A stretch of DNA of 64,000 bases from Christiangramia gaetbulicola (GTDB lineage Bacteria; Bacteroidota; Bacteroidia; Flavobacteriales; Flavobacteriaceae), in contig NZ_QBKQ01000001.1 in assembly GCF_003054225.1 (NCBI RefSeq), positions 496,001-560,000 on the forward strand, in the 5' to 3' direction. Positions 1 to 64,000 of this stretch are shown here, one piece after another (the stretch's first letter is position 1; each line of letters starts with the position of its first letter). Below the pieces are notes generated by a model. That model searched no databases. It worked only from the letters and a program-made list of their open reading frames with translations, and was not told the origin of the DNA. The position numbers were made by a program, and so were the translations under genes.

Positions 1-486
1 CCATAGAAGCGGTGAGTTAAAGTTCACCCAAAGAGATCCAAACTGGTTAGGGATTGGAAGTACCCAATATGCCAACCATGGACGCCCCATGTGAATTAAA
101 GGGAAAAGACCCGCCTGCATAACCGAGAAGATCGTCATAGCCTCTGCAGACCTGTTGATCGCCATTCTCCATTTTTGGCGGAATAAAAGTAATACGGCAG
201 AAATTAGCGTACCGGCGTGACCAATACCTACCCACCATACGAAGTTGGTAATATCCCAGGCCCAACCTACTGTTTTGTTTAATCCCCAGGTACCTATACC
301 TGTAGAAATTGTGTAAACTATACATCCAACACCCCAAAGAAAGGCCACAAGGGAGATAGCAAAAACTATCCACCAGGTTTTATTCGCCCTTCCTTCCACC
401 GGAGCAGCAACATCCACAGTCACATCGTGATAGCTTTTGTTCCCGGTAACTAGAGGCTTTCGTATAGGTGCTTCGTAATGAGACAT
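1..486 (-). CDS. actC: ActC, NrfD-like membrane subunit of alternative complex III (5' part only)
   Basis: The first 162 codons of an NrfD/PsrC-family integral membrane protein run off the left edge of the window. The start ATG is the CAT at 484-486. The visible part has a short cytoplasmic N-terminus, hydrophobic segments near residues 40-60 and 80-100, and ends in a conserved stretch reading PNQFGSLWVNFNSPLLW, typical of ActC. In alternative complex III, ActC is a quinol-binding membrane subunit that passes electrons towards the Fe-S and heme subunits. It lies 35 bp downstream of actB in the same direction, so it is probably in the same operon. Family assignment is firm; the rest of the gene is outside the window. 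Confidence 0.9.
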   Translation of the reverse strand, partial: MSHYEAPIRKPLVTGNKSYHDVTVDVAAPVEGRANKTWWIVFAISLVAFLWGVGCIVYTISTGIGTWGLNKTVGWAWDITNFVWWVGIGHAGTLISAVLLLFRQKWRMAINRSAEAMTIFSVMQAGLFPLIHMGRPWLAYWVLPIPNQFGSLWVNFNSPLLW

Positions 487-521
487 ATCCTTATCTGATT
501 GATTCTTAGTTATTCGTTATT

Positions 522-3500
522 TTAAGCTTCGGTTGTATTTCTAACTTTTGTCTGGTACATCACATTTGGTTTTGTACCTACATACTCAAGCAGATGATAC
601 ATCCTGTCATCATTTTTCTTTTCAAGAATTTTTGATTCCTTGTCGTTTACATCTCCAAAGACCATCGCTCCTTTATCACAAGCTGCAGAACAGGCAGTAT
701 GGAATTCACCATCCTTGATCGTTCTACCTTCACGCTTAGCATCAAGGATCGTTTTCTGAGTCTTCTGGATACACATAGAACATTTTTCCATAACCCCTCT
801 TGAACGTACAGTAACATCTGGGTTAAGTACCATTCTTCCAAGGTCATTGTTCAAGTGGTAATCGAATTCATCGTTCTGTGCATAGTTGAACCAGTTGAAA
901 CGACGAACTTTGTAAGGACAGTTGTTAGCACAATATCTCGTACCAACACATCTGTTATAGATCATCTGGTTTTGTCCCTGTCTACCGTGTGAAGTTGCCG
1001 CTACAGGACATACAGTTTCACAAGGCGCATGGTTACAATGCTGACACATTACAGGCTGGAATACAACCTGAGGATTGTCTGCAGGCTCTTCTAACTCTCC
1101 AAATTCTGAAAGAGAGCTTCCAAGACCACCAATATTTTCTTTTTTCTCAAGATCGTTCGTGAAGGTATCTTCAGAAGAGAAATAACGGTCTATACGCAAC
1201 CAGTGCATATCTCTAGATTTTCTCACTTCATCTTTACCTACTACAGGAACGTTATTTTCTGAATGACAAGCGATCACACAAGCTCCACAACCAGTACAGG
1301 CGTTAAGGTCTATACTTAAGTTGAAGTGTGGCCCGGTAGTCCTGTCGAAGCTTTCCCAGATATCAACCTCTGGAGAAGTTACAGGAGTTTCCTGGTGATC
1401 TAATGAAACTTCAGGAGTAGAGTTCCAGACATGAGCGTCTTTTGTATTAAATACCTCAAGGCTTGTTTCCTTGATGATATCACCTCTACCCATTAAGGTA
1501 TTATGAAGCTGAACACATGCAAATTCATGCACTCCAGCAACCTTTTCAATTTTTACTTTCTGTACCGAGCTAAAGTTCTTATACAAAGGATAAGCATTTA
1601 CCCCTGTTTGCATTTCTTCCTGAACTCCAGCCTTTCTACCATAACCAAGCGCAAGACCAACAGATCCTTTAGCCTGACCAGGCATAATGTAAACCGGTAC
1701 ACTCTTAACTACAGTATCACCAACAGTTAGATTCACATAACTTCCGTTAAGCCCACCATTAGCAACATTCTCATTTTCCAATCCTAGCTCTTCAGCATCG
1801 GCTTTAGAAACTGTTACGTAGTTATCCCAGCTCGCTCTTGTAAGCGGATCTGGCATTTCCTGCAACCATGGGTTATTAGCCTGCTGGCCGTCACCAATTG
1901 CAGTGTTGGTATAAAGAGTTAATTCATAACCTTCACCTTCCAGCTCATCCATATTGAATGAAATTGAAGAAGAGCTTGAATTATTAGAAGCTGGCAGAGC
2001 TACAGGAGAAGAAGCTTCAAAAACTCCATCATGCAGTACTTCGCTCCAGTTTCTATCCCCAAGTCCAGCAGACCAGGTCTCTTTGATATATTCGTAATAA
2101 GAAGCATTGTTACCAGACCATTTTAGAAGTGTATCCTGAAATTGTCTCGTATCGAACAACGGTCTTATCGTTGGCTGCATTAAGCTGAAAGATTTCTCAC
2201 TAAATTGGATATCTCCCCAGCTCTCCAGGTAATGCGGAGTAGCAGCAACGTATTTACTTAGTTTTGATGTTTCGTCTGTTCTCGTAGTGAAATCTACCAC
2301 AGTTTCAACCTGCTTAAGACCTTCTACGAATTCATCTCCATTTGGAAGTGTATGAACCGGGTTAAGACCAGCGATCAATAGAGCGCCAACACTACCGTTA
2401 TTCATATCCTTTACCAACTGAGCAACCTCACTAGCGTTACCTTGACGAATAACTCTTGCGTTAGATGTATCCATCACGCGGCTACCAAGAGCCTCGTTGA
2501 TCTCCAACACCCATGATTGAACTTCCTGATCCGGAACTCCACTAACAACTACAGCACCACTACCAGCTTTTCTTAACTGACTAGCAGCTTTCACTACAGC
2601 GTCATCAATATTAGAAGGAAGATCACTTGTAGAAGAACCACCAGCGATGTAACCTCTTAAGGCAGCCATAACAGCTTTTTGCTGAGAAGGCTTCAATGGA
2701 ACACGCTTATCTGCGTTCGCCCCGGTTAGAGACATATTAGATTCGAACTGAATATGACGAGACATTTTACCATTCTTAGGAATTCTTGTCTTCGCGAAAG
2801 CAGCATCGAATCCACCTCCATGCCAGTCTGCAAGGAAATCTGCACCAACACTAACTACGGTCTTCACTTTAGAGAAGTCATAGTTTGGCAATGCACGTCT
2901 TCCATATTTAGACTGAAATGCATTAAGAGCAGCATCTTCAGAAACCGTATCATACACTACGTGGCGTACGTTACCATATTTTGAAGAGAACTCCTGAATA
3001 AGTTTTGAAGTCGAAGGACTGGCGAATGTCTGCGTAAGAAGAACGATCTCTCCACTAGCATTATCCAGTGCAGAAGAAACCTCACGGTCAAATTCTTCCC
3101 AGGAAACATTTCTTCCCTCGATCATTGGGCGCTTCACCCTTTTTGTATCATACAACGACAATACCGAAGCATTCACACGGGCATTAACCCCGCCTTTGAA
3201 CTTCGAAAGGTCATTATTTTCAATTTTTATTGGTCGACCCTCACGAGTTTTTACCAAAACGCTTGCGAAGTCGAAACCATCAGCAATCGTAGATGCGTAA
3301 TAATTCGCGATCCCAGGAACAATCCTTTCGGGTTGCACCACATAAGGAATGGATTTTACCACAGGGCCCTCGCAGGCAGCCAGTGATGCCGCTGCTGTAC
3401 TGAACCCAACATACTTAAGGAAATCTCTTCTTGAAGTTTTAGAATCTCCAAGACTTTCTTTATCCCCAAGGAAGTCCTCTACCGGGATCTCCTCAGCGAA

Positions 3501-3584
3501 TTCCTTCTGTTGGAGCGTCTCAACAACAGAGCTGTTTTCATTTAGCTCTTCAACACTTTTCCAGTATTTCTTGTTTGATGACAT
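522..3584 (-). CDS. actB: ActB, Fe-S subunit of alternative complex III (molybdopterin-oxidoreductase-like)
   Basis: A 1020-residue protein. Residues 51-60 hold a twin-arginine motif (SRRDFLKYVG) followed by a short hydrophobic stretch ending in a lipobox-like SLAAC at 67-71, as in ActB proteins exported by Tat. The first two thirds resemble the molybdopterin oxidoreductase fold, which in ActB carries no cofactor. From about residue 760 there is a ferredoxin-like domain with four cysteine groups (CTGCGACVIAC, CQHCNHAPCETVCP, CVGTRYCANNCP and CSMC) that would bind Fe-S clusters. It takes electrons from quinol via ActC and passes them to heme subunits. It sits between the heme subunit gene and actC, the usual ACIII order. 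Confidence 0.95.
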   Translation of the reverse strand: MSSNKKYWKSVEELNENSSVVETLQQKEFAEEIPVEDFLGDKESLGDSKTSRRDFLKYVGFSTAAASLAACEGPVVKSIPYVVQPERIVPGIANYYASTIADGFDFASVLVKTREGRPIKIENNDLSKFKGGVNARVNASVLSLYDTKRVKRPMIEGRNVSWEEFDREVSSALDNASGEIVLLTQTFASPSTSKLIQEFSSKYGNVRHVVYDTVSEDAALNAFQSKYGRRALPNYDFSKVKTVVSVGADFLADWHGGGFDAAFAKTRIPKNGKMSRHIQFESNMSLTGANADKRVPLKPSQQKAVMAALRGYIAGGSSTSDLPSNIDDAVVKAASQLRKAGSGAVVVSGVPDQEVQSWVLEINEALGSRVMDTSNARVIRQGNASEVAQLVKDMNNGSVGALLIAGLNPVHTLPNGDEFVEGLKQVETVVDFTTRTDETSKLSKYVAATPHYLESWGDIQFSEKSFSLMQPTIRPLFDTRQFQDTLLKWSGNNASYYEYIKETWSAGLGDRNWSEVLHDGVFEASSPVALPASNNSSSSSISFNMDELEGEGYELTLYTNTAIGDGQQANNPWLQEMPDPLTRASWDNYVTVSKADAEELGLENENVANGGLNGSYVNLTVGDTVVKSVPVYIMPGQAKGSVGLALGYGRKAGVQEEMQTGVNAYPLYKNFSSVQKVKIEKVAGVHEFACVQLHNTLMGRGDIIKETSLEVFNTKDAHVWNSTPEVSLDHQETPVTSPEVDIWESFDRTTGPHFNLSIDLNACTGCGACVIACHSENNVPVVGKDEVRKSRDMHWLRIDRYFSSEDTFTNDLEKKENIGGLGSSLSEFGELEEPADNPQVVFQPVMCQHCNHAPCETVCPVAATSHGRQGQNQMIYNRCVGTRYCANNCPYKVRRFNWFNYAQNDEFDYHLNNDLGRMVLNPDVTVRSRGVMEKCSMCIQKTQKTILDAKREGRTIKDGEFHTACSAACDKGAMVFGDVNDKESKILEKKNDDRMYHLLEYVGTKPNVMYQTKVRNTTEA

Positions 3585-3632
3585 ATTATATCTAGATATT
3601 AGCTTCTTAAATTATACCTGAATCTCAGGATT

Positions 3633-4991
3633 TTAGTAGTGACACTTACCGCATTCCAATCCGCCCATCTGAGCAGCAGTAAGCTCTTCTACACCATATT
3701 TTTTCGATAACTCCTCGTGGATCTTCTCGTAATACTCATTACCCTCGATCCTGATATTGGTTTCACGGTGACAGTTAATACACCATCCCATGGTTAAAGG
3801 AGCGTCTTGATATACAATCTCCATCTCCTGGATAGGACCGTGACATTTCTGACACTCGATCCCGGCAACACTTACGTGCTGAGAGTGGTTAAAGTAAGCA
3901 AAATCTGGAAGGTTATGGATACGCACCCACTTAACAGGTTTCTCCTCTCCAGAATAAGTTCTGGTAGCAGGATCCCATCCGGTAGCGTCGTATAACTTCG
4001 CGATCTCTTTATCGTAAAATTCTTTTGAATATTCTTCGGTAGCAGTTTCTGGAGCTACTTCAGCAATTGCTTTGTGACAGTTCATACAAACATTTAGAGA
4101 AGGAATCCCAGAATGCTTGGAAGTTCTTGCAGAAGAGTGACAGTACTTACACTCGATCTGGTTATCACCAGCGTGAATTCTGTGAGAATAGTGTATCGGT
4201 TGAATTGGCTGATAACCTTTATCAACCCCCACCTGCATTAAGAATCCGTAAGCGAAATAACCAACTGCTAAAAGCACGATTATAGAACTTACTAGTACAA
4301 GGAATTGATTTTCTACAAATGCCTTGTAGATCGGCTTTCTTTTTGGTTTCTCTGGAATCACGATTCCTGAAGCATCAGCAAAAGTTCTTAGGGTCTTGTT
4401 CACAAGGAAAAGAACCAGCAGAAGCATTGCTAATACAAAAACAAGGATACCAAGGATCACATCTGTAGAAACTCCACCAGATCCTCCGGCAGCACCAGCT
4501 TCTCCACCAGCAGAACCAGCAGCCGCTTGCGGCTCAGGTTTTGGCTGTTCAACGTAAGCAAGGATATTATCTATATCACCATTGCTTAACTGAGGAAATG
4601 CAGGCATCGCTGTTTGCCCCCACTCATTGTAAATTTCATTAGCCTGAGCATCTCCGCTAGCGATCAAAGCAGCAGAATTCTTTACCCACTCATGGATCCA
4701 GTCCATGTCACGTCTATCTGTCACCCCGTGAAGAGCAGGACCAATAGAGTTTGAGTACGGCTTATGACATGCAGCACATAAAGAATTAAACAATTCTTTA
4801 CCGGCAGCAGGATCACCTAGATCTGAACCTCCAGTATCTGCAGCTGCAGCTTCCTGTTCAGGCTCAGCCTGGGCTGTCGCATCTTGCGCCGCCTGAGCTT
4901 GCGAAAACCCACTGAGGGTAAATGTCAATAAAAATGCTACGCTTAATAGTAGTTGTCGCGAAGTTGAATGGCGGAAAATCACCTTTTTCAT
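3633..4991 (-). CDS. actA: Hexaheme cytochrome c subunit of alternative complex III (ActE-like domain fused to ActA)
   Basis: A 452-residue protein with an N-terminal signal segment (about residues 12-36). A mono-heme cytochrome c domain has CAACH at 72-76 and a likely methionine ligand in the TAMPAFP stretch near 128-133. A Gly/Ala-rich linker (155-173) leads to two membrane segments (about 178-197 and 230-252). The C-terminal part has five CxxCH motifs (CKYCH, CMNCH, CQKCH, CINCH, CGKCH), the last five residues from the end. The pentaheme part matches ActA; the N-terminal part looks like the mono-heme ActE, so the two appear joined. It is the first gene of the operon, 48 bp ahead of actB. 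Confidence 0.9.
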   Translation of the reverse strand: MKKVIFRHSTSRQLLLSVAFLLTFTLSGFSQAQAAQDATAQAEPEQEAAAADTGGSDLGDPAAGKELFNSLCAACHKPYSNSIGPALHGVTDRRDMDWIHEWVKNSAALIASGDAQANEIYNEWGQTAMPAFPQLSNGDIDNILAYVEQPKPEPQAAAGSAGGEAGAAGGSGGVSTDVILGILVFVLAMLLLVLFLVNKTLRTFADASGIVIPEKPKRKPIYKAFVENQFLVLVSSIIVLLAVGYFAYGFLMQVGVDKGYQPIQPIHYSHRIHAGDNQIECKYCHSSARTSKHSGIPSLNVCMNCHKAIAEVAPETATEEYSKEFYDKEIAKLYDATGWDPATRTYSGEEKPVKWVRIHNLPDFAYFNHSQHVSVAGIECQKCHGPIQEMEIVYQDAPLTMGWCINCHRETNIRIEGNEYYEKIHEELSKKYGVEELTAAQMGGLECGKCHY

Positions 4992-5085
4992 ATTATAAGT
5001 TCGATTAACGTCTAAACTTTGGTACGGTTTTTACACTCAGTATTTTAGGGCTAAAAACCTAAAAAGGTACCTTTAAATTCGTGCA

Positions 5086-5093
5086 CAAAAGTA
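5086..5093 (-). promoter_or_regulatory. Candidate -7 box of the act operon
   Basis: Read on the minus strand this is TACTTTTG, a full match to the Bacteroidetes -7 consensus TAnnTTTG, about 95 bases before the first act gene. No TTG is seen at the expected -33 distance, so only the -7 element supports it. Confidence 0.3.
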
Positions 5094-5191
5094 ATACATA
5101 CAGACGATTTTAGGAATGTTACATAAGTGTTAATGACTAATTTATATTAGTTCTAAATAATAAATTACAACCTGTTTAAGTTATTTAATTT

Positions 5192-5199
5192 TACATTTG
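5192..5199 (+). promoter_or_regulatory. Candidate -7 box for the SPOR-domain gene
   Basis: TACATTTG matches the TAnnTTTG consensus and lies 17 bases before the start ATG at 5217, implying a leader of roughly ten bases. The -33 region shows only a weak CTG at the right distance. Confidence 0.4.
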
Positions 5200-5216
5200 T
5201 CAAAAGCCAAATTACT

Positions 5217-5606
5217 ATGAGAAAACCAAAAAGCCTGCTTCTTTTCGCTTTCACAGCTTTTCTATGTGTTTTTAGCCTAAAAATGAGGGCTCAACAAGGA
5301 AACGTGAACATTCAACAAAATGAGAAGATAGAAAAATTAATGGAGGTGAAAACTGAGTTGAATAAAAACAACCAGATTAGGGATCGCTACGTTATACAAT
5401 TGTTCTATGGAGATAATGGAGAAGCCAACGAGGTAATTAAGAAATACCGGGATCTTTACTCTTACAGCTCCCAAATAACTTATGAGGCTCCAAATTACAA
5501 AGTATGGGTAGGAAACTTTAGAAACCGCCTGGAAGCAGACAGAGCATTGCTTAAGATCAAAGAGAATTTTCCGGCAGCATTTATTCCTAAGCCACAGAGA
5601 AAATAA
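5217..5606 (+). CDS. Small exported SPOR-domain protein
   Basis: A 129-residue protein with an N-terminal signal peptide (Lys-rich start, then a hydrophobic core to about residue 25, with a likely cut after the ALA-like RAQ site). Residues 53-127 look like a SPOR domain, a peptidoglycan-binding fold: the pattern RYVIQLFYG, then EANEVIKKYRDLY, then YKVWVGNFRNRLEADRALLKIKENFPAAF is typical. The role is probably in the periplasm, binding denuded glycan. It is a single gene between two oppositely read operons and ends at a shared bidirectional terminator. Confidence 0.85.
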   Translation: MRKPKSLLLFAFTAFLCVFSLKMRAQQGNVNIQQNEKIEKLMEVKTELNKNNQIRDRYVIQLFYGDNGEANEVIKKYRDLYSYSSQITYEAPNYKVWVGNFRNRLEADRALLKIKENFPAAFIPKPQRK

Positions 5607-5624
5607 CTTAAAACATCACCCAAT

Positions 5625-5658
5625 AAAAAAAGCGACTCATCACTGAGTCGCTTTTTTT
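5625..5658. terminator. Bidirectional terminator between the SPOR gene and infB
   Basis: A perfect 9-bp stem (AGCGACTCA / TGAGTCGCT at 5631-5639 and 5644-5652, loop TCAC) is flanked by an A tract on the left and a T tract on the right, so it can end transcription from both converging genes. Confidence 0.9.
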
Positions 5659-5679
5659 ATTTTTATATGATATTCCCTA

Positions 5680-8457
5680 TTACTTAAGGGTTTTCTTAAC
5701 CTCAACTTCCCTGAAGGCTTCGATAACATCACCTTCTCTAATATCATTATAATTCTTAACCTGCATACCACAGTCGTAACCTTTCTTAACTTCTTTTACA
5801 TCGTCTTTGAAACGTTTCAATGAAGCAAGTTCACCTGTGTAAACAACCACGCCATCTCTAATAAGGCGTATACCGGCGCTTCTGTAAATAGTTCCTGAAG
5901 TTACCATACAACCTGCAATAGTACCGATCTTGGATATCTTGAAGGTCTCTCTGATCTCTGCCGTACCGGTGATCTCCTCCTTCAATTCTGGAGAAAGCAT
6001 ACCTTCCATAGCATCTTTAAGATCATTGATCGCATCATAGATGATCGAGTAAGTTCTGATATCGATTTCTTCCTTATCGGCCACCTGTCTAGCATTTCCT
6101 GCAGGACGAACGTTAAATCCGATAATTACCGCATCAGATGCCGAAGCAAGTAACACATCACTTTCAGTAATTGCACCTACTCCTTTGTGTATGATATTCA
6201 CCTGAATCTCTTCAGTAGAAAGTTTCTGGAAACTATCTGTAAGCGCTTCCACAGAACCATCCACATCACCTTTCAGGATAATGTTAAGTTCTTTAAAGTC
6301 TCCAAGAGCTATACGTCTACCAATTTCATCCAGCGTAATGTGACGCTGAGTTCTAACATTCTGCTCACGTTGTAACTGAGTTCGTCTTGCCGCGATGTCT
6401 TTCGCTTCACGCTCATCTTCCATTACCTTGAAGGTATCACCCGCTTGTGGCGCACCATCAAGACCAAGTATAGATACCGGTGTAGATGGACCAGCTTCTT
6501 TAACGTCATTACCACGCTCATCCTGCATCGCCTTCACCTTACCACTATTTCTACCGGCAAGTACATAGTCTCCAACTTTAAGCGTACCACCCTGAACCAA
6601 GATCGTAGCCACATATCCACGACCTTTGTCAAGGAATGCTTCTACTACGGTACCTTTAGCCAGTTTCTTAGGATTAGCTTTTAATTCCAGGATCTCAGCT
6701 TCAAGAAGTACTTTTTCAAGTAATTCCTTAACTCCTAATCCTGTTTTAGCTGAAATATCATGTGACTGTATCTTACCTCCCCAGTCTTCTACAAGAAGAT
6801 CCATGGAAGCAAGTCTTTCTTTAATCTTCTCTGGATTTGCCGTTGGAAGGTCAGATTTGTTGATCGCAAAGATAATTGGCACTCCCGCCGCCTGAGCGTG
6901 AGAGATCGCCTCTTTTGTTTGCGGCATCACATCATCATCTGCCGCGATCACGATGATCGCGATATCTGTAACCTGTGCACCACGGGCACGCATCGCCGTA
7001 AAGGCCTCGTGACCAGGAGTATCCAGGAATGCAATTTTTTGACCGCCTTCGAGTTTAACCCCGTAAGCACCAATATGCTGTGTAATACCACCACTTTCTC
7101 CTGCGATCACATTCTCTTTACGAACGTAATCAAGAAGGGAAGTTTTACCGTGGTCAACGTGACCCATTACGGTTACGATCGGAGCTCTTGTCTCAAGATC
7201 TTCCGGATTTTCTTCTACTTCTTCAACAGTCTCTTCAACATCAGCTGTAGTAAACTCAACTTCATAACCGAATTCTTCCGCTACAATCGTTAAAGTTTCC
7301 GCATCCAGACGCTGGTTCATGGTTACCATCATTCCAAGTGACATACACGCTGAAATAATTTTAGTTACCGGAACATCCATCATGGTTGCAACCTCACTTA
7401 CCGTTACAAATTCTGTAACCTTTAAGATCTTTTCGTCAGATTCCTGTTGTGCCAGATCGTCTGCAGAACGTTGTCTGTGTTCGTCTCGCTTCTGTCTTCT
7501 GTATTTTGCTCCTTTACCTTTAGAAGATTTACCCTGAAGTTTTTCAAGTGTTTCACGCACCTGCTTTTGTACTTCTTCTTCAGTAGGCTCCTCTTTAGTA
7601 ATAGGTTTACTTCTTTTTCTTCCGCCTTTATTAGCTCCACCACGTGGGGCGTTTCCACCTCCACCTTTTACATCTTTACTGATGCGGCGACGACGCTTCT
7701 TACGCCTGTCATTGTCTTTCTTATCGTCCTCTTTCTTCTCATCCTTCTTCTTAACAGGCTTTTTGAATTGAGAAAGGTCGATCTTTTTACCAGTAAAGTT
7801 AGGACCACTAAGTTTGGTATACTTGGTCTCTATAGTAGTAGATTCTTCTTTAGCTTCTTCCTCTTTGGCAGCAACCTCTTCTTTCTTAGGCTCCTCCTTC
7901 TTAGGCTCTTCAGCTTTTTTCTCTTCTTTCTTAGGAGCTTCCTCCTGCTTAGGCTTTTCTTCCTTCTCTTCAGCTTTCGCTGCAGGTTTTTCAGTCGGCT
8001 TAGTCTCTTCAGCTTTTTTGACAGGCTCTTCAGCTGGAGTTTCTTTCGCTTCTTCTTTAGGGGCGGCTTCTTCCTCTTTCTTCGGCTTATCACCAGATTT
8101 ATTATCCAGATCTATCTTACCGACAGGTTTAAGACCTTCGAGTTTCGCTCTGGCTGAGACAGACTCTTCCTCTTTCTCCTTCTTAACCTCTTCAGCCTTA
8201 CGTTTTTCCTCAATTTCCTTGCGCAGCTCTTCCTTCTCTTTCTTCCTCTCTTCTCCAACTTCTTTGGAAGCTACCTTTTTACTCTTGTCGGTTTGGAACT
8301 CGTCAGAAAGCACCTCGTAGATTTCTCCCGAGATCTTGGTAGTTGGACGTGCGTCTATCTCGTAGCCTTTGGAATTAAGATATTCCACAGCCCTGTCTAA
8401 CGAGATATTGAACTCACGTAGAACTTTATTTAATCGCGTTGTTTTCGCTTCTGCCAT
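5680..8457 (-). CDS. infB: Translation initiation factor IF-2
   Basis: A 925-residue GTPase that places initiator tRNA on the 30S subunit. An N-terminal IF2-N helix-rich domain (residues 1-50) is followed by a long, highly charged Lys/Glu/Pro/Ala region (about 60-330) ending in a basic RRKKRRRR stretch. A second IF2-N-like region lies around 345-400. The G domain begins near residue 425 with GHVDHGKTS (G1), then DTPGHEAF (G3) and NKSD (G4). Domains II, III and the C-terminal fMet-tRNA-binding domain follow. The charged region produces many long open frames on the other strand that are not genes. It is the last gene of the rimP-nusA-infB cluster, 52 bp after nusA. Confidence 0.98.
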
Positions 8458-8509
8458 AAATTGCCCTCTAAATTAACCTCTTTTAATGTATTCTGTATTC
8501 TAAAAAATA

Positions 8510-9742
8510 TTATTCTTCAAATTCTGAACGAAGTACAGCCATCACATCTTTAATGGTTTCTTCCTCCAGATCTGTACGACGAACAAGATCATCTACATCT
8601 TGCTCTAACACAGCTTTCGCTGTATCCAGACCAATTTTAGAAAATTCGGCGATCACCCAATCTTCAATTTCGTCTGTAAATTCTTTCAATTCAACATCTT
8701 CCTCAACACCTTCACGGTACACGTCTATCTCATAACCGGTCAACTGACCTGCTAATCTAATATTGTGCCCACCACGACCAATTGCTTTAGAAACTTCTTC
8801 TGGCTTCAGCATAACCTCTGCCGTTCTTGCTTCCTCATCCATTTTAATGGAAGTTATTTTCGCCGGACTCAATGCCCTGGTGATAAACAACTGCTCATTA
8901 TTGGTGAAATTGATCACATCTATATTCTCATTCCCCAATTCACGTACAATACTATGAATTCTGGAACCTTTCATACCTACACAAGCACCCACAGGATCGA
9001 TTCTATCATCATAAGAATCTACCGCTACTTTCGCTTTTTCACCAGGAACACGAACTACTTTCTTGATAGTAATTAAACCATCAAAAACCTCTGGGATCTC
9101 CTGTTCGAATAACTTCTCAAGGAAAGCCGGAGCGGTTCTGGACATTATGATCGTAGGCTTGTTACCTTTTAATTCGACGCTTTCTATGATTCCCCTTACA
9201 TTTTCTCCTTTTCTGAAGAAATCTGAAGGAATCTGTCGGTCTTTTGGAAGCACAATCTCATTACCTTCATCATCAAGAAGAATAATGGCTCTGTGCCTTA
9301 TATGATGAACTTCGGCAGTATAAATCTCTCCTTCAAGATCTTTAAACTGCTTGTAAATATTCGTGTTATCATGCTCATGAATCTTAGAGATCAAATTCTG
9401 ACGAAGTGCCAAAATCGCTCTTCTACCAAGATCTACCAGCTTTACTTCTTCTGAAACATCTTCACCAACTTCAAAATCTGGCTCGATCTTTCTGGCCTGA
9501 GATAAAGAGATCTCCCTGTTAGAATCCTCAACTTCACCATCGGCAACAACAATTCGGTTTCTCCAGATCTCAAGATCCCCTTTATCAGGGTTTACAATAA
9601 TATCAAAATTATCGTCTTCTCCATACTTTTTCTTTAAAGCATTTCTAAAAACATCCTCCAGGATCGCCATCAGCGTGACACGATCTATAAGTTTATCGTC
9701 TTTAAACTCCGAGAATGACTCAATCAACGCGATATTTTCCAT
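8510..9742 (-). CDS. nusA: Transcription elongation/termination factor NusA
   Basis: A 410-residue NusA: N-terminal RNA-polymerase-binding domain (1-125), S1 domain (about 130-200), and two KH domains (about 205-345; the GMKGSRIHSIVREL and GRGGHNIRLAGQL motifs are the KH GxxG loops). The C-terminal ~60 residues hold one short acidic helix-hairpin region rather than the two long acidic repeats of gamma-proteobacteria, as is usual in Bacteroidetes. It modulates pausing, termination and antitermination. It lies 12 bp after rimP. Confidence 0.97.
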   Translation of the reverse strand: MENIALIESFSEFKDDKLIDRVTLMAILEDVFRNALKKKYGEDDNFDIIVNPDKGDLEIWRNRIVVADGEVEDSNREISLSQARKIEPDFEVGEDVSEEVKLVDLGRRAILALRQNLISKIHEHDNTNIYKQFKDLEGEIYTAEVHHIRHRAIILLDDEGNEIVLPKDRQIPSDFFRKGENVRGIIESVELKGNKPTIIMSRTAPAFLEKLFEQEIPEVFDGLITIKKVVRVPGEKAKVAVDSYDDRIDPVGACVGMKGSRIHSIVRELGNENIDVINFTNNEQLFITRALSPAKITSIKMDEEARTAEVMLKPEEVSKAIGRGGHNIRLAGQLTGYEIDVYREGVEEDVELKEFTDEIEDWVIAEFSKIGLDTAKAVLEQDVDDLVRRTDLEEETIKDVMAVLRSEFEE

Positions 9743-9754
9743 ATCAATTTGTGA

Positions 9755-10216
9755 TTAAAATGTTATTTTAACTTTTGCTTCCACAATATCAGCATAAGGC
9801 AACACGGCCTCTTTCTGAACTGTAACCTTACCTTTACCTACCGGCTTAGGTTCCCTTGCTTTCCATGAAAGCTTTATTTCCTTATCGTCTGCAGATAGAA
9901 GATCTCCTTCGAACTTATCATCCTGAGTCTTCACCTTTAACCTGCGACCTAAATTCTTTTTGAATTGTCTCGGCATTAAAAGAGGTTCAGAGACCCCGGC
10001 CGAAGTAACTTCAAGAGAAAAATCCTCCTCTTCCCTGTCCAGGTTATGCTCTATGGCACGACTAACCATGATACAGTCATTTACTGATACGCCTTCATCA
10101 CCGTCCAACACGATCTTGATATGGTTGGCGGAGTTTACTTCAAGGCTTATTAAAAATAAGGAATTATTTTCTTCAAAAACCTTCTCTGCTAACTTTTCTA
10201 CCTTCTCCTTCAGCAT
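9755..10216 (-). CDS. rimP: Ribosome maturation factor RimP
   Basis: A 153-residue RimP with the alpha/beta N-terminal domain (the LDGDEGVSVNDCIMVSRAIEHNLD region, residues about 37-60, and the SAGVSEPL motif) and a C-terminal Sm-like barrel (about 85-153). It helps 30S subunits mature. It is the first gene of the conserved rimP-nusA-infB operon. Its start ATG is only 13 bases after a hairpin and T tract in the leader. Confidence 0.95.
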   Translation of the reverse strand: MLKEKVEKLAEKVFEENNSLFLISLEVNSANHIKIVLDGDEGVSVNDCIMVSRAIEHNLDREEEDFSLEVTSAGVSEPLLMPRQFKKNLGRRLKVKTQDDKFEGDLLSADDKEIKLSWKAREPKPVGKGKVTVQKEAVLPYADIVEAKVKITF

Positions 10217-10223
10217 ATGTTTA

Positions 10224-10249
10224 TAAAAAGAGGGGACTTTTGTCCCCTC
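10224..10249 (-). promoter_or_regulatory. Terminator-like hairpin in the rimP leader (possible attenuator)
   Basis: On the minus strand an 8-bp GC-rich stem (GAGGGGAC / GTCCCCTC, loop of four A) is followed at once by TTTTT and, 8 bases later, the rimP ATG. No minus-strand gene ends upstream, so this is not the terminator of another gene; it sits inside the leader of the rimP-nusA-infB operon. This is the form of an intrinsic terminator used for attenuation. Confidence 0.7.
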
Positions 10250-10276
10250 GCTGTACTTTTTTTAGTTTCAACGCTG

Positions 10277-10284
10277 CAAATATA
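10277..10284 (-). promoter_or_regulatory. Candidate -7 box of the rimP-nusA-infB operon
   Basis: On the minus strand TATATTTG, a full TAnnTTTG match, 28 bases upstream of the leader hairpin. No TTG lies at the usual -33 spacing, so it rests on one element only. Confidence 0.35.
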
Positions 10285-10467
10285 GCAATATTTTCCAAGT
10301 ATAAAAACGTGAAAATAAATGAAATGAGGTAAAACCGAAATTCTCTTCCCCAGGCACTAACTATTGTCCGCCAGCAACCATCCATAAAAAAATAAATTAA
10401 AGACATCAGATAAAATATTCTTTGTAAATTTAATAATACATTAATTACTAAGCATTTAACTTCAATC

Positions 10468-11295
10468 ATGAAAAATATCCTAGTCCCTACCGATTTCAGC
10501 GACCAGGCTGAAAAGGCATTGAAAGTTGCCGCCCAACTCGCAAAGAGATTTGATGGAGATATCTATTTACTTCATATGCTGGAATTACCCTTGCAATTAA
10601 TTGATCCTGTAGGTGGTAGCAGCCAGAACCTTCCCGAAGCCATATTCTTTATGAAACTCGCCCACCAGCGTTTTAACAAGATCATGAAAGAGCCGTATCT
10701 CAAAGGAATCAAAGTACACGAAACGGTAGAGTTCCACCGTGCTTTCGACGGAATCATGGAAATAGGTAAAGAAAAAAAATGCGATCTTATTGTCATGGGG
10801 TCTCATGGCACCAGCGGATTCCAGGAAATGTTCATTGGATCTAATACTGAAAAAGTGGTGAGACATTCAGAGATCCCCGTCCTGGTGATCAAGAACGAGA
10901 TCCCTGAGTTTGAAATAGACAATTTTGTCTTCGCTACAGATGCCAATGAATCTCATAAAAAAGTCCTGAGAAAGGCCATTAATTTTGCCGATACCCTGGG
11001 AGCCAAATTACACTTACTCTTTATTAATACACCAAACGATTTCGTAACCAGCAAAGAGGCACATAAGAGAATTGAGGAATTTATTGGTGATCTAGGATCC
11101 AAGGTTCATGAGGTACATATTTTCAACGATATAAGTGTAGAGCAGGGAATCATCAATTTTGGCAATAAAATTAATGCCGGGCTCATAGGTATTGCAACCC
11201 ACGGAAGAAAAGGTATAGCCCATTTCTTTAACGGAAGCATCAGCGAAGACCTTGTAAATCACTCTAACAGGCCTGTGGTTACCTTCAAGATCTAA
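10468..11295 (+). CDS. Tandem-domain universal stress protein
   Basis: A 275-residue protein made of two UspA domains (about 1-147 and 150-275). The first ends with the ATP-binding signature G-x2-G-x9-G-S (GSHGTSGFQEMFIGSN, then VVRHSEIPVLVIK). The second has a matching but weaker version (THGRKGIAHFFNGS, then VNHSNRPVVTF). Such cytoplasmic proteins bind ATP and respond to stress; the exact signal is unknown. Its last four bases overlap the end of the converging minus-strand gene, with no terminator between them. Confidence 0.93.
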   Translation: MKNILVPTDFSDQAEKALKVAAQLAKRFDGDIYLLHMLELPLQLIDPVGGSSQNLPEAIFFMKLAHQRFNKIMKEPYLKGIKVHETVEFHRAFDGIMEIGKEKKCDLIVMGSHGTSGFQEMFIGSNTEKVVRHSEIPVLVIKNEIPEFEIDNFVFATDANESHKKVLRKAINFADTLGAKLHLLFINTPNDFVTSKEAHKRIEEFIGDLGSKVHEVHIFNDISVEQGIINFGNKINAGLIGIATHGRKGIAHFFNGSISEDLVNHSNRPVVTFKI

Positions 11296-12824
11296 AGAAA
11301 GGACTTTAGAGCTCCATTCTTTATAAGATTCCAGACATAATTCCAGAAAGACTTGGTGGTATCCCTGGTGTAGCTGATCTCTTTATAATTAGCTTCTTTA
11401 TTGATCGCTTTATTGCGAACTATAAGGTTGGCCAGTCCGGAAATTATCTTATTCTTCCTTTTCCCGTCCTTTCTTAATACTTCAACTTTAAAGTCCTTGT
11501 ATTCCAGCCTCATTTCACCCTGAGCCTTATTCCCATTTCCGTAGAAATTGAAATACATTTTAAGGATCTCCCCCGAAGCTTCAATATTCATCCCGGCTTT
11601 GAAAAACGCATTCATCTGCGCCGCCGAGAGTCTTCCCATATCACCGGAGATCTGAAATTGATTTGAACGATCACTTACATCAAACTCCCAGTCTACATGT
11701 AAAGGAGCACCTTTCATAAAGTTTGAGTTGGAGACCACCCGCGTTTTTGGAAAATCCTCCCTGTCTAAATCTATATTGGTAAAATTCTTAATTCCCATAT
11801 TCAGATCTGAAAATTCTACCATCCCATACTCGCGGTCTTCATGAATTTTTTCTTCATACTTTAAAAAACTATTTAAAACCCTTATCGAATCGAATTGAAT
11901 CAGAATGGGCATCTTCCTGATCATTTCGCTATACATGGGTTTGAAGCTATTGTCGTCTGGCTGAAGTTTATCACGGTAAATTCTGAAATCGGCACGGTTA
12001 ATTTCGGTATATGGGTTTTCAAATCTGAGAGAATCATTTTGTACCGACCAGTTTAGATCACTTAGTAAAATAGTATCTATAGAAAGTTCATACCTGTCCT
12101 TTTCTTTACTTATAGTCTTTTGAAACTCCTGCTTAGAATATTTGGGGATGATCTTGAGGTCTGCGATAGTTACCTTATTATTATCAATTTCGAGATCTCC
12201 AACCGCCAGTTCATGTTGTTCATTCAAATCATAAAAAAGACTATCGGCATTCAAAAGGATAAGGTCATAATTAAAAGGAATGGTCTCTTTAAGAGTTTGA
12301 GCATTGATGCGCACCTGTTCCATCTTAATGGCATTGATCGCAGCAAAAAGCCTGTGACTGTTACTATCCTTTTCAAAGATCTCAAAACTCCCTTTCTGGA
12401 CCTTGACCTTTTTTATAAGGATCTTATTTTTGAAACGGGAAGATTTTTCCGATTTATCTATTTTTGAAGAATCCTGGGACTCCTCCTTAAAATTGTAGAA
12501 TTTTACTACAGGTTTTGAGATCCTTAGTTCACCAACGACCACATCTTTCCTGGTGATATAATCCCAGAGATGGATATCATTCAGTTTTATAGTATCAACC
12601 TGGAGGGCCTTCCCTTTAATTTCTGCGAAGGGATTTATTATTTCGGCTTTGCGATCAAGTAATTTAACGTCAACTTTTTCAAAGCTCACCTGAGCTTTTT
12701 TCAGGTTATCTTCTATACCGGTTTTAATTCTTTTCTCCAGGTAATTATTTAGGAAGATAAGACCTATAGCCAAAAGGCCAATTCCGATTAAAATCCCGAT
12801 CGCGAGTTTAGTAGTTTTCTTCAA
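11292..12824 (-). CDS. AsmA-like inner-membrane-anchored protein
   Basis: A 510-residue protein with one N-terminal membrane segment (about residues 7-25) and a long beta-rich remainder. Repeated short pieces of the kind VxxGxLxI and a C-terminal AsmA-like stretch (GDMGRLSAAQMNAFFKAGMN, about 390-415, then MRLEYKDFKVEVL) suggest the AsmA/DUF748 group, which bridges the periplasm and helps move lipids or outer-membrane material. I do not recognise an exact family; the assignment rests on architecture. It is a single gene, and a minus-strand -7-like TAACTTTG lies at 12922-12929. Confidence 0.6.
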   Translation of the reverse strand: MKKTTKLAIGILIGIGLLAIGLIFLNNYLEKRIKTGIEDNLKKAQVSFEKVDVKLLDRKAEIINPFAEIKGKALQVDTIKLNDIHLWDYITRKDVVVGELRISKPVVKFYNFKEESQDSSKIDKSEKSSRFKNKILIKKVKVQKGSFEIFEKDSNSHRLFAAINAIKMEQVRINAQTLKETIPFNYDLILLNADSLFYDLNEQHELAVGDLEIDNNKVTIADLKIIPKYSKQEFQKTISKEKDRYELSIDTILLSDLNWSVQNDSLRFENPYTEINRADFRIYRDKLQPDDNSFKPMYSEMIRKMPILIQFDSIRVLNSFLKYEEKIHEDREYGMVEFSDLNMGIKNFTNIDLDREDFPKTRVVSNSNFMKGAPLHVDWEFDVSDRSNQFQISGDMGRLSAAQMNAFFKAGMNIEASGEILKMYFNFYGNGNKAQGEMRLEYKDFKVEVLRKDGKRKNKIISGLANLIVRNKAINKEANYKEISYTRDTTKSFWNYVWNLIKNGALKSFL

Positions 12825-12979
12825 GTTTAATTTTATTTCTAAAAACCAATTTACAATTCCGAAGGCTTACCAAGCCCGGTTTAAGAATTTTTAACTTAAA
12901 AGTTTGTGACCCAGAAGTTACCAAAGTTAAATTTCTGTCAAACTTGATTTTTTGCTTTCCTGGTCCGGTATTTGGATGT

Positions 12980-12987
12980 TATATTTG
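12980..12987 (+). promoter_or_regulatory. Candidate -7 box for the small membrane protein gene
   Basis: TATATTTG, a full TAnnTTTG match, 19 bases before the start ATG at 13007. A TTG at 12952-12954 is a little far upstream (25 bases) to be a good -33 element. Confidence 0.4.
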
Positions 12988-13006
12988 AACAAATTCAAAT
13001 GAAAAA

Positions 13007-13222
13007 ATGTTTTTAAAAGTTGGCATAAAGATTTTATTCGTGATCACCGAGATATTCCTTGGTTTTTACAGTTTGGTAGTGAGCGAAAGTTTACTAGTAA
13101 AGTTTATCTTTTTTGCCGTTACCGCAGCAATTATTGCTTTTGGTATGCTAAAAACGATCAATAAAATATTACCCGCAGACAAAAGCCTGGTACAATTACA
13201 GGCCGATGAAAAAGAAGAATAA
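13007..13222 (+). CDS. Small two-helix membrane protein
   Basis: A 71-residue protein with two hydrophobic segments (about residues 4-25 and 28-48) and a charged C-terminal tail ending in DEKEE. I do not recognise the family. The start at 13007 is supported by the -7 box upstream; the ATG at 12999 is in another frame and stops after five codons. A good terminator follows 20 bases after the stop. Confidence 0.65.
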   Translation: MFLKVGIKILFVITEIFLGFYSLVVSESLLVKFIFFAVTAAIIAFGMLKTINKILPADKSLVQLQADEKEE

Positions 13223-13244
13223 ATTTAAAGGACCATTGATAAAG

Positions 13245-13274
13245 ATCCGTTGATAACCTCAACGGATTTTTTTT
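13245..13274 (+). terminator. Terminator of the small membrane protein gene
   Basis: A perfect 9-bp stem (ATCCGTTGA / TCAACGGAT at 13245-13253 and 13259-13267, loop TAACC) followed by a run of T. Confidence 0.9.
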
Positions 13275-13306
13275 ATTTAATTTGTCAACCAATTCAATCG
13301 AAATCT

Positions 13307-13924
13307 ATGAGGCTTATTTGCCTGGCCGACACCCATAACAAACATAATGAAATCCCGATTCCAAAAGGGGATGTTCTTATACATGCAGGTGATTGTACAG
13401 ACGGAGGCACAAGAAACGAAACCGAAAGTTTCCTAAAGTGGTTTTCTTCCCAGCCTCATAAACACAAGATCTTGGTACCAGGAAATCATGACTTCTATTT
13501 TGAAAAAGTAGAAAACCTTGCCAATATTCCAAAGAACATAGGTTTATTATTAGACCGGGGAATTGAAATAGAAGGAATAAAATTCTGGGGCTCCCCGGTT
13601 ACACCCGGATTGGATAATTGGGCATTTAATCGGGAAAGGGGAAAAGCGATCAAAAAACACTGGGAGATGATCCCGGATGATACTCAAGTTTTAATTACCC
13701 ATACTCCACCTTTCGGAATTCTGGATGAAATTGGAAGCGGAATTCATCTGGGATGTGAAGAATTATTAAAATCCTTACCAGTTGTTCAACCAATATATCA
13801 TTTGTTTGGACATATTCACCACGCATCGGGATCCACAAAACGCTCGGAAACTAAATATTTTAACTTATCGATTCTTGATGAACGCCTGAGAATCATGCAT
13901 TCTCCAATTATCCTGGATCTTTAA
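13307..13924 (+). CDS. Calcineurin-like metallophosphatase (MPPED1/MPPED2-like)
   Basis: A 205-residue metallophosphoesterase. It has the metal-binding blocks DTHNKHN (D-x-H, residues 7-9), GDCTDGG (GD, about 28), GNHDFYF (GNHD, about 60), THTPPFG (about 133) and GHIHH (GHxH, about 170). The spacing and the WGSPVTPG segment match the MPPED1/MPPED2 group of phosphodiesterases; its substrate is not clear from sequence. The frame stays open upstream to 13250, but that start would lie inside the preceding terminator, while the ATG at 13307 begins directly with the conserved MRLICLADTH strand. Confidence 0.88.
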   Translation: MRLICLADTHNKHNEIPIPKGDVLIHAGDCTDGGTRNETESFLKWFSSQPHKHKILVPGNHDFYFEKVENLANIPKNIGLLLDRGIEIEGIKFWGSPVTPGLDNWAFNRERGKAIKKHWEMIPDDTQVLITHTPPFGILDEIGSGIHLGCEELLKSLPVVQPIYHLFGHIHHASGSTKRSETKYFNLSILDERLRIMHSPIILDL

Positions 13925-14056
13925 TCTAAAGAGCTTCTTAAAGAATCTTCCTCGAAGTTAAAAATATATTAAGCATCCATTAATTAGACTTTTCTTAACA
14001 GCTTTTATGCTGTCTATTAGTAATTTAGCCAAGTCGATAATGATGAAATATTGAGT

Positions 14057-14386
14057 ATGAACACAACTACTACCCCCGAGATAATTGACCAGGTTAAGGA
14101 TCTCATTTCTTACAGCATAATAAATAAGAACATTGAAAAATCAAATTTTCAGATGTTTCACGAGGCTCTTGTCAAAAGATATTTTGACGCCAAGCATGTG
14201 CAAATAGATTACCAGGAGCAGAGCATAGATCTGAAACTTCCGGTAGGTCAGAATAAATATACCCAGATCACTTTTGAATGTCAGAATATAGAGCGATTCT
14301 TAAAATCCTGTTTGAAAAAGGATGATCAAAGTATTTTCTTTTACCAGGGATTGCTAAATCATTACGAAGTAACTTCTGCTGCATAA
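14057..14386 (+). CDS. Hypothetical protein, 109 residues
   Basis: A small soluble protein with no signal peptide or membrane segment; it starts MNTTTTPEI and has mixed alpha/beta content with a QIDYQEQSIDLKLPVG strand pair in the middle. I do not recognise it. A TTG codon two positions upstream could also start translation, but the ATG at 14057 is preferred. It is followed by a plausible terminator, which supports it as a real single gene. Confidence 0.6.
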   Translation: MNTTTTPEIIDQVKDLISYSIINKNIEKSNFQMFHEALVKRYFDAKHVQIDYQEQSIDLKLPVGQNKYTQITFECQNIERFLKSCLKKDDQSIFFYQGLLNHYEVTSAA

Positions 14387-14417
14387 AGGATTTGAATACC
14401 CATACTAACCTAATCTA

Positions 14418-14443
14418 AACCTGTTCCCTAAACGGGTTTTTTT
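14418..14443 (+). terminator. Terminator after the hypothetical gene
   Basis: A 6-bp stem with one G-T pair (AACCTG / CGGGTT) and a run of seven T. Confidence 0.6.
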
Positions 14444-14498
14444 ATGCCTTGTTTTCTCTATCTAACTGTTTATTAGTTATTACTTATTATCCATTGCT

Positions 14499-14589
14499 AT
14501 TGTCATTTCGAAGGAGCCCCTAGTTATGATGACAAAGAAATCTCTTTGTGATTCCTGGACAGATTTCTCACTTCGTTCGAAATGACAAT
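14499..14589. repeat. REP-like palindromic intergenic element
   Basis: A perfect 14-bp inverted repeat (ATTGTCATTTCGAA at 14499-14512 and its complement at 14576-14589) encloses about 63 bases. The GTCATTTCGA...TCGAAATGAC ends with an inner GATTTCTC-type segment are a familiar dispersed intergenic repeat of Bacteroidetes. The rest of the gap between the hypothetical gene and wzi (14387-14754) holds only terminators and AT-rich sequence; I see no gene in it. Confidence 0.75.
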
Positions 14590-14702
14590 CTAAGTTAAAT
14601 AGTGATTTGAAAAACAATAACTCCGAACTTCACGAGAGACTACCAATTAAGAACAACCCAAAACACACAACCTATAACCGAGAACATATGGCCCATACAA
14701 AC

Positions 14703-14728
14703 AAAAAACCCGGCATAGGGCCGGATTG
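14703..14728 (-). terminator. Terminator at the end of the polysaccharide locus
   Basis: On the minus strand a 5-bp GC stem (CCGGC / GCCGG, with flanking AT pairs) followed by a T tract, 27 bases after the wzi stop. It marks the downstream end of the locus. Confidence 0.75.
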
Positions 14729-14754
14729 AAAATATTGTACTATGCAAATGGAAA

Positions 14755-16107
14755 CTAGAACTGCCTGGATAGACTTATTCCGGCTCCAAAAACAGGTTTT
14801 TCCATCGAGTTAAGATCAAACCCAAAACTTAGATCTGCCTGCACGGGAAGATTTAAAACCCTCCATTTAGAATAAAAATTGAAAACATCTTCATCGAGAC
14901 CTTCCGGATTTAATAATTCCCTAAAGGTTCCTTCATTATGGCGATAGGTTAAAAGTAATTTATAGGGGAAGTTTTGAGAATGATTAGAGAATTGGCCACC
15001 AATTCCAATATGATGCGCGTTGAATTTGTTGTTGATTACCTTACTGGTTTCAGGATCGTAAGTAAATAATGGCGATCCAAATACTTTTCCATTAAAAGCC
15101 CACCCTCTGGTATAGAATCCACTATTAAAATAATTATCTGCTCCCCAGGCGTTCACATCTTTACTTTGATCACGCGTGTTATAATATTCATAGATCAGTG
15201 AATTTACAAGTTTTTTCTCTTCATAAGATCGCCAAAACAAACCGTATCTGCCATCAGGAAAATTAGCCAATCTACTTCCCGAGCCATCTTCGAAAATTGA
15301 ATTATAAATAAATTTTATGTCTGATTGTTTAAGTCTTTTAGTCAGGTAAAGTTCCCAAGAGCCCAAATGATTTCCTAAGGCGTTCTCCTGATCTCCCTGA
15401 ACGGCTGTTTCACCACCTGCTCTTCCTCCAACTATTCGTAAATAATCTTTTATAGATTCAGGTTGATCTCCAAACCTTTCTGAGGTTCCTCCCCATTGTG
15501 CAAAATGTTGGATTCCTCCCTGTAAAGTAAAGCTTTCAGAGAAATTGAGAATCAATTGCAGCTTTTTGTGATGGGTAAAACGATTTGAAAACTCATGATC
15601 ATTCTGATAATAATCTTCCCAGGCAAAGACCAAACCTATCTTTTTATTTGTAGAGAAATAGACCGGCTCATTGGTTTGAATCTGAAGACCAAATAGAGGC
15701 CTAGAATTTAATGACCATAAAATATTTTCGTTAGTTGCACTTAAACCATTATATAATTCGGGCTCGTGTTTTCTTCCGGCAATTACCTGAAGCCACTTAT
15801 ATTGGAAATTGGCATAAAGTTCATCTAAAAATACCTCGTCACTAAATGCATCCTGGTAGAAGATTCCTCCTCCGATTTCAAGATTTGAATTATCAGAAAG
15901 ACTGTATTTCAATCTTCCGTTTATCCATCCATCAATGTTGGTATCTTCAGAAACCCTGCCTCGCTGATTGGAATAAAACCAAAAGGGCAAATCATCTTCA
16001 GAAGAAAAATATCCTTCTAAATTTACGCTTCCGGAAAAATCGGCCTGGGCAAAGACAATTTTAGAAGCGGTAAAAAAAACAAGCGAAAAAATTAGCTTAA
16101 ATCTCAT
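14755..16107 (-). CDS. wzi: Capsule assembly protein of the Wzi family
   Basis: A 450-residue outer-membrane protein with a signal peptide (residues 1-20, cut after VFAQ) and a beta-barrel pattern to the C-terminal phenylalanine (ISLSRQF). Segments such as GRKHEPELYNGLS near 115-130 and LGSWELYLTKRL match Bacteroidetes Wzi proteins, which hold capsule at the cell surface. It is the last gene of the polysaccharide locus, 53 bp after wzc. A hairpin with a T tract ends one base before its start codon, so it is probably expressed by read-through or antitermination, or from its own promoter. Confidence 0.85.
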   Translation of the reverse strand: MRFKLIFSLVFFTASKIVFAQADFSGSVNLEGYFSSEDDLPFWFYSNQRGRVSEDTNIDGWINGRLKYSLSDNSNLEIGGGIFYQDAFSDEVFLDELYANFQYKWLQVIAGRKHEPELYNGLSATNENILWSLNSRPLFGLQIQTNEPVYFSTNKKIGLVFAWEDYYQNDHEFSNRFTHHKKLQLILNFSESFTLQGGIQHFAQWGGTSERFGDQPESIKDYLRIVGGRAGGETAVQGDQENALGNHLGSWELYLTKRLKQSDIKFIYNSIFEDGSGSRLANFPDGRYGLFWRSYEEKKLVNSLIYEYYNTRDQSKDVNAWGADNYFNSGFYTRGWAFNGKVFGSPLFTYDPETSKVINNKFNAHHIGIGGQFSNHSQNFPYKLLLTYRHNEGTFRELLNPEGLDEDVFNFYSKWRVLNLPVQADLSFGFDLNSMEKPVFGAGISLSRQF

Positions 16108-16137
16108 AAAAAAATAGCCCTGAATTAATTCAGGGCT
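16108..16137 (-). terminator. Hairpin with T tract between wzc and wzi
   Basis: A perfect 22-base palindrome (11-bp arms AGCCCTGAATT / AATTCAGGGCT at 16116-16137) followed on the minus strand by an A, seven T and then the wzi ATG. It has the form of an intrinsic terminator for wzc but abuts the next start codon. Confidence 0.75.
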
Positions 16138-16160
16138 GATATATTGAATAATAGTTTTTC

Positions 16161-18566
16161 CTAAAACATGGCCGCTTTACTGGTTAACCATTTTAAAAAT
16201 GATTTTTTCTCTTCCCCATAGGCATAGCCATATTTATTACCATAACCGAAATTAGCCCACTTCACATCGTTTAAAACAAAGCTCAGATCACTAAATTTTC
16301 CATCATTTTTTGAATCTACGGCAAATTGCAGCAATTTCTTTTCAGTATAACCTGCCCTTACTACATATAAAGTAAGGTCTGCCCATTTATTTATAAGGAA
16401 GGTGTCTGTTACCAGAAGAGATGGGGCCGTGTCTACGATTACATAATCATACATGGTTTCCAGCTCTTCAAACATCTCCCCGGTCTTGTTTCTCCTCCAT
16501 AACTCAGATGGATTCGGAGGTATGGTTCCTGAAGGTAACAACTGGAGATTTGGATTCCCGGTATTGGATTCCCTGATAAGATCTTTTAGTTTAAGATCTC
16601 CTTTTGCAAGGTAATCACTAACTCCTATATGCTCACGGGCATCTACCTCAAACCTCTGTAATTGAGGATTTCTAAGATCGGCTCCAACCAGCAATACTCT
16701 TTTATTGGTATTCGCCAACGTAACTGCGAGGTTAAATGAAACCAGGGTCTTACCTTCTCCTTTCACCGTGGAAGTAACAAAAATGGTATTTCCCCTTTGC
16801 TTATCTGCAGTATTAACAAGTAAATATTGCAGGTTGGTGTGTAAAATCCTGAAAGACTCAGCAAGCACGCTACGATCATTTTTAAGGATCATCTCACTGG
16901 CTTTCTTTTCAACCCTTGGGATCTCACCCACAACCGGAATCTGTTTAGCCTGTTTTTCCAGGTCTTCACGACTCTTAACTTTATTGCTTAATAAAGTCTT
17001 TAGGTAGATCGCCAGAAAAGGAATCAGAAGTCCTAAAATAAAAGCGGCCAGAAGAATGATCTTTGGTTTAGGTGACACCGCCCCTACAGAACTATAAGCC
17101 CTGTCCACGATCTTAGCTTTGGGAGCAGTTACCGCCAGGCTAAGGGAATTCTCTTCTCTTTTTTGAAGCAAGAATAAATAAAGAGATTCCTTGATATTCT
17201 GTTGCCTTTCAATACCACGATACTGCCTTTCCTTAGCGGGTACAGCAGATATCTTCGAATTTATTACTGAACCCTGTTTTTCCAGTTCCTGCTGTGAAAC
17301 CTGCAGGTTCGATCTTAATCTTTCAAAACTAGCCAGCACGTTCCCTCTTATCTGTTCTATCTGGCTGTTCAGTCTTTTAACTACCGGGTTCTTCTCGGTA
17401 GATCCGCTCAGGATCCTGTTACGCTCCAATACCAGGTTATTGTATTCTTCAATACTGGCATTCACAGATTGTTCCTGTATTCCAAGATTTGCCGGCAAAA
17501 GATCTGATCCGGAATCACTCTTTAAATAACTGATCATGGTATTGGCCAGTTCCAGTTGGGTACCTATCTCCTGTTCCTTTTTATTATAGTCGCTCACATT
17601 CTCAATGAACATCTCAGATTCAGCCTCAATATTGGTCAGCTGATTCGCTTCTTTGAATTCTTCCTTGCCTGTTTCAACAGAGTCCAGTTCTTCATTAATG
17701 ATCTGCAATCTCTCATCTATAAAAGTGGCGGTATTCCTGGCAACAAGATTTTTGTCTTCGATGGCTTCCTGGTTATATTCGAAGATCAGTTGATCTAATA
17801 TATCCTGGGCTTTTTCTTTAACTGAATCGTCCAATCCTAATTCAATAAGGCTTGAATTCTTATCGGTTAAATTGATCTGAAGTTTAGACCGGTAATTTGA
17901 AACTACCGACTCTATATTAGAAAACTTAATAACCAGTTCCGGAAAGTCCGGATCTTCTCCTAATCCATATTCTGTATTTTCAACCAGAATTATATCGGCA
18001 AAAGGAATCTCCATGGGCTGCCCGATCTTCCCTTTATAAACCTCTTCGGTTTCAGTATTGATCAATTGAAATTCGTTCCCGGTTCCTTTTATAAATCTAA
18101 AATTATTTCCAGCCTCCCTGGAAAATTGCGAAAGTGCTTTTTCCTCCATTTTTAATACCTGCACAAAATATGGAGTGTTCCGGTAAAGCTCAGGGCTTTT
18201 GATGGCATCTTCGTTGAAATAGGTGACATTAAGATTTAGTGCCTTAACCACATTGGTCATCATTCTTTTAGAACGAAGAATACCGATCTCATTTTCTATG
18301 GAAGCTGCGCCCATTCCGCCTAAAAGGCCCAGGTCAGCAAAGGCTGCCATTTCAGAAGAAGGAGATTTTCCCTTTTCATCTTTAATGATGATACTGGCTA
18401 AAGTATGATAGGTTGGAGTGGTGACTTTTAAGTAGGTAAAGGCCAATACGACGCATACCAGCACCCCTAAAACGAACCAGGGCCAGTGCTTTAAATATCT
18501 TTCCAGTTCTTCCCGTAGATCTATTTCCTCTTCCTGTGGACGATTATTATGATTGGATTGTGACAT
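16161..18566 (-). CDS. wzc: Wzc-type polysaccharide co-polymerase with tyrosine autokinase
   Basis: An 801-residue inner-membrane protein. A Wzz domain with a membrane segment (about residues 33-51) is followed by a long periplasmic part with coiled-coil stretches (about 270-480) and a second membrane segment (about 510-530). The BY-kinase domain has Walker A VKGEGKT near 600, Walker A' VLLVGADLRNP and Walker B YVIVDTAPS. The C-terminus has a tyrosine cluster (YGNKYGYAY) for autophosphorylation. It controls chain length and, with Wza, export. It starts 2 bp after the wza stop, so the two are tightly coupled. Confidence 0.95.
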   Translation of the reverse strand: MSQSNHNNRPQEEEIDLREELERYLKHWPWFVLGVLVCVVLAFTYLKVTTPTYHTLASIIIKDEKGKSPSSEMAAFADLGLLGGMGAASIENEIGILRSKRMMTNVVKALNLNVTYFNEDAIKSPELYRNTPYFVQVLKMEEKALSQFSREAGNNFRFIKGTGNEFQLINTETEEVYKGKIGQPMEIPFADIILVENTEYGLGEDPDFPELVIKFSNIESVVSNYRSKLQINLTDKNSSLIELGLDDSVKEKAQDILDQLIFEYNQEAIEDKNLVARNTATFIDERLQIINEELDSVETGKEEFKEANQLTNIEAESEMFIENVSDYNKKEQEIGTQLELANTMISYLKSDSGSDLLPANLGIQEQSVNASIEEYNNLVLERNRILSGSTEKNPVVKRLNSQIEQIRGNVLASFERLRSNLQVSQQELEKQGSVINSKISAVPAKERQYRGIERQQNIKESLYLFLLQKREENSLSLAVTAPKAKIVDRAYSSVGAVSPKPKIILLAAFILGLLIPFLAIYLKTLLSNKVKSREDLEKQAKQIPVVGEIPRVEKKASEMILKNDRSVLAESFRILHTNLQYLLVNTADKQRGNTIFVTSTVKGEGKTLVSFNLAVTLANTNKRVLLVGADLRNPQLQRFEVDAREHIGVSDYLAKGDLKLKDLIRESNTGNPNLQLLPSGTIPPNPSELWRRNKTGEMFEELETMYDYVIVDTAPSLLVTDTFLINKWADLTLYVVRAGYTEKKLLQFAVDSKNDGKFSDLSFVLNDVKWANFGYGNKYGYAYGEEKKSFLKWLTSKAAMF

Positions 18567-18568
18567 GA

Positions 18569-19375
18569 CTAATTGGTAATTAAAACTGCTAATGAAATTA
18601 AAACTGACGCGATAGAGATATAAACCCCGGCATTACGGTTATAGCTGGCAGATTGCATCTGCGCGCCATTAGGCTCTACATAGACCACATCGTTTTGCTG
18701 TAAATAATAAAATGATGAATTGATCACGTTCGGGTCTGTAAGATCAAGATATTCATGGATCTTCTTGCCATTCTCTTCCCGCATCACCAGGACATTATCC
18801 CGTCTCCCATAAATACTAAGATCCCCTGCAAATCCCAGCGCCTTGGGAAGGCTTAAATATTCATCACGTATATCAAAGGTTCCCGGCCTGTTCACTTCTC
18901 CCAAAACACTCACCTGGAAGTTTACGATGCGTACATTCACTATGGGATCCTGAACATACTCGGTAATTTCAGTTTTCAATTTTGCTGCGAGTTGCTGTCG
19001 GTTGAGTCCAGCGACATTTACAGTTCCCAGTACAGGAAATTCAATATTCCCATCTGAATCTACCAGGTAAGTCTGTAATTGCTGTCTTCCATTAACCGAA
19101 AGGCCGCCAAGTTCAGCTCCCCCCTGTGGAACACCAATAACAGGAAGATTAAAAGGCAGTGCTGCCTCCTGTTCGGGAGCAGAGACACTTATTGTTAAAA
19201 GATCATTGCTCTTTATTTGTAGGCCGGTCTTTTTAGTTTTATCTATAACGGCCTCTGCTTTTTCCAGTCCCTGGAAATAAACGATCTCTTTGCGGGATAC
19301 ACAAGAAGTACTTAGTACAGAAGCCAAAAATATGATGATAAGTGGTCTGAAAAATTTGGGGTATTTCATTTCCAT
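18569..19375 (-). CDS. wza: Wza-type polysaccharide export lipoprotein
   Basis: A 268-residue protein with a lipoprotein signal (cleavage before Cys25 in STSC), a polysaccharide-export (PES) domain (about 40-140, with the strand pattern LLTISVSAPEQ), an SLBB-like domain (about 145-235, VSVLGEVNRPGTFDI) and a C-terminal hydrophobic segment (about 245-265). It forms the outer-membrane export channel. The start may be the second Met (codon 3, MKYPKFF), which gives a better signal peptide. Confidence 0.92.
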   Translation of the reverse strand: MEMKYPKFFRPLIIIFLASVLSTSCVSRKEIVYFQGLEKAEAVIDKTKKTGLQIKSNDLLTISVSAPEQEAALPFNLPVIGVPQGGAELGGLSVNGRQQLQTYLVDSDGNIEFPVLGTVNVAGLNRQQLAAKLKTEITEYVQDPIVNVRIVNFQVSVLGEVNRPGTFDIRDEYLSLPKALGFAGDLSIYGRRDNVLVMREENGKKIHEYLDLTDPNVINSSFYYLQQNDVVYVEPNGAQMQSASYNRNAGVYISIASVLISLAVLITN

Positions 19376-19429
19376 AAAATTTGTGCGAATATAAAGTTTT
19401 TAAATTGTTAAAAAAATGTGAAATATCAA

Positions 19430-20554
19430 TTAAGCAAATGAATTCAGAGCTTTATGATCATTTGCTTTTTTTCGTAAAAAACCGAATAAAGCAACGATTA
19501 AAATAGCAATCAAAAGCATGGCCAGAATCAAAAGATTATGTTTCAGATAATGACTCAAAACAATAAAACTTGTTATGACCAGAACATTTAAAATTGCCAG
19601 ACTAAAACTGGCTTTAAAATGAGACAGTCCAAGGTCTAGCAAAATATGATGTATATGGTTTCTATCTGCCTCAAAGGGACTTCTACCATCAAGGATCCTC
19701 AATATCATAACCCTTACAGTATCGAATAGCGGTAGGAATAAAACAGATGCCAGATAGACCAGCCTGGCGTTATTAAGGTAGGTCACTTTAGAATCGAATG
19801 GTAAAGCAATGATCTTTAAGGTGAGGCAGGCGATCACCAGCCCTATAATAAGAGAGCCTGAATCCCCCATAAAGATCTTATTTTTTCCCCGGGAAAAATT
19901 AAATCTTAAATAGGCGAAAAGAATTCCTGCCACGCAAATACTTATCAAAACAAAATAAGGATTTCCAGATTGATAGAAGGCCAGAGCAAAGGCGAGGGTG
20001 ATCACGATACCGGCCATGGAAGCCAGTCCATCTATCCCATCAATAAGGTTAAAGGCATTAATAACGGCTACCACTATAAAAGCGCTTATAAAATATCCTA
20101 CCGTATCTGGTATCTCATAGAATCCCAAAAATCCGTGCAAACTGGTTAATTGTAATTCCGGTGAAAAGACCAGAAAAAAAGCAGCACTTAATTGTCCAAA
20201 GAGCTTAACCCTGGCTGTAGAAATAACCAGGTCATCTTTAAGTCCAACCATAAACAACAAAGTGGCGGCGACAATAAGATGATTGCCGGTAAAAGTAGTC
20301 TTTACACTTTGGAGCATGGAGATGATCAATACCAGCACGATAAAAAAGGCCACTCCTCCAAAATTGGGAGTCTCTAAGGTATGAGAACTACGCTCATTGA
20401 CCGATTTCATCAAGTTCTTCTCTTTAGATACCCAGAGAACTTTAGGTATAAAGTACCAGGTCGCGCAAAAAGCAATACCAAAAACACAAAAAACAAAGAA
20501 CAGGTAATTACTGCGAAATAATCCCAGGATTACCTCATGGTCTAGAATATTCAT
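19430..20554 (-). CDS. WecA/MraY-family initiating sugar-phosphate transferase
   Basis: A 374-residue membrane enzyme with about 11 hydrophobic segments. It has the family motifs: the conserved Asp pair in the MVGLKDDL loop (about 103-110), the NLIDGIDGLA loop (about 167-176) and MGDSGSL (about 229-235). It would move a sugar-1-phosphate, probably HexNAc-1-P, from UDP to undecaprenyl phosphate and so start each repeat unit. The segment ANFGGVAFF... near the N-terminus also fits. It lies between wza and wecB. Confidence 0.92.
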   Translation of the reverse strand: MNILDHEVILGLFRSNYLFFVFCVFGIAFCATWYFIPKVLWVSKEKNLMKSVNERSSHTLETPNFGGVAFFIVLVLIISMLQSVKTTFTGNHLIVAATLLFMVGLKDDLVISTARVKLFGQLSAAFFLVFSPELQLTSLHGFLGFYEIPDTVGYFISAFIVVAVINAFNLIDGIDGLASMAGIVITLAFALAFYQSGNPYFVLISICVAGILFAYLRFNFSRGKNKIFMGDSGSLIIGLVIACLTLKIIALPFDSKVTYLNNARLVYLASVLFLPLFDTVRVMILRILDGRSPFEADRNHIHHILLDLGLSHFKASFSLAILNVLVITSFIVLSHYLKHNLLILAMLLIAILIVALFGFLRKKANDHKALNSFA

Positions 20555-20612
20555 TTAAAAAAGTAGATTAGGTTAATATTGAAAAAACCTACTGGTAGGG
20601 CAATAAGTATAA

Positions 20613-21728
20613 TTATACTTGAATTCCAGAATTGGAATATAAATTTAATAGTCTTTCTATAATTCTTTCAGATGTTTTACCATCCCAGAGTGGAATCTCG
20701 CCACCTTTTTTCCATTCCCCGGCCATCAATTTATCCAGGTAAGGTTTGAGTCTTTTTGGATCGGTTCCCACCAGCTCATTAGTTCCCATAGTAATGGTTT
20801 CCGGGCGCTCTGTATTATCTCTTAAAGTAAGGCAAGGCACCCCCATCACTGTGGTTTCTTCGGTAATCCCTCCAGAATCAGTTATTACCGCTTTGGCATT
20901 CTTTACAATAAAGTTGAATTCAAGATAGGAAAGAGGCTCTACATAGTGCAGTCTTTCATGCTCTATTCCAAGGTTCTGCAAGATCTTTGCCGTTCTGGGA
21001 TGAACAGGAAATATAACCGGAAGATATCCCGTTCCGTCTATGATCGCCTGCATCATGTCCTTCAACTTTTCCTCTTCATCTACATTTGCAGGACGGTGGA
21101 GGGTAAGGACGAAATATTCTTTTTCCCTTAATTTTCCCCCATTGATCCTGATGTCAGGATCAATGAATTTCTCCATATTGGCTAGTAGGGTGTCGATCAT
21201 GGTATTTCCTACAAAATGCACCCTGTCTTCGTCAATTCCTGCTTTCCGAAGATTCTCATTGGCAATCTCTGAAGTGGTAAAAAAATGATCGGTTATTGAA
21301 TCGGTGACCATTCGATTGATCTCTTCAGGCATACTAAGGTCACCTGACCTAATTCCCGCCTCCACATGAACTACTTCAGTATTCAGCTTTTTAGCAGTTA
21401 TACTGCATGCCATCGTTGAAGTAACGTCTCCCACTACCAAAACAACATCTGCAGGATTTTCAATTAGTTCCTTTTCAAACCTTATCATGATATTGGCGGT
21501 TTGCTCTGCCTGGCTTCCTCCGCCAGCCTCAAGATTAGAATGAGGTTCGGGAATACCAAGTTGGTCAAAAAAACTTCCAGACATTTTTTTGTCGTAATGC
21601 TGGCCCGTATGTACCAATCGAAATTCTATTTCCTCTCCATCCGACTTAGCTTTTTGTATCGCTTCGATAATAGGCGCGATCTTCATAAAATTTGGCCGAG
21701 CTCCAGCAATAATTGTTATTTTAAGCAT
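20613..21728 (-). CDS. wecB: Non-hydrolysing UDP-N-acetylglucosamine 2-epimerase
   Basis: A 371-residue enzyme making UDP-ManNAc from UDP-GlcNAc. Motifs include GARPNFMKIAPI at the N-terminus, VHTGQHYDKKMS (about 39-50), VVGDVTSTMAC, HVEAGIRSGD, TLHRPANVD and, near the C-terminus, ITDSGGITEET. All agree with the active enzyme. The product is the usual acceptor-sugar donor for the WecG/TagA-type transferase encoded next to it. Confidence 0.95.
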   Translation of the reverse strand: MLKITIIAGARPNFMKIAPIIEAIQKAKSDGEEIEFRLVHTGQHYDKKMSGSFFDQLGIPEPHSNLEAGGGSQAEQTANIMIRFEKELIENPADVVLVVGDVTSTMACSITAKKLNTEVVHVEAGIRSGDLSMPEEINRMVTDSITDHFFTTSEIANENLRKAGIDEDRVHFVGNTMIDTLLANMEKFIDPDIRINGGKLREKEYFVLTLHRPANVDEEEKLKDMMQAIIDGTGYLPVIFPVHPRTAKILQNLGIEHERLHYVEPLSYLEFNFIVKNAKAVITDSGGITEETTVMGVPCLTLRDNTERPETITMGTNELVGTDPKRLKPYLDKLMAGEWKKGGEIPLWDGKTSERIIERLLNLYSNSGIQV

Positions 21729-21746
21729 ATATTATATTTAAAGAAC

Positions 21747-21772
21747 GTCATGCTGAACTTGTTTCAGCATCT
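21747..21772. repeat. Short REP-like palindrome between wecB and the WecG-like gene
   Basis: A stem ATGCTGAA / TTCAGCAT (21750-21757 and 21763-21770, loop CTTGT) preceded by GTC. The GTCATGCTGAAC...TTTCAGCATCT form is a common dispersed repeat in Flavobacteria. It fills most of the 50-bp gap between the two genes. Confidence 0.7.
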
Positions 21773-21778
21773 AATTAT

Positions 21779-22498
21779 TTAAAACTTATTCATCTTTAAC
21801 AAATACAAAAACCTTACTAGATGTATTTGCCTCTTAATTCGGGAAGGCTGCTTAACAAGTCGATAAGCCCATTCCAAATTATTCTTTACCCACCAATCTG
21901 GAGCTCTCTCAACATTTCCAGTAAAGACATCAAAACTTCCTCCTAAACCCTGATATAATGCTGGATGTAATTTCTGCATCTCTTCCATTAGTAACTCCTG
22001 TTTAGGTGATCCCATAGCCACGAAAACAACATCAGGTTTTTTCAGAAGAATATCCTTGATCAGTTCTTGTCTTTCTTCTTCAGATTTAATATAACCATTG
22101 CGAAAATTAACAATTTTAATACCTGCAAATTGCCTTTTAAGCTCACTAACAGTCTCTTGTATGATTTCTTGTTTCCCTCCTACCAGGTAAAAGGTTTTCT
22201 CTTTATGAAAGGTTTTAATGATATCTAACCAAAGTTCGCAACCGGGTATCTTAACCACATCTTTCACTCCCTTTTGTTTCAATGCCATCACCGCACCAAT
22301 TCCGTCTGGATAACCAAGGTTCCGGTTTATAATATCCCTTGAGGTATCTGTAGCATGAAGGATTTTTTCCGCATTGACTGCAACTAGGATCTTTTTTCCT
22401 TTTGCAGCAAATTCTATTAGTGAATCTCTTGATTCTGGAGCAAAGGTTTGTACCCCGTTAAGTATTTGCGATTGCATTTTGTAATTTTTGCTCTTCAA
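21779..22498 (-). CDS. WecG/TagA/CpsF-family glycosyltransferase
   Basis: A 239-residue GT26 enzyme. Conserved parts include VNAEKILHA (about 38-46), the GYPDGIGAV loop (about 63-71), FYLVGGKQEI, VFVAMGSPKQELLM and QGLGGSFDVFTG, then RAPDWWVKNNLEWAYRL at the C-terminus. These enzymes add ManNAc(A) from UDP to the lipid-linked first sugar, which fits wecB just downstream. The start overlaps the end of the upstream gene by 41 bp. Confidence 0.93.
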   Translation of the reverse strand: MKSKNYKMQSQILNGVQTFAPESRDSLIEFAAKGKKILVAVNAEKILHATDTSRDIINRNLGYPDGIGAVMALKQKGVKDVVKIPGCELWLDIIKTFHKEKTFYLVGGKQEIIQETVSELKRQFAGIKIVNFRNGYIKSEEERQELIKDILLKKPDVVFVAMGSPKQELLMEEMQKLHPALYQGLGGSFDVFTGNVERAPDWWVKNNLEWAYRLVKQPSRIKRQIHLVRFLYLLKMNKF

Positions 22499-23702
22499 GT
22501 AAATAATGGCTCATTGCATTGAACATAAAGGCATTGCTCCACCTCATATAAGAAATCTTCGAACTGACACCTTTTTTCAACTGGTAGTAAAAATATCCTC
22601 TTTTATCCTGCATATATTGAATAGACCAATTAAGAACCTTTGCAGAAAGCTGCTTGCACTCATCGAACTTATTCAGTTTTGATAGTGTCACAAAAAGTTG
22701 GGCAGGACAGTGAATATCTATAGGATATTTCTTGTCGTGATAATATTTTGGAGTTCCATCCCCCTCAAAAAAATTATTTATATAAAAATTAAATCCTTTT
22801 TTAATATTCTCTTTAAAAGAAGTATCTCCAGTATTTTCCTGGTAATATTGAATAGCCTCGAGGTTATAGCCCGTATGGAAGCTATCTATCCAGGATTGAA
22901 CAGGCAGTAAACCATAAACCCAGGAGCCATCTTCTTTTTGACCTTCACAGGCGGCCAGAACAGATAACCTAGCTAAATCTTTATATTCTTCCTTCGAGGT
23001 ATACTTATAGCAAATACTTAGCAGCTTAGCACCAAGCAATGATGCATTATAAACGGTATTATTACCATTAAGTGGACTATAAGAAAATAATATACCTTCA
23101 TTATGCCTGGTCCTATTTAGGTCATTTACTATAAAATTAGCAGATGATAAGGCAGTTTCCAGATATCTTTTATCCTTTGTAATCTCAAAAGCTTCGAACA
23201 ATGCCGAGGAACAAAAAGTAGTTGCTACAACGGTTGGTGTCTCTTTCGGAAATAAGAACAATCTTCTGGCCTGCCAATCGAAATTATATCCCCAGCAAGC
23301 ACCAGAATAATTCTTGTTTTGTAATTTAAGTAATAGGTTAGAAAGATAATTTACCTTCTTGAGTATTTCCTCCTTTTTTCCAAACCTAGTATTCCCGGTT
23401 TTAGCTATTCTATAAAGATTACAATAACCACTTAAGAATAATCCTATACCTTTCGAATTATATTCCTTGGGAACCAATAGGAATTTGCGAAAATTAATTG
23501 GACTTCTTTTAAAACCCTGTATCCATGCTAACCTGGCAAGGTCCCAGTTTTGGAGACCCGTAGCATTAAACACCATAGAATTTAAGCCGTCATAAGGATC
23601 CCAGCCTTTAAACTCTTCTGTTTCGCAGTAATTCTTTAAATCGATAAAAGAGGCTATATTCTTAGATTTCAACTTGTGCTCCTGCATTTTTAATTGATTC
23701 AA
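22458..23702 (-). CDS. Polysaccharide-locus (alpha/alpha)-barrel-like protein, function unknown
   Basis: A 414-residue soluble protein, all-alpha by appearance, with repeated Trp/Tyr/Gly-rich helix-turn segments (ACWGYNFDWQAR near 160, DGSWVYGLLPVQSWIDSFHTGYNLEAIQYY near 280, YMRWSNAFMFNAMSHYL at the end). This resembles six-hairpin glycosidase or epimerase barrels. Similar proteins are common in Bacteroidetes polysaccharide loci and, as far as I recall, have been given an unlikely heme-biosynthesis name in some annotations. The start overlaps the preceding gene by 41 bp. Whether it acts on a sugar is not shown. Confidence 0.75.
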   Translation of the reverse strand: MNQLKMQEHKLKSKNIASFIDLKNYCETEEFKGWDPYDGLNSMVFNATGLQNWDLARLAWIQGFKRSPINFRKFLLVPKEYNSKGIGLFLSGYCNLYRIAKTGNTRFGKKEEILKKVNYLSNLLLKLQNKNYSGACWGYNFDWQARRLFLFPKETPTVVATTFCSSALFEAFEITKDKRYLETALSSANFIVNDLNRTRHNEGILFSYSPLNGNNTVYNASLLGAKLLSICYKYTSKEEYKDLARLSVLAACEGQKEDGSWVYGLLPVQSWIDSFHTGYNLEAIQYYQENTGDTSFKENIKKGFNFYINNFFEGDGTPKYYHDKKYPIDIHCPAQLFVTLSKLNKFDECKQLSAKVLNWSIQYMQDKRGYFYYQLKKGVSSKISYMRWSNAFMFNAMSHYLLEEQKLQNAIANT

Positions 23703-25800
23703 GAACTTTAAAACTCGCTTTGGTTACGGCATATAAATCTTCAAAGGGAATAGGAGAAGATCCATCTTCAATTAGATGATCCATAAAACTCTCAACCATT
23801 TCTTTTTGTCCCTTATTCTGATTTAAAAGCTTTTTCTTTGACGGTTTTCCCTTACCATATATTTTCAATTCTTTAAAATCATTGATCACAGCAGTTGTGC
23901 CCGATGAGAATATTTCAATGTACTCCTTTGGAAGCTCCTTAGCACCATTGGCGTAGTAAGCTACTATCCCAGTCGAGCCATTTTCAAATTGAATTAAAAT
24001 ATTTACGGTATCATTTAATCCCTGTTGGTCTGGAAGCGCATTAGCAGAAAGCTTTACAGGCTTACTTCCATTAATAAAGGTAAGATAATCTATAAAGTGA
24101 CATGCTTCCCCAATTATTCTACCGCCACCAATTTCCATATCCTGTATCCAAGTATCCTTAGGAATTGCACCAGCATTAATTCTATAGATCATAGACATTG
24201 GGCCGTCTCCAACCTCATTTTTTAAAGCCTTACTAAAAGGCGCGAATCTCCTGTTCACACCCATCATTATAGCTTTTCCAGATCTTACCTGCTCCTGCTT
24301 TATTTCATCAAGTTCTTCCTGATTTAGGCATAATGGTTTTTCAACAAAAATGTTTTTGTCTGATCTTAATCCCTTAAGTACATAAGAACCATGAGAGTCA
24401 TGCCGGGTAGCTACAAATAAAGTATTTGTTTTGATATCGAGCACATCCTCCTCTCTGGAAGCGCAGAATTCAAAATTGAATTTTTCCGCAACTCTTTTAG
24501 ATGTTGTACCATTATTAGTAAGCACTCCAATACGTTGAACCTCTTTAGTCGCTGGGAGATTTGGCAATAAATTACCCTGGGCATAACTGCCGGCTCCAAT
24601 AAATGATATATTGATCTTTCCTGTTGGTTTTTTAGAGTTCGTTAGAACAGGTTCCTTTAGTTGTTCATTTCCAATATTATATTTTAAAGCTAATCCAATA
24701 AAAGGTTCTGTTTTTTTGACTACTAAGTCAAAAGCCTTAGGGGCGTCCTCGAAATCAAATTCGTGTGTTGTGAGGTAATCGATGTTGATCCTTTCCGCAT
24801 TCAGTAAATGCTGAAAAGCTTCCATATTTCGCTTTTCGGTCCATCTTACAAATGCGACAGGATAATCCTGGCCTTTTTCCTCGTAATCCAGGTCATATCT
24901 TCCCGGTCCATAGGAACATGCCATTTTTAATTCCAATTCTTTTCGGTAATAATAAGGATCACGATCAAAACCGGTAGGCACAGCTCCAAGGACTACTACT
25001 TTTCCTTTTTTTCTGGCTATAGCCCCAGCGAAATTCACCGGGTCTAAACTTGAAGTTGCAGCCGCGATTACAACCGCATCAGCTCCTATCCCATTTGTAG
25101 CATTCAAGATTTTATCTTCAATGCCTCCCGTGTTCCGGCTAAAACCGTGATCAACTGCACCATTTTTAATTGCTAAATCGACAGCAGCATCTGAAATATC
25201 AACCCCGATAACATTTACACCGGAGGCTTTTAGAATAAGGCATGCTAATTGGCCTAACAATCCTAAACCAATGACCACACAACTTTCTCCCAGCCGGAGA
25301 TCTGCCTGCCGGACTCCCTGCATGGAAATTGCTCCAAGCGTATTGTAGGCTGCGTTTTTTAAATTAGATTTTTCCTGTAGCTTTACACAAAGGTTTACCG
25401 GCACGGAAACAATTTCGGCATGATTTGCATAGCCGGCTCCGGCACAAGCCACCTTGTCTCCCACTTTAAATTCAGAAACTCCCTCTCCTACTTCTACCAC
25501 TTCACCAGCACTACTATACCCAAGTGGTGAGTAAGCATCCAGTTTTTTTGTAACCGCTCTGTAAGTTTGTACTGGTCCTTGCTTTTTTAAAACATCCAGC
25601 ACTTGTTTTACCTGCTGTGGTCTTTCTTTTGCCTTTCCAATCAGACTTTTTCTTGCAGCCTGAACGGTAGAACCTTCTGTTCCTGCACTAATAAGTGAAT
25701 AATGATTTTTTACTATAACCATTCCTTTGCCTACCTGAGGATATGGCACTTCTTGTATCATCATCTCACCAGATCCAAGTTTTTGTGTAAGCTGTTGCAT
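23662..25800 (-). CDS. Bi-domain oxidoreductase: zinc-type alcohol dehydrogenase fused to Gfo/Idh/MocA
   Basis: A 712-residue fusion. Residues 1-350 are a medium-chain dehydrogenase (GYSSAGEVVEVGEGV near 85-100; nucleotide-binding GLGLLGQLACLILKASG near 178; GADAVVIAAAT). Residues 370-712 are a Gfo/Idh/MocA enzyme (SFIGAGSYAQGNLLPNL, EKPLC near 490). Such fusions are frequent in surface polysaccharide loci and probably change a nucleotide sugar or bound sugar with NAD(P); the substrate is unknown. It sits with the alpha-barrel protein and the CoA-ligase-like protein, a grouping seen in other Bacteroidetes loci. Confidence 0.9.
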   Translation of the reverse strand: MQQLTQKLGSGEMMIQEVPYPQVGKGMVIVKNHYSLISAGTEGSTVQAARKSLIGKAKERPQQVKQVLDVLKKQGPVQTYRAVTKKLDAYSPLGYSSAGEVVEVGEGVSEFKVGDKVACAGAGYANHAEIVSVPVNLCVKLQEKSNLKNAAYNTLGAISMQGVRQADLRLGESCVVIGLGLLGQLACLILKASGVNVIGVDISDAAVDLAIKNGAVDHGFSRNTGGIEDKILNATNGIGADAVVIAAATSSLDPVNFAGAIARKKGKVVVLGAVPTGFDRDPYYYRKELELKMACSYGPGRYDLDYEEKGQDYPVAFVRWTEKRNMEAFQHLLNAERINIDYLTTHEFDFEDAPKAFDLVVKKTEPFIGLALKYNIGNEQLKEPVLTNSKKPTGKINISFIGAGSYAQGNLLPNLPATKEVQRIGVLTNNGTTSKRVAEKFNFEFCASREEDVLDIKTNTLFVATRHDSHGSYVLKGLRSDKNIFVEKPLCLNQEELDEIKQEQVRSGKAIMMGVNRRFAPFSKALKNEVGDGPMSMIYRINAGAIPKDTWIQDMEIGGGRIIGEACHFIDYLTFINGSKPVKLSANALPDQQGLNDTVNILIQFENGSTGIVAYYANGAKELPKEYIEIFSSGTTAVINDFKELKIYGKGKPSKKKLLNQNKGQKEMVESFMDHLIEDGSSPIPFEDLYAVTKASFKVLESIKNAGAQVEI

Positions 25801-25803
25801 TTA

Positions 25804-27021
25804 TTATATATCTAAGTGTTGGATAAAATATTTTAACTTTCCCGATTTTGTTTTCGGAATATACTTTGTGGAGTTAATATCTATTTTAAAATTATCAAAC
25901 CTCTCAATCAAAATATTTTTTAGTATTTGATCATTGCAATTTTCCGAAGGAACATATAAAACATTTAGAATGCCCTTTTCTGACTGCGTGAATTGTATGC
26001 TTTCGATATAACTCCAAAAATTACCATGTATGCCAAATAAGTATGGACCAAATGCTTTTTTTTGACCTTGATTATCTAATACATATTCCTGCTTTCTCCC
26101 AATTATTTCATTTACTTTGAAGTACGAATCATCGCCACAGGTTCGTACTGATTTAGTAGCGTAGTCTTCGGTTATATAATTCTTGAATTGAGTACCATAT
26201 TTATTAAGTGAGGTCGCAATTAACATGTGCTCATCATTTCGATCCTTATCTTCCATCAGGTTAACTTTTCCATAAGTAGGATAAAAATGAAATTCTTCGC
26301 AATTCCAGCAAAACCTGGCCAGAATAGCATATTCGCTATGGCCATACCAGTGAGCTATCGGAATACTAAAGGTTTTCATAATCCACTTCATCTGACTAAT
26401 CGGAAATGTTTCCGAGCCCGCCATAATACCTTTAATGGGAAAAATTTTAAACATTTTCTCTCCAAAGAAATTAATTAACGACATCAACGAACTAGGATAA
26501 ACGTGCAGAAAGGATGGATTTTCGTAGAAAAGCTGTTGTAAATAAATTTTATTTTTAGGGATAAAAAAGTCTTGAGAAATAATAAGTGCATTTTCAAACC
26601 AATTGTATTGAATACCATTTTGAGGTATATTACCTCTAACAACTATTCGAAAATCAAATGGATTGTACCCAATGGTTTTCCAAATATCATATATATATGC
26701 TCTCTCCTTTTGGCGAGCAAAAATTAAATCTTGATAAAAAATAAATGGTTTACCACTTGTCCCTCCTGTACTAACCTGTTTTATTGGTACTAGAGGATGC
26801 TTTTTTAGAAAATACAGAAAGTCATTTTTAATATCATTTTTGGAAATTAATTGCTTCTCTGATATGTTTAAATTTTGGTAGTCATCAATTCTATAAATAT
26901 CCCACTTTTTTGACTTTCTTATTTTATCCACGTGAATCAAATAAGCAGGACCTAATATTAACTGTTTAATCCATTTCAGGAGATTTAACTGATTAACTAT
27001 ATAAGTAAACCTACTTTTCAT
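25804..27021 (-). CDS. PaaK/CapK-like adenylate-forming protein
   Basis: A 405-residue protein with the adenylation motif STGGTSGKPFIF near 92-103, SEFTFPI-like AGSETFPISQMKW near 215-228, GHSEYA, and a C-terminal lysine-rich end (PKTKSGKLKYF) like other ANL enzymes. In polysaccharide loci CapK-like proteins are thought to activate an acid for transfer to, or modification of, the sugar chain. It starts 10 bp inside the end of the preceding glycosyltransferase gene. Confidence 0.85.
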   Translation of the reverse strand: MKSRFTYIVNQLNLLKWIKQLILGPAYLIHVDKIRKSKKWDIYRIDDYQNLNISEKQLISKNDIKNDFLYFLKKHPLVPIKQVSTGGTSGKPFIFYQDLIFARQKERAYIYDIWKTIGYNPFDFRIVVRGNIPQNGIQYNWFENALIISQDFFIPKNKIYLQQLFYENPSFLHVYPSSLMSLINFFGEKMFKIFPIKGIMAGSETFPISQMKWIMKTFSIPIAHWYGHSEYAILARFCWNCEEFHFYPTYGKVNLMEDKDRNDEHMLIATSLNKYGTQFKNYITEDYATKSVRTCGDDSYFKVNEIIGRKQEYVLDNQGQKKAFGPYLFGIHGNFWSYIESIQFTQSEKGILNVLYVPSENCNDQILKNILIERFDNFKIDINSTKYIPKTKSGKLKYFIQHLDI

Positions 27022-28195
27022 CCAATAAACGACTATATAACTTTTCTATCAATTTAAAGTTCACTTCCTCTGTATATTTTTTATTAAACTCCCTCAAGCT
27101 ATTCCCCCCTAATCTTTTTCTATAACTTCTATCAGTTATTAAAGATTCAGCACCATCTAAAAAGCTTTGGAGATTGTTAATATTATAAATGATGCCATTA
27201 ACACCATTTTCTATTAACTCATTCCTAGGCCCAAGATTAGATGCTAAAACGGGGACACCCTGTGACATGGCCTCAAGAATTGTGATAGGCATACCTTCAT
27301 ACAAAGTCGAAGGGAAAACCATAAATGAACTTTCCCGTAGAAATTTCTTCACTTTAAGATTATCCATTTCTCCCATAAAGATAATGTTGGGGTTACTGCT
27401 AGCTAGAGATTTTGCACGTACTCCTAACGGTCCAGCGCCTATTATATAAAGAGGATAATCAATGTTTGTCCACATTTTTATTAGCTGTAATATTCCTTTT
27501 TCGAAGGACAACCTCCCAATGAAAACTGCTCTTTCTTTTTTTATTTCTTCATACCTCTCAATGGCGGAATTATCTATAAAGTTAGGTTTGACTCTAATTT
27601 TATTTATAGGTACTCCAGTTTGTGATAATTTATTCTTAGCAAACTTTGAAAGAACAATGTAGTTATCAACTAAATCTATAAGTTGATTCAATTCATCCTT
27701 TGTTTTCGTGTAAAGTCTATATTGTAGGCTACTCTTCAAAATTGAACCTTGCGAACAGCGGTGCAAAATAACATTAACCGGACTTTTGGTAACACATTTT
27801 TCACATGCTCGCCCTTTCCTATCCATAAAATTTCCACAAGGCACCATCAATCTGTAATTATGCAGTGTAAGGACAGTTTTTATACCTCTATCTTTAGCAG
27901 CTTGGAAAATAGAAGGAGTTAGAACGAACTTATAATTATGAACATGGAGAATATCAGGTTTAAATTCATCCATTATAAAACCAATTTCCTTTTTACTTTT
28001 TTCAGACCAATGGATGTTTTTAAATAATTTTAATTTTTTGTAATAATTAAAATCATCTATCTCTGAATTGCTTCTTTCATAAGTTTTAACCTTAACTCCG
28101 TTTTTTTCTAATAATTCTACTTCCGCTCTAAAAACCATAGCCTCTCCACCTACTGCAAAGTCGCCATAGTGATTATGGACAATTAAAATCTTCAT
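27011..28195 (-). CDS. Glycosyltransferase family 4 enzyme
   Basis: A 394-residue GT-B glycosyltransferase. The N-terminal glycine loop region is HNHYGDFAVGGEAMVFRAE; the donor-binding domain has FIGRLSFEKGILQLI (about 223-237) and the E-x7-E motif in EGMPITILEAMSQGVPVL (about 300-317). A CGNFMDRKGRACEKC segment near 125-137 has a cysteine cluster found in a subset of GT4 enzymes. Its sugar and linkage cannot be told from sequence. Confidence 0.92.
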   Translation of the reverse strand: MKILIVHNHYGDFAVGGEAMVFRAEVELLEKNGVKVKTYERSNSEIDDFNYYKKLKLFKNIHWSEKSKKEIGFIMDEFKPDILHVHNYKFVLTPSIFQAAKDRGIKTVLTLHNYRLMVPCGNFMDRKGRACEKCVTKSPVNVILHRCSQGSILKSSLQYRLYTKTKDELNQLIDLVDNYIVLSKFAKNKLSQTGVPINKIRVKPNFIDNSAIERYEEIKKERAVFIGRLSFEKGILQLIKMWTNIDYPLYIIGAGPLGVRAKSLASSNPNIIFMGEMDNLKVKKFLRESSFMVFPSTLYEGMPITILEAMSQGVPVLASNLGPRNELIENGVNGIIYNINNLQSFLDGAESLITDRSYRKRLGGNSLREFNKKYTEEVNFKLIEKLYSRLLDEK

Positions 28196-28249
28196 ACCAC
28201 TTCAAAATTTAGATTTGGAAATTGAACAAATGCTTTCATTTACAATAAT

Positions 28250-28386
28250 TCATTGTAATGGGTTCCAACTTATCTTTATATTAAACTTCTTTAAGGGTGA
28301 CTTTAGAAATGGTTTGATATAATCCCTAGACAACCATAATTCTAGCCAAATTTGGAAGAATAAGAATGAATTTAGTTTAGTTATTT
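28250..28386 (-). pseudogene. Possible decayed C-terminal gene fragment (asparagine-synthase-like?)
   Basis: The 181-bp gap between two glycosyltransferase genes contains about 45 open codons with no start. The translation has a plausible protein look, including FFQIWLELWLSRDYIKPFL and a stop at 28250-28252. The W-L-E-L-W-L pattern recalls the C-terminal end of asparagine synthases, which occur in other polysaccharide loci. The match is short, so this is only a suggestion of a lost gene. Confidence 0.3.
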
Positions 28387-29468
28387 ATAAAAAAACCTGT
28401 AATCTCCTTAGCTTTTGTTATTCCATTATTCTGTTCAGAAACGAGTTTCGATTTCGAAGCAATCTCATTTCGAAAATCATCATCTTCTATCATTTTCGAA
28501 AGTTTTGTCTTTAAATCTTCTAAATCTGTAGGATCGAAAACAATATCCTGATAAAATTCTTCAATCAAATTATCATGGACACCAGATTTATTTGATATTA
28601 AAGGAGGCAGACCGCTGCATATAGCTTCAGTATAAGTTTGAGGCCACCGATCTTTTAAAGATGGATGAAGGAATATATCTGCATTACGATAATAAGAATA
28701 GATGTCACTAGGATCTATAAATCCTGGAAATTCCACTTTTAGATTATGTTCTTCCGAATACTTCATTAAACGTACCTTCTCCGGTCCTTCTCCAACGACA
28801 ATTAATTTGATGCCTTTTGTCACTTCTAAAGAACTTAAAGCTCTTAAAAGGAAAATTGTATTCTTAAAGTCGAATTGAAATCCAACCGTTAATAACACTA
28901 AATCAGTCTTATCATTGGAAATTGGACTGGCAACGAGATTTTTATGAAACTTTTTATCATCTCTTGTATTATTCCCTAAAATAAATTCATCCTTAAAATT
29001 GGATTTTAAATTGTGTAAATAATCCTGAGATAATTTTGAATAATATATTGCTCCATCAAATGACTTTAAGAGTAAAACCCTCACTATTTCATGGGCTTTG
29101 GAAACGCTGCTCTCGGAAAGAATCGTTCCTCCCCACCAAATATAATTTTTGCATCTAAATATTATACGGTAGAATAATGGTGAAAGGTAATAATACGGCA
29201 TACCACCTATTACTATAAAATCTGGTTTTTTACTAATTAAGAATTTTAATAATTCCAGCAGAACTGAAATCTTATAACTAGAATTTATAAATGTAGAAAA
29301 ACGTAAAAATGACTCATTTTCAAATAAAGATACCTTTGATTTATGATTTGAACGATCTGATACAAATATGAAATTATATTCAATTTGTTCGTCTTTCACA
29401 AGTTCATTAAAAAAGTCTACCCGGTAAGAGACAGGAAAATTAGAAATTAAAACTCCCTTTTTTTTCAT
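28377..29468 (-). CDS. Glycosyltransferase family 4 enzyme
   Basis: A 363-residue GT-B enzyme. The C-terminal domain holds LTVGFQFDFKNTIFLLRAL (about 193-211), VVGEGPEKVRLM, and a variant E-x7-E motif in KDRWPQTYTEAICSGLPPLI (about 281-300). The N-terminal domain begins VLISNFPVSYRVDFFNELV. It overlaps the upstream gene by 4 bp (ATGA), so the two are translationally coupled. Acceptor and donor are unknown. Confidence 0.9.
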   Translation of the reverse strand: MKKKGVLISNFPVSYRVDFFNELVKDEQIEYNFIFVSDRSNHKSKVSLFENESFLRFSTFINSSYKISVLLELLKFLISKKPDFIVIGGMPYYYLSPLFYRIIFRCKNYIWWGGTILSESSVSKAHEIVRVLLLKSFDGAIYYSKLSQDYLHNLKSNFKDEFILGNNTRDDKKFHKNLVASPISNDKTDLVLLTVGFQFDFKNTIFLLRALSSLEVTKGIKLIVVGEGPEKVRLMKYSEEHNLKVEFPGFIDPSDIYSYYRNADIFLHPSLKDRWPQTYTEAICSGLPPLISNKSGVHDNLIEEFYQDIVFDPTDLEDLKTKLSKMIEDDDFRNEIASKSKLVSEQNNGITKAKEITGFFINN

Positions 29469-30598
29469 CTCAAATACTCTTCAATTAACCTGGAGTGCTG
29501 ATCCCAAACCGGCTCCCTTAATACTTCATCAACTAATAGTTTGCCGTTGGTCTTTAACCTATTAAGTAAACTAGGGTCTTCAAATAATCTTATTATCTTA
29601 TTCTTAATGTCCTCAGGGTTACCTTGCTTAATAAACAGAGCATTTTTTTCATCATCTAACATATAGGGAATACTATTGACAGCTGTCGTAATTATTGCAG
29701 TGTTAAAATACATAGCTTCATAAAATACCCGTGGGAATCCCTCTGAATAACTAGGTAAAATTAAGACATCAGCTTGCCTGTATTCTCTAAATAATTCAGG
29801 ACCGTTTTTAATAAAACCCTTCAAATTAATCCGATCCTGAAGATTGTTTTGTTTAATGATAGTTTTTAACCCTTTTTCCTCAACACCTTCTCCAATTATT
29901 GTCAATTTGAAATTATCTTGTGGATTAAGCATTATAAATGCTTCAAGTAAGTCATAAATTCCTTTTTGACTTTTTAATGAACCTACAAATAACAGTTTAT
30001 ATTCTTTACTGTCTACTTTTGATACTTTAGTATTATCATCGGAAAAATTCTGTAGATTAATTATCGGTTTAGTTTCAAAAACATCATCATTCCATCGATC
30101 ATATTTCTTTTTTAGTTGTCCACCTGTAACTAATAGTGCGGCACTCTTCTTTGAAATTAGACTATCAAAAAAATTATTCAAGAAGGGAGTAAAGGATAAT
30201 AATTTCCTCTTAGTATTCGAAAGGACCGTTAGCGATTCTCTCGTATTTAGTTTCCAATCTGTTCCATGATACAGGATATATTTCTTTTTAAAAATAAATG
30301 AAATAAAAGCTGCAATTACTCCTGTGTAAGTTGGCATAAAAATCAAAGAAATATTTTCCTTTTTAACCTGCCTGCATATAAGTTTAACCCGTGACAAATA
30401 AGAATTCGGCAATTCAATTACCCTAATTTTTTCAGTGTTCAAATTTTGAGTATGGAAGGAGAGTTTTTCCTCCGAAATTGGAGTTATAATAAAAATATTT
30501 TCTTTTTTTGAAAGGTTTTCGAGGTAATTGACAAATACCTCTTTCGCGTAAAATTCATTACCTTTTCTACCTATATTAGAATGAAAAAATATATTCAT
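29465..30598 (-). CDS. Glycosyltransferase family 4 enzyme
   Basis: A 377-residue GT-B enzyme with FVGSLKSQKGIYDLLEAF (about 204-221), IIGEGVEEKGLKTII, and the E-x7-E motif in SEGFPRVFYEAMYFNTAII (about 285-303). The N-terminus (FHSNIGRKGNEFYAKEVF) is an acceptor-domain start. It begins one base after the stop of the upstream gene and overlaps the next by 4 bp. Confidence 0.92.
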   Translation of the reverse strand: MNIFFHSNIGRKGNEFYAKEVFVNYLENLSKKENIFIITPISEEKLSFHTQNLNTEKIRVIELPNSYLSRVKLICRQVKKENISLIFMPTYTGVIAAFISFIFKKKYILYHGTDWKLNTRESLTVLSNTKRKLLSFTPFLNNFFDSLISKKSAALLVTGGQLKKKYDRWNDDVFETKPIINLQNFSDDNTKVSKVDSKEYKLLFVGSLKSQKGIYDLLEAFIMLNPQDNFKLTIIGEGVEEKGLKTIIKQNNLQDRINLKGFIKNGPELFREYRQADVLILPSYSEGFPRVFYEAMYFNTAIITTAVNSIPYMLDDEKNALFIKQGNPEDIKNKIIRLFEDPSLLNRLKTNGKLLVDEVLREPVWDQHSRLIEEYLR

Positions 30599-31665
30599 TA
30601 TTGACGTAAAAGTTGATAATATTTATCAAGTGTGTTCTCTATACCAAAAGTTGAAGCAGATTCCCTTGCACTAATAGCAAAAACAGCTAATTCTTCAGGT
30701 GATAATTTCAACATTTTTAAAATTTTCTGAGTCAGGTCAGGTACATTATCCTTTTCGAAATGAAAGCCATTCTGCCCATCTTTGACCATAGAGGATAATG
30801 ATTCGATATTACTGGAAATAACAGGGATTCCCTGGGATAAAATTTCTATTAAGGAAATGGGCAAACCTTCTCTTCTAGAAGGCATAATCGCTATATCTGC
30901 AGAGGAAATATATTGAAATGGTTCAGTTTTACTTCCTAAGAGGGTAATTCTATCTTCAAGATTATTTATTTTAATTAACCTTGAAATATGAGAATACAAT
31001 TTACCATCTCCAATCATTTTCAGATGCCAATTATGTTTAAGGACATCTGGATTATTTAAAGCTTTAATTAAAATATCATAACCTTTCGCATCTACAAACC
31101 TCCCTAGGGTGAAAAAATTTTTTTGATCTTTTATATGACCATCTGAATATTCAGGGTTAATTCTAGAAAAATCAATGCCATTTCTAATAACTATAACCTT
31201 TTCAGGAGGCAGTTCCAAAACCTCTGTTAAATAAGATTTGACCGATTCAGAAATTGCAACGATTTTTAAGGAACAAAATTTGTATAAGATTTTGGCTATA
31301 TATTCCTTCATTCCCCCCTTAGGATAAATATTTGTGCTGTGTACTACAGGAAATATTTTAACCTTGGAAAGTTTTGCAGAAATAAGTGAAATTTTATTAG
31401 CCCTTTCCAAATGTGAGAATCCGTATTTAATATCATTTTCTTTAAAGTATTTTGTGAGGGCCAAAATATTCTTCAAATTATAATTGCTATCTATTATCTT
31501 GACAATAGTTCGTTTGTTACTGATTTGCGGCAATAACATTTTACCGCCAGAGAGAAGTATTAAGTAAATCTTATCTTCATCTTTCCAATTATTGATAATA
31601 TCGACAACTAATTTTTCTCCTCCACCCATTTGAAGAGAATTAATTACAAATGCAACATTCGCCAT
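30598..31665 (-). CDS. Glycosyltransferase family 4 enzyme
   Basis: A 355-residue GT-B enzyme. Motifs: SLQMGGGEKLVVDI at the N-terminus (the glycine loop), LGRFVDAKGYDILIKAL (about 187-203), MIGDGKLYSHI, LLGSKTEPFQYISSADIAIMPSRREG and E-x7-E in REGLPISLIEILSQGIPVI (about 265-283). It follows the polymerase gene by 11 bp. Very AT-rich like its neighbours. Confidence 0.93.
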   Translation of the reverse strand: MANVAFVINSLQMGGGEKLVVDIINNWKDEDKIYLILLSGGKMLLPQISNKRTIVKIIDSNYNLKNILALTKYFKENDIKYGFSHLERANKISLISAKLSKVKIFPVVHSTNIYPKGGMKEYIAKILYKFCSLKIVAISESVKSYLTEVLELPPEKVIVIRNGIDFSRINPEYSDGHIKDQKNFFTLGRFVDAKGYDILIKALNNPDVLKHNWHLKMIGDGKLYSHISRLIKINNLEDRITLLGSKTEPFQYISSADIAIMPSRREGLPISLIEILSQGIPVISSNIESLSSMVKDGQNGFHFEKDNVPDLTQKILKMLKLSPEELAVFAISARESASTFGIENTLDKYYQLLRQ

Positions 31666-31676
31666 AAATTAATGGA

Positions 31677-32930
31677 TTATATTGTACTGAAAGATTTCAG
31701 TTCAACCCTTTTTAAATCAGCCTTTAGGAAAGGTATAAGTGCTGTAATGATAAATATATGTTTATAATGAACCCCGTGATTATCTAAAAAAGAACCTAAG
31801 ATCATAATTAGGGGAACTGTAAGAAATACCCAGCAAATTGAGATATATAAATAATCGTGTTGTAAAATTGTAGAGATTCTCTTTCTTAGTTTAAAACTGA
31901 ACTTTATGAGACTAATAAGAAATATATAATATAAAAGAAATCCTAGAATACCGGTTTCAGATAAATATTGTAGAAAAACGGAATGTAAAGATATTTTTTG
32001 AGACGATCCGAACGCATGTATGGTGTTATATGGATTATTAATATCACTAAAACTTTTATATCCATAACCAAAAATAGGGTGATCCATAAACATTGTCCAG
32101 GCATCTTCATAAATCACAGACCTCCCAGAACTTAATGAAGCTAGACCTTTATCTTCGAAATCTAATTCGACATTAGAAACATCACTCGATTTCCTCAAAA
32201 AGAATTCTTCTCCAATAGGGGAATTTAAAAACATAACTAGGACAATACACAGAAAAGCAAACCCGATAATTTGATTAATATTAATTCTTTTGCCAAAGGA
32301 ATAATTTAACAAAATAAGAAGGACCCCAATTCCAAAATTTAATCTTCCTTGAGTTAAAACCATGGCGAAAAATAGAAATATTAGAGTCTTATTATTGAAA
32401 AAAAAGCTCCTATAGCCGCTCCTTATTCCCGCAATGCAAAATATAATTGAAATCAAAAGGTAAAATCCAACTTGTCTAGGATTTCCAAACAGTGAAACAA
32501 AAGTAATAAATGAATCTAACGATAAAATTAAACCTACAAGGACAAAGAGTTTACAAATCTTATACCATATCTCTTCTAAATCTTCCTGAACAATGGAACT
32601 TTGAACAATAAAAATTAGAAAGAAGTTGTTGAAAATTGTCAGATCAATAGTTCCAAAATATTTGAAGTTTGTAAAAGCGAAATAAATAATAGTAACTAAT
32701 AAAAGTGAAATATGCTTATTGAATTTGGCAACTATTCTACCATTATTAGCTATTAATGATATTACTATACTAAAGAGAAATATAGCTGAAAATGGAATTC
32801 CTCCTAATGATTCATAAAATCTTATTGGTAACATGCTATCTATAATAGCCACATATAAAATATTGACTGGATTTTTACTACAATACAGAAATACACTAAA
32901 CCAGGTAAGGAGAATAAGACCTACTACCAT
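31677..32930 (-). CDS. O-antigen polymerase/ligase family protein (Wzy)
   Basis: A 417-residue protein with about 10-12 hydrophobic segments and a large central loop (about 250-330) typical of Wzy_C proteins; the loop has the pattern SGRSVIYEDAWTMFMDHPIFGYGYKSF, where the HP.fGyG piece is the recognisable family signature. It would join repeat units on the periplasmic face. It overlaps the upstream glycosyltransferase by 7 bp. One such gene is expected in a Wzx/Wzy locus, and this is the only candidate. Confidence 0.9.
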   Translation of the reverse strand: MVVGLILLTWFSVFLYCSKNPVNILYVAIIDSMLPIRFYESLGGIPFSAIFLFSIVISLIANNGRIVAKFNKHISLLLVTIIYFAFTNFKYFGTIDLTIFNNFFLIFIVQSSIVQEDLEEIWYKICKLFVLVGLILSLDSFITFVSLFGNPRQVGFYLLISIIFCIAGIRSGYRSFFFNNKTLIFLFFAMVLTQGRLNFGIGVLLILLNYSFGKRININQIIGFAFLCIVLVMFLNSPIGEEFFLRKSSDVSNVELDFEDKGLASLSSGRSVIYEDAWTMFMDHPIFGYGYKSFSDINNPYNTIHAFGSSQKISLHSVFLQYLSETGILGFLLYYIFLISLIKFSFKLRKRISTILQHDYLYISICWVFLTVPLIMILGSFLDNHGVHYKHIFIITALIPFLKADLKRVELKSFSTI

Positions 32931-34087
32931 AATTTGTTTTTATTAAACATCCAAAACAAATTCTTCCACACAAAACTTTTATTCTCTTCGAGAACCTTGT
33001 GATAAATATCTTTAGTTTTAATTGCCCCTATTTTTGAATCATATTCCGCTTCAATATATTGCTTATTAAATCGTTCATAAGGCTTCAAAGAGAAGCCTGT
33101 ATCGTCCAATTGTTTTAAAATTCGGTGTAAAGAAAACTCAACACTATTTTGCCCTAATTTTCGACCTGAAAAATTATAATTAGAGATATGTTCCACATTA
33201 GATTTATTAACCAGGACAGAGCCCTTCTCATCGAAACCTAATAACACTACAGCCTTTCCTAAAGCCATTGCTTCTAGAAGGCCTCGCCCATGACCTACGG
33301 TTAATTTACTATTGACATAATATTGATAGATTAAGTCTTGATCATTTAGTTCACCTAAAAACTTGAAATCAATTCCATTTTCAGATTTCAAATTAATCAG
33401 GCTTGCTCTTTCTTGACAATACCCACGTAACTCTCCATCTCCGGCAATAACAATATTTAATCCATGCTTTGGTTTGCCAACTTTTTCTAATTCATCAAAT
33501 AAATTATCCAGCAATCCTTTCTTAGCTTTCATTAACCTCATTGCGATAAAAACAAAGTCAGAATCAAATCCGGATTTCTTTTTAAAAACCTTAAAATTAT
33601 CTATTGGTAATCTTTCTTTGATCAAAAAAATTCTGTTTAAATCAAAAAAATAATTATTTGTATTATATGCATTTTCTAATTCTTTAGAAAAGACAATAAG
33701 GGCATTGGAATATGGTAGGAAGAATGGAAGTGGTTTACCCCCGGCCTTCGTAAATACAATTTTTTTTTTGACAAAAAAATTGTTCAAAAGAGCAGCCAAA
33801 AAACCTCTATAATCCATCGCATGTATTACTGAAATTCTATTTGCAGTAATACCTTTTAAAATTTTAATAAAATTATACAAGGCAAATAAGACATTATTCC
33901 TGGAAAATTTTAAGGGTATATATCTAACACCTAATTCTTTGAAGGCATCAGCTTTTTCTCCATGAGGAGCCATTAAAACTATATTGTGAACCCCCTCTAA
34001 TTTTCTCAGATCTTTTATTAAGGCATACGTTGAATTAATGTGCCCCCCCTGTCCCAAGGGCCATCCTATGATAAATAAAATTTTCAC
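32924..34087 (-). CDS. Glycosyltransferase family 4-like enzyme
   Basis: A 387-residue GT-B protein. The N-terminal glycine loop reads GWPLGQGGHINSTYALI, the C-terminal domain has FIAMRLMKAKKGLLDNLFDEL (about 180-200), VIAGDGELRGY and a shortened acidic motif in GHGRGLLEAMALGKAVVLLG (about 267-286), where only the second Glu of E-x7-E is clear. It lies 8 bp after murB. Product specificity unknown. Confidence 0.85.
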   Translation of the reverse strand: MKILFIIGWPLGQGGHINSTYALIKDLRKLEGVHNIVLMAPHGEKADAFKELGVRYIPLKFSRNNVLFALYNFIKILKGITANRISVIHAMDYRGFLAALLNNFFVKKKIVFTKAGGKPLPFFLPYSNALIVFSKELENAYNTNNYFFDLNRIFLIKERLPIDNFKVFKKKSGFDSDFVFIAMRLMKAKKGLLDNLFDELEKVGKPKHGLNIVIAGDGELRGYCQERASLINLKSENGIDFKFLGELNDQDLIYQYYVNSKLTVGHGRGLLEAMALGKAVVLLGFDEKGSVLVNKSNVEHISNYNFSGRKLGQNSVEFSLHRILKQLDDTGFSLKPYERFNKQYIEAEYDSKIGAIKTKDIYHKVLEENKSFVWKNLFWMFNKNKLW

Positions 34088-34095
34088 CTACCTGA

Positions 34096-34953
34096 TTAAA
34101 TTATTCTTTGTTCTACTTCCAACTGAACCCCAAAGTGTTTAAGAACCTCTGATTGAATATGATCAATTAATTTTAATATATCGTAACCGGAAGCATTCTC
34201 ATAATTGATTATAAAACCACTATGCTTTTCAGAAACCATTGCTCCTCCTACTCGATATCCTTTTAGTTTCAATTCATCTAACAATGGTCCAACAAAACGT
34301 CCTTCAGGTCGCTTAAATACACTTCCACAATTTGGATAGTTCCGAGGTTGCTTGGCCCAACGTTTCATTTTAATTTCTTCCATTTTAGCATTAATAGCTT
34401 CCTGATTGCCTTCTTTTAGACGAAACGATGATTTAAGGACTAATTTATCTGGATTCTGTTGGAAGAAACTATTTCTATATTCAAAGTGTATGTCTTCCAC
34501 AGATATTTCTTCAATAAGATTCTTTGACCTATCAAAATATCTGACCTTTGTAAGTAAATCTTTAATTTCTTCTCCACTAGAACCGGCATTCATTACTACT
34601 GCACCTCCCACTGAACTTGGAATGTCGTAAAACATTTCAAATCCAGACAATGATTGATTTAAGGCAATTTGACTTAACTCTAAGAGAGTGGCTCCAGCTT
34701 CAGCAACAATTTTTGAACCTTCAACTTCAATTTTATTAAAACATCCATTTAAAATAATAAATGGTTCATCATATTTCTCCTTTGAAAGAATTAAATTATT
34801 TCCATTCCCAATTATATATGGTTGAGAATCTTTCAATTCTGAAAATAATCTAACTATATCACTTTCGCTATCCGGAAAAAATACTGTATCACAGTAACTG
34901 GTAATTCCATAGGAATTAAATTTTTTCAGATTAAAGTTCTTGAACGACTTCAC
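34096..34953 (-). CDS. murB: MurB-like UDP-N-acetylenolpyruvoylglucosamine reductase in the polysaccharide locus
   Basis: A 285-residue FAD enzyme of the shorter type II MurB class. FAD-binding GNGNNLILS (49-57), GFEMFYDIPSSVGGAVVMNAG (104-124), the substrate Tyr-Arg in FEYRNSFF (157-164), the proton-donor Ser211 in CGSVFKRPEG, and the C-terminal block KGYRVGGAMVSEKHSGF with Glu279/Glu281 near the end are all present, so it should be active. It reduces the enolpyruvyl product of MurA to UDP-MurNAc. It overlaps the murA-like gene by 23 bp. Its place inside a capsule locus, not in a cell-wall cluster, points to a role in the surface polymer. Confidence 0.92.
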   Translation of the reverse strand: MKSFKNFNLKKFNSYGITSYCDTVFFPDSESDIVRLFSELKDSQPYIIGNGNNLILSKEKYDEPFIILNGCFNKIEVEGSKIVAEAGATLLELSQIALNQSLSGFEMFYDIPSSVGGAVVMNAGSSGEEIKDLLTKVRYFDRSKNLIEEISVEDIHFEYRNSFFQQNPDKLVLKSSFRLKEGNQEAINAKMEEIKMKRWAKQPRNYPNCGSVFKRPEGRFVGPLLDELKLKGYRVGGAMVSEKHSGFIINYENASGYDILKLIDHIQSEVLKHFGVQLEVEQRII

Positions 34954-36214
34954 CCTTTAAAATTTTAAAATTTGAAACTCCTAAATTTTTAAGTTTATTT
35001 TCTAGATTTTCGTAACCCCTTTCTATCATCCAGGCGTTTTTGATGGTGGTTGTGCCTTCTGATATAAGTCCCGCTAATAATAACGAAATTCCAGCCCTGA
35101 GGTCAACAGCAATAACTTCGGTACCGTATAATTTTTTGCCTCCTTCAATAACTAAAAGATCTCCTTCTACACTATAATTCAACCCCATCTTTGCAAATTC
35201 TTCCGCATAACCATATCTTCCTGGAAATCTAAGGTCAACGATTTTAGAATTACCTTTTGAATTAGCACCATAAAGCGCGAATAACGGTTGCATATCTGAG
35301 TTTATTCCGGGATAAGGGCCTGTACTTATTTCTACTGGATAAGGAATACCTCCCCTTACTATCATAGAAGAACCATTACGATAATATTTCATTCCACTTT
35401 CCCTTAAAAACACCATAGGCACTTCAAGATGTTCAAATGGAAAGTTCTCAATTTCTACGTCACCACGGGTAATTGTTGCTGCAATAGCCCAGGTTATTGC
35501 TTCCATGTTATCTGGTATGACTGTATGTTGAGTTCCTGAGAGTTCATTTACACCATTTACAACTATACATTTTTGCCCTTGAACCTCAATACTAGCGCCC
35601 ATTTTATTCAGCATTTCAATCAAATCGAGAACCTCGGGCCTAATATGTGGGTTCCAAATTGTTGTTCTTCCTTCTGCTAATGTTCCACATAATAAAGCAT
35701 TTTCAGTAGCTCCTGTCGATCTTATTGGCAATTGAATATCGGCGCCTTTCAAATTACCTTCAACACTAGCACATAAACACTCGTTTTCCTCCCATACTTT
35801 AGCTCCCATACTTTCAAGAACCATAACATGTAAATCAAATTTCCTGTCCCCTAATTTACATCCACCGGGCATAGGAACACTTCCTTTACCAAATCTGGTT
35901 ACAAGAGTACCTAATATCAATAGTGTGTTACGAATAGAACGATCTTCCCATTTTAGTTGAGTAATTGGAGAATCTGTATTTTCAATAATAGAAACCTGAT
36001 CATTATGAATTCTATATTCTTTTCCTAATTTTTTAATCATTTCCAGATGTATTTTCACATCTAGCAATCCGCTAGGAAAACCATATAAATGTATTGGTTC
36101 CCTAGTAAGCAAAGAGGCAGCAATTAGTTTAAGGGCACTATTCTTTGCGCCACTTACTTTAACCTTACCCTTTAGAACCGATTTTGAAATTTTAAATTCT
36201 TTTTTATCCATCAT
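34931..36214 (-). CDS. murA: MurA-like UDP-GlcNAc enolpyruvyl transferase in the polysaccharide locus
   Basis: A 427-residue EPSP-synthase-fold enzyme. The key residues are present: Lys24-Asn25 in SGAKNSALKL, catalytic Cys119 in MPGGCKLGDRKFDLH, Asp307 in PGINSDMQPLF and Arg373 in DLRAGISLLLAG. It transfers enolpyruvate from PEP to UDP-GlcNAc (or another UDP-HexNAc). The N-terminal part looks unlike the usual housekeeping MurA of Flavobacteria as I recall it, which suggests a paralog. A second start codon lies one codon in. It is read with murB and followed by glycosyltransferases. Confidence 0.92.
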   Translation of the reverse strand: MMDKKEFKISKSVLKGKVKVSGAKNSALKLIAASLLTREPIHLYGFPSGLLDVKIHLEMIKKLGKEYRIHNDQVSIIENTDSPITQLKWEDRSIRNTLLILGTLVTRFGKGSVPMPGGCKLGDRKFDLHVMVLESMGAKVWEENECLCASVEGNLKGADIQLPIRSTGATENALLCGTLAEGRTTIWNPHIRPEVLDLIEMLNKMGASIEVQGQKCIVVNGVNELSGTQHTVIPDNMEAITWAIAATITRGDVEIENFPFEHLEVPMVFLRESGMKYYRNGSSMIVRGGIPYPVEISTGPYPGINSDMQPLFALYGANSKGNSKIVDLRFPGRYGYAEEFAKMGLNYSVEGDLLVIEGGKKLYGTEVIAVDLRAGISLLLAGLISEGTTTIKNAWMIERGYENLENKLKNLGVSNFKILKGEVVQEL

Positions 36215-36293
36215 ATTTTTCTGATTTAATACATCAGTTTGCTTAAATTTTCATTATTGCACTTAAACCGTATTCGAAAAAGTTTTAATACCA

Positions 36294-37577
36294 CTAATTC
36301 AACCTCATTTTAATTAACTTAAACATTATTACTAAAAAGGTGATTAAATAAAAGCTTGCTAGAACCATTGAATATAATAAGATCGAATAATTAGAGCTAA
36401 TATTGAATAAATAAGCACAAGCAAAGGAAACTGTAATTAGAATAATTCTAATTATGTTAATCCTAAGTTGTAAATATTGCCATTCTAATACATTCAAAAT
36501 ATGCATTACCGGACTAACAATAAATTTCGCAGAAACTATAAAAATTAAAAATCTGGAAATATTACCAGCATCTCGCCAATTCTCTCCAAAAATATATTCG
36601 AACAAATCTGGGCCAAATAATAGAATAACAAATAAGGCCGGCAAGCTCAACAAGGTTAATTTTTTTATTACTCCAATCGTTAATTCATAGATTTTTCTAT
36701 TATTATTTTTCCCATATTGGGCTATTTCAGCAAAATAAACATGGGAAACAGAGCTTCCTATAAGATTAATAGGAGCACTGATTATAGAGCTAGCCAGTGC
36801 GAATAAGCCTAAAAATTTCACTCCAAATAATGCCGCTATAAAGAATAAAGGTAGTCGCGGCCCAAAACTTAAAAGGAATTGGGAGCCGGTTTGATACAAT
36901 GGAAAATCCTTATATTTTCTTCCAACTACTAATAATTTTTTATAATTGAAATTATTAAATAATCTGATTTTATTTTTCCGAACACTTTTAAACAGAGATA
37001 TAATACCGGCACTTTTTTCAGATGTCCCTCCTATAATTAAACCATAGCCTCCAAAACCGGCAAATCCGGCAAAAATTTTAAAAGCGGATCCTGTTATGCT
37101 TTGAGCAAATTTTGTTTTGGTTAATATTTTAAAATCTTTTTTCCTGATAGCCCAATATGAAAATAGATTATACATTCCTATCAAAAGACATACAATAGGA
37201 ATAACCCACAAAAATTCTCTTAGAGATTCAATACCGAAAAAGGTTAAAAGAAAACCTCCAAATGAAAATATAGTAAGAGCCAGTATGGTAATAAATAAAA
37301 TAAGAACCAATATTCCCAGCTCTATCACATATTGAGCTATTTTATCCGATTTGGCTATAGGGATTACTACTTCATATCTTAGTGTACTTATAGATGCCAA
37401 AATTCCGATAATAGAAAATAGCAGAGAGTAGACGCCAAAATCGTCTGGAGTATACAACCTAGTAATTAAAGGAGTTGTAAACAACGCTAAGGCTTGAGCT
37501 AATGCTGTTCCGGAAGAAACTAATAATACATTTTTTAAAAACGTATTATTTCTAATTTTAGTAATTAAAGCTTTCAA
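36294..37577 (-). CDS. Wzx-type polysaccharide flippase (MATE-like/MVF superfamily)
   Basis: A 427-residue protein with about 12 hydrophobic segments; the N-terminus (SSGTALAQALALFTTPLITRLYTPDDFGVYSLL) is a typical Wzx/PST start with the RLYTPxDFG signature. It moves the lipid-linked repeat unit across the inner membrane. It is the only flippase in the locus and, with the Wzy protein, shows a Wzx/Wzy-dependent route. Confidence 0.9.
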   Translation of the reverse strand: MKALITKIRNNTFLKNVLLVSSGTALAQALALFTTPLITRLYTPDDFGVYSLLFSIIGILASISTLRYEVVIPIAKSDKIAQYVIELGILVLILFITILALTIFSFGGFLLTFFGIESLREFLWVIPIVCLLIGMYNLFSYWAIRKKDFKILTKTKFAQSITGSAFKIFAGFAGFGGYGLIIGGTSEKSAGIISLFKSVRKNKIRLFNNFNYKKLLVVGRKYKDFPLYQTGSQFLLSFGPRLPLFFIAALFGVKFLGLFALASSIISAPINLIGSSVSHVYFAEIAQYGKNNNRKIYELTIGVIKKLTLLSLPALFVILLFGPDLFEYIFGENWRDAGNISRFLIFIVSAKFIVSPVMHILNVLEWQYLQLRINIIRIILITVSFACAYLFNISSNYSILLYSMVLASFYLITFLVIMFKLIKMRLN

Positions 37578-37648
37578 CTTACTCTATAAATACGGAATAA
37601 TTATTTAGACCACTGTTCAATATATTATATATTAGATAATTCTCACTT

Positions 37649-38659
37649 TTATAATTTTACAGGCCTTAAATTTTCCCAATACCATTCCACCGCCTCGGTA
37701 ATTCCTTCTTCAATTTTAAATTTTGGGTCATATCCCAATAAATGTTTTGCTTTATCTATAGAGGCTAAAGAATGAGGAATATCCCCAACACGGTTTGGCC
37801 CATGCTTGATCTCAACCTTACTAATTTCTGGATCAAATTTAGATAAGTGGGTTTTAAGCAAGTGAGTTAATTCAAGTAAATTAGTTCTATCCCCTACAGC
37901 AGCATTGTATATTTGATTGAGGGCATTTTTATTTTCTGTGGTAATAGCTAACAAATTCATTTGAACCACATTGTCTATATAAGTAAAGTCCCTGGAATAA
38001 GTACCATCGCCATTAATTACAGGACTTTCATGGTTCATCAGTTGGATCACGAATTTTGGAATAACAGCTGCATAAGCACCATTAGGGTCCTGCTTTCTTC
38101 CAAACACATTAAAATACCTAAGTCCGATAGTATCTAAACCATAAGCCTTATGAAAAATATCTGCATAGAGTTCATTGACATATTTCGTTATGGCATAAGG
38201 AGATAAAGGCTTACCTATTTCATCTTCTACCTTAGGTAATTTCTCGGAATCTCCATAAGTAGAAGAACTGGCAGCATAGACGAAACGTTTAACACCCGCA
38301 TCTCTAGCTGCTACCAACATGTTTAAAAATCCAGATACATTAACCTCATTACTGGTTATTGGATCATTTAAAGACCTTGGCACAGAGCCTAAGGCAGCTT
38401 CATGCAATATATAATCCTTACCGGCACAGGCTTTATGACAGGTTTCCAGGTCTCGTATATCACCCTCTATTAAGGTGAAATTCGAATGATCTATTATCGC
38501 ATCAAGATTGTACTTATGTCCGGTAGCAAAATTATCTAGACAGGTAACTTCTGCCTCTAACATTATTAGTTCTTCACAAAGGTTAGAACCAATAAATCCA
38601 GCTCCGCCAGTAACTAATATCTTTTTACCTACTAATTTTTTAAATCTCTCTTTTTGCAT
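37649..38659 (-). CDS. UDP-HexNAc(A) 4-epimerase of the WbpP/TviC group
   Basis: A 336-residue short-chain dehydrogenase-like enzyme: TGGAGFIGSNLCEEL (15-29) for NAD, catalytic Ser in ASSSTYGD (about 132-138) and the YAITK pair (about 152-156). The N-terminus KLVGKKILVTGG and LDNFATGHKYNLD match WbpP/TviC, which interconvert UDP-GlcNAc and UDP-GalNAc and their uronic acids. It lies 1 bp from the dehydrogenase gene, as tviB and tviC do, so the pair probably makes UDP-GalNAcA. Confidence 0.9.
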   Translation of the reverse strand: MQKERFKKLVGKKILVTGGAGFIGSNLCEELIMLEAEVTCLDNFATGHKYNLDAIIDHSNFTLIEGDIRDLETCHKACAGKDYILHEAALGSVPRSLNDPITSNEVNVSGFLNMLVAARDAGVKRFVYAASSSTYGDSEKLPKVEDEIGKPLSPYAITKYVNELYADIFHKAYGLDTIGLRYFNVFGRKQDPNGAYAAVIPKFVIQLMNHESPVINGDGTYSRDFTYIDNVVQMNLLAITTENKNALNQIYNAAVGDRTNLLELTHLLKTHLSKFDPEISKVEIKHGPNRVGDIPHSLASIDKAKHLLGYDPKFKIEEGITEAVEWYWENLRPVKL

Positions 38660-39997
38660 TTAAAGTTTACCGTTTACGGTTTCCAATATTCCTTTTACAT
38701 CATACACCACAGCGTCTTCATTCTTAAGCGCATCCAAATCCATTGATAAAAACTCCTTATGCGCCACGGTTAAAACGACCGCATCGAACTTTTGCCCTTC
38801 GACAAGCTCAGGACTGCAAGTAAGTTTATATTCGTGCTGAACCTCTACTGGATTTGCCAAAGGATCATAAATAGTAATATTAGTGCCGTAGGATTTCAAT
38901 TCTTCGACCACATCTACCACTTTAGTATTACGTACATCAGGACAATTTTCTTTAAAGGTGATTCCCAGCACCAGGATGTTTGCTCCCTTAACCTTCAGAT
39001 CATTTTGAAGCATCAGTTTGATGACTTCTGAGGCTACATATTTACCCATGGAGTCGTTCATGCGCCTTCCAGCAAGGATGATCTCTGGGTGGTATCCAAT
39101 TTCCTGTGCCTTTTGAGCCAGGTAATAAGGATCTACTCCTATACAATGACCACCAACAAGTCCGGGTTTGAAAGGTAAAAAGTTCCATTTGGTGCCAGCC
39201 GCCTCTAAAACATGATTAGTATCGATATTCATTTTATTGAAGATCTTAGCCAATTCATTCACAAAAGCGATGTTGATATCACGTTGTGAATTTTCGATCA
39301 CTTTAGCAGCTTCTGCTACTTTAATAGTCGGAGCTAAATGGGTCCCGGCAATAATAACCTCCTTATAAAGTGCATCTACTTTTTTACCAACCTCGGGAGT
39401 TGACCCTGCAGTAACCTTTAATATCTTCTCTACCGTATGTTCTTTATCTCCGGGATTGATGCGCTCGGGCGAATAGCCTACGAAGAAATCTTCATTGAAT
39501 TTCAAACCACTTACTCTTTCCAGCACTGGCACACATTCGTCCTCGGTAACTCCTGGATAAACTGTAGATTCATAGATCACTGTATCTCCTTTTTGTAACA
39601 CTTTTGCTACAGACTCACTGCTTTTGTAAAGTGGAGTCAGGTCTGGACGGTTATTTTTATCAATTGGAGTTGGAACTGTAATGATGTAATAATTACAGTC
39701 TGCGATTTCCTCCAGGTGACTAGTAACATATAAACCAGTGTTAATTTCTTCTTCAATCTCGAAATCACCTGCTATCTCAAGCTTAAAGCTTTTTACAGGA
39801 TTTGATTGCTTTAATACAGCCTGAAGAATATTATCTTCAACCTCTAAAGTACTGTCATGTCCTTTTTTCAGCTCATTAATTCTTGACTGATTGATATCGA
39901 ATCCTACCGCAGGAAATTTTGTAGCAAATAGCCTGGCTAGTGGCAAACCCACATATCCCAATCCAATTATGGCAATTCTTGGTCTTTCGTTGATCAT
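38660..39997 (-). CDS. UDP-N-acetylhexosamine 6-dehydrogenase of the TviB/WbpA group
   Basis: A 445-residue nucleotide-sugar dehydrogenase. N-terminal GLGYVGLPLA (12-21) binds NAD; PTPID (about 110), STVYPGVTEDECVPVLE, and the catalytic Cys in GGHCIGVDPYYLAQ (about 281) are present; the C-terminal UDP-binding domain runs from about 320. It makes the uronic acid form, probably UDP-GlcNAcA or UDP-GalNAcA. Near residue 395 the sequence CSPELVEGQKFD is the direct translation of a REP-like repeat. It begins an operon with its own promoter 164-194 bases upstream. Confidence 0.92.
   Translation of the reverse strand: MINERPRIAIIGLGYVGLPLARLFATKFPAVGFDINQSRINELKKGHDSTLEVEDNILQAVLKQSNPVKSFKLEIAGDFEIEEEINTGLYVTSHLEEIADCNYYIITVPTPIDKNNRPDLTPLYKSSESVAKVLQKGDTVIYESTVYPGVTEDECVPVLERVSGLKFNEDFFVGYSPERINPGDKEHTVEKILKVTAGSTPEVGKKVDALYKEVIIAGTHLAPTIKVAEAAKVIENSQRDINIAFVNELAKIFNKMNIDTNHVLEAAGTKWNFLPFKPGLVGGHCIGVDPYYLAQKAQEIGYHPEIILAGRRMNDSMGKYVASEVIKLMLQNDLKVKGANILVLGITFKENCPDVRNTKVVDVVEELKSYGTNITIYDPLANPVEVQHEYKLTCSPELVEGQKFDAVVLTVAHKEFLSMDLDALKNEDAVVYDVKGILETVNGKL
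38795..38817. repeat. REP-like repeat inside the UDP-sugar dehydrogenase gene
   Basis: CCCTTCGACAAGCTCAGGAC lies inside the coding frame and is translated on the minus strand as SPELVEG. The CTTCGACAAGCTCAG core is a widespread dispersed intergenic repeat in Bacteroidetes, so this is an in-frame intragenic copy. Confidence 0.75.
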
Positions 39998-40382
39998 TTT
40001 CTTAAAAATATTGAAGTAAAAACAGGGCTTCGCCGCCGTGAGTCACATATGGTAACTCTCGTAAAAATTTTTGATAAAACCTGAGTGGATAATCCTAATC
40101 AAGGGCATGACCAGGAAAAATGATAAGTAGGGTTAAGTTCAGGTTGTTTCTTTGAGGCGGCAAATATAACCTCACCTCTTAGGAAGCACAAAATTATAAG
40201 TGTTAAATTTTTAACTTAATTTTATAAGTCTTTAACGAAAAGGAAGAAAACTAAAAAATAGTTGAAAGATACTCAGCGTTTTGAGTTAAAATATGGTTTT
40301 ATTAAGTTAAAAAAAACTTATTAAAATTACACAAAACACTGTGAATCAGACTGCAAAACAGCAATAAAGGCTTAAAAATCTA
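39998..40382. other. Leader region of the main polysaccharide operon
   Basis: This 385-bp gap has no supportable gene. It holds the promoter of the dehydrogenase-led operon and, from the predicted start of transcription near 40154, a leader of about 157 bases on the minus strand. This is where an UpxY/RfaH-like antiterminator would load. A small GC-rich segment (GGCGGCGAAGCCC, at about 40028-40040) precedes a T tract on the minus strand. The right part is AT-rich, with no structure I can name. Confidence 0.5.
40161..40191 (-). promoter_or_regulatory. Promoter of the main polysaccharide operon
   Basis: On the minus strand TTG (40191-40189), 20 bases, then TATATTTG (40168-40161): a full match to the Bacteroidetes -33/-7 pattern. 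The predicted transcript starts near 40154. Confidence 0.7.
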
Positions 40383-41057
40383 TCAGAAATAACAGCTTCC
40401 TCCGCGCCGGGTTGAAGATGAATTACTCCCGAAAATCTTATAATTCAGACTAAGCAACACCTGGTTTAATCGACCTTCATCAAAATAAGCCCGGTTGCCG
40501 TTATTATAATTAACAATTTGAAAGTCCTCAGACGGAAAGGTGAAGTCATATCTTAGATCCAGTTCCAGCCTATTAAAGCTTATTTTAAATCCAATTTGAG
40601 CGGCCAGATTACTATGATCATCTAACAATGGCTCCCGGGTGTTTTCCATTTCTTTATTAAGAATGAACTGGTAGGCTGGGCCGGCATATACATCCAAAGA
40701 CTCCAAAACATTATATCCAAATAACAAGGGCAAACTGAACTTTTCTAAACTATAGGTAGAAGGTGACTCCTGAAACTCAAATTTCCCACTGGTCTTATTT
40801 AAAAATACCTCCGGTCGCAATAGCCACTTACCGAAACTCATCTCGAGAAAAGCACCGGCCTGGTAACCAAAATCAGATTCTGCGCTATATTGCACAGCAT
40901 TTCGAAGTACTTCAGACCCATTATCATTCAGGCTATAATTCACCCCGGCCTTTACACCAATACTATATTTCTGGGATTTTACCGCGTGGCTTGAAAGAAC
41001 TGAAAGTAGAATTACAGCTATAATTATTCGGGGATTTAACTGGAAAAATGTATTCAT
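40383..41057 (-). CDS. Outer-membrane beta-barrel protein
   Basis: A 224-residue protein with a signal peptide (about 1-28, ending SSHAVKSQ) and repeated amphipathic strands in the OmpA/porin-family PorT-like pattern (YSIGVKAGVNYSL at the start of the barrel, then GYQAGAFLEMSFGKWLLRPEVFLN). The C-terminus is odd: after VLLSLNYKIFG it runs on with SNSSSTRRGGSCYF, so the end is not the usual terminal strand. Between the antiterminator gene and the dehydrogenase; a link to polysaccharide export is possible but not shown. Confidence 0.8.
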   Translation of the reverse strand: MNTFFQLNPRIIIAVILLSVLSSHAVKSQKYSIGVKAGVNYSLNDNGSEVLRNAVQYSAESDFGYQAGAFLEMSFGKWLLRPEVFLNKTSGKFEFQESPSTYSLEKFSLPLLFGYNVLESLDVYAGPAYQFILNKEMENTREPLLDDHSNLAAQIGFKISFNRLELDLRYDFTFPSEDFQIVNYNNGNRAYFDEGRLNQVLLSLNYKIFGSNSSSTRRGGSCYF

Positions 41058-41141
41058 TTATTTATAAGTAGGCTTTGATTATATAGGACAATAAGGGATG
41101 GAATTCTATTGATTATGATGGCAAATTAAGGGTTAAAGCAT

Positions 41142-41615
41142 TTATAATACATCCTGAACATTAGCGGTGAGCGTCCACCCTATATCAGGCAGGATTAGTT
41201 TAAGCTTCTTACTCCCGACCTCTTTAATGATGGCCTCCTTTTTTGCCAGTTTACCCGATTTTATCTCGACTTTATCCCCAGGTTTCAGGTTGTTGACTTC
41301 AAAACCATCCAGGCGGTCATTATTCAACCAGGATCTTATAGCTTCGATCTCTTCGGGTTTAGCAATAGCGGGTTTATTCAGCCAGTTTAAAAAACCAAGA
41401 ACTCCTGGAGCATCGAACACACGGTTTCGATTACTATTTTCCAGATTAGCAAATAGATAGGTTCTAAATAAGGGTAAAGTAACTTTCTTTTTTCGATCTG
41501 TCCATTGCCTCACTTCTGTAATCACCGGACAATAAACATCCAGTCCTAGATCTTCAAGGATCTTAGCCGATTTGATTTCATGTTGCGGTTTTGTACGTAT
41601 TACATACCAGGGCAT
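41142..41615 (-). CDS. UpxY/NusG-like transcription antiterminator
   Basis: A 157-residue NusG-family protein: an NGN domain (about 1-95, starting MPWYVIRTKPQHEIKSAKILE) and a KOW domain (about 103-157, LKPGDKVEIKSGKLAKKEAIIKEV). Such proteins lead Bacteroides capsule loci (UpxY) and let RNA polymerase read through long operons. The frame is open upstream to 41819, but that extra part is translated from a 7-bp tandem repeat (LTTHNSQ repeats) and lies upstream of the promoter, so the ATG at 41615 is chosen. It heads the polysaccharide locus. Confidence 0.9.
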   Translation of the reverse strand: MPWYVIRTKPQHEIKSAKILEDLGLDVYCPVITEVRQWTDRKKKVTLPLFRTYLFANLENSNRNRVFDAPGVLGFLNWLNKPAIAKPEEIEAIRSWLNNDRLDGFEVNNLKPGDKVEIKSGKLAKKEAIIKEVGSKKLKLILPDIGWTLTANVQDVL

Positions 41616-41689
41616 ACTGCGATTTTTATCTTCAGAATGTAAATTTCTCGCAGTAGGGTATCTATGAAAGTGGAGAAATTTTGAATAGG

Positions 41690-41719
41690 CAAAAATACAA
41701 TTTTTTAACGAGCTGTCAA
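41690..41719 (-). promoter_or_regulatory. Promoter of the antiterminator gene
   Basis: On the minus strand TTG (41719-41717), 19 bases, then TATTTTTG (41697-41690), a full Bacteroidetes promoter match. Predicted start near 41683, giving a leader of about 68 bases before the ATG at 41615. Confidence 0.75.
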
Positions 41720-41730
41720 GGGAGAAGTTA

Positions 41731-41780
41731 GTTGTGAGTTGTGAGTTGTGAGTTGTGAGTTGTGAGTTGTGAGTTGTGAG
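41731..41780. repeat. 7-bp tandem repeat upstream of the antiterminator promoter
   Basis: Seven perfect copies of GTTGTGA plus one base, 12 bases upstream of the -33 element of the antiterminator promoter. A repeat of this kind can change copy number by slippage. It also encodes the spurious LTTHNSQ repeats of the upstream open frame. Confidence 0.9.
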
Positions 41781-41804
41781 TAAATTAAAATTTAGAATTG
41801 AATA

Positions 41805-42148
41805 TTGTTCATTGTTCATTGTTTATTGAAAAGACAGCCTTCGACTGCGCTCAGTCTGACAGGCCATATCGCACAAAGAACCATAAAATACTAAATACAT
41901 TTTACAGTCTAAAGATTACAAACTACGAACACCGAACTACGAACTACCATAGATTTCTCCCTTCGCTCGAAATCACACTGGAAGTGAGAATACTGAAAAT
42001 TCTTTATAATAACTGTTTATTGTTTATTGTCTTTGCGAGGCTTCGCCGAAGCAATCTCAACTATAGTATCCAGATCAAAGAACTACAGACTAAAGGCTAC
42101 ATTCTAAAAACTATGAGCTACAAACACCGAACTAAAAACCATAAACTA
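41805..42148. repeat. Mosaic of short dispersed repeats upstream of the island
   Basis: No gene can be supported here. The stretch holds at least three REP-like pieces: CCTTCGACTGCGCTCAGTCT (41838-41857), CTCCCTTCGCTCGAAATCAC (near 41956-41975) and GCGAGGCTTCGCCGAAGC (near 42036-42053). Between these are degenerate runs of the type GAACTACGAACTACC and ATTGTTCATTGTTTATTG. The open frame from 41798 to 42217 runs through these repeats and is not protein-like. Confidence 0.65.
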
Positions 42149-42178
42149 AAAAAGCCTGAACTTTCGTTCAGGCTTTTT
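42149..42178. terminator. Terminator left of the island (original tRNA-Gln terminator)
   Basis: A perfect 13-bp stem (AAAAAGCCTGAAC / GTTCAGGCTTTTT, loop TTTC), which can work in both directions. On the minus strand it follows the 3' tRNA-Gln remnant by a few bases, so before integration it was probably the terminator of tRNA-Gln. Confidence 0.85.
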
Positions 42179-42183
42179 GCACT

Positions 42184-42202
42184 TTGTTGGCCTACTAGGG
42201 CT
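42184..42202. other. Left attachment site with tRNA-Gln 3' remnant
   Basis: Left copy of the 19-bp direct repeat. Bases 42187-42202 equal the last 16 bases of the tRNA-Gln gene (minus strand), but the sequence then diverges, so no full tRNA is present here. Confidence 0.92.
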
Positions 42203-42266
42203 ACTATACTTTTTTAATAGTTTTTAACCAGTATTAACGCTGTGTATTAGCGTGTGACTACCATTG

Positions 42267-42339
42267 GTTTAATCCTGTTTAATCGATGTTAATCAATTTT
42301 ATAAAATTTTTTTCCCCCTATAGAGCCCCCTGTTTAATC
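42267..42339. repeat. Candidate integrase arm-type repeats
   Basis: GTTTAATC occurs at 42267-42274, 42277-42284 and 42332-42339, with GTTAATC at 42288-42294. The first three are spaced by 10-11 bp, one helical turn, between the left att site and the integrase gene, as expected for arm sites or for excisionase binding. Confidence 0.55.
42314..42338. repeat. C-rich motif repeated near both island ends (left copy)
   Basis: CCCCCTAT, five bases, then CCCCCTGTT. A close match in the same orientation lies at 62189-62213, 37 bases inside the right end. Confidence 0.6.
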
Positions 42340-42397
42340 AATTTTAATTAGTTTTAATAAGAATTCCACTACATTCTATTAATTTCAGTTCAAATAT

Positions 42398-43633
42398 ATG
42401 CAGGTATCCTTCACCCTTCGAAAAGATAAAATCACTAAAAGTGGGCTGATGCCTGTAAGAATGTTGATTACTTCTAATGGCGAGAGAATTCGAAAAAGTG
42501 TGCGCAACGTAAAAACCCTAGAGAAGTATTGGAAGAATCAAAGAATTAAACCTAACCTGAAATCTGAGGATTATAATTTTCATGTAGAATATAATAAACA
42601 GCTAGATGATCTGGAAAATAAGGTTAAACTAATATTTCGATATGCTCTTTTGAATGATATCGAAGCTGACAAAAATTATATTCTGCAACAGTTAGAGAAC
42701 AAAAACTTTGGCAAAAACTCCATCGCTCCCAAATTCATTAAGTCGTTTGATGAATTTATAGAAACTAATCGCAGCTCTAAAGCAGAGGGTACAATAAAAA
42801 AATATGTATCAACCATAAATTTTATAAAAGACTTCCAAAAGTATTCAAATTACGATCTAAGCTTCAATAATATCGATTTGAATTTCTATGAAAAATTCCG
42901 TGATTATGCTTTCAATGAAAGGAATACTCTAAATAATTATTTTGGAAGACTCATAGCTGGAATCAAAACCTTTATGAACTGGGCTTATGAAAGGAATTAT
43001 CATGAGAACCTTGAGTTTAAAAAGTTCAAAACGATTCATAATACTATCGAAGTTATTTACTTAACGATGGATGAACTGATGGCGCTTTATAACTATAAGT
43101 TCGATTCTAAAAGATTAGAGCACGTTAGAGATTTCTATTGTATGGGTGCGTTCACCGGGCTACGTTTCAGTGATTTGAGCCAACTAAAGCCATCTAATAT
43201 TTACCCTGATGAAATTCGGCTGAGTATTCAGAAAACTAAAAGCATAGGGCATGTAACACCTCTCAATAATTTTTCTAAAGCGATACTTAAAAAGTATGCC
43301 GGCACCATCTACGAACCTATTCCTTCAATTTCTGGACAAAAATTTAATAAATACATAAAGGAATGTTGCAAAAAAGTGGGAATAGATACACCAGTTAATA
43401 CTACAAGATATATTGGTCAAAGACGAGTAGATAAAGTACAGCCAAAGCATGAGCTCATCACTAGTCACACCGCCAAAAAGACCTTTATTACAAATTCTCT
43501 ATTCCTCGGAATGAAGGAAATGGTTGTTCGAAATATAACTGGAAATATTGATGAAAAATCATTTAAGCGTTATGTAGAAATTGCTGAAGATTTTAAAAAG
43601 CAGGAAATGGATAATACCTGGAATAAGCTTTAA
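42398..43633 (+). CDS. Tyrosine recombinase, integrase of the island
   Basis: A 411-residue site-specific recombinase. N-terminal Arm-DNA-binding domain (1-90), SAM-like core-binding domain (about 110-205) and catalytic domain (225-400). Active-site residues: Arg256 in TGLRFSDL, a Lys at 279/281, His357 and Tyr392 in KRYVEI. Two usual residues are changed: the HxxR arginine is Lys360 (HTAKK) and the third-box His is Asn383 (TGNID). The nearby att site and tRNA target fit. It is followed after 3 bp by a gene of unknown function. Confidence 0.93.
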   Translation: MQVSFTLRKDKITKSGLMPVRMLITSNGERIRKSVRNVKTLEKYWKNQRIKPNLKSEDYNFHVEYNKQLDDLENKVKLIFRYALLNDIEADKNYILQQLENKNFGKNSIAPKFIKSFDEFIETNRSSKAEGTIKKYVSTINFIKDFQKYSNYDLSFNNIDLNFYEKFRDYAFNERNTLNNYFGRLIAGIKTFMNWAYERNYHENLEFKKFKTIHNTIEVIYLTMDELMALYNYKFDSKRLEHVRDFYCMGAFTGLRFSDLSQLKPSNIYPDEIRLSIQKTKSIGHVTPLNNFSKAILKKYAGTIYEPIPSISGQKFNKYIKECCKKVGIDTPVNTTRYIGQRRVDKVQPKHELITSHTAKKTFITNSLFLGMKEMVVRNITGNIDEKSFKRYVEIAEDFKKQEMDNTWNKL

Positions 43634-43636
43634 AAA

Positions 43637-44830
43637 ATGCGATTTAATAATAAAACTAAGGTGAGACACCTAAAAAAACTTAAATATAGATATCCCGTAT
43701 TATTCCATAAAATCATGTACTTGGATGATATAAATCATCTAAATCCAATAGATAGATCATTCTACTTTATTCAATTAAGGGAGAAATTTTATAGAATAAA
43801 TAAAAATAATATAGGTGAGGATGAATGGATTGATGAAGAAGGTATTATTGAAATTGAAATAAAAGATTTTAGACCTGTAGGAATTAAGAAAGAATATACT
43901 TGGGAGAAATTCATCAGCGATATAGATGAATATTTGGTAAACAAAATTAAAGCTTCATTAAATACTCTAAAAATAAGCTATGGACTCTCCGATCTTGACT
44001 GGGTATTGACCAATCCAAAACCTATTTTACTGAACGATCCTAATTTGCTAGCCATTTCACCATTTCTTTTTACTCTGAAAGATTGGATGAAAATAATAAA
44101 AAACGATCTTTCAAAAATTTATGGAAAGTCTGAACAAAAGATTATTAATAATAGAGATTTAAGTAAACAGGCTAAATTAGCGTTTAAAAGAAAATTAAGC
44201 TCACTACCGAATGAAATTGAAATTCGAACTGGAACGAATTCAATTAAAGATTACAAACAGAATTTTACCTGGGTATACCTTAAAATGTACAAAACAGACC
44301 TTTCATGGTTAATTTTAAATTTCGATTTTCAGCAGAATTTAGGTAAAGAAAACATCTATTTGTATTTAGAAGGATTCGTTACACGAAACAAAAAACAAAG
44401 ACTAAGAAATTTACTTGCTTTTAATTATGATAAAAAGAAAATCTATACAATATTTTTCATATGGCTCGATATAAAAAAACAAAATAAAGAGAAAAGAGAA
44501 TTAATAAAGGAGTTCATAGACACCTTTCATTCCTCAAGCAACAATTTTGAGGAAATGAACATCCCTAATTTAAGCGTTTTTAAAGAATCAAGATATGAAC
44601 TATTATCTTTAATAAAATTTCTATCCAATTGGCCTAAAAATATAAATAGGGACAAAACACCTACTGAAGAAATAGTTAAGTTTAAAAAGGTTCCAGATCT
44701 TTTAACCCTGTTTAAAAAGCTTCAATTATTTCAAGAAATTAATGATCCAAATACCTTCCGAAATTATTATTACAGCAAGACAGAATTTCCCAACGAAGCT
44801 GTAAAAAGAATAAAACATCATTTACACTGA
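43637..44830 (+). CDS. Hypothetical protein encoded next to the integrase
   Basis: A 397-residue, Lys/Ile/Asn-rich soluble protein; no signal peptide, membrane segment or motif that I recognise. The C-terminal ~60 residues (PDLLTLFKKLQLFQEINDPNTFRNYYYSK) look helical and could be a DNA- or protein-binding end. Only 3 bp separate it from the integrase, so the two are probably co-transcribed, and a role in recombination or its control is possible. Very AT-rich. Confidence 0.75.
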   Translation: MRFNNKTKVRHLKKLKYRYPVLFHKIMYLDDINHLNPIDRSFYFIQLREKFYRINKNNIGEDEWIDEEGIIEIEIKDFRPVGIKKEYTWEKFISDIDEYLVNKIKASLNTLKISYGLSDLDWVLTNPKPILLNDPNLLAISPFLFTLKDWMKIIKNDLSKIYGKSEQKIINNRDLSKQAKLAFKRKLSSLPNEIEIRTGTNSIKDYKQNFTWVYLKMYKTDLSWLILNFDFQQNLGKENIYLYLEGFVTRNKKQRLRNLLAFNYDKKKIYTIFFIWLDIKKQNKEKRELIKEFIDTFHSSSNNFEEMNIPNLSVFKESRYELLSLIKFLSNWPKNINRDKTPTEEIVKFKKVPDLLTLFKKLQLFQEINDPNTFRNYYYSKTEFPNEAVKRIKHHLH

Positions 44831-44970
44831 GGAAATTATTATCCTGCTTAAAAGCAACGATAGCTAACATTTCGTAACTACAAAAAAATGTGATCTGCCA
44901 ATTTTTTAGAACATTAATAGAATTTAGCAAAACAGAACAGAAATGAATTGTTTAACTAAATTTATTATTT

Positions 44971-45264
44971 ATGTACAAACCTATTCTTTATGGTTTCACA
45001 AAAAAAGACCTTGAATACACAGTAGAACTGGTTGTAAACAGGATTCGGAAAACCGAGTTAGTAAATCAGACCGTTATAGATCCAAAAGAAGATCGACTTT
45101 CCCAAAAAGAGGCAGCTAAATTATTTGGTAAAACTGAGCAATGCTTAATTGGGTGGAGGAAAAAGAATCTTATCCCATTCTATAAAATAGCAGGTTCCGT
45201 ATTCTATTCTAAACGAGAACTTCTCGAAACCGCTCGAAATAATCCCGACTTGGTTAAATCTTAA
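44971..45264 (+). CDS. Helix-turn-helix protein, excisionase-like
   Basis: A 97-residue protein. Residues about 46-92 form a MerR/excisionase-type winged helix (LSQKEAAKLFGKTEQCLIGWRKKNLIPFYKIAGSVFYSKREL), the form used by Bacteroidetes element Xis and control proteins. It could direct excision or switch replication and mobilization genes. It is followed by a hairpin. Confidence 0.85.
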   Translation: MYKPILYGFTKKDLEYTVELVVNRIRKTELVNQTVIDPKEDRLSQKEAAKLFGKTEQCLIGWRKKNLIPFYKIAGSVFYSKRELLETARNNPDLVKS

Positions 45265-45272
45265 CTAAAAAA

Positions 45273-45306
45273 ACGTGGAGCTGTCACTCCACGTCTAATT
45301 CTTTTT
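45273..45306 (+). terminator. Terminator after the HTH gene
   Basis: A perfect 8-bp stem (ACGTGGAG / CTCCACGT, loop CTGTCA) followed after 8 bases by a run of five T. Confidence 0.65.
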
Positions 45307-45368
45307 ACAACCGTTTAACTAGTTGAAAGCTATGCAAATATACGGCTTTTCAACAAAAAATTCATTTT

Positions 45369-46556
45369 ATGAAAGCTAAAAATATTTTCTATGGATTTGA
45401 AAACCCAAAGAACAAAACCGTTTACCATCAAACTTCAGATTACATCTTTTCCAAATACAAATTGCGCTACAATGAAATTTCCCATGATTACGAATTACGA
45501 CTTTTAAATAATACTAAATGGCGAATATTGAATTTACAGTCTTTATTAATTGAACTTGAAAGTGAGGGCATAAAAATATCAATAGCTAAACTCGAAATCT
45601 TTATCAAATCTGATTTTATAGAGTCCTATAATCCTATGCGCGATTATTTTGAGAATTTACCGGAGTGGGACAAAGTTGATTGGATAAAAAAATATGCAGA
45701 ATTTGTCCCAGTAGAATTTGCGGACCAATTCCAATATCACTTTAAAAAGTTTTTAGTACGTGCTGTAAGATGTGCATTAGAACCTAATTATGTAAATAAA
45801 CAATGCTTTGTCTTGGTACATCCAGGTCAGAATTCTGGTAAAACTTCCTGGTGTAGAGACATTTGCCCACCTGGATTGAAGGCATATTATACTGAAGAAA
45901 TTGGCCGGGGAAAAGATGCAAACATTCAATTAACCAGGAATTTCCTAATTGTTTTTGATGATTTTGATGGTGAAAATAAAAAAGACTTGGGTTCGCGGAA
46001 AGCTATGATGTCCAAGATGAGAATCAACGAGAGACTACCTTATGATCGTAAAAATTCTAAACTCCCACGCATATGCTCATTTCTCGGATCTACTAACGAA
46101 TTCACATTTCTGAAAGATGAAACTGGCTCTGTTAGGTGGCTTTGTTTTGAATTGAAAGGTAAAATAGATTTCACTTATAAATCAGAAATAGATATAAATA
46201 GCATTTGGGCTCAGGCCTATTATTTAGCCTATAAGGATAAATCTTTTGAGCCAACCTTAACTCTGGAAGATATCCGATTAAATGAGATTCGAAATTCTAA
46301 ATACCGAGAATTATCTCAGGAAGAAGAAATTCTTACAAAGTACTATTACCCAGGAAAAGAAATGACTGATTTCTTAACTGCAACAGAAATTACCAATGAC
46401 CTTAATTCTCTCAATTTGTCTTTAAGTAAGATAAATATGGGAAGAGCACTTAGCGCTCAAAATTTTCCGAGAGTGAAACATCCAAAGCGACAACTGTATG
46501 GCTATTTGGCAAAACCTCTATTCAAAGTTAGCCCTTGGGAATTAGAAAATAAATAA
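45369..46556 (+). CDS. VapE-like replication ATPase/helicase
   Basis: A 395-residue protein of the virulence-associated E family. The P-loop is HPGQNSGKTSW (151-161), the Walker B is FLIVFDDFDGENKKD (about 192-206), then a sensor-like SFLGSTNEF and the arginine region VRWLCFEL. Upstream LPEWDKVDWIKKY is the conserved start of the domain. These SF3-like ATPases act in replication of phages and mobile islands. It lies upstream of an iteron-like array and a primase gene, so the three are probably one replication unit. Confidence 0.9.
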   Translation: MKAKNIFYGFENPKNKTVYHQTSDYIFSKYKLRYNEISHDYELRLLNNTKWRILNLQSLLIELESEGIKISIAKLEIFIKSDFIESYNPMRDYFENLPEWDKVDWIKKYAEFVPVEFADQFQYHFKKFLVRAVRCALEPNYVNKQCFVLVHPGQNSGKTSWCRDICPPGLKAYYTEEIGRGKDANIQLTRNFLIVFDDFDGENKKDLGSRKAMMSKMRINERLPYDRKNSKLPRICSFLGSTNEFTFLKDETGSVRWLCFELKGKIDFTYKSEIDINSIWAQAYYLAYKDKSFEPTLTLEDIRLNEIRNSKYRELSQEEEILTKYYYPGKEMTDFLTATEITNDLNSLNLSLSKINMGRALSAQNFPRVKHPKRQLYGYLAKPLFKVSPWELENK

Positions 46557-46567
46557 ATATTAAAATC

Positions 46568-46753
46568 ATCTTACCTATTTACCTAGATAAAGGTGGTTCC
46601 CTAAATATCAAGTATTTCAAATAGGTAAGATTAATGAATTAAAGTCACCTTCAGCTTACCTCAATTAGAGACCTTAGGTAAGACAGGCGACTTAATTAAT
46701 CATTGATTCCAACTACAAATAATTGATTATCAATACATAGGTAAGAAGGTAAT
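46568..46753. repeat. Iteron-like array, candidate replication origin
   Basis: The gap before the primase gene holds at least seven copies of AGGTAA or its complement TTACCT: TTACCTA at 46571 and 46579, AGGTAA at 46623, TTACCT at 46656, AGGTAA at 46676 and 46739, and AGGTAA at 46747. The first and third form a perfect 13-bp inverted repeat (ATCTTACCTATTT at 46568-46580, and complement at 46619-46631). Direct TAGGTAAGA copies are at 46622, 46675 and 46738. Placed between helicase and primase genes it looks like an origin or an operator array. Confidence 0.7.
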
Positions 46754-46768
46754 TTAAAATTTTAAAAT

Positions 46769-47623
46769 ATGAAAAAAAAGATAAATTGTGAGTCAGCCAA
46801 AAAAATCGACTTACTTGATTTACTGCAACAATTGAATGCAGTATGTAAAAGAGAAAATAATAATGAAGCCTGGTTTCTCAGTCCTTTCCGCAACGAAACT
46901 AAACCCTCTTTTAAAGTTTCAAAAAGATTAAATAAATGGTATGATCACGGGGAAGGAATCGGGGGAAACCCTATTGACTTGATTACCCATTTAAAAAATT
47001 GCTCAGTAAGCAGTGCATTAAGCTTTTTGGGCGAGGGTTCTTTTTCTTTTCAACAGCAGAAAATTTCAAGAGGAAAAGAGGAATTTAAGTATGAAGTCCT
47101 TAAAGAACAGAATTTACAGAATAGAGCGTTATTAAATTATCTGAAATCCAGAGGTATATCTCAAACTATAGCAAAAACCTATTGTTTTGAAGTTTACTTT
47201 AAGTGCCAGGGTAAGAATTACTTCGCCATTGCATTCAGAAACAATTCAGGTGGTACAGAGCTTCGCAATAAATATTTTAAAGGTTGTAAAGGCGCAAAAG
47301 ATATTACCACTATAAATAACAACTCACACACAGTAAAAATTTTCGAAGGTTTTATAGACTTCCTTACTTATCAGGATTATTTTTCCTTCAATTCAAATGC
47401 TTCTGATTTTATCATTTGTAATTCCACAGCATTAGTTCGAAAAGCAACTCCCCTCCTAAAAAATTATAACTCTATAGAGATATTCTTTGATAATGATGAT
47501 GCCGGTAGACGTGGTTTCAATTTCCTAAAGAGTTGTAGAACAAACGTCATAGACAATAGTCAGAAATACAAAGATTTCAAGGACTTAAATGAATTTATCA
47601 TGAATTCTCAACCTCATAAATAA
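46769..47623 (+). CDS. DNA primase-like protein (CHC2-type and Toprim)
   Basis: A 284-residue protein. Residues about 35-95 resemble the primase zinc-finger domain (FLSPFRNETKPSFKVS, then WYDHGEGIGGNPIDLI) though the cysteines of the finger are not in the usual places. A Toprim domain follows, with the Glu in VKIFEGFIDFL (about 190) and the acidic DNDDAG (about 248). It would make primers for the island's replication. Confidence 0.88.
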   Translation: MKKKINCESAKKIDLLDLLQQLNAVCKRENNNEAWFLSPFRNETKPSFKVSKRLNKWYDHGEGIGGNPIDLITHLKNCSVSSALSFLGEGSFSFQQQKISRGKEEFKYEVLKEQNLQNRALLNYLKSRGISQTIAKTYCFEVYFKCQGKNYFAIAFRNNSGGTELRNKYFKGCKGAKDITTINNNSHTVKIFEGFIDFLTYQDYFSFNSNASDFIICNSTALVRKATPLLKNYNSIEIFFDNDDAGRRGFNFLKSCRTNVIDNSQKYKDFKDLNEFIMNSQPHK

Positions 47624-47651
47624 TTAATTAAACAGAGTGGCATTTCAAGAG

Positions 47652-47682
47652 GTGTGCTTGTGGCCCAAAGGCCAAAACACAC
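47652..47682. other. Candidate oriT hairpin upstream of mobC
   Basis: An imperfect inverted repeat (GTGTGCTTGTGGCC at 47652-47665 and GGCCAAAACACAC at 47670-47682, loop CAAA) in the 101-bp gap right before mobC and the relaxase. Hairpins next to the nick site lie upstream of mob genes in Bacteroidetes elements. No nick motif is certain. Confidence 0.55.
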
Positions 47683-47724
47683 TCTTGTTTTGCTCATTCT
47701 ATTCACAAAAAGAAAACAAAAAAA

Positions 47725-48021
47725 ATGAAACAAGTAGTTACAAAATTTCGATGTACCATTTTTGAAAAAAAACTTATAAGAATAAAAGCCAAAAATGCTT
47801 CTTTAAGTGTTAGTGAATATTGCAGAAGATCAGCTATGGATAAAAAAGTCGTTCAAAGGTTAACCGAAGAGGAAATTGAAATATATCAGAATCTGGTAAC
47901 ATTCCACAACAACTTCAAATGGATTGGTAATATGTTTAGGAAAAAAGATCCAGGTCTAACCAAGGCGGTATATGATTTAGCTGATGAAATAAAAGAACAA
48001 TTAAAAAAATTAAATAAATGA
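47725..48021 (+). CDS. MobC-like mobilization accessory protein
   Basis: A 98-residue protein with a ribbon-helix-helix-like N-terminus (KFRCTIFEKKLIRIKAKNASLSVSEYCRRSAM, about 6-38) and a helical C-terminus, matching Bacteroidetes MobC/MobA relaxosome proteins. It binds oriT and helps the relaxase. It overlaps the relaxase gene by 4 bp. Confidence 0.88.
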   Translation: MKQVVTKFRCTIFEKKLIRIKAKNASLSVSEYCRRSAMDKKVVQRLTEEEIEIYQNLVTFHNNFKWIGNMFRKKDPGLTKAVYDLADEIKEQLKKLNK

Positions 48022-48851
48022 TAAGTAAAGCCTCTTGTTTATCCCACACTAAAGCTTCCATTAAATATGGATGGAACAATGAAAAAGACGCTGAAATTGT
48101 GTTTAATCAAAATTTAATAGGAGATAATCCTGCAGAGATCTCAAAGGAATTTGCAATGATTCAGCGATTGAATACGGTTTGTATTAAAAATACTATAAGT
48201 ATTGTAATAAGTCCCTGCATAGAAGATAAAGAAAAATTGAATAAGCGATTGTTGAAAAACATTTGTGAACGGTTTATGGAGAAACTTCAATTTGGTGATC
48301 GTCAAGCCATAGGATTCACCCACAACGACAAAGCACATTTGCATATTCACCTTTACTGTAACCGCATCAATTTTCAAGGTAAGGCTTATAATGATTCATT
48401 TATTAGCAAGGAATGTCAGAGAATTGCAAAAGAAATAGCAAAAGAGTTGAATCTTACTACTGTCGAGGAAATTCAAATAAGGAAAAGAAACAAAACAAAA
48501 GCCGTACGAAATGAAATCCTTAAAAATCATCAATCGGTAATAAAGAAAAAACCGAAAACTATAGATGAATATTTCAAACTTTTAAAACAAAAGGAAATTG
48601 AAGTCAGACCGATTATCAATAAATCAAACCAGTTGCAAGGATTCCGATACAAATTCAAAAACTCAGAATTCAAAGGCAGCGAAGTAAATTGGAAATTGAC
48701 AGGTTCTAATTTAATTAAAGAATTATTTCTTGACTCGAAAACTATTAAAAACAGGAAAATTGAAATAGGGTCTGACCTTTATAGTTTACATCCTAGTCTA
48801 GAAAAGGCGTTAAAACGCGATAACGGAAATAACAGAGGAATAAATAGATAA
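48018..48851 (+). CDS. Relaxase/mobilization nuclease (MobB-like)
   Basis: A 277-residue MOBP-type relaxase. The metal-binding HxHxH is HLHIH at 107-111 within FTHNDKAHLHIHLYCNRI. The usual catalytic Tyr would be in the N-terminal part (Tyr17 in SIKYGWN is a candidate). A basic C-terminus follows. It nicks oriT and leads the strand into the recipient. Shorter than many relaxases and without a helicase domain, as usual for mobilizable elements. Confidence 0.9.
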   Translation: MISKASCLSHTKASIKYGWNNEKDAEIVFNQNLIGDNPAEISKEFAMIQRLNTVCIKNTISIVISPCIEDKEKLNKRLLKNICERFMEKLQFGDRQAIGFTHNDKAHLHIHLYCNRINFQGKAYNDSFISKECQRIAKEIAKELNLTTVEEIQIRKRNKTKAVRNEILKNHQSVIKKKPKTIDEYFKLLKQKEIEVRPIINKSNQLQGFRYKFKNSEFKGSEVNWKLTGSNLIKELFLDSKTIKNRKIEIGSDLYSLHPSLEKALKRDNGNNRGINR

Positions 48852-48853
48852 GT

Positions 48854-49303
48854 ATGGCAAAAATTGAAGAAATAGTCGGTTTAATGACCGAAGAAATTGC
48901 TGAATTCAGAACATCAGTAGAAAAATTAGCTGAGATAAATAAAAAACTATCTCAAATGAAAGTAAAGCTAGATTTAGATGATGTAAAAAACACTTTAACT
49001 AAAAACCTTGAGGAGCAGAATAAAAAACAGGAAAGATGCCTTTGTCATCTTCAAGAAGTAGTAACAAAAACTGTAGATTCTCAAGAACAACCACGCTGGA
49101 TGATTATCTCTAAATTATCTCTTGCTCTGCTATCCTTGCTTTTTGTATCCTATTCAATTTATAAAATCAGTTCTATCCCAGATATAGAAAAGGCAGCATA
49201 TGATAAAGGCCAGGAGCAGGTTCTAACTCATGTTAAAAAATTTCTCAGCGAGAATAAAGATGCTAGTCACATTTATAATGAATGGTTAACCAAGAGCAAT
49301 TGA
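48854..49303 (+). CDS. Coiled-coil membrane protein of the mobilization operon
   Basis: A 149-residue protein: coiled-coil N-terminal half (about 5-70, rich in Glu/Lys/Leu), one membrane segment (about 82-101, KLSLALLSLLFVSYSIY) and a short tail. It starts 2 bp after the relaxase stop. Proteins of this shape follow relaxase genes in other Bacteroidetes elements; it may tie the relaxosome to the membrane. Function unproven. Confidence 0.75.
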   Translation: MAKIEEIVGLMTEEIAEFRTSVEKLAEINKKLSQMKVKLDLDDVKNTLTKNLEEQNKKQERCLCHLQEVVTKTVDSQEQPRWMIISKLSLALLSLLFVSYSIYKISSIPDIEKAAYDKGQEQVLTHVKKFLSENKDASHIYNEWLTKSN

Positions 49304-49366
49304 TCATTAAACCTAATTAATTCCTTTTTAATTAGAGACTTCACCTCTTTTTTCTTTAGCAAAACT

Positions 49367-49437
49367 AGCCAGTTCATTTTGATAAGCGCCTTAAAGCCGC
49401 GATGCTTTTTACACGCTTTTATCATAATGAATTGGCT
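49367..49437. repeat. Long imperfect palindrome in the island
   Basis: Arms at 49367-49388 (AGCCAGTTCATTTTGATA plus AGCG) and 49414-49437 pair with only a few mismatches and one 2-base bulge around a 25-base centre. The pairing may extend outward to about 49358 and 49448 (GCAAAAC and GTTATGC). It lies in the 192-bp gap after the mobilization genes, and no gene is there. Confidence 0.8.
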
Positions 49438-49495
49438 TTTCTGTTATGCACGAAAAAAAAATGTTGAAATTTTAATTAATTAAAACCTGAATATT

Positions 49496-50014
49496 ATGAA
49501 AGATCAGAATTCTAAAAAATGTTTAACTAATCAAGAGATTATGGAGCATATTATGAATGATATAGAGAAAATTGATATCGGCAGATTTGATTATATCTAC
49601 ATCCCAAATAAATCCGATTTTACTAAAGCAATGACACACTCAATACTAGAAACATGTAAAAGACTCGATTTGAGAGTCGTACGAGAGGTAGATATCAAAA
49701 TGCCAGAACATATAAGAATAGCCCACAAAAGAAAGACCTGCATTGGGAAAGTAGATTTCATAATAATTAACCCCGATGAGAAAGATATTGCGATTGAATT
49801 AGATAGTTCTAATAAGCAATACAATTACAAAAAACTGGAGGTATCTGCAGAGATTGGCTACAAGGCCGTTTGGATCGTATGGAAAAGAAATACATCTGGT
49901 AAACCCTACAAGTCTTCTTATAAGGATGATCATAGCCAAAAAAATCATGAATTAGGATTTGTGAACAATAACGTAAGTATTTTAAGACACACTTTTCATC
50001 CCAAACTGAAATAG
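49496..50014 (+). CDS. Hypothetical protein, possible nuclease-like fold
   Basis: A 172-residue basic soluble protein. The central part GKVDFIIINPDEKDIAIELDSSNKQYNYKKL (about 93-123) has the layout of a PD-(D/E)xK core: an Asp after a strand, then a strand ending E-x-D with a nearby Lys. This is only a resemblance, and the usual final Lys is replaced by Asp. Followed by a good terminator; it is in the same direction as the mobilization genes. Confidence 0.65.
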   Translation: MKDQNSKKCLTNQEIMEHIMNDIEKIDIGRFDYIYIPNKSDFTKAMTHSILETCKRLDLRVVREVDIKMPEHIRIAHKRKTCIGKVDFIIINPDEKDIAIELDSSNKQYNYKKLEVSAEIGYKAVWIVWKRNTSGKPYKSSYKDDHSQKNHELGFVNNNVSILRHTFHPKLK

Positions 50015-50022
50015 AAGGCCTA

Positions 50023-50053
50023 GGCTCTTTCTACTAGGAAAGAGTCTTTTTTT
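50023..50053 (+). terminator. Terminator after the nuclease-like gene
   Basis: A 9-bp stem with one G-T pair (GGCTCTTTC / GAAAGAGTC, loop TACTAG) followed by seven T. Confidence 0.85.
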
Positions 50054-50265
50054 GTTGATTTTGATGATATGCATTTAACAATCATTCAACACATTTTACT
50101 TGTCTAGTTCCAGATATTATTAATATAAAAAACCCCATAATATAATATTTATTGAATATTATATTAATGGATTAATATTTTAAAGCTTTATAGTATAAAA
50201 CCTATTCAACCTTAAAACAGAAAAAAATTTATATCGACCCAAGTCCCAATTTAGAATCTCAGAAG

Positions 50266-50550
50266 ATGATTGAAATGTATTTCACAATTAAAACCATTAA
50301 TGATATTGAGGGCTTTGTTTATTCGGAAGAGGAATTTTTAAAGAAGTTTAAAAACGGCTATCCTTTCAATGATTTAAGAACTGCGAAATATTACGCCATT
50401 TATAAAGACCGATGTCACAACCAGGAATTTGAGATTATTATCAATAGCAGGACTCTACTATATGAACATCTAAACTCACCTATTGCTATCTGCAACGGAT
50501 GTAATATTACTCAATCTACAAATGACTCCATATTTAATTCGTCTGTATAG
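50266..50550 (+). CDS. Hypothetical protein, 94 residues
   Basis: A small soluble protein with mixed composition (MIEMYFTIKTINDIEGFVYSEEEFL start). Not recognised. It is the last plus-strand gene of the island and converges with the metal-efflux cargo. The 211 bases before it are very AT-rich, with an AATATTATATTAATGG-like segment and no clear promoter. Confidence 0.45.
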   Translation: MIEMYFTIKTINDIEGFVYSEEEFLKKFKNGYPFNDLRTAKYYAIYKDRCHNQEFEIIINSRTLLYEHLNSPIAICNGCNITQSTNDSIFNSSV

Positions 50551-50605
50551 TTCCCATTTTTTTCATTATGTAATAGGCATTTTGATGTATGATTTTTTTC
50601 CAGAT

Positions 50606-51397
50606 TTACCTTGATAATTTCAATATTTTAATTGCCCCACGCATCACAAATGTGAAGACAATACCGCCAATGATCAAATCTGGCCATTTACTTCCTAAAA
50701 AATAAACCAAAACACCCGCCAAAATTACTCCGCCGTTCACGATAATATCATTTGAAGTAAAAATGGCACTGGCTTGCATGTGGACTTCGTTACTTTTAGC
50801 TTTGTTGATTAGCCATAATGAGATTAAGTTTCCGGCAAGTGCCAAAGAAGAAATAATAATCATCCACTGGAATAAAGGAGTTTCACTACTCATAAAAAAC
50901 CTGCGCAAGACTTCTGTAAATCCAAGAGTCGCCAGTAACATTTGAAAGTACCCACTAAATTTTGCGACCTTCTTTTTTCTTGAAACTGCACCACCTACTG
51001 CAAATAAACTCAGCGCATATACTATCGAATCTGCCAGCATATCAAGAGAATCGGCGATAAGGCCCATCGAAGAAGATATCCAACCCGTAATCATTTCAAC
51101 AAGAAAAAACCCAAAATTAATACCCAACACCCACCAAAGAATATTTTTTTGTTTGGTTTCGTTTTCCATAACTGGAACTTCCGCCTCTTCTGATCCTATA
51201 AATTTATCACCCAATTTTAATTCTGAAATCGAGGAATGAATGTCTTCAATCCCTTCATGATGATATACTTCAAGTTTTCTATTGGGGATATCAAAATCAA
51301 GATACTTTATCTGTTCATAAGATTCTAGTTTCATCCTGATCATCTGCTCCTCGGAGGGGCAGTCCATTTGACTGACTATGAAGGTACTTTTGTTCAT
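50606..51397 (-). CDS. Cation diffusion facilitator with N-terminal metal-binding-like domain
   Basis: A 263-residue protein. Residues 1-70 resemble a heavy-metal-associated domain (SQMDCPSEEQMIRMKLES with one Cys), then six hydrophobic segments with the CDF pattern DSLDMLADSIVYALSLFAVG (about 113-132) in membrane helix 2. In the later helix the usual His is replaced (HMQASAIFTSND). It exports divalent metal from the cytoplasm. It overlaps the ATPase gene by 4 bp and is the last gene of the cargo. Confidence 0.85.
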   Translation of the reverse strand: MNKSTFIVSQMDCPSEEQMIRMKLESYEQIKYLDFDIPNRKLEVYHHEGIEDIHSSISELKLGDKFIGSEEAEVPVMENETKQKNILWWVLGINFGFFLVEMITGWISSSMGLIADSLDMLADSIVYALSLFAVGGAVSRKKKVAKFSGYFQMLLATLGFTEVLRRFFMSSETPLFQWMIIISSLALAGNLISLWLINKAKSNEVHMQASAIFTSNDIIVNGGVILAGVLVYFLGSKWPDLIIGGIVFTFVMRGAIKILKLSR

Positions 51398-53940
51398 TTT
51401 TTATAAGCTAAAAGTCTTAATGCATTAAATACTACCAAAAGTGTGGAACCTTCGTGTATAACTACCGCTACTCCAATATTTGCGAAACCAAAAATTGTTG
51501 CGGGGATAAGCAAAGCCACAATTCCAAGACTTACCCATAGATTCTGCTTAATAATTGCTTTAGCTTTTCTACTTAATCCAATAGCAAAGGGAAGGGTTTC
51601 CAATTTATCGGCCATAAGAGCAATATCAGCGGTTTCTAAGGCAACATCACTTCCCGCAGCACCCATAGCGATTCCTACGGTGCTATTTGCCATGGCAGGC
51701 GCATCGTTAACACCATCGCCTACCATTGCTACTTTAGATTCTTTCTTTTTCAGTTTTTTTATAGCTTCTACCTTTTCTTCCGGCAATAAACTACCCCAGG
51801 CATCGGTCAATCCTATTTCTTCTGCCACAGCGTCTGCTACCTTCTGGTTATCACCGGTAAGCATGATCATTCGTTTAATTCCTATTTCCTTCAATTCAGA
51901 AAGGGTCTTCTTTGCTGCCTCCCGTGGGGTGTCCATTAATGCAATGATGCCTATATATTTTTCATTCTTACGAAGAAGCATCGTGGTGTTTCCACCACCT
52001 TCGAGATCGCGTACTTTTGTAATTATTTCTTCCGAAGGATTAGTATCATTTAGTTCTTCATATAGATCCAAATTACCAACATAGATCTTATCATTTCCCA
52101 AAGTTGCTTTAATACCTTTTCCTAACACGGCTTCCAGATTGGAAGCATCCGGGCTTTCCTCGCCTTCCAGGCGCTCCTTTCCATCACGAACTACTGCTTT
52201 GGCCAGGGGATGATCACTTAAACTTTCTACGGCTACTGCTATTTTGAGAAGTTCATTTTCTGAAATATCCCCAAGTTGTACTACTTGCGTAAGTTTTGGC
52301 TTTCCTTCCGTTAGAGTGCCGGTCTTATCAAAGGCGAGGGCGGTCAATTCTCCCAAATCCTCTAGTGGTCGGCCTCCTTTAATTAATACACCACCACGGG
52401 CCGCTCTGGCCACTCCACTCAATACAGCACTCGGGGTCGAGATTGCCAACGCACAGGGACTTGCAGCTACCAGTACCGCCATTGCCCTGTAAAAGCTGGC
52501 GCTAAAGGGTTCGTCAATAACTAAAAAAGCGAACAAAAGAATTCCGACCAAAATAAGAACGGATGGCACAAAATATTTTTCGAATTTATCGGTGAGCAAC
52601 TGGGTAGGCGATTTTTGAGTCTGAGCTTCGTTAACCAGTTTCACCAACCGGGAAAGCGTTGAATCTTTGGCTGCTTTGATAACTTTAATCTCCAAAGTAT
52701 TGTTCCCATTGATCGTTCCTGCAAAAACGCGGTTTTCATCTTTGATATCATCTACCTCAGAGTAATCCTTCTCAACATTTTCTACGGGAACTTTATCTAC
52801 CGGTACACTCTCCCCGGTTATTGGAGCCTGGTTTACACTACTCTGCCCGTCTACCACTACGCCATCTGCTGATATTTTACTATTTGGTTTTACGACAATG
52901 ATATCTCCAATAGTGAGTTTTTCGATACCAACTTCTTCCGTTTTACCATTTTTCTTAACCAAAGCTGTTTTTGGTGCCAATTCTGCCAATGCGGCTATAG
53001 ATTTGCGTGCTTTGTTCATTGCATAATGCTCCAGGGCATGCCCCAGGCTGAAGAGAAATAATAATAATGCCCCTTCTGCCCATTCTCCCAAAATAGCTGC
53101 TCCAATAGCTGCGACCAGCATGAGAAAATCAATTTCAAATCCACCTTTGGCTACGGTTTCCACAGCTTCTTTAGCAGTATAAAATCCTCCAAAGAAATAG
53201 GCTCCTATATAAAGTGCAAGGCTAATCCATTGGGGAACTGATTCTACAAAGGATAATCCAAAACCTATTCCTAACAAAACACCACAAATAATAGCAAAAA
53301 TAAGCTCTGTATTTTTCCCAAAAATACCTCCGTGTGCGTGGGAATGTTCTTCACCTGCCCCGTGGCTATCAGCCTCTTCATGATTCAGTTCATCTTCAAC
53401 TTCATGCTGATGTTCCTGGATCATCTCATTTTCTTTATTTAATTCATCAGAGGTTTTTTCCGAAGATTTAAAGCCGTTGTCATGACCAGAGGAACTTTTC
53501 TTGACTTGTAGGTTTTCTTTTTTAAGCTTTGTAGTTATCTCATCAAAACTTGTTTCTCGTTTATCATATTCTAAACGGATCATTCCTCCGGCATTGGCGG
53601 AACCTTCCAAAACACCATTGGTATTTAGCAGACTCTTTTCTATAGTTCTTGCATGTCGGGTATGTCTAATCCCCTCAACCTCTATAAGAAAATGTCCATA
53701 TTTCTCGGTAATTTCAGCCCCGGTTCTTTCTGCCAATGATTGAATGCGGTCAATAGAAATAATGTCGGGATCATAATGAAAACACAGTTGTGGCACCGTA
53801 TCTTCCTGATCGTCTTTTATATGCACTTTATCAAGACCTTCCTTGGCTTCTAATTCCTCAATGAGCCTTTGCACACAGGTATCTTTTTCATTTGGCACCT
53901 GAGGTAGCAGTACCGGAATTTTGAGTTGTAATTTTTTCAT
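51394..53940 (-). CDS. P1B-type heavy-metal ATPase (P1B-4-like)
   Basis: An 848-residue metal pump. Two N-terminal HMA-like domains are degenerate: the first has a single Cys (DTCVQRL), the second HTRHART instead of CxxC. A His-rich linker (HSHAHGG region) follows at about 185-210. The membrane motif is SPC (AASPCALAIS) rather than CPC, and the last helix has HEGST; with DKTGT and GDGVNDAPAM these mark the P1B-4 group that moves Co, Zn, Cd or Fe. The frame is open to 54063, but that start overlaps the preceding gene; the ATG at 53940 is 13 bp after its stop. Confidence 0.9.
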   Translation of the reverse strand: MKKLQLKIPVLLPQVPNEKDTCVQRLIEELEAKEGLDKVHIKDDQEDTVPQLCFHYDPDIISIDRIQSLAERTGAEITEKYGHFLIEVEGIRHTRHARTIEKSLLNTNGVLEGSANAGGMIRLEYDKRETSFDEITTKLKKENLQVKKSSSGHDNGFKSSEKTSDELNKENEMIQEHQHEVEDELNHEEADSHGAGEEHSHAHGGIFGKNTELIFAIICGVLLGIGFGLSFVESVPQWISLALYIGAYFFGGFYTAKEAVETVAKGGFEIDFLMLVAAIGAAILGEWAEGALLLFLFSLGHALEHYAMNKARKSIAALAELAPKTALVKKNGKTEEVGIEKLTIGDIIVVKPNSKISADGVVVDGQSSVNQAPITGESVPVDKVPVENVEKDYSEVDDIKDENRVFAGTINGNNTLEIKVIKAAKDSTLSRLVKLVNEAQTQKSPTQLLTDKFEKYFVPSVLILVGILLFAFLVIDEPFSASFYRAMAVLVAASPCALAISTPSAVLSGVARAARGGVLIKGGRPLEDLGELTALAFDKTGTLTEGKPKLTQVVQLGDISENELLKIAVAVESLSDHPLAKAVVRDGKERLEGEESPDASNLEAVLGKGIKATLGNDKIYVGNLDLYEELNDTNPSEEIITKVRDLEGGGNTTMLLRKNEKYIGIIALMDTPREAAKKTLSELKEIGIKRMIMLTGDNQKVADAVAEEIGLTDAWGSLLPEEKVEAIKKLKKKESKVAMVGDGVNDAPAMANSTVGIAMGAAGSDVALETADIALMADKLETLPFAIGLSRKAKAIIKQNLWVSLGIVALLIPATIFGFANIGVAVVIHEGSTLLVVFNALRLLAYKK

Positions 53941-53953
53941 ATCCCTATTGGTT

Positions 53954-54304
53954 TTAAATCCATCTTTTAGCCTCTTCCTTTTCGGTAAGGTCGAAATATT
54001 TAACTTCCGAATTTGTAAAAACATCAGTAGCTCTCGCCGCCCATTGCTGCCATTCTTTTTCACCTACAATAGCCATTTTTCCGTAATCGGAAATATGGGC
54101 GGCATCAACTTTTAAATCTGCCCAGATGCCCTTGAGATCATAGCCCTCAAAGTCAACCAGCTCAAAAAAGAAATCCACCTTATCCCCATTTTCGACAATA
54201 TTATGTATCAAGGGATGAATTTTCTCTATATCCTCCTTAGATATTTTACCATTGATAGTAGCGGATATCAAATTGCTTTTTTCCGTTTTGGTTATATGGA
54301 TCAT
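53954..54304 (-). CDS. SpoIIAA/STAS-like protein
   Basis: A 116-residue protein of the SpoIIAA-like family (IHITKTEKSNLISATINGKISKEDIEKIHPLIHNIVENGDKVDFFFELVDFEG pattern). Related small proteins are found next to metal or stress genes in many bacteria; a role in lipid or metal stress is guessed but not proven. It lies between a CDF gene (15 bp) and the ATPase (13 bp) in the same operon. Confidence 0.8.
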   Translation of the reverse strand: MIHITKTEKSNLISATINGKISKEDIEKIHPLIHNIVENGDKVDFFFELVDFEGYDLKGIWADLKVDAAHISDYGKMAIVGEKEWQQWAARATDVFTNSEVKYFDLTEKEEAKRWI

Positions 54305-54319
54305 AGTTATTTCTGTCTT

Positions 54320-54952
54320 TTAAGTGATACTATACTTGATTTCTCTTGCTTTGGTATAGGCTTCCCAACCTTCCTTTGCTGCATAAGGTACAATGAGCAG
54401 TGCCGCGACAGGATCTGCCCACCACCAGCCCAGCCAGTTTACCAATAGTAAACCGGCAAGAACAACTACGGTTTGGTATAGGCAGATAAAGGTATCTTTG
54501 GCATCGGCAAGTAAAGCTGGGCTGTCCAGCTTATGTCCATATTTTCTTTTGAAATAGATAAGAATGGGATTGATGATTAGAGAAATAATTAAAATGATTA
54601 ATCCCATGGTACTCCAACTTGCAGTTTCCTGACTAAGGAGTTTTGTGATTGAATCATAAGAAATGAATATGCAGACCAACGTAAATGATACTGCAATTAC
54701 ATAAAGCGTGATCTTCTTGCGTTTTTTGACTTTTTCTTCGTCAATGCCCTTGAGCTCGCCGTGCAGCCGCCAGCCTAATGTGGCCGCACTTATCACTTCT
54801 ATTGTACTGTCCAGTGCCCATCCTATAAGAGCAGAACTATTGGCAGTTATTCCTGCAATTAGAGATACTATTACTTCAATGGTATCATAAATGACATTCC
54901 ATATTTGAAGCGTTCTTGCCTTTTTTAAATCGTTTTTTCTTTTTGTTTCCAT
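54320..54952 (-). CDS. Cation transporter of the CDF superfamily, transmembrane part only
   Basis: A 210-residue protein with five or six membrane helices. Helix 1-2 region SLIAGITANSSALIGWALDSTIEVISAATLGWRL has a Asp/Glu pair in the CDF helix-2 position; the later helix has LLADAKDTFICLYQ with an Asp pair and no His-rich loop. The usual cytoplasmic C-terminal domain is missing, so it is a short member. It would export divalent metal together with the other cargo genes. Confidence 0.82.
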   Translation of the reverse strand: METKRKNDLKKARTLQIWNVIYDTIEVIVSLIAGITANSSALIGWALDSTIEVISAATLGWRLHGELKGIDEEKVKKRKKITLYVIAVSFTLVCIFISYDSITKLLSQETASWSTMGLIILIISLIINPILIYFKRKYGHKLDSPALLADAKDTFICLYQTVVVLAGLLLVNWLGWWWADPVAALLIVPYAAKEGWEAYTKAREIKYSIT

Positions 54953-55029
54953 AAGCTGATTTTGGTAATCTCCATACTATATAGTTCCATTTTCACCTTT
55001 TTTTTAAATGCTTCCTTCCTCTTCAAAAA

Positions 55030-55455
55030 TTAAACACCACTACATTTCTCACATATTCCCTTTACTACCAGGTTTACATTTTCTGCCATATATCCCTCTG
55101 GCAGGTTAATATGTGGAATCTTATGATCGGTCAAACAAACAGTTTCATCACAATTATTGCAATGAAAGTGGATATGTAAGTCCTGTTCTACTTCGCAATT
55201 ACAATCACTTTCACAGAGCGCATATTTTGGTATGCCTGTGCCATCATCTATTTGATGCACAATGTCCTTTGTTTCAAATGTGCGTATTGTTCGAGATAAT
55301 GTAGCCCGGTCCGCTTTTCCAAAAGCATTTTCAATTTCGGTAAGGGTTACGGCCCTGTCTTTTTTGGCCATAAATTTATAGATCAGGATACGCATGGCTG
55401 TTGGCCGAACTTCGTGTGCCTCTAAATTTTTTTCGATATCACTCATTTCCATCAT
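55030..55455 (-). CDS. Fur-family transcription regulator
   Basis: A 141-residue regulator: winged helix (about 10-80, RPTAMRILIYKFMAKKDRAVTLTEIENAFG) and a metal/dimer domain with HIHFHCNNCDETVCL (about 93-107) and a CEKC pair at the C-terminus, the structural Zn site. It probably controls the metal-efflux genes around it. The start may be Met1, Met2 or Met4 (55446); the longest form overlaps the PII gene by 17 bp. Confidence 0.88.
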   Translation of the reverse strand: MMEMSDIEKNLEAHEVRPTAMRILIYKFMAKKDRAVTLTEIENAFGKADRATLSRTIRTFETKDIVHQIDDGTGIPKYALCESDCNCEVEQDLHIHFHCNNCDETVCLTDHKIPHINLPEGYMAENVNLVVKGICEKCSGV

Positions 55456-55795
55456 TATTTAATCCAGATCGATTCAAAGATTCTCCGGTTTTTATTCGGA
55501 AGGCATCTTCAATATCTGAAAGATAAATAATTCCATCACCGGGTTCAGTTGTTTTTGCATTCTCAAGTATAATATCGATTGCTGATTGTGCTTCTTCATT
55601 TTGACATACCAATTCTAACTTTACCACCGGGCTGTCGGTTACACGAAAATCCAAAGAAGGCGACGCGCCTTTTGCTTTAAATGCCCCGGTACCTTCCCCC
55701 TGGGACAGCGTCATACTTTTGAATCCGCTTTCGCTAAGGGATTCTATCACTATTTGAACCCGTTTTGGTTTTATAAATGCTTTTATTTCTTTCAT
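55439..55795 (-). CDS. PII-like signal protein of a metal-efflux operon
   Basis: A 118-residue GlnB/GlnK-fold protein (EIKAFIKPKRVQIVIESLSESGFKSMTLSQGEGTG start, and DGIIYLSDIEDAFRIKTGE at the end as in PII). The T-loop region is short and acidic and lacks the uridylylated Tyr. It lies in an efflux operon next to a CzcB/CzcA pair, the setting of the PII-NG group; that group assignment is from context. It may sense a nucleotide or metal and control the pump. Confidence 0.88.
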   Translation of the reverse strand: MKEIKAFIKPKRVQIVIESLSESGFKSMTLSQGEGTGAFKAKGASPSLDFRVTDSPVVKLELVCQNEEAQSAIDIILENAKTTEPGDGIIYLSDIEDAFRIKTGESLNRSGLNNDGNE

Positions 55796-55896
55796 CGCTG
55801 TTTTATTAATTCTTTATTAAGGATGAACCCTCTGGAACTTTAATTAAGACAAACATTTTACAGAGAGCCCATCCATCTAAATTTTTAAAATTCTAT

Positions 55897-57120
55897 TTAA
55901 TGACCATGGGAATTTTGGCTTTTCTGCATTTCAGATACCAGGTAATAGGCATTATCATAAGCAACTAAAGTACCTTCTGGAAGTGGCTCCAGGAGTTTAA
56001 TTTCAACCCATCCATCTTCATTTATCCCTGTCCTTACCTGTATCGGTTTTAATTCCCATTCTGTTTTACCTTCTTCCTGATGTTTTTGAGCTGTAAAGAT
56101 GTAAGGATTTCCCTCTTCTTCTATCACTGCCTCTTCAGGTAGAGCAGGCACTGCTTCTTCTCCTGTCCGAATTTTTCCTTTAATATACATCCCCGGAATA
56201 AGATAATCTTCTTTGTTTTCTATTTCTGCATGAACATGCACCGCTTTGGGATTTTGTTCAAATTGCTTCCCTACAGAATATATTTTTCCTGTGAGATTGC
56301 TACCGGGAACTGACTCCAGGGTAAAAGAAATCTTTTGACCTTCTTTAACCTTATAAATATCTTTTTCAAAAACCATTAGATCGGCATGAACGTGCTCATT
56401 ATCAACTACCATGAACATGCTGGTTTGTGGTTCTACATATTGGCCAATTTGCACCTTTACTTTTTCAATATAACCTTCTATAGGGCTTACTACCGGGATA
56501 TATTCATACAGGGTGCCATTTCTTACCTGGGAGGCTCCCAAGTTTAACTGTCTTAACTGGGATTCGTAACCACTTACCTCTCCCTTTACCGACTGAAAAT
56601 CTGCCTGTGTTTGTTGAAATGACTTTCCAGAACCTACTTCTGCCTCGTATAATCGCTTCTGTCTTTCAAATTCCTTTTCCAAAAACTGCATACGGTTATA
56701 GGCGTTAATATATTCCGTTTGTATTTTCGTCAAATTGGGATGAGATAGATACGCCAGTACCTGACCTTTATTTACCTTATCACCTTCAATAACTTTTATC
56801 GAATTAATATTCCCCCCTAAAACGGCAGTAACCGTAGCTTCATATTGCGGCGGCACTTCCAACTGCCCATTGGCTTCCACTATTCCTGATAATGCTTTTT
56901 TAGGTAAGGTATCTACTTTGATTCCCAGACTATTAAATTTCAATTCTGAGAGATGAACCGAACGCATGCCACCTTCTTCTCCTTGAGATTTGTCTTCATT
57001 CATAGTTGGATTTTCAGTTTCTAGAGAAACAGCTTCTGATGTTTCAGAATTTTCTTTACACCCAAAGAACAGACTCAATGATAGGGCAAGCATTAGAATA
57101 TTTATTGATCTTTTATTCAT
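55897..57120 (-). CDS. czcB: Periplasmic adaptor lipoprotein of the RND metal pump (CzcB/CusB-like)
   Basis: A 407-residue membrane-fusion protein. Lipoprotein signal ends at Cys21 (SLFFGC). Lipoyl-type barrel halves surround a coiled-coil hairpin (about 140-200, SHPNLTKIQTEYINAYNRMQFLEKEFERQKRLYE). The adaptor end is near EEAVIEEEGNPYIFT. A His-rich tail (NSHGH) may bind metal. It couples the RND pump to the outer-membrane channel. Confidence 0.92.
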   Translation of the reverse strand: MNKRSINILMLALSLSLFFGCKENSETSEAVSLETENPTMNEDKSQGEEGGMRSVHLSELKFNSLGIKVDTLPKKALSGIVEANGQLEVPPQYEATVTAVLGGNINSIKVIEGDKVNKGQVLAYLSHPNLTKIQTEYINAYNRMQFLEKEFERQKRLYEAEVGSGKSFQQTQADFQSVKGEVSGYESQLRQLNLGASQVRNGTLYEYIPVVSPIEGYIEKVKVQIGQYVEPQTSMFMVVDNEHVHADLMVFEKDIYKVKEGQKISFTLESVPGSNLTGKIYSVGKQFEQNPKAVHVHAEIENKEDYLIPGMYIKGKIRTGEEAVPALPEEAVIEEEGNPYIFTAQKHQEEGKTEWELKPIQVRTGINEDGWVEIKLLEPLPEGTLVAYDNAYYLVSEMQKSQNSHGH

Positions 57121-57140
57121 ATCGTTTTTCTTTCTTAGTT

Positions 57141-60100
57141 TTAGTTTGATTCTGTGAGGTAATATTCGAGCTGATAACGACTATCGAGATAATCATCAAA
57201 AGCACTCCATGCGTTTACCTCGATTCTAATAGCATCTCTTATATTTTGAAGGAAGGTTACGTAATCTATAGCACCTTCCTTAAATGCCAATACTGATCCT
57301 TCTTGTTGCTCCTTAGCCAAGGGAAGCGCTTCATCCCTATAATAATTCCATGAGTTTCTCCATTTTATGAATTCTTCTCGCATATTTTTATAGGCAGTTT
57401 CGAGCTCGAGTTTATCCTGGTAAAAATTTTGCTCTGCAATCTTCCGATTTACTTGTGCTTCCTGAGTACGGCCTAACTCAGGTCCAAAGAATAACGGAAT
57501 TTGAATTCCGATTTGATATTGGAAGAAACCCGATTGTCCATTAATTTCCTGCCTGGCATACTGACCCTGAAATTTGGGTAGAAATTCAGATTTTCGTTCT
57601 CTGGTAACCGCTTTTGCAACATTCACTCTCTGTCCTGAAACTTCAAGAGCCGGATGCGATTTGAGCGAATCTATCAGAAAGTTTAAAGGTTCATCTAATG
57701 CTTGGGAAGGTAAATCTGGCACATCATAGATCGTATCACTAACAAACCATAAATTTAAACGCTGTAATGATCTCAGGTAATCTCTATAAGCTTGTTCTAA
57801 CTGTATTTTCACCTCATTCCCCTGATTTGAAGTAGCAAGATACTCCAGTTTAGAGGTAGCTTCTGTTTCATACCTGATTCGTGCAGCTCTTTCAATGTCT
57901 TCAAAAATTGAATCCATTTTCTTATATACCCGATACCTCTTTTTACTTGTATAAACTGAAGCCCAGGCCCTGCTTACTTCACGTTCCACTTCTAAGGTAT
58001 TTAGTTCTAAAGCATTTTCAGCAAGTGCCACCCTTTCTTTTTGCAATTTTAACCGAGGGGCAATTCCAAAAACATCTATGCCTTGTTGTTGAACACCAAT
58101 TTGAGTATAGATCCCATCAGAACCATTTCCTACCTCTTCTTTTCCTGTAAAGATTTGGGTATTCCCAAAATCATAGGCAGTTTTACGCAGTACTTCTTCG
58201 CTTTCAATTTCAAGCTGGGCAGCTTTTAGCTGAGGAAAGTTTTTGATGGCTATTTCGCGGGCTTTTTTCAAACTTATGGTCTGTAAAGTATCCTGTAGTG
58301 GATATTCAGATGAAACAGCATCAGATTGTGCATTTACGGAAAAGGTTCCGCCTAACATCAAACCAATTATCAAAATCGTAGCTAAAGATCGCGTATTGGA
58401 AGAACCTAGATTGTTCTGTTCCTTCTTCTCACGTCTTCTCTCTACGAAGGTATATAACACTGGTAATACAACCAGCGTAAGCAAGGTAGCCGTAAGCATA
58501 CCACCTATTACAACTGTAGCAAGTGGTTGTTGAACTTCTGCACCGGCAGATGTGGAGAATGCCATTGGTAAAAAACCGAAAATATCTGTTGTTGCTGTTA
58601 ACATAATAGGTCGTATTCGTTCTTTGGTTCCTGTAAAAATTCTATCTTTTATACTGGTTACTCCCTCTTCTTTCAAAGAATTGAATCTGTTTATTAGTAC
58701 CAGTCCGTTCAAAACTGCAACACCAAACAGTACAATGAAGCCTACACCTGCTGAAATGCTAAATGGCATACCTCTTATCCAAAGGGCAAATACACCTCCG
58801 ATAGCAGCCAATGGTATCGCCATATAGATCATGATAGATTGGGAAAAAGATTTTAAGGCAAAATATAGAAGCACGAAAATCAGGAATAAGGCTATCGGTA
58901 CCACAATCACTAATCGATCTTTGGCACTCTGAAGGTTTTCGAACTCCCCTCCATAAGTAATATAATAACCTGGTGGCAATTCTAATTCCTCATCTAATTT
59001 TTGCTGGATGTCGTTCACCACAGACTCTACATCCCTTCCCCGGGCATTTACACCTACATAGGTTCTTCTATAGGTATCATCTCTTGAAATTTGCATAGGG
59101 CCCGGAACATACTCAATATCTGCTATTTCTTTTATAGGCACCTGAGTTCCGTCTGGAAGATCGATATACATACCACGCAAATCATCAATATTCTTTCTAT
59201 GATCTTCATCAAATCTCACAACTAAATCGAATCGCTTTTCACCTTCAAAAATGACCCCTGCCGTTCCTCCGGCAAATGCTGTACTTATATAATCATTGAC
59301 TTTCTGAATATCCAGTCCATATTGGGCAACTTTATCACGGTTAAATCTAACTGTCATTTGTGGGAGACCGGAGGTTCTTTCAGCATTAACATCACCAGCT
59401 CCAGGTACAGTTTGGATAATATTGGCCATTTCCTGCACTTTTTCTGACAATACCTCTAAATCCTCACCGTACAACTTAACCGCAATATCTTCTCTAACCC
59501 CTTCTAATAACTCATTAAATCTCAATTCTACAGGTTGAGTAAACACTAGATTAACACCTGTAAGATCTTCATTTAGTTTTTCCTTAATCTGTTCAATAAG
59601 CCCTTCTTTAGTTTCAGAACTTGTCCATTTATCTTTGTCCTTCTCAAGGATTAAGTACATATCGGCAATATCCATTGGCATGGGATCTGTGGGAATGTCA
59701 GCTACTCCAATTCTGGCCGTTACCGTTTTAATTTCAGGAAAGTTTTCTAAGAGTATATTTTCAATTTTTTTTGAAACTTCAATAGACTCTGTTAGTGAAC
59801 TACCTGGTCTTATTAGAGCCTGCATGGCGATATCTCCTTCATCAAGTTGAGGCACAAATTCTCCTCCCATTCGGGAAAAAAGAAAACCGGCTATCACAAG
59901 TAAAACAGCGGCAGAACCAATAACGATCAGCTTCAATTTTAAGGCTCCTTTCAACAAAGGCATGTACACCTTTTGTATTCCGCCAATTATCTTGTCACTT
60001 ATTTTTTCCAGCCAGCGTTCAAACTTTCCAAACCAGTTCTTTTTATTTTGAATTGGTTTCATGAATAAAGCCGACATCATAGGCACATAGGTAAGACACA

Positions 60101-61574
60101 AGAATATAGCACCTATCATGGCAAAACCGAAAGTGTAAGCCATCGGCTTAAACATTTTACCTTCTACCCCGGTAAGAAAAAGAATGGGTGTAAATACGAT
60201 AAGAATGATAATTTGTCCAAAAAATGCAGAGCCCATCATCGTACTTCCAGCATCATAGGCTACTTCATCCATTTTCGCCTGGTTGAATTTTATTTTTCCA
60301 GATCTAATCCGTTTTTGTATTTCATATACAGTACCCTCAATGATGATCACTGCACCGTCTATAATAATTCCGAAGTCGATTGCTCCCAAACTCATTAAAT
60401 TTGCCCAGACATTGAATTGCTTCATCAATATAAAAGCAAAAAGAAGTGATAATGGAATGGTAGTAGCAGTTATAAGACCGCCTCTTAGACTACCTAATAA
60501 TATTACTAAGGCAAAAATCACAATTAAGGCACCTTCCAGTAAATTTGTTTTAACAGTGTCGGTTGTTCGTGCTATCAACTCACTTCGATCAATGATTGGT
60601 GCTATAGTCAAACCTTCAGGTAGAGACTTCTCAACTTCAGCCATACGATCTTTCACATCCTGAATAACCGCGTTAGGATTAGCTCCTTTCAGCATCATGA
60701 TAATTCCTCCAACGGCTTCTTCCCCATCCTGGGTAAAAGCTCCATAACGTACCTGATTACCAAACTGAACATTTTCTGCAACATCACCAATCGTTATCGG
60801 GATTGCGTTTTCTGTAGTAATTGCAATTTTCTTGATGTCCTCCAGAGAACGGATTAAGCCTTCACCCCTGATAAAATTTGACATTTTATTTTTCTCGATA
60901 TAAGCCCCACCGGTATTCACATTATTTCGTGCCAGTGCCTCATAAACTTCAGAGATACTTATACCCATACTGTTTAATTTTTCCGGGTTGACTGCTACCT
61001 CATATTGTTTTATGGAGCCTCCAAAAGAGTTTACTTCCACCACACCTTCCAATAAGGTAAGCTGTCGCTTGACTATCCAGTCCTGAATAGTTCGTAGATC
61101 CATGGGGGAATATTCGGTTTCATACCCCTCCTTTGGTTTTATTGTATATTCATAAATTTGACCCAGTCCGGTTGAAATAGGTCCCATAGCAGGACTTCCA
61201 AATTTATCGGGAATGGTTTCTCCCAATTCATTAAGTTTTTCCTGTACCAGTTGCCGAGGAAGGTATGTTCCCATATCATCTTTAAAAACAATAGTAACTA
61301 CCGAAAGTCCAAAGCGTGAAATAGAGCGAATTTCTGTAACTCCAGGTAAATTACCCATCGACAGTTCTACGGGATAGGTTACAAATTGTTCAATATCTTC
61401 TGTTGCAAGATTAGGTGACTGGGTAATCACCTGAACCTGATTATTAGTAATATCTGGTACCGATCCCAGGTTAACGGTAGACATGGACCAAATACCAGTA
61501 CCTATAAGGGCTAAGGTGAGTAGTCCAATAATAAATTTATTATTAATGGAAAATGAAATGATTCTATTGATCAT
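57141..61574 (-). CDS. czcA: CzcA-type RND metal pump fused to a TolC-like outer-membrane factor
   Basis: A 1477-residue fusion. Residues 1-1045 are an HME-RND pump with 12 membrane segments; DFGIIIDGAVIIIEG (about 400-414) is close to the CzcA type (HME1, Zn/Co/Cd). After a charged linker there is a second signal-like segment (about 1062-1082, ATILIIGLMLGGTFSVNAQ), and residues 1090-1477 are TolC-like with two helix-rich halves (LKKAREIAIKNFPQLKAAQLEIES and AKAVTRERKSEFLPKFQGQYARQ). Such fusions are known in Bacteroidetes; cutting at the inner signal would release the channel part. Confidence 0.93.
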   Translation of the reverse strand: MINRIISFSINNKFIIGLLTLALIGTGIWSMSTVNLGSVPDITNNQVQVITQSPNLATEDIEQFVTYPVELSMGNLPGVTEIRSISRFGLSVVTIVFKDDMGTYLPRQLVQEKLNELGETIPDKFGSPAMGPISTGLGQIYEYTIKPKEGYETEYSPMDLRTIQDWIVKRQLTLLEGVVEVNSFGGSIKQYEVAVNPEKLNSMGISISEVYEALARNNVNTGGAYIEKNKMSNFIRGEGLIRSLEDIKKIAITTENAIPITIGDVAENVQFGNQVRYGAFTQDGEEAVGGIIMMLKGANPNAVIQDVKDRMAEVEKSLPEGLTIAPIIDRSELIARTTDTVKTNLLEGALIVIFALVILLGSLRGGLITATTIPLSLLFAFILMKQFNVWANLMSLGAIDFGIIIDGAVIIIEGTVYEIQKRIRSGKIKFNQAKMDEVAYDAGSTMMGSAFFGQIIILIVFTPILFLTGVEGKMFKPMAYTFGFAMIGAIFLCLTYVPMMSALFMKPIQNKKNWFGKFERWLEKISDKIIGGIQKVYMPLLKGALKLKLIVIGSAAVLLVIAGFLFSRMGGEFVPQLDEGDIAMQALIRPGSSLTESIEVSKKIENILLENFPEIKTVTARIGVADIPTDPMPMDIADMYLILEKDKDKWTSSETKEGLIEQIKEKLNEDLTGVNLVFTQPVELRFNELLEGVREDIAVKLYGEDLEVLSEKVQEMANIIQTVPGAGDVNAERTSGLPQMTVRFNRDKVAQYGLDIQKVNDYISTAFAGGTAGVIFEGEKRFDLVVRFDEDHRKNIDDLRGMYIDLPDGTQVPIKEIADIEYVPGPMQISRDDTYRRTYVGVNARGRDVESVVNDIQQKLDEELELPPGYYITYGGEFENLQSAKDRLVIVVPIALFLIFVLLYFALKSFSQSIMIYMAIPLAAIGGVFALWIRGMPFSISAGVGFIVLFGVAVLNGLVLINRFNSLKEEGVTSIKDRIFTGTKERIRPIMLTATTDIFGFLPMAFSTSAGAEVQQPLATVVIGGMLTATLLTLVVLPVLYTFVERRREKKEQNNLGSSNTRSLATILIIGLMLGGTFSVNAQSDAVSSEYPLQDTLQTISLKKAREIAIKNFPQLKAAQLEIESEEVLRKTAYDFGNTQIFTGKEEVGNGSDGIYTQIGVQQQGIDVFGIAPRLKLQKERVALAENALELNTLEVEREVSRAWASVYTSKKRYRVYKKMDSIFEDIERAARIRYETEATSKLEYLATSNQGNEVKIQLEQAYRDYLRSLQRLNLWFVSDTIYDVPDLPSQALDEPLNFLIDSLKSHPALEVSGQRVNVAKAVTRERKSEFLPKFQGQYARQEINGQSGFFQYQIGIQIPLFFGPELGRTQEAQVNRKIAEQNFYQDKLELETAYKNMREEFIKWRNSWNYYRDEALPLAKEQQEGSVLAFKEGAIDYVTFLQNIRDAIRIEVNAWSAFDDYLDSRYQLEYYLTESN

Positions 61575-61700
61575 ATAAAAAAATTAATTCAGTTAAACAT
61601 CTCGATATTCCCTAAGTAGAAGAAATCGATAGCGTCTTGGTCTTCAGAAAAACCGGGACTTTTGAAAAAAAGGATATAACTATCCTCTAAAAAAACTGAA

Positions 61701-62018
61701 TTAAACTTTTGGAGGATCTAAAAAGGAAAGAATAGGTTCTTCCGCTGAACTGTCAAAATGAGCAAAAGCTTTAGATGGAATTTCCACAATTAAAGGCTCG
61801 AAGTGTGAGGAACCAAAATCTACTGTGTGAACATGGCAGCAATGGCAACTACAAAATGGAGGGCATAAATCTACTACATTTTCATGTGAATGGTCGAAAT
61901 CTAAATCCTGATTAACAATTACTGTTACTTCTGAATCAGAAGTCAATTGTGAAGTATCATTATCATTACACGCTAATAAATTAAGCCCAAGTACGTAAAG
62001 AGATAATATGAGTGCCAT
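61701..62018 (-). CDS. Small Cys/His-rich lipoprotein (DUF6660-like)
   Basis: A 105-residue protein with a lipobox (LNLLAC) at the end of a signal peptide and a cluster CPPFCSCHCCHVH in the middle, flanked by several His. This looks able to bind metal, in line with its place at the head of the efflux operon. The frame extends to a GTG at 62027, but the ATG at 62018 is preferred because the -7 box ends only 5 bases beyond that GTG, so the transcript would start at about 62025. Confidence 0.75.
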   Translation of the reverse strand: MALILSLYVLGLNLLACNDNDTSQLTSDSEVTVIVNQDLDFDHSHENVVDLCPPFCSCHCCHVHTVDFGSSHFEPLIVEIPSKAFAHFDSSAEEPILSFLDPPKV

Positions 62019-62031
62019 TATTTTCACATCA

Positions 62032-62067
62032 CAAAGATAATTAAATTGGCATGCACAGGGTGTGCAA
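62032..62067 (-). promoter_or_regulatory. Promoter and candidate operator of the metal-efflux operon
   Basis: On the minus strand TATCTTTG (62039-62032) is a full -7 match. Upstream is the perfect inverted repeat TGCACA-CCC-TGTGCA (62052-62066), and a TTG (62067-62065) is 25 bases from the -7 box, longer than the usual spacing. The palindrome is a good candidate binding site for the metal-sensing regulator. Confidence 0.55.
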
Positions 62068-62188
62068 AAAATATTGTAGCCATATAAATTTCAAATGGAT
62101 GAAACCACGAGTCCTTACTACACCAATTGAAAATTCAGGGAAAACTAGTCATGAATATTCGTGAATAATTAAATAATAATAATTTTCG

Positions 62189-62213
62189 CCCCCTATTTAA
62201 CCCCCTGTTAAAA
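62189..62213. repeat. C-rich motif repeated near both island ends (right copy)
   Basis: CCCCCTAT, four bases, then CCCCCTGTT, in the same orientation as the copy at 42314-42338. It lies just inside the right end of the island. Confidence 0.6.
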
Positions 62214-62214
62214 C

Positions 62215-62250
62215 AAAAAACCCTCAACTACAAGTAGTTAAGGGTTTTTC
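62215..62250 (-). terminator. Terminator supplied by the island downstream of tRNA-Gln
   Basis: A stem of about 16 bp with one mismatch (AAAAACCCTCAACTAC / GTAGTTAAGGGTTTTT) directly after the tRNA 3' end on the minus strand, but inside the island side of the att site. Confidence 0.85.
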
Positions 62251-62269
62251 TTGTTGGCCTACTAGGGCT
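62251..62269. other. Right attachment site within the tRNA-Gln 3' end
   Basis: Right copy of the 19-bp direct repeat; bases 62254-62269 are the last 16 bases of tRNA-Gln, so integration keeps the tRNA gene whole. Confidence 0.92.
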
Positions 62270-62326
62270 CGAACCTAGACTCTTCTGGACCAAAACCAGA
62301 CGTGTTGCCAGTTACACCATAGGCCA
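62254..62326 (-). tRNA. tRNA-Gln (anticodon TTG)
   Basis: Cloverleaf read by eye on the minus strand: acceptor stem TGGCCTA / TAGGCCA (7 bp), D arm with GGTGTAACTGGCAAC, anticodon stem TCTGG / CCAGA with loop TTTTGGT (anticodon TTG, Gln), T arm CTAGG-TTCGAGC-CCTAG, discriminator A and no encoded CCA. It is the integration target of the island. Confidence 0.95.
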
Positions 62327-62343
62327 ATGCTTAAATGCGGATG

Positions 62344-62373
62344 CAAATTTAAAACAAAGTTTAGTTTACACAA
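62344..62373 (-). promoter_or_regulatory. Promoter of tRNA-Gln
   Basis: On the minus strand TTG (62373-62371), 19 bases, TAAATTTG (62351-62344): full Bacteroidetes promoter match. The -7 box is about 18 bases from the first tRNA base. Confidence 0.75.
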
Positions 62374-62538
62374 ACTTTTTATTGAAATTTTCCTGAAAAA
62401 TTTAGCCTTTATTTTTCCCTGGCCCGCTTAGTCTTCATTTTCAGCTTTTTCCAAAATAAATGCTTTTGTCTTTCGTTTTTAAAGCATTCAGCATTTTATT
62501 ATTAAATTCGCCACTTTAGTACAACTACTCTAGTATTT

Positions 62539-64000
62539 ATGACAGATCTTAACTTTAGTAAGTGGAACAAAATCCTGGGATGGCTGGTTTTTGTGATCGC
62601 TTTGACTACCTACACGCTTACTCTGGAACCAACGGCAAGTTTTTGGGACGCCGGGGAATATATTGCTACCTCTGCAAACCTGGAAGTGGGACACCCCCCG
62701 GGAGCTCCATTTTACCAGATGATGGGCGCATTTTTTTCAACATTCGCCCCAGATAATTCCAAGGTTGCTTTAATGGTGAACTTTATGTCTGGTTTTGCCA
62801 GCGCCATAGCGATCATGTTTATGTTCTGGTCTATTACCATGCTGGTTTTAAAAGTTGCCGGCCCGGTTTCAAAACTGACTCCGTCGAAAAAAATGGCGGT
62901 TCTGGGTAGTTCTTTAGTAGGATCGCTGGCTTTTACATTTACCGATAGTTTCTGGTTCAATGCTGTGGAAGCTGAAGTTTATGCCATGGCCGCCTGCTTT
63001 ATGAGCATCATGTTCTACCTGGGCCTTAAATGGGAAAGAGACATGTTCACCCCGAGGGGCAACCGCTGGATCATCCTGATCTCTTTGGTAATTGGACTGT
63101 CTTTTGGAGTTCACTTTATGGGGCTTCTTACCCTTCCGGCAATCGGATTCCTGTATTTCTTTAAAAACTATAAAGAAGTGACCGTTAAGAATTTTATCAT
63201 CGCGAATGTGGTGGTGGTTGCAGTCCTAATGTTCATTTTCAAACTTCTGCTTCCTTATACCCTTACCTTCTTTTCGGCTTCTGAACTTTTCTTTACGAAC
63301 AGCCTCGGAATGCCATTTAATACAGGAACGGTCATAGCGCTGCTGGTTATAGTTGCCGCTTTCTATTTTCTGATAAATTACACCCGAAAGAAAAACCTTT
63401 ATAAATACAACACCCTGTTATTATGTATACTATTCGTGCTAATAGGATTCTCAAGTTGGGTGATGCTACCCATACGAAGTAACGCTCCAACCGTTATTAA
63501 CGAGAACAGTCCCGATAACGCCAGGGAATTACTGGCTTACTATAACCGGGAACAATATGGAGAAACGCATTTATTCTATGGTCCGCAATGGTCTGAAATG
63601 TACTCAGGCCTAGATGCAGATAATCCATATGAAGACGCTAAACCTAAATATGAAAAAGACGAGGAGCTTGGAAAATATGTGATCGTTAACGAATACAAGA
63701 ATGCCAAGCAAAACCTTGATGATGATCATAAGGCGGTCCTGCCACGTATGTGGAGTACAGAGCATGCTGTAAATTACATGGAGTTTACCGGCCCACTGGA
63801 TTTCAAGATCAAAGCTGAATACCAGGGAGAAGAAAGACTTATACAAGCTGTAAACGAGTTTAAATCCCAATTCTCTCGCGGAGAGAGAGATATGGAAGAC
63901 TACCATAACTTTCTAAGACAATTCAGCGAATACATTGACGTGGAAAAACCAAGTTTTGCTGAAAATATTGGCTACCTGCTGGAATACCAGATTGGCTATA
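62539..64000 (+). CDS. DUF2723 membrane protein, glycosyltransferase-like (5' part)
   Basis: The first 487 codons of a large membrane protein; it continues past the window. It starts at the ATG at 62539. Residues 25-60 hold the family signature TLEPTASFWDAGEYIATSANLEVGHPPGAP, with the conserved Asp of GT-C enzymes in FWDAGE. About ten membrane helices lie between residues 12 and 310, then a large soluble part begins. DUF2723 proteins are thought to be O-mannosyl-type glycosyltransferases of Bacteroidetes; the function is inferred from the family. Confidence 0.88.
   Translation, partial: MTDLNFSKWNKILGWLVFVIALTTYTLTLEPTASFWDAGEYIATSANLEVGHPPGAPFYQMMGAFFSTFAPDNSKVALMVNFMSGFASAIAIMFMFWSITMLVLKVAGPVSKLTPSKKMAVLGSSLVGSLAFTFTDSFWFNAVEAEVYAMAACFMSIMFYLGLKWERDMFTPRGNRWIILISLVIGLSFGVHFMGLLTLPAIGFLYFFKNYKEVTVKNFIIANVVVVAVLMFIFKLLLPYTLTFFSASELFFTNSLGMPFNTGTVIALLVIVAAFYFLINYTRKKNLYKYNTLLLCILFVLIGFSSWVMLPIRSNAPTVINENSPDNARELLAYYNREQYGETHLFYGPQWSEMYSGLDADNPYEDAKPKYEKDEELGKYVIVNEYKNAKQNLDDDHKAVLPRMWSTEHAVNYMEFTGPLDFKIKAEYQGEERLIQAVNEFKSQFSRGERDMEDYHNFLRQFSEYIDVEKPSFAENIGYLLEYQIGY

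What the first reader, a model, noticed from the sequence alone, without database searches (positions are those of the whole stretch)
34096..36214. MurA-MurB pair inside a surface polysaccharide locus
Two overlapping genes code for complete enolpyruvyl transferase and reductase, with all key residues in place (MurA Lys24, Cys119, Asp307, Arg373; MurB Tyr159/Arg160, Ser211 and the terminal Glu). They lie between the flippase and glycosyltransferase genes, far from any cell-wall cluster, and the MurA N-terminus does not look like the usual Flavobacterial enzyme. The likely meaning is that the polymer contains a lactyl-ether sugar such as N-acetylmuramic acid, or an analogue made from another UDP-HexNAc. 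A backup for peptidoglycan synthesis is the alternative.
Basis: partly seen in the sequence, partly recalled or inferred. Interest (0 to 1): 0.7.

Follow-up and report, generated by a model that had tools for sequence, protein, structure and literature searches.

The report
Lactyl-sugar enzyme pair for a capsule
Two genes in this bacterium's surface-sugar cluster look like the enzymes that make a cell-wall building block, but they belong to a separate family found in capsule clusters of distant bacteria and even in some methane-making archaea, where they probably make an unusual acidic sugar for the cell's outer coat.

Summary
In detail: window 34931-36214 (-) is an intact MurA-type enolpyruvyl transferase and 34096-34953 (-) an intact MurB-type reductase, inside a Wzx/Wzy polysaccharide locus. 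The MurA falls in a separate clade (called PS here): 49 sequences, 26-42% identical to 84 other MurAs, 100/100 support in a 57-row tree. It occurs in Bacteroidota, Pseudomonadota, Balneolota, Verrucomicrobiota, desulfobacteria, Microbacterium and 5 of 30 Methanosarcina-group genomes. Of 27 loci with 8 kb on both sides, 26 have MurB, 26 a glycosyltransferase, 22 a flippase. Catalytic residues are kept, but 35 columns are switched, 7 of them at published ligand-contact positions. A Vibrio capsule locus that fits the published V. vulnificus strain with a muramic-acid capsule has an ordinary MurA (0 of 35 switches). Best reading: a dedicated lactyl-ether sugar pathway for the polymer; the sugar is somewhat more likely an analogue than N-acetylmuramic acid itself. 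Peptidoglycan backup is unlikely. No activity or product was measured. Capsule MurA/MurB paralogues are known from V. vulnificus (recalled); I found no description of this clade in the papers I could search.

The parts
34931..36214 (-). MurA-like enolpyruvyl transferase of the polysaccharide (PS) clade
   Evidence: TIGR01072 393.9 bits; clade; residues
34096..34953 (-). MurB-like reductase (short form, 285 aa)
   Evidence: PRK13905 273 and TIGR00179 211 bits; tree
36294..37577 (-). Wzx-type flippase
   Evidence: MOP flippase model, 64 bits, far below its cut-off of 273; family F3 in 24 of 48 loci
37649..38659 (-). UDP-HexNAc(A) 4-epimerase, TviC-like
   Evidence: NF011728 402 bits, below its cut-off of 760
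38660..39997 (-). UDP-HexNAc 6-dehydrogenase, TviB-like
   Evidence: NF011729 529 bits, below its cut-off of 592; TIGR03026 393 bits, over its cut-off
32924..34087 (-). putative glycosyltransferase directly after MurB
   Evidence: no NCBIfam hit; family F8 in 19 of 48 loci; GT4-like motif read by eye only
31677..32930 (-). Wzy-type polymerase
   Evidence: Pfam Wzy_C
30598..31665 (-). GT4-type glycosyltransferase
   Evidence: NCBIfam glycosyltransferase models, below cut-offs
29465..30598 (-). GT4-type glycosyltransferase
   Evidence: NCBIfam glycosyltransferase models, below cut-offs
28377..29468 (-). GT4-type glycosyltransferase
   Evidence: NCBIfam glycosyltransferase models, below cut-offs
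27011..28195 (-). GT4-type glycosyltransferase
   Evidence: NCBIfam glycosyltransferase models, below cut-offs
23662..25800 (-). fused zinc alcohol dehydrogenase and Gfo/Idh/MocA oxidoreductase
   Evidence: Pfam
21779..22498 (-). WecG/TagA-type ManNAc(A) transferase
   Evidence: Pfam, NCBIfam
20613..21728 (-). UDP-GlcNAc 2-epimerase (WecB)
   Evidence: TIGR00236 328 bits, over its cut-off
19430..20554 (-). WecA-type initiating phosphosugar transferase
   Evidence: Pfam Glycos_transf_4
18569..19375 (-). Wza-type export protein
   Evidence: Pfam Poly_export
16161..18566 (-). Wzc-type chain-length kinase
   Evidence: Pfam Wzz, AAA_31, GNVR
41142..41819 (-). NusG-like antiterminator at the 5' side of the locus
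   Evidence: Pfam NusG; role inferred

Best explanation
The pair is a dedicated lactyl-ether sugar pathway of the surface polysaccharide. The MurA-like enzyme transfers enolpyruvate from PEP to O-3 of a UDP-N-acetylhexosamine-type sugar; the MurB-like enzyme reduces it to a lactyl ether; a glycosyltransferase of the locus builds the sugar into the WecA-primed repeat unit, which Wzx flips, Wzy polymerises and Wza/Wzc export. Shown: intact genes, kept catalytic residues, second housekeeping copies, a separate clade, recurrent polysaccharide context. Inferred: the reaction, the acceptor, and the presence of the sugar in the polymer. I think the acceptor is somewhat more likely not plain UDP-GlcNAc (one candidate: UDP-GlcNAcA or UDP-GalNAcA from the neighbouring TviB/TviC-like enzymes), because pocket positions are re-lined throughout the clade while a capsule MurA that fits a known muramic-acid capsule has the ordinary pocket.
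For: Second murA and murB in the genome. Of 40 genomes searched, 38 carry the clade and 35 of these also hold a MurA of 430-598 bits. Only the window's own genome has it among 149 genomes of its kinship, own included, and among 395 of its class, own included. Clade split 100/100 in the 57-row tree; branch of 3.05 changes per column in an 81-row tree. Of 27 loci with at least 8 kb on both sides: MurB 26, glycosyltransferase 26, flippase 22, epimerase-like 21, nucleotide-sugar dehydrogenase 18 (near-copies counted). K22, N23, R91, C115, R120, D305, D369, R371, R397 (E. coli numbers) in 49 of 49; A92N, V161R, V163T, A186H, V327R, N330G, H334Y in 49 of 49, E188R and E329P in 47 of 49. Methanosarcina group: 5 of 30 genomes, beside a sugar dehydrogenase, an epimerase and a flippase, with one MurB each. 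Vibrio G1297 capsule-locus MurA: 0 of 35 clade residues.
Against: No product or activity was measured. Among columns conserved within the clade, the published contact positions are not significantly richer in switches (7 of 22 against 28 of 129, p = 0.29; against all columns p = 0.0014), and the contact list comes from a docking paper on 1UAE (table passage). The charge pattern is mixed: Arg or His gained at 161, 186, 188, 327 and Glu lost at 188, 329, but R232 and the Lys at 160 are lost and an acid is gained at 119 in 49 of 49. TviB/TviC-like neighbours are not universal. In 8 of 51 loci no MurB lay within 6 kb; 3 of these have under 2 kb downstream. That G1297 is V. vulnificus ATCC 27562 is inferred. 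The paper on that locus, as I recall it, says that deleting either paralogue did not stop capsule synthesis; I could not read it.
Confidence: 0.7

Rival explanations
1. The pair simply makes extra UDP-MurNAc, and the polymer contains N-acetylmuramic acid, as in the V. vulnificus ATCC 27562 capsule.
For: MurNAc is a real surface-polymer sugar: V. vulnificus ATCC 27562 capsule (PMC7247339, passages) and Psychrobacter arcticus 273-4 LOS (PMC4515632, passages). N23 and D305, which I recall as binding the N-acetyl group and O-3, are kept in 49 of 49. As I recall the unread Nakhamchik 2010 paper, the Vibrio capsule MurA and MurB work in E. coli.
Against: The Vibrio capsule-locus MurA that fits that strain is an ordinary MurA with 0 of 35 clade residues, so it does not vouch for this clade. 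A Psychrobacter-group genome whose chromosome is 2,650,701 bases, the length I recall for P. arcticus 273-4, shows only the housekeeping MurA, so a MurNAc polymer need not have such a pair. Pocket switches fixed across phyla are hard to explain by an unchanged substrate.
Confidence: 0.3
2. A backup or conditional MurA/MurB for peptidoglycan.
For: Catalytic residues are complete; Gram-positive bacteria often carry two MurAs (recalled).
Against: Of 149 genomes of its kinship only the window's own has it; 26 of 27 well-flanked loci also hold glycosyltransferases; the same pair is in 5 Methanosarcina-group genomes with a single MurB each, archaea held to lack peptidoglycan (general knowledge; reference title seen); clade separate at 100/100.
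Confidence: 0.05
3. The MurA-like enzyme makes an enolpyruvyl ether that is kept unreduced in some loci, MurB being dispensable.
For: Five loci with at least 5 kb downstream have no MurB within 6 kb (L006, L020, L037, L038, L040); upstream of L037 and L040 under 400 bases are held.
Against: The window has MurB next door with intact residues, and 26 of 27 well-flanked loci have one. A housekeeping MurB could act in the others.
Confidence: 0.04

Closest known systems
Housekeeping MurA and MurB of peptidoglycan synthesis
   Same: Protein families, catalytic residues, presumed chemistry (enolpyruvyl transfer, then reduction)
   Different: MurA 26-42% identical; 35 clade-diagnostic columns; the host's own MurA has Asp where this one has Cys119; MurB is the short form while the host's own is about 341 aa and lies on another branch
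V. vulnificus ATCC 27562 capsule locus with MurNAc (MurA/MurB paralogues recalled from Nakhamchik 2010, not held)
   Same: MurA and MurB side by side in a capsule locus with Wzx, Wzy, WecA, Wzc
   Different: In the Vibrio genome that fits it (G1297), MurA and MurB are of ordinary housekeeping type
NikO and AroA (other enolpyruvyl transferases)
   Same: Same superfamily
   Different: NikO matches only residues 167-413 at 114 bits; AroA model 75 bits against a cut-off of 287
Lactyl-ether sugars of bacterial polymers (N-acetylisomuramic acid in Proteus penneri 62; reference seen)
   Same: The kind of product predicted
   Different: No gene of this clade is tied to any of them here

Membership tests
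MurA (UDP-GlcNAc enolpyruvyl transferase) | Score over the curated TIGR01072 cut-off (392.7) | tested here: met
   Window 393.9 bits, barely; the clade's copies in 38 searched genomes score 322-393 bits, one of them over the cut-off (393.0)
MurA (UDP-GlcNAc enolpyruvyl transferase) | Catalytic residues K22, C115, R120, D305, R397 (E. coli numbers, roles recalled) | tested here: met
   49 of 49 clade members
MurA (UDP-GlcNAc enolpyruvyl transferase) | Groups with peptidoglycan MurAs | tested here: not met
   Other side of a 100/100 branch
MurA (UDP-GlcNAc enolpyruvyl transferase) | UDP-GlcNAc pocket residues conserved | tested here: not met
   161, 163, 188, 232, 233, 303, 327 switched among 23 listed contact positions; 15 unchanged, 1 variable (list)
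MurA (UDP-GlcNAc enolpyruvyl transferase) | Activity on UDP-GlcNAc | not testable with these tools
   Needs purified enzyme
MurB (UDP-MurNAc dehydrogenase) | Score over TIGR00179 cut-off (144.5) | tested here: met
   210.6 bits
MurB (UDP-MurNAc dehydrogenase) | Tyr-Arg pair, active-site Ser, C-terminal Glu | tested here: met
   Y159-R160, S211, E281 present; the stretches align with S. aureus MurB 1HSK
Capsule MurA/MurB paralogues of V. vulnificus type | Pair inside a Wzx/Wzy locus with housekeeping copies elsewhere | tested here: met
Capsule MurA/MurB paralogues of V. vulnificus type | Common descent with the Vibrio capsule MurA | tested here: not met
   L237 MurA lies on the housekeeping side; that L237 is from V. 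vulnificus ATCC 27562 is inferred

The most novel reading that the evidence does not exclude
A cross-domain enzyme family, until now hidden under the MurA name, makes 3-O-lactyl ethers of UDP-sugars other than UDP-GlcNAc (perhaps UDP-N-acetylhexosaminuronic acids, giving a sugar with two carboxylates) for surface polysaccharides of bacteria and of peptidoglycan-free Methanosarcina.
Probability: 0.4. Interest if true: 0.75.

Novelty: new variant of a known kind. Interest (0 to 1): 0.62.

Why it matters
Muramic acid is used as the marker of bacterial cell wall, and MurA as a peptidoglycan drug target. A separate MurA-like clade serving capsules, present in archaea held to lack peptidoglycan, would weaken both assumptions, show that some 'murA' annotations are wrong, and point to an undescribed acidic sugar whose carboxylate could carry amino acids, as MurNAc does. 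In this host the housekeeping MurA has Asp in place of the Cys that fosfomycin attacks, while the capsule enzyme has Cys, so the idea can be tested with a drug.

Tried and rejected
Rejected: the pair as the only murA/murB. Rejected: recent duplication of the host's own genes (32% identity; the two MurBs on different branches). Rejected: contamination as the source in Methanosarcina (contigs of 4.5-4.9 Mb in 4 of the 5 genomes). Weakened: the Wzx as a marker of the same sugar, because 7 plasmid records carry similar flippases (23-31% identity) and none of them is among the clade's plasmid hits shown. Weakened: the idea that the switches follow a more acidic substrate, because the charge pattern is mixed; for this I set the novel reading at 0.40.

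Led nowhere: viral contigs (2 pattern matches, none a relative); E. coli genomes by distant DNA search with one clade member (no match); phage records (45 records, in the 15 rows shown only MurAs at 38% or less). Papers: full-text searches on murA/murB with O-antigen or capsule terms (one search listed 25 of 8,844) and on Methanosarcina (one search listed 20 of 36) showed no title on such a clade; I opened few, and by word search only: PMC12369344 (no murA, MurNAc or carboxyvinyltransferase), PMC11111885, PMC4582637 (no murA, murB or muramic). No structure was predicted: the tool gives no coordinates with which to measure the pocket.

Full report
What is there. The window encodes, on the minus strand, a MurA-type protein of 427 aa (34931-36214) and a MurB-type protein of 285 aa (34096-34953), overlapping by 23 bases. 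They score 393.9 bits on TIGR01072 (cut-off 392.7) and 210.6 bits on TIGR00179 (cut-off 144.5). The genes lie in a Wzx/Wzy-type locus on one strand, from a NusG-like gene (41142-41819) to Wzc (16161-18566): TviB-like dehydrogenase, TviC-like epimerase, Wzx, MurA, MurB, glycosyltransferases, Wzy, an ADH-Gfo/Idh fusion, WecG, WecB, WecA, Wza, Wzc. The TviB, TviC and flippase matches are below curated cut-offs. GC is 0.30-0.35 in all six bins of 26-38 kb; 16 of the other 26 bins are 0.38-0.44, and a mobile element at 42-50 kb is also low (0.30-0.32).

The genome (3.64 Mb, 8 contigs, rated 99.99% complete) holds one other murA (32% identity) and one other murB (TIGR00179 finds two murB). So the pair is additional.

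A separate clade. One scan of the genome-contig collection, with short exact peptide patterns, gave 44 loci: 42 at 54-69% identity and 2 at 33-34%. Plasmid records gave 7 at 54-60% in the 40 rows shown of 104, the next at 37%. With Methanosarcina and Psychrobacter hits added, and truncated members (L043, L046, L047) and duplicates dropped, 49 members were aligned with 84 other MurAs. Identity within the clade is 48-94% (median 63), to the others 26-42% (median 34). I call it PS. A quick tree of 81 rows puts PS and the others on two sides of a branch of 3.05 changes per column (support 98 for the other side, 51 for the PS side against the AroA-like outgroup). A careful tree of 57 rows without outgroup gives 100/100.

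Sporadic. By identity only the window's genome has the clade among 149 genomes of its kinship, and at E 1e-100 only it among 395 of its class; both counts include it. It is in 3 of 105 genomes of the Psychrobacter group, 1 of 394 of one order (the centre itself), 1 of 227 of the Vibrio group and 5 of 30 of the Methanosarcina group. The searches score only a few candidates per genome, so these may be lower bounds. I gave 41 of the 44 loci to a TIGR01072 search; 40 genomes were held. Of these, 38 carry the clade and 35 of the 38 also have a MurA of 430-598 bits. The exceptions are two metagenome bins (G008, G020) and the Methanosarcina (G037); the other two genomes hold only an ordinary MurA.

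Context elsewhere. MurB lies within 6 kb of the PS MurA in 43 of 51 loci; of the 8 without, 3 have under 2 kb downstream. I clustered the genes of 48 loci (window included; L037, L043, L046, L047 left out). Of these, 27 have at least 8 kb on both sides: MurB 26, some glycosyltransferase 26, a flippase 22, epimerase-like SDR 21, nucleotide-sugar dehydrogenase 18, EpsC/CysE-like acetyltransferase 15, Wzc 12, TupA-like ATP-grasp 1 (3 of all 48). Near-copies, such as 4 Methanosarcina loci among the 27, are counted separately. On a Qingshengfaniella plasmid the set is reduced to acetyltransferase, MurA, MurB and one GT2. The 41 PS MurBs (three partial ones left out) fall in two well-supported groups of 9 and 29 rows, plus three rows that join ordinary MurBs at support 81, so MurB has a less simple history than MurA.

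Archaea. Five Methanosarcina-group genomes, one of them named (M. spelaei), carry the pair beside a nucleotide-sugar dehydrogenase, a TviC-like epimerase and a flippase in all 5, and an acetyltransferase in 3 of 5. Four are on contigs of 4.5-4.9 Mb. Each has one MurB; the only other hit to MurA is 27-28% identical and taken as AroA, which I did not test by model. They form one group inside the bacterial members (support 100), which suggests transfer from bacteria. The title of a reference in PMC11111885 records lack of peptidoglycan in M. barkeri walls (passages).

The pocket. Residues of catalysis are kept in 49 of 49. Thirty-five columns are at least 95% one residue in PS and at most 5% that residue in the others, among them A92N, V161R, V163T, A186H, E188R, R232N, V327R, E329P, N330G, H334Y. 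Of 23 positions listed as ligand contacts in a docking study of 1UAE (PMC11628175, table passage), 7 are switched (p = 0.0014 against all columns). Among PS-conserved columns the excess is not significant (p = 0.29), so the pattern is suggestive only. Arg or His is gained at four sites and Glu lost at two, which would suit a more acidic sugar nucleotide; but R232 and the Lys at 160 are lost and an acid is gained at 119, so charge alone decides nothing.

A natural control. The V. vulnificus ATCC 27562 capsule contains N-acetylmuramic acid, and its locus links wza-wzb-wzc with capsule genes, has wecA and a lower GC than the genome (PMC7247339, passages). I recall, without having seen it, that the paper on this locus (Nakhamchik 2010, not held) reports murA and murB paralogues in it. 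Four of 227 Vibrio-group genomes have two MurAs. In one, G1297, I found such a locus: Wzc, a Wzb-like phosphatase, rml-type genes, MurB, MurA, Wzx, a TupA-like ATP-grasp, Wzy, a transposase, and WecA on the other strand; GC 0.39; Wza lies beyond what I read, if present. Its MurA has 0 of 35 PS residues and 31 of 35 of the common ordinary ones, and falls on the ordinary side of the tree; its MurB matches the long-form model PRK00046. I did not read the second MurAs of the other two candidates (G1114, G1156). Another Vibrio-group genome, G1206, has the PS type with 30 of 35. If G1297 is ATCC 27562, as the gene content suggests, a muramic-acid capsule is served by an ordinary MurA, and the PS clade need not make muramic acid. 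Likewise a Psychrobacter-group genome of 2,650,701 bases, the length I recall for P. arcticus 273-4, whose LOS bears MurNAc (PMC4515632, passages), shows only the housekeeping MurA.

Mechanism. I take it that the MurA-like enzyme adds enolpyruvate to O-3 of a UDP-HexNAc-type sugar, MurB reduces it, and the sugar enters the polymer. That this is a lactyl-ether pathway for the polysaccharide I hold at 0.7; that the acceptor is not UDP-GlcNAc at 0.40; plain MurNAc at 0.3; peptidoglycan backup at 0.05.

Novelty. MurNAc in surface polymers is in print, and MurA/MurB paralogues in a capsule locus are, as I recall, known. I saw no description of the separate cross-domain clade in the listings of my searches, but most subscription papers are not held and few papers were opened. 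I file it as a new variant of a known kind.

Noticed in passing
L002 (G000:C2:462181-463443) and L110-L138: The host's housekeeping MurA has Asp in place of the fosfomycin-target Cys, as do 29 of 29 relatives compared; the capsule MurA has Cys.
   Followed up: yes
L044, L173-L176: A MurA-MurB polysaccharide operon in 5 of 30 Methanosarcina-group genomes, archaea held to lack peptidoglycan.
   Followed up: partly
window 42398-48851: Integrase, VapE-like, primase-like and relaxase genes right beside the locus: a mobile element that may have helped to bring it in.
   Followed up: no
L021:9001-10008, L024, L041, L237:6407-7273: TupA-like ATP-grasp genes near MurA/MurB pairs (L021 and L237 by Pfam; L024 and L041 by clustering only); they could amide-link an amino acid to the lactyl carboxylate, as MurC does in peptidoglycan.
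   Followed up: partly
window 25804-27021: A 405-aa protein in the locus with no Pfam or NCBIfam match and in none of the 40 largest gene families of the related loci.
   Followed up: no
L170:11323-15121: On a Qingshengfaniella plasmid the acetyltransferase-MurA-MurB-GT2 set stands alone among metabolic genes, a possible minimal cassette.
   Followed up: no
L085 (G052:C167): A Methanosarcina-group genome has a MurA only 35% like the window's on a 9-kb contig; perhaps bacterial contamination.
   Followed up: no
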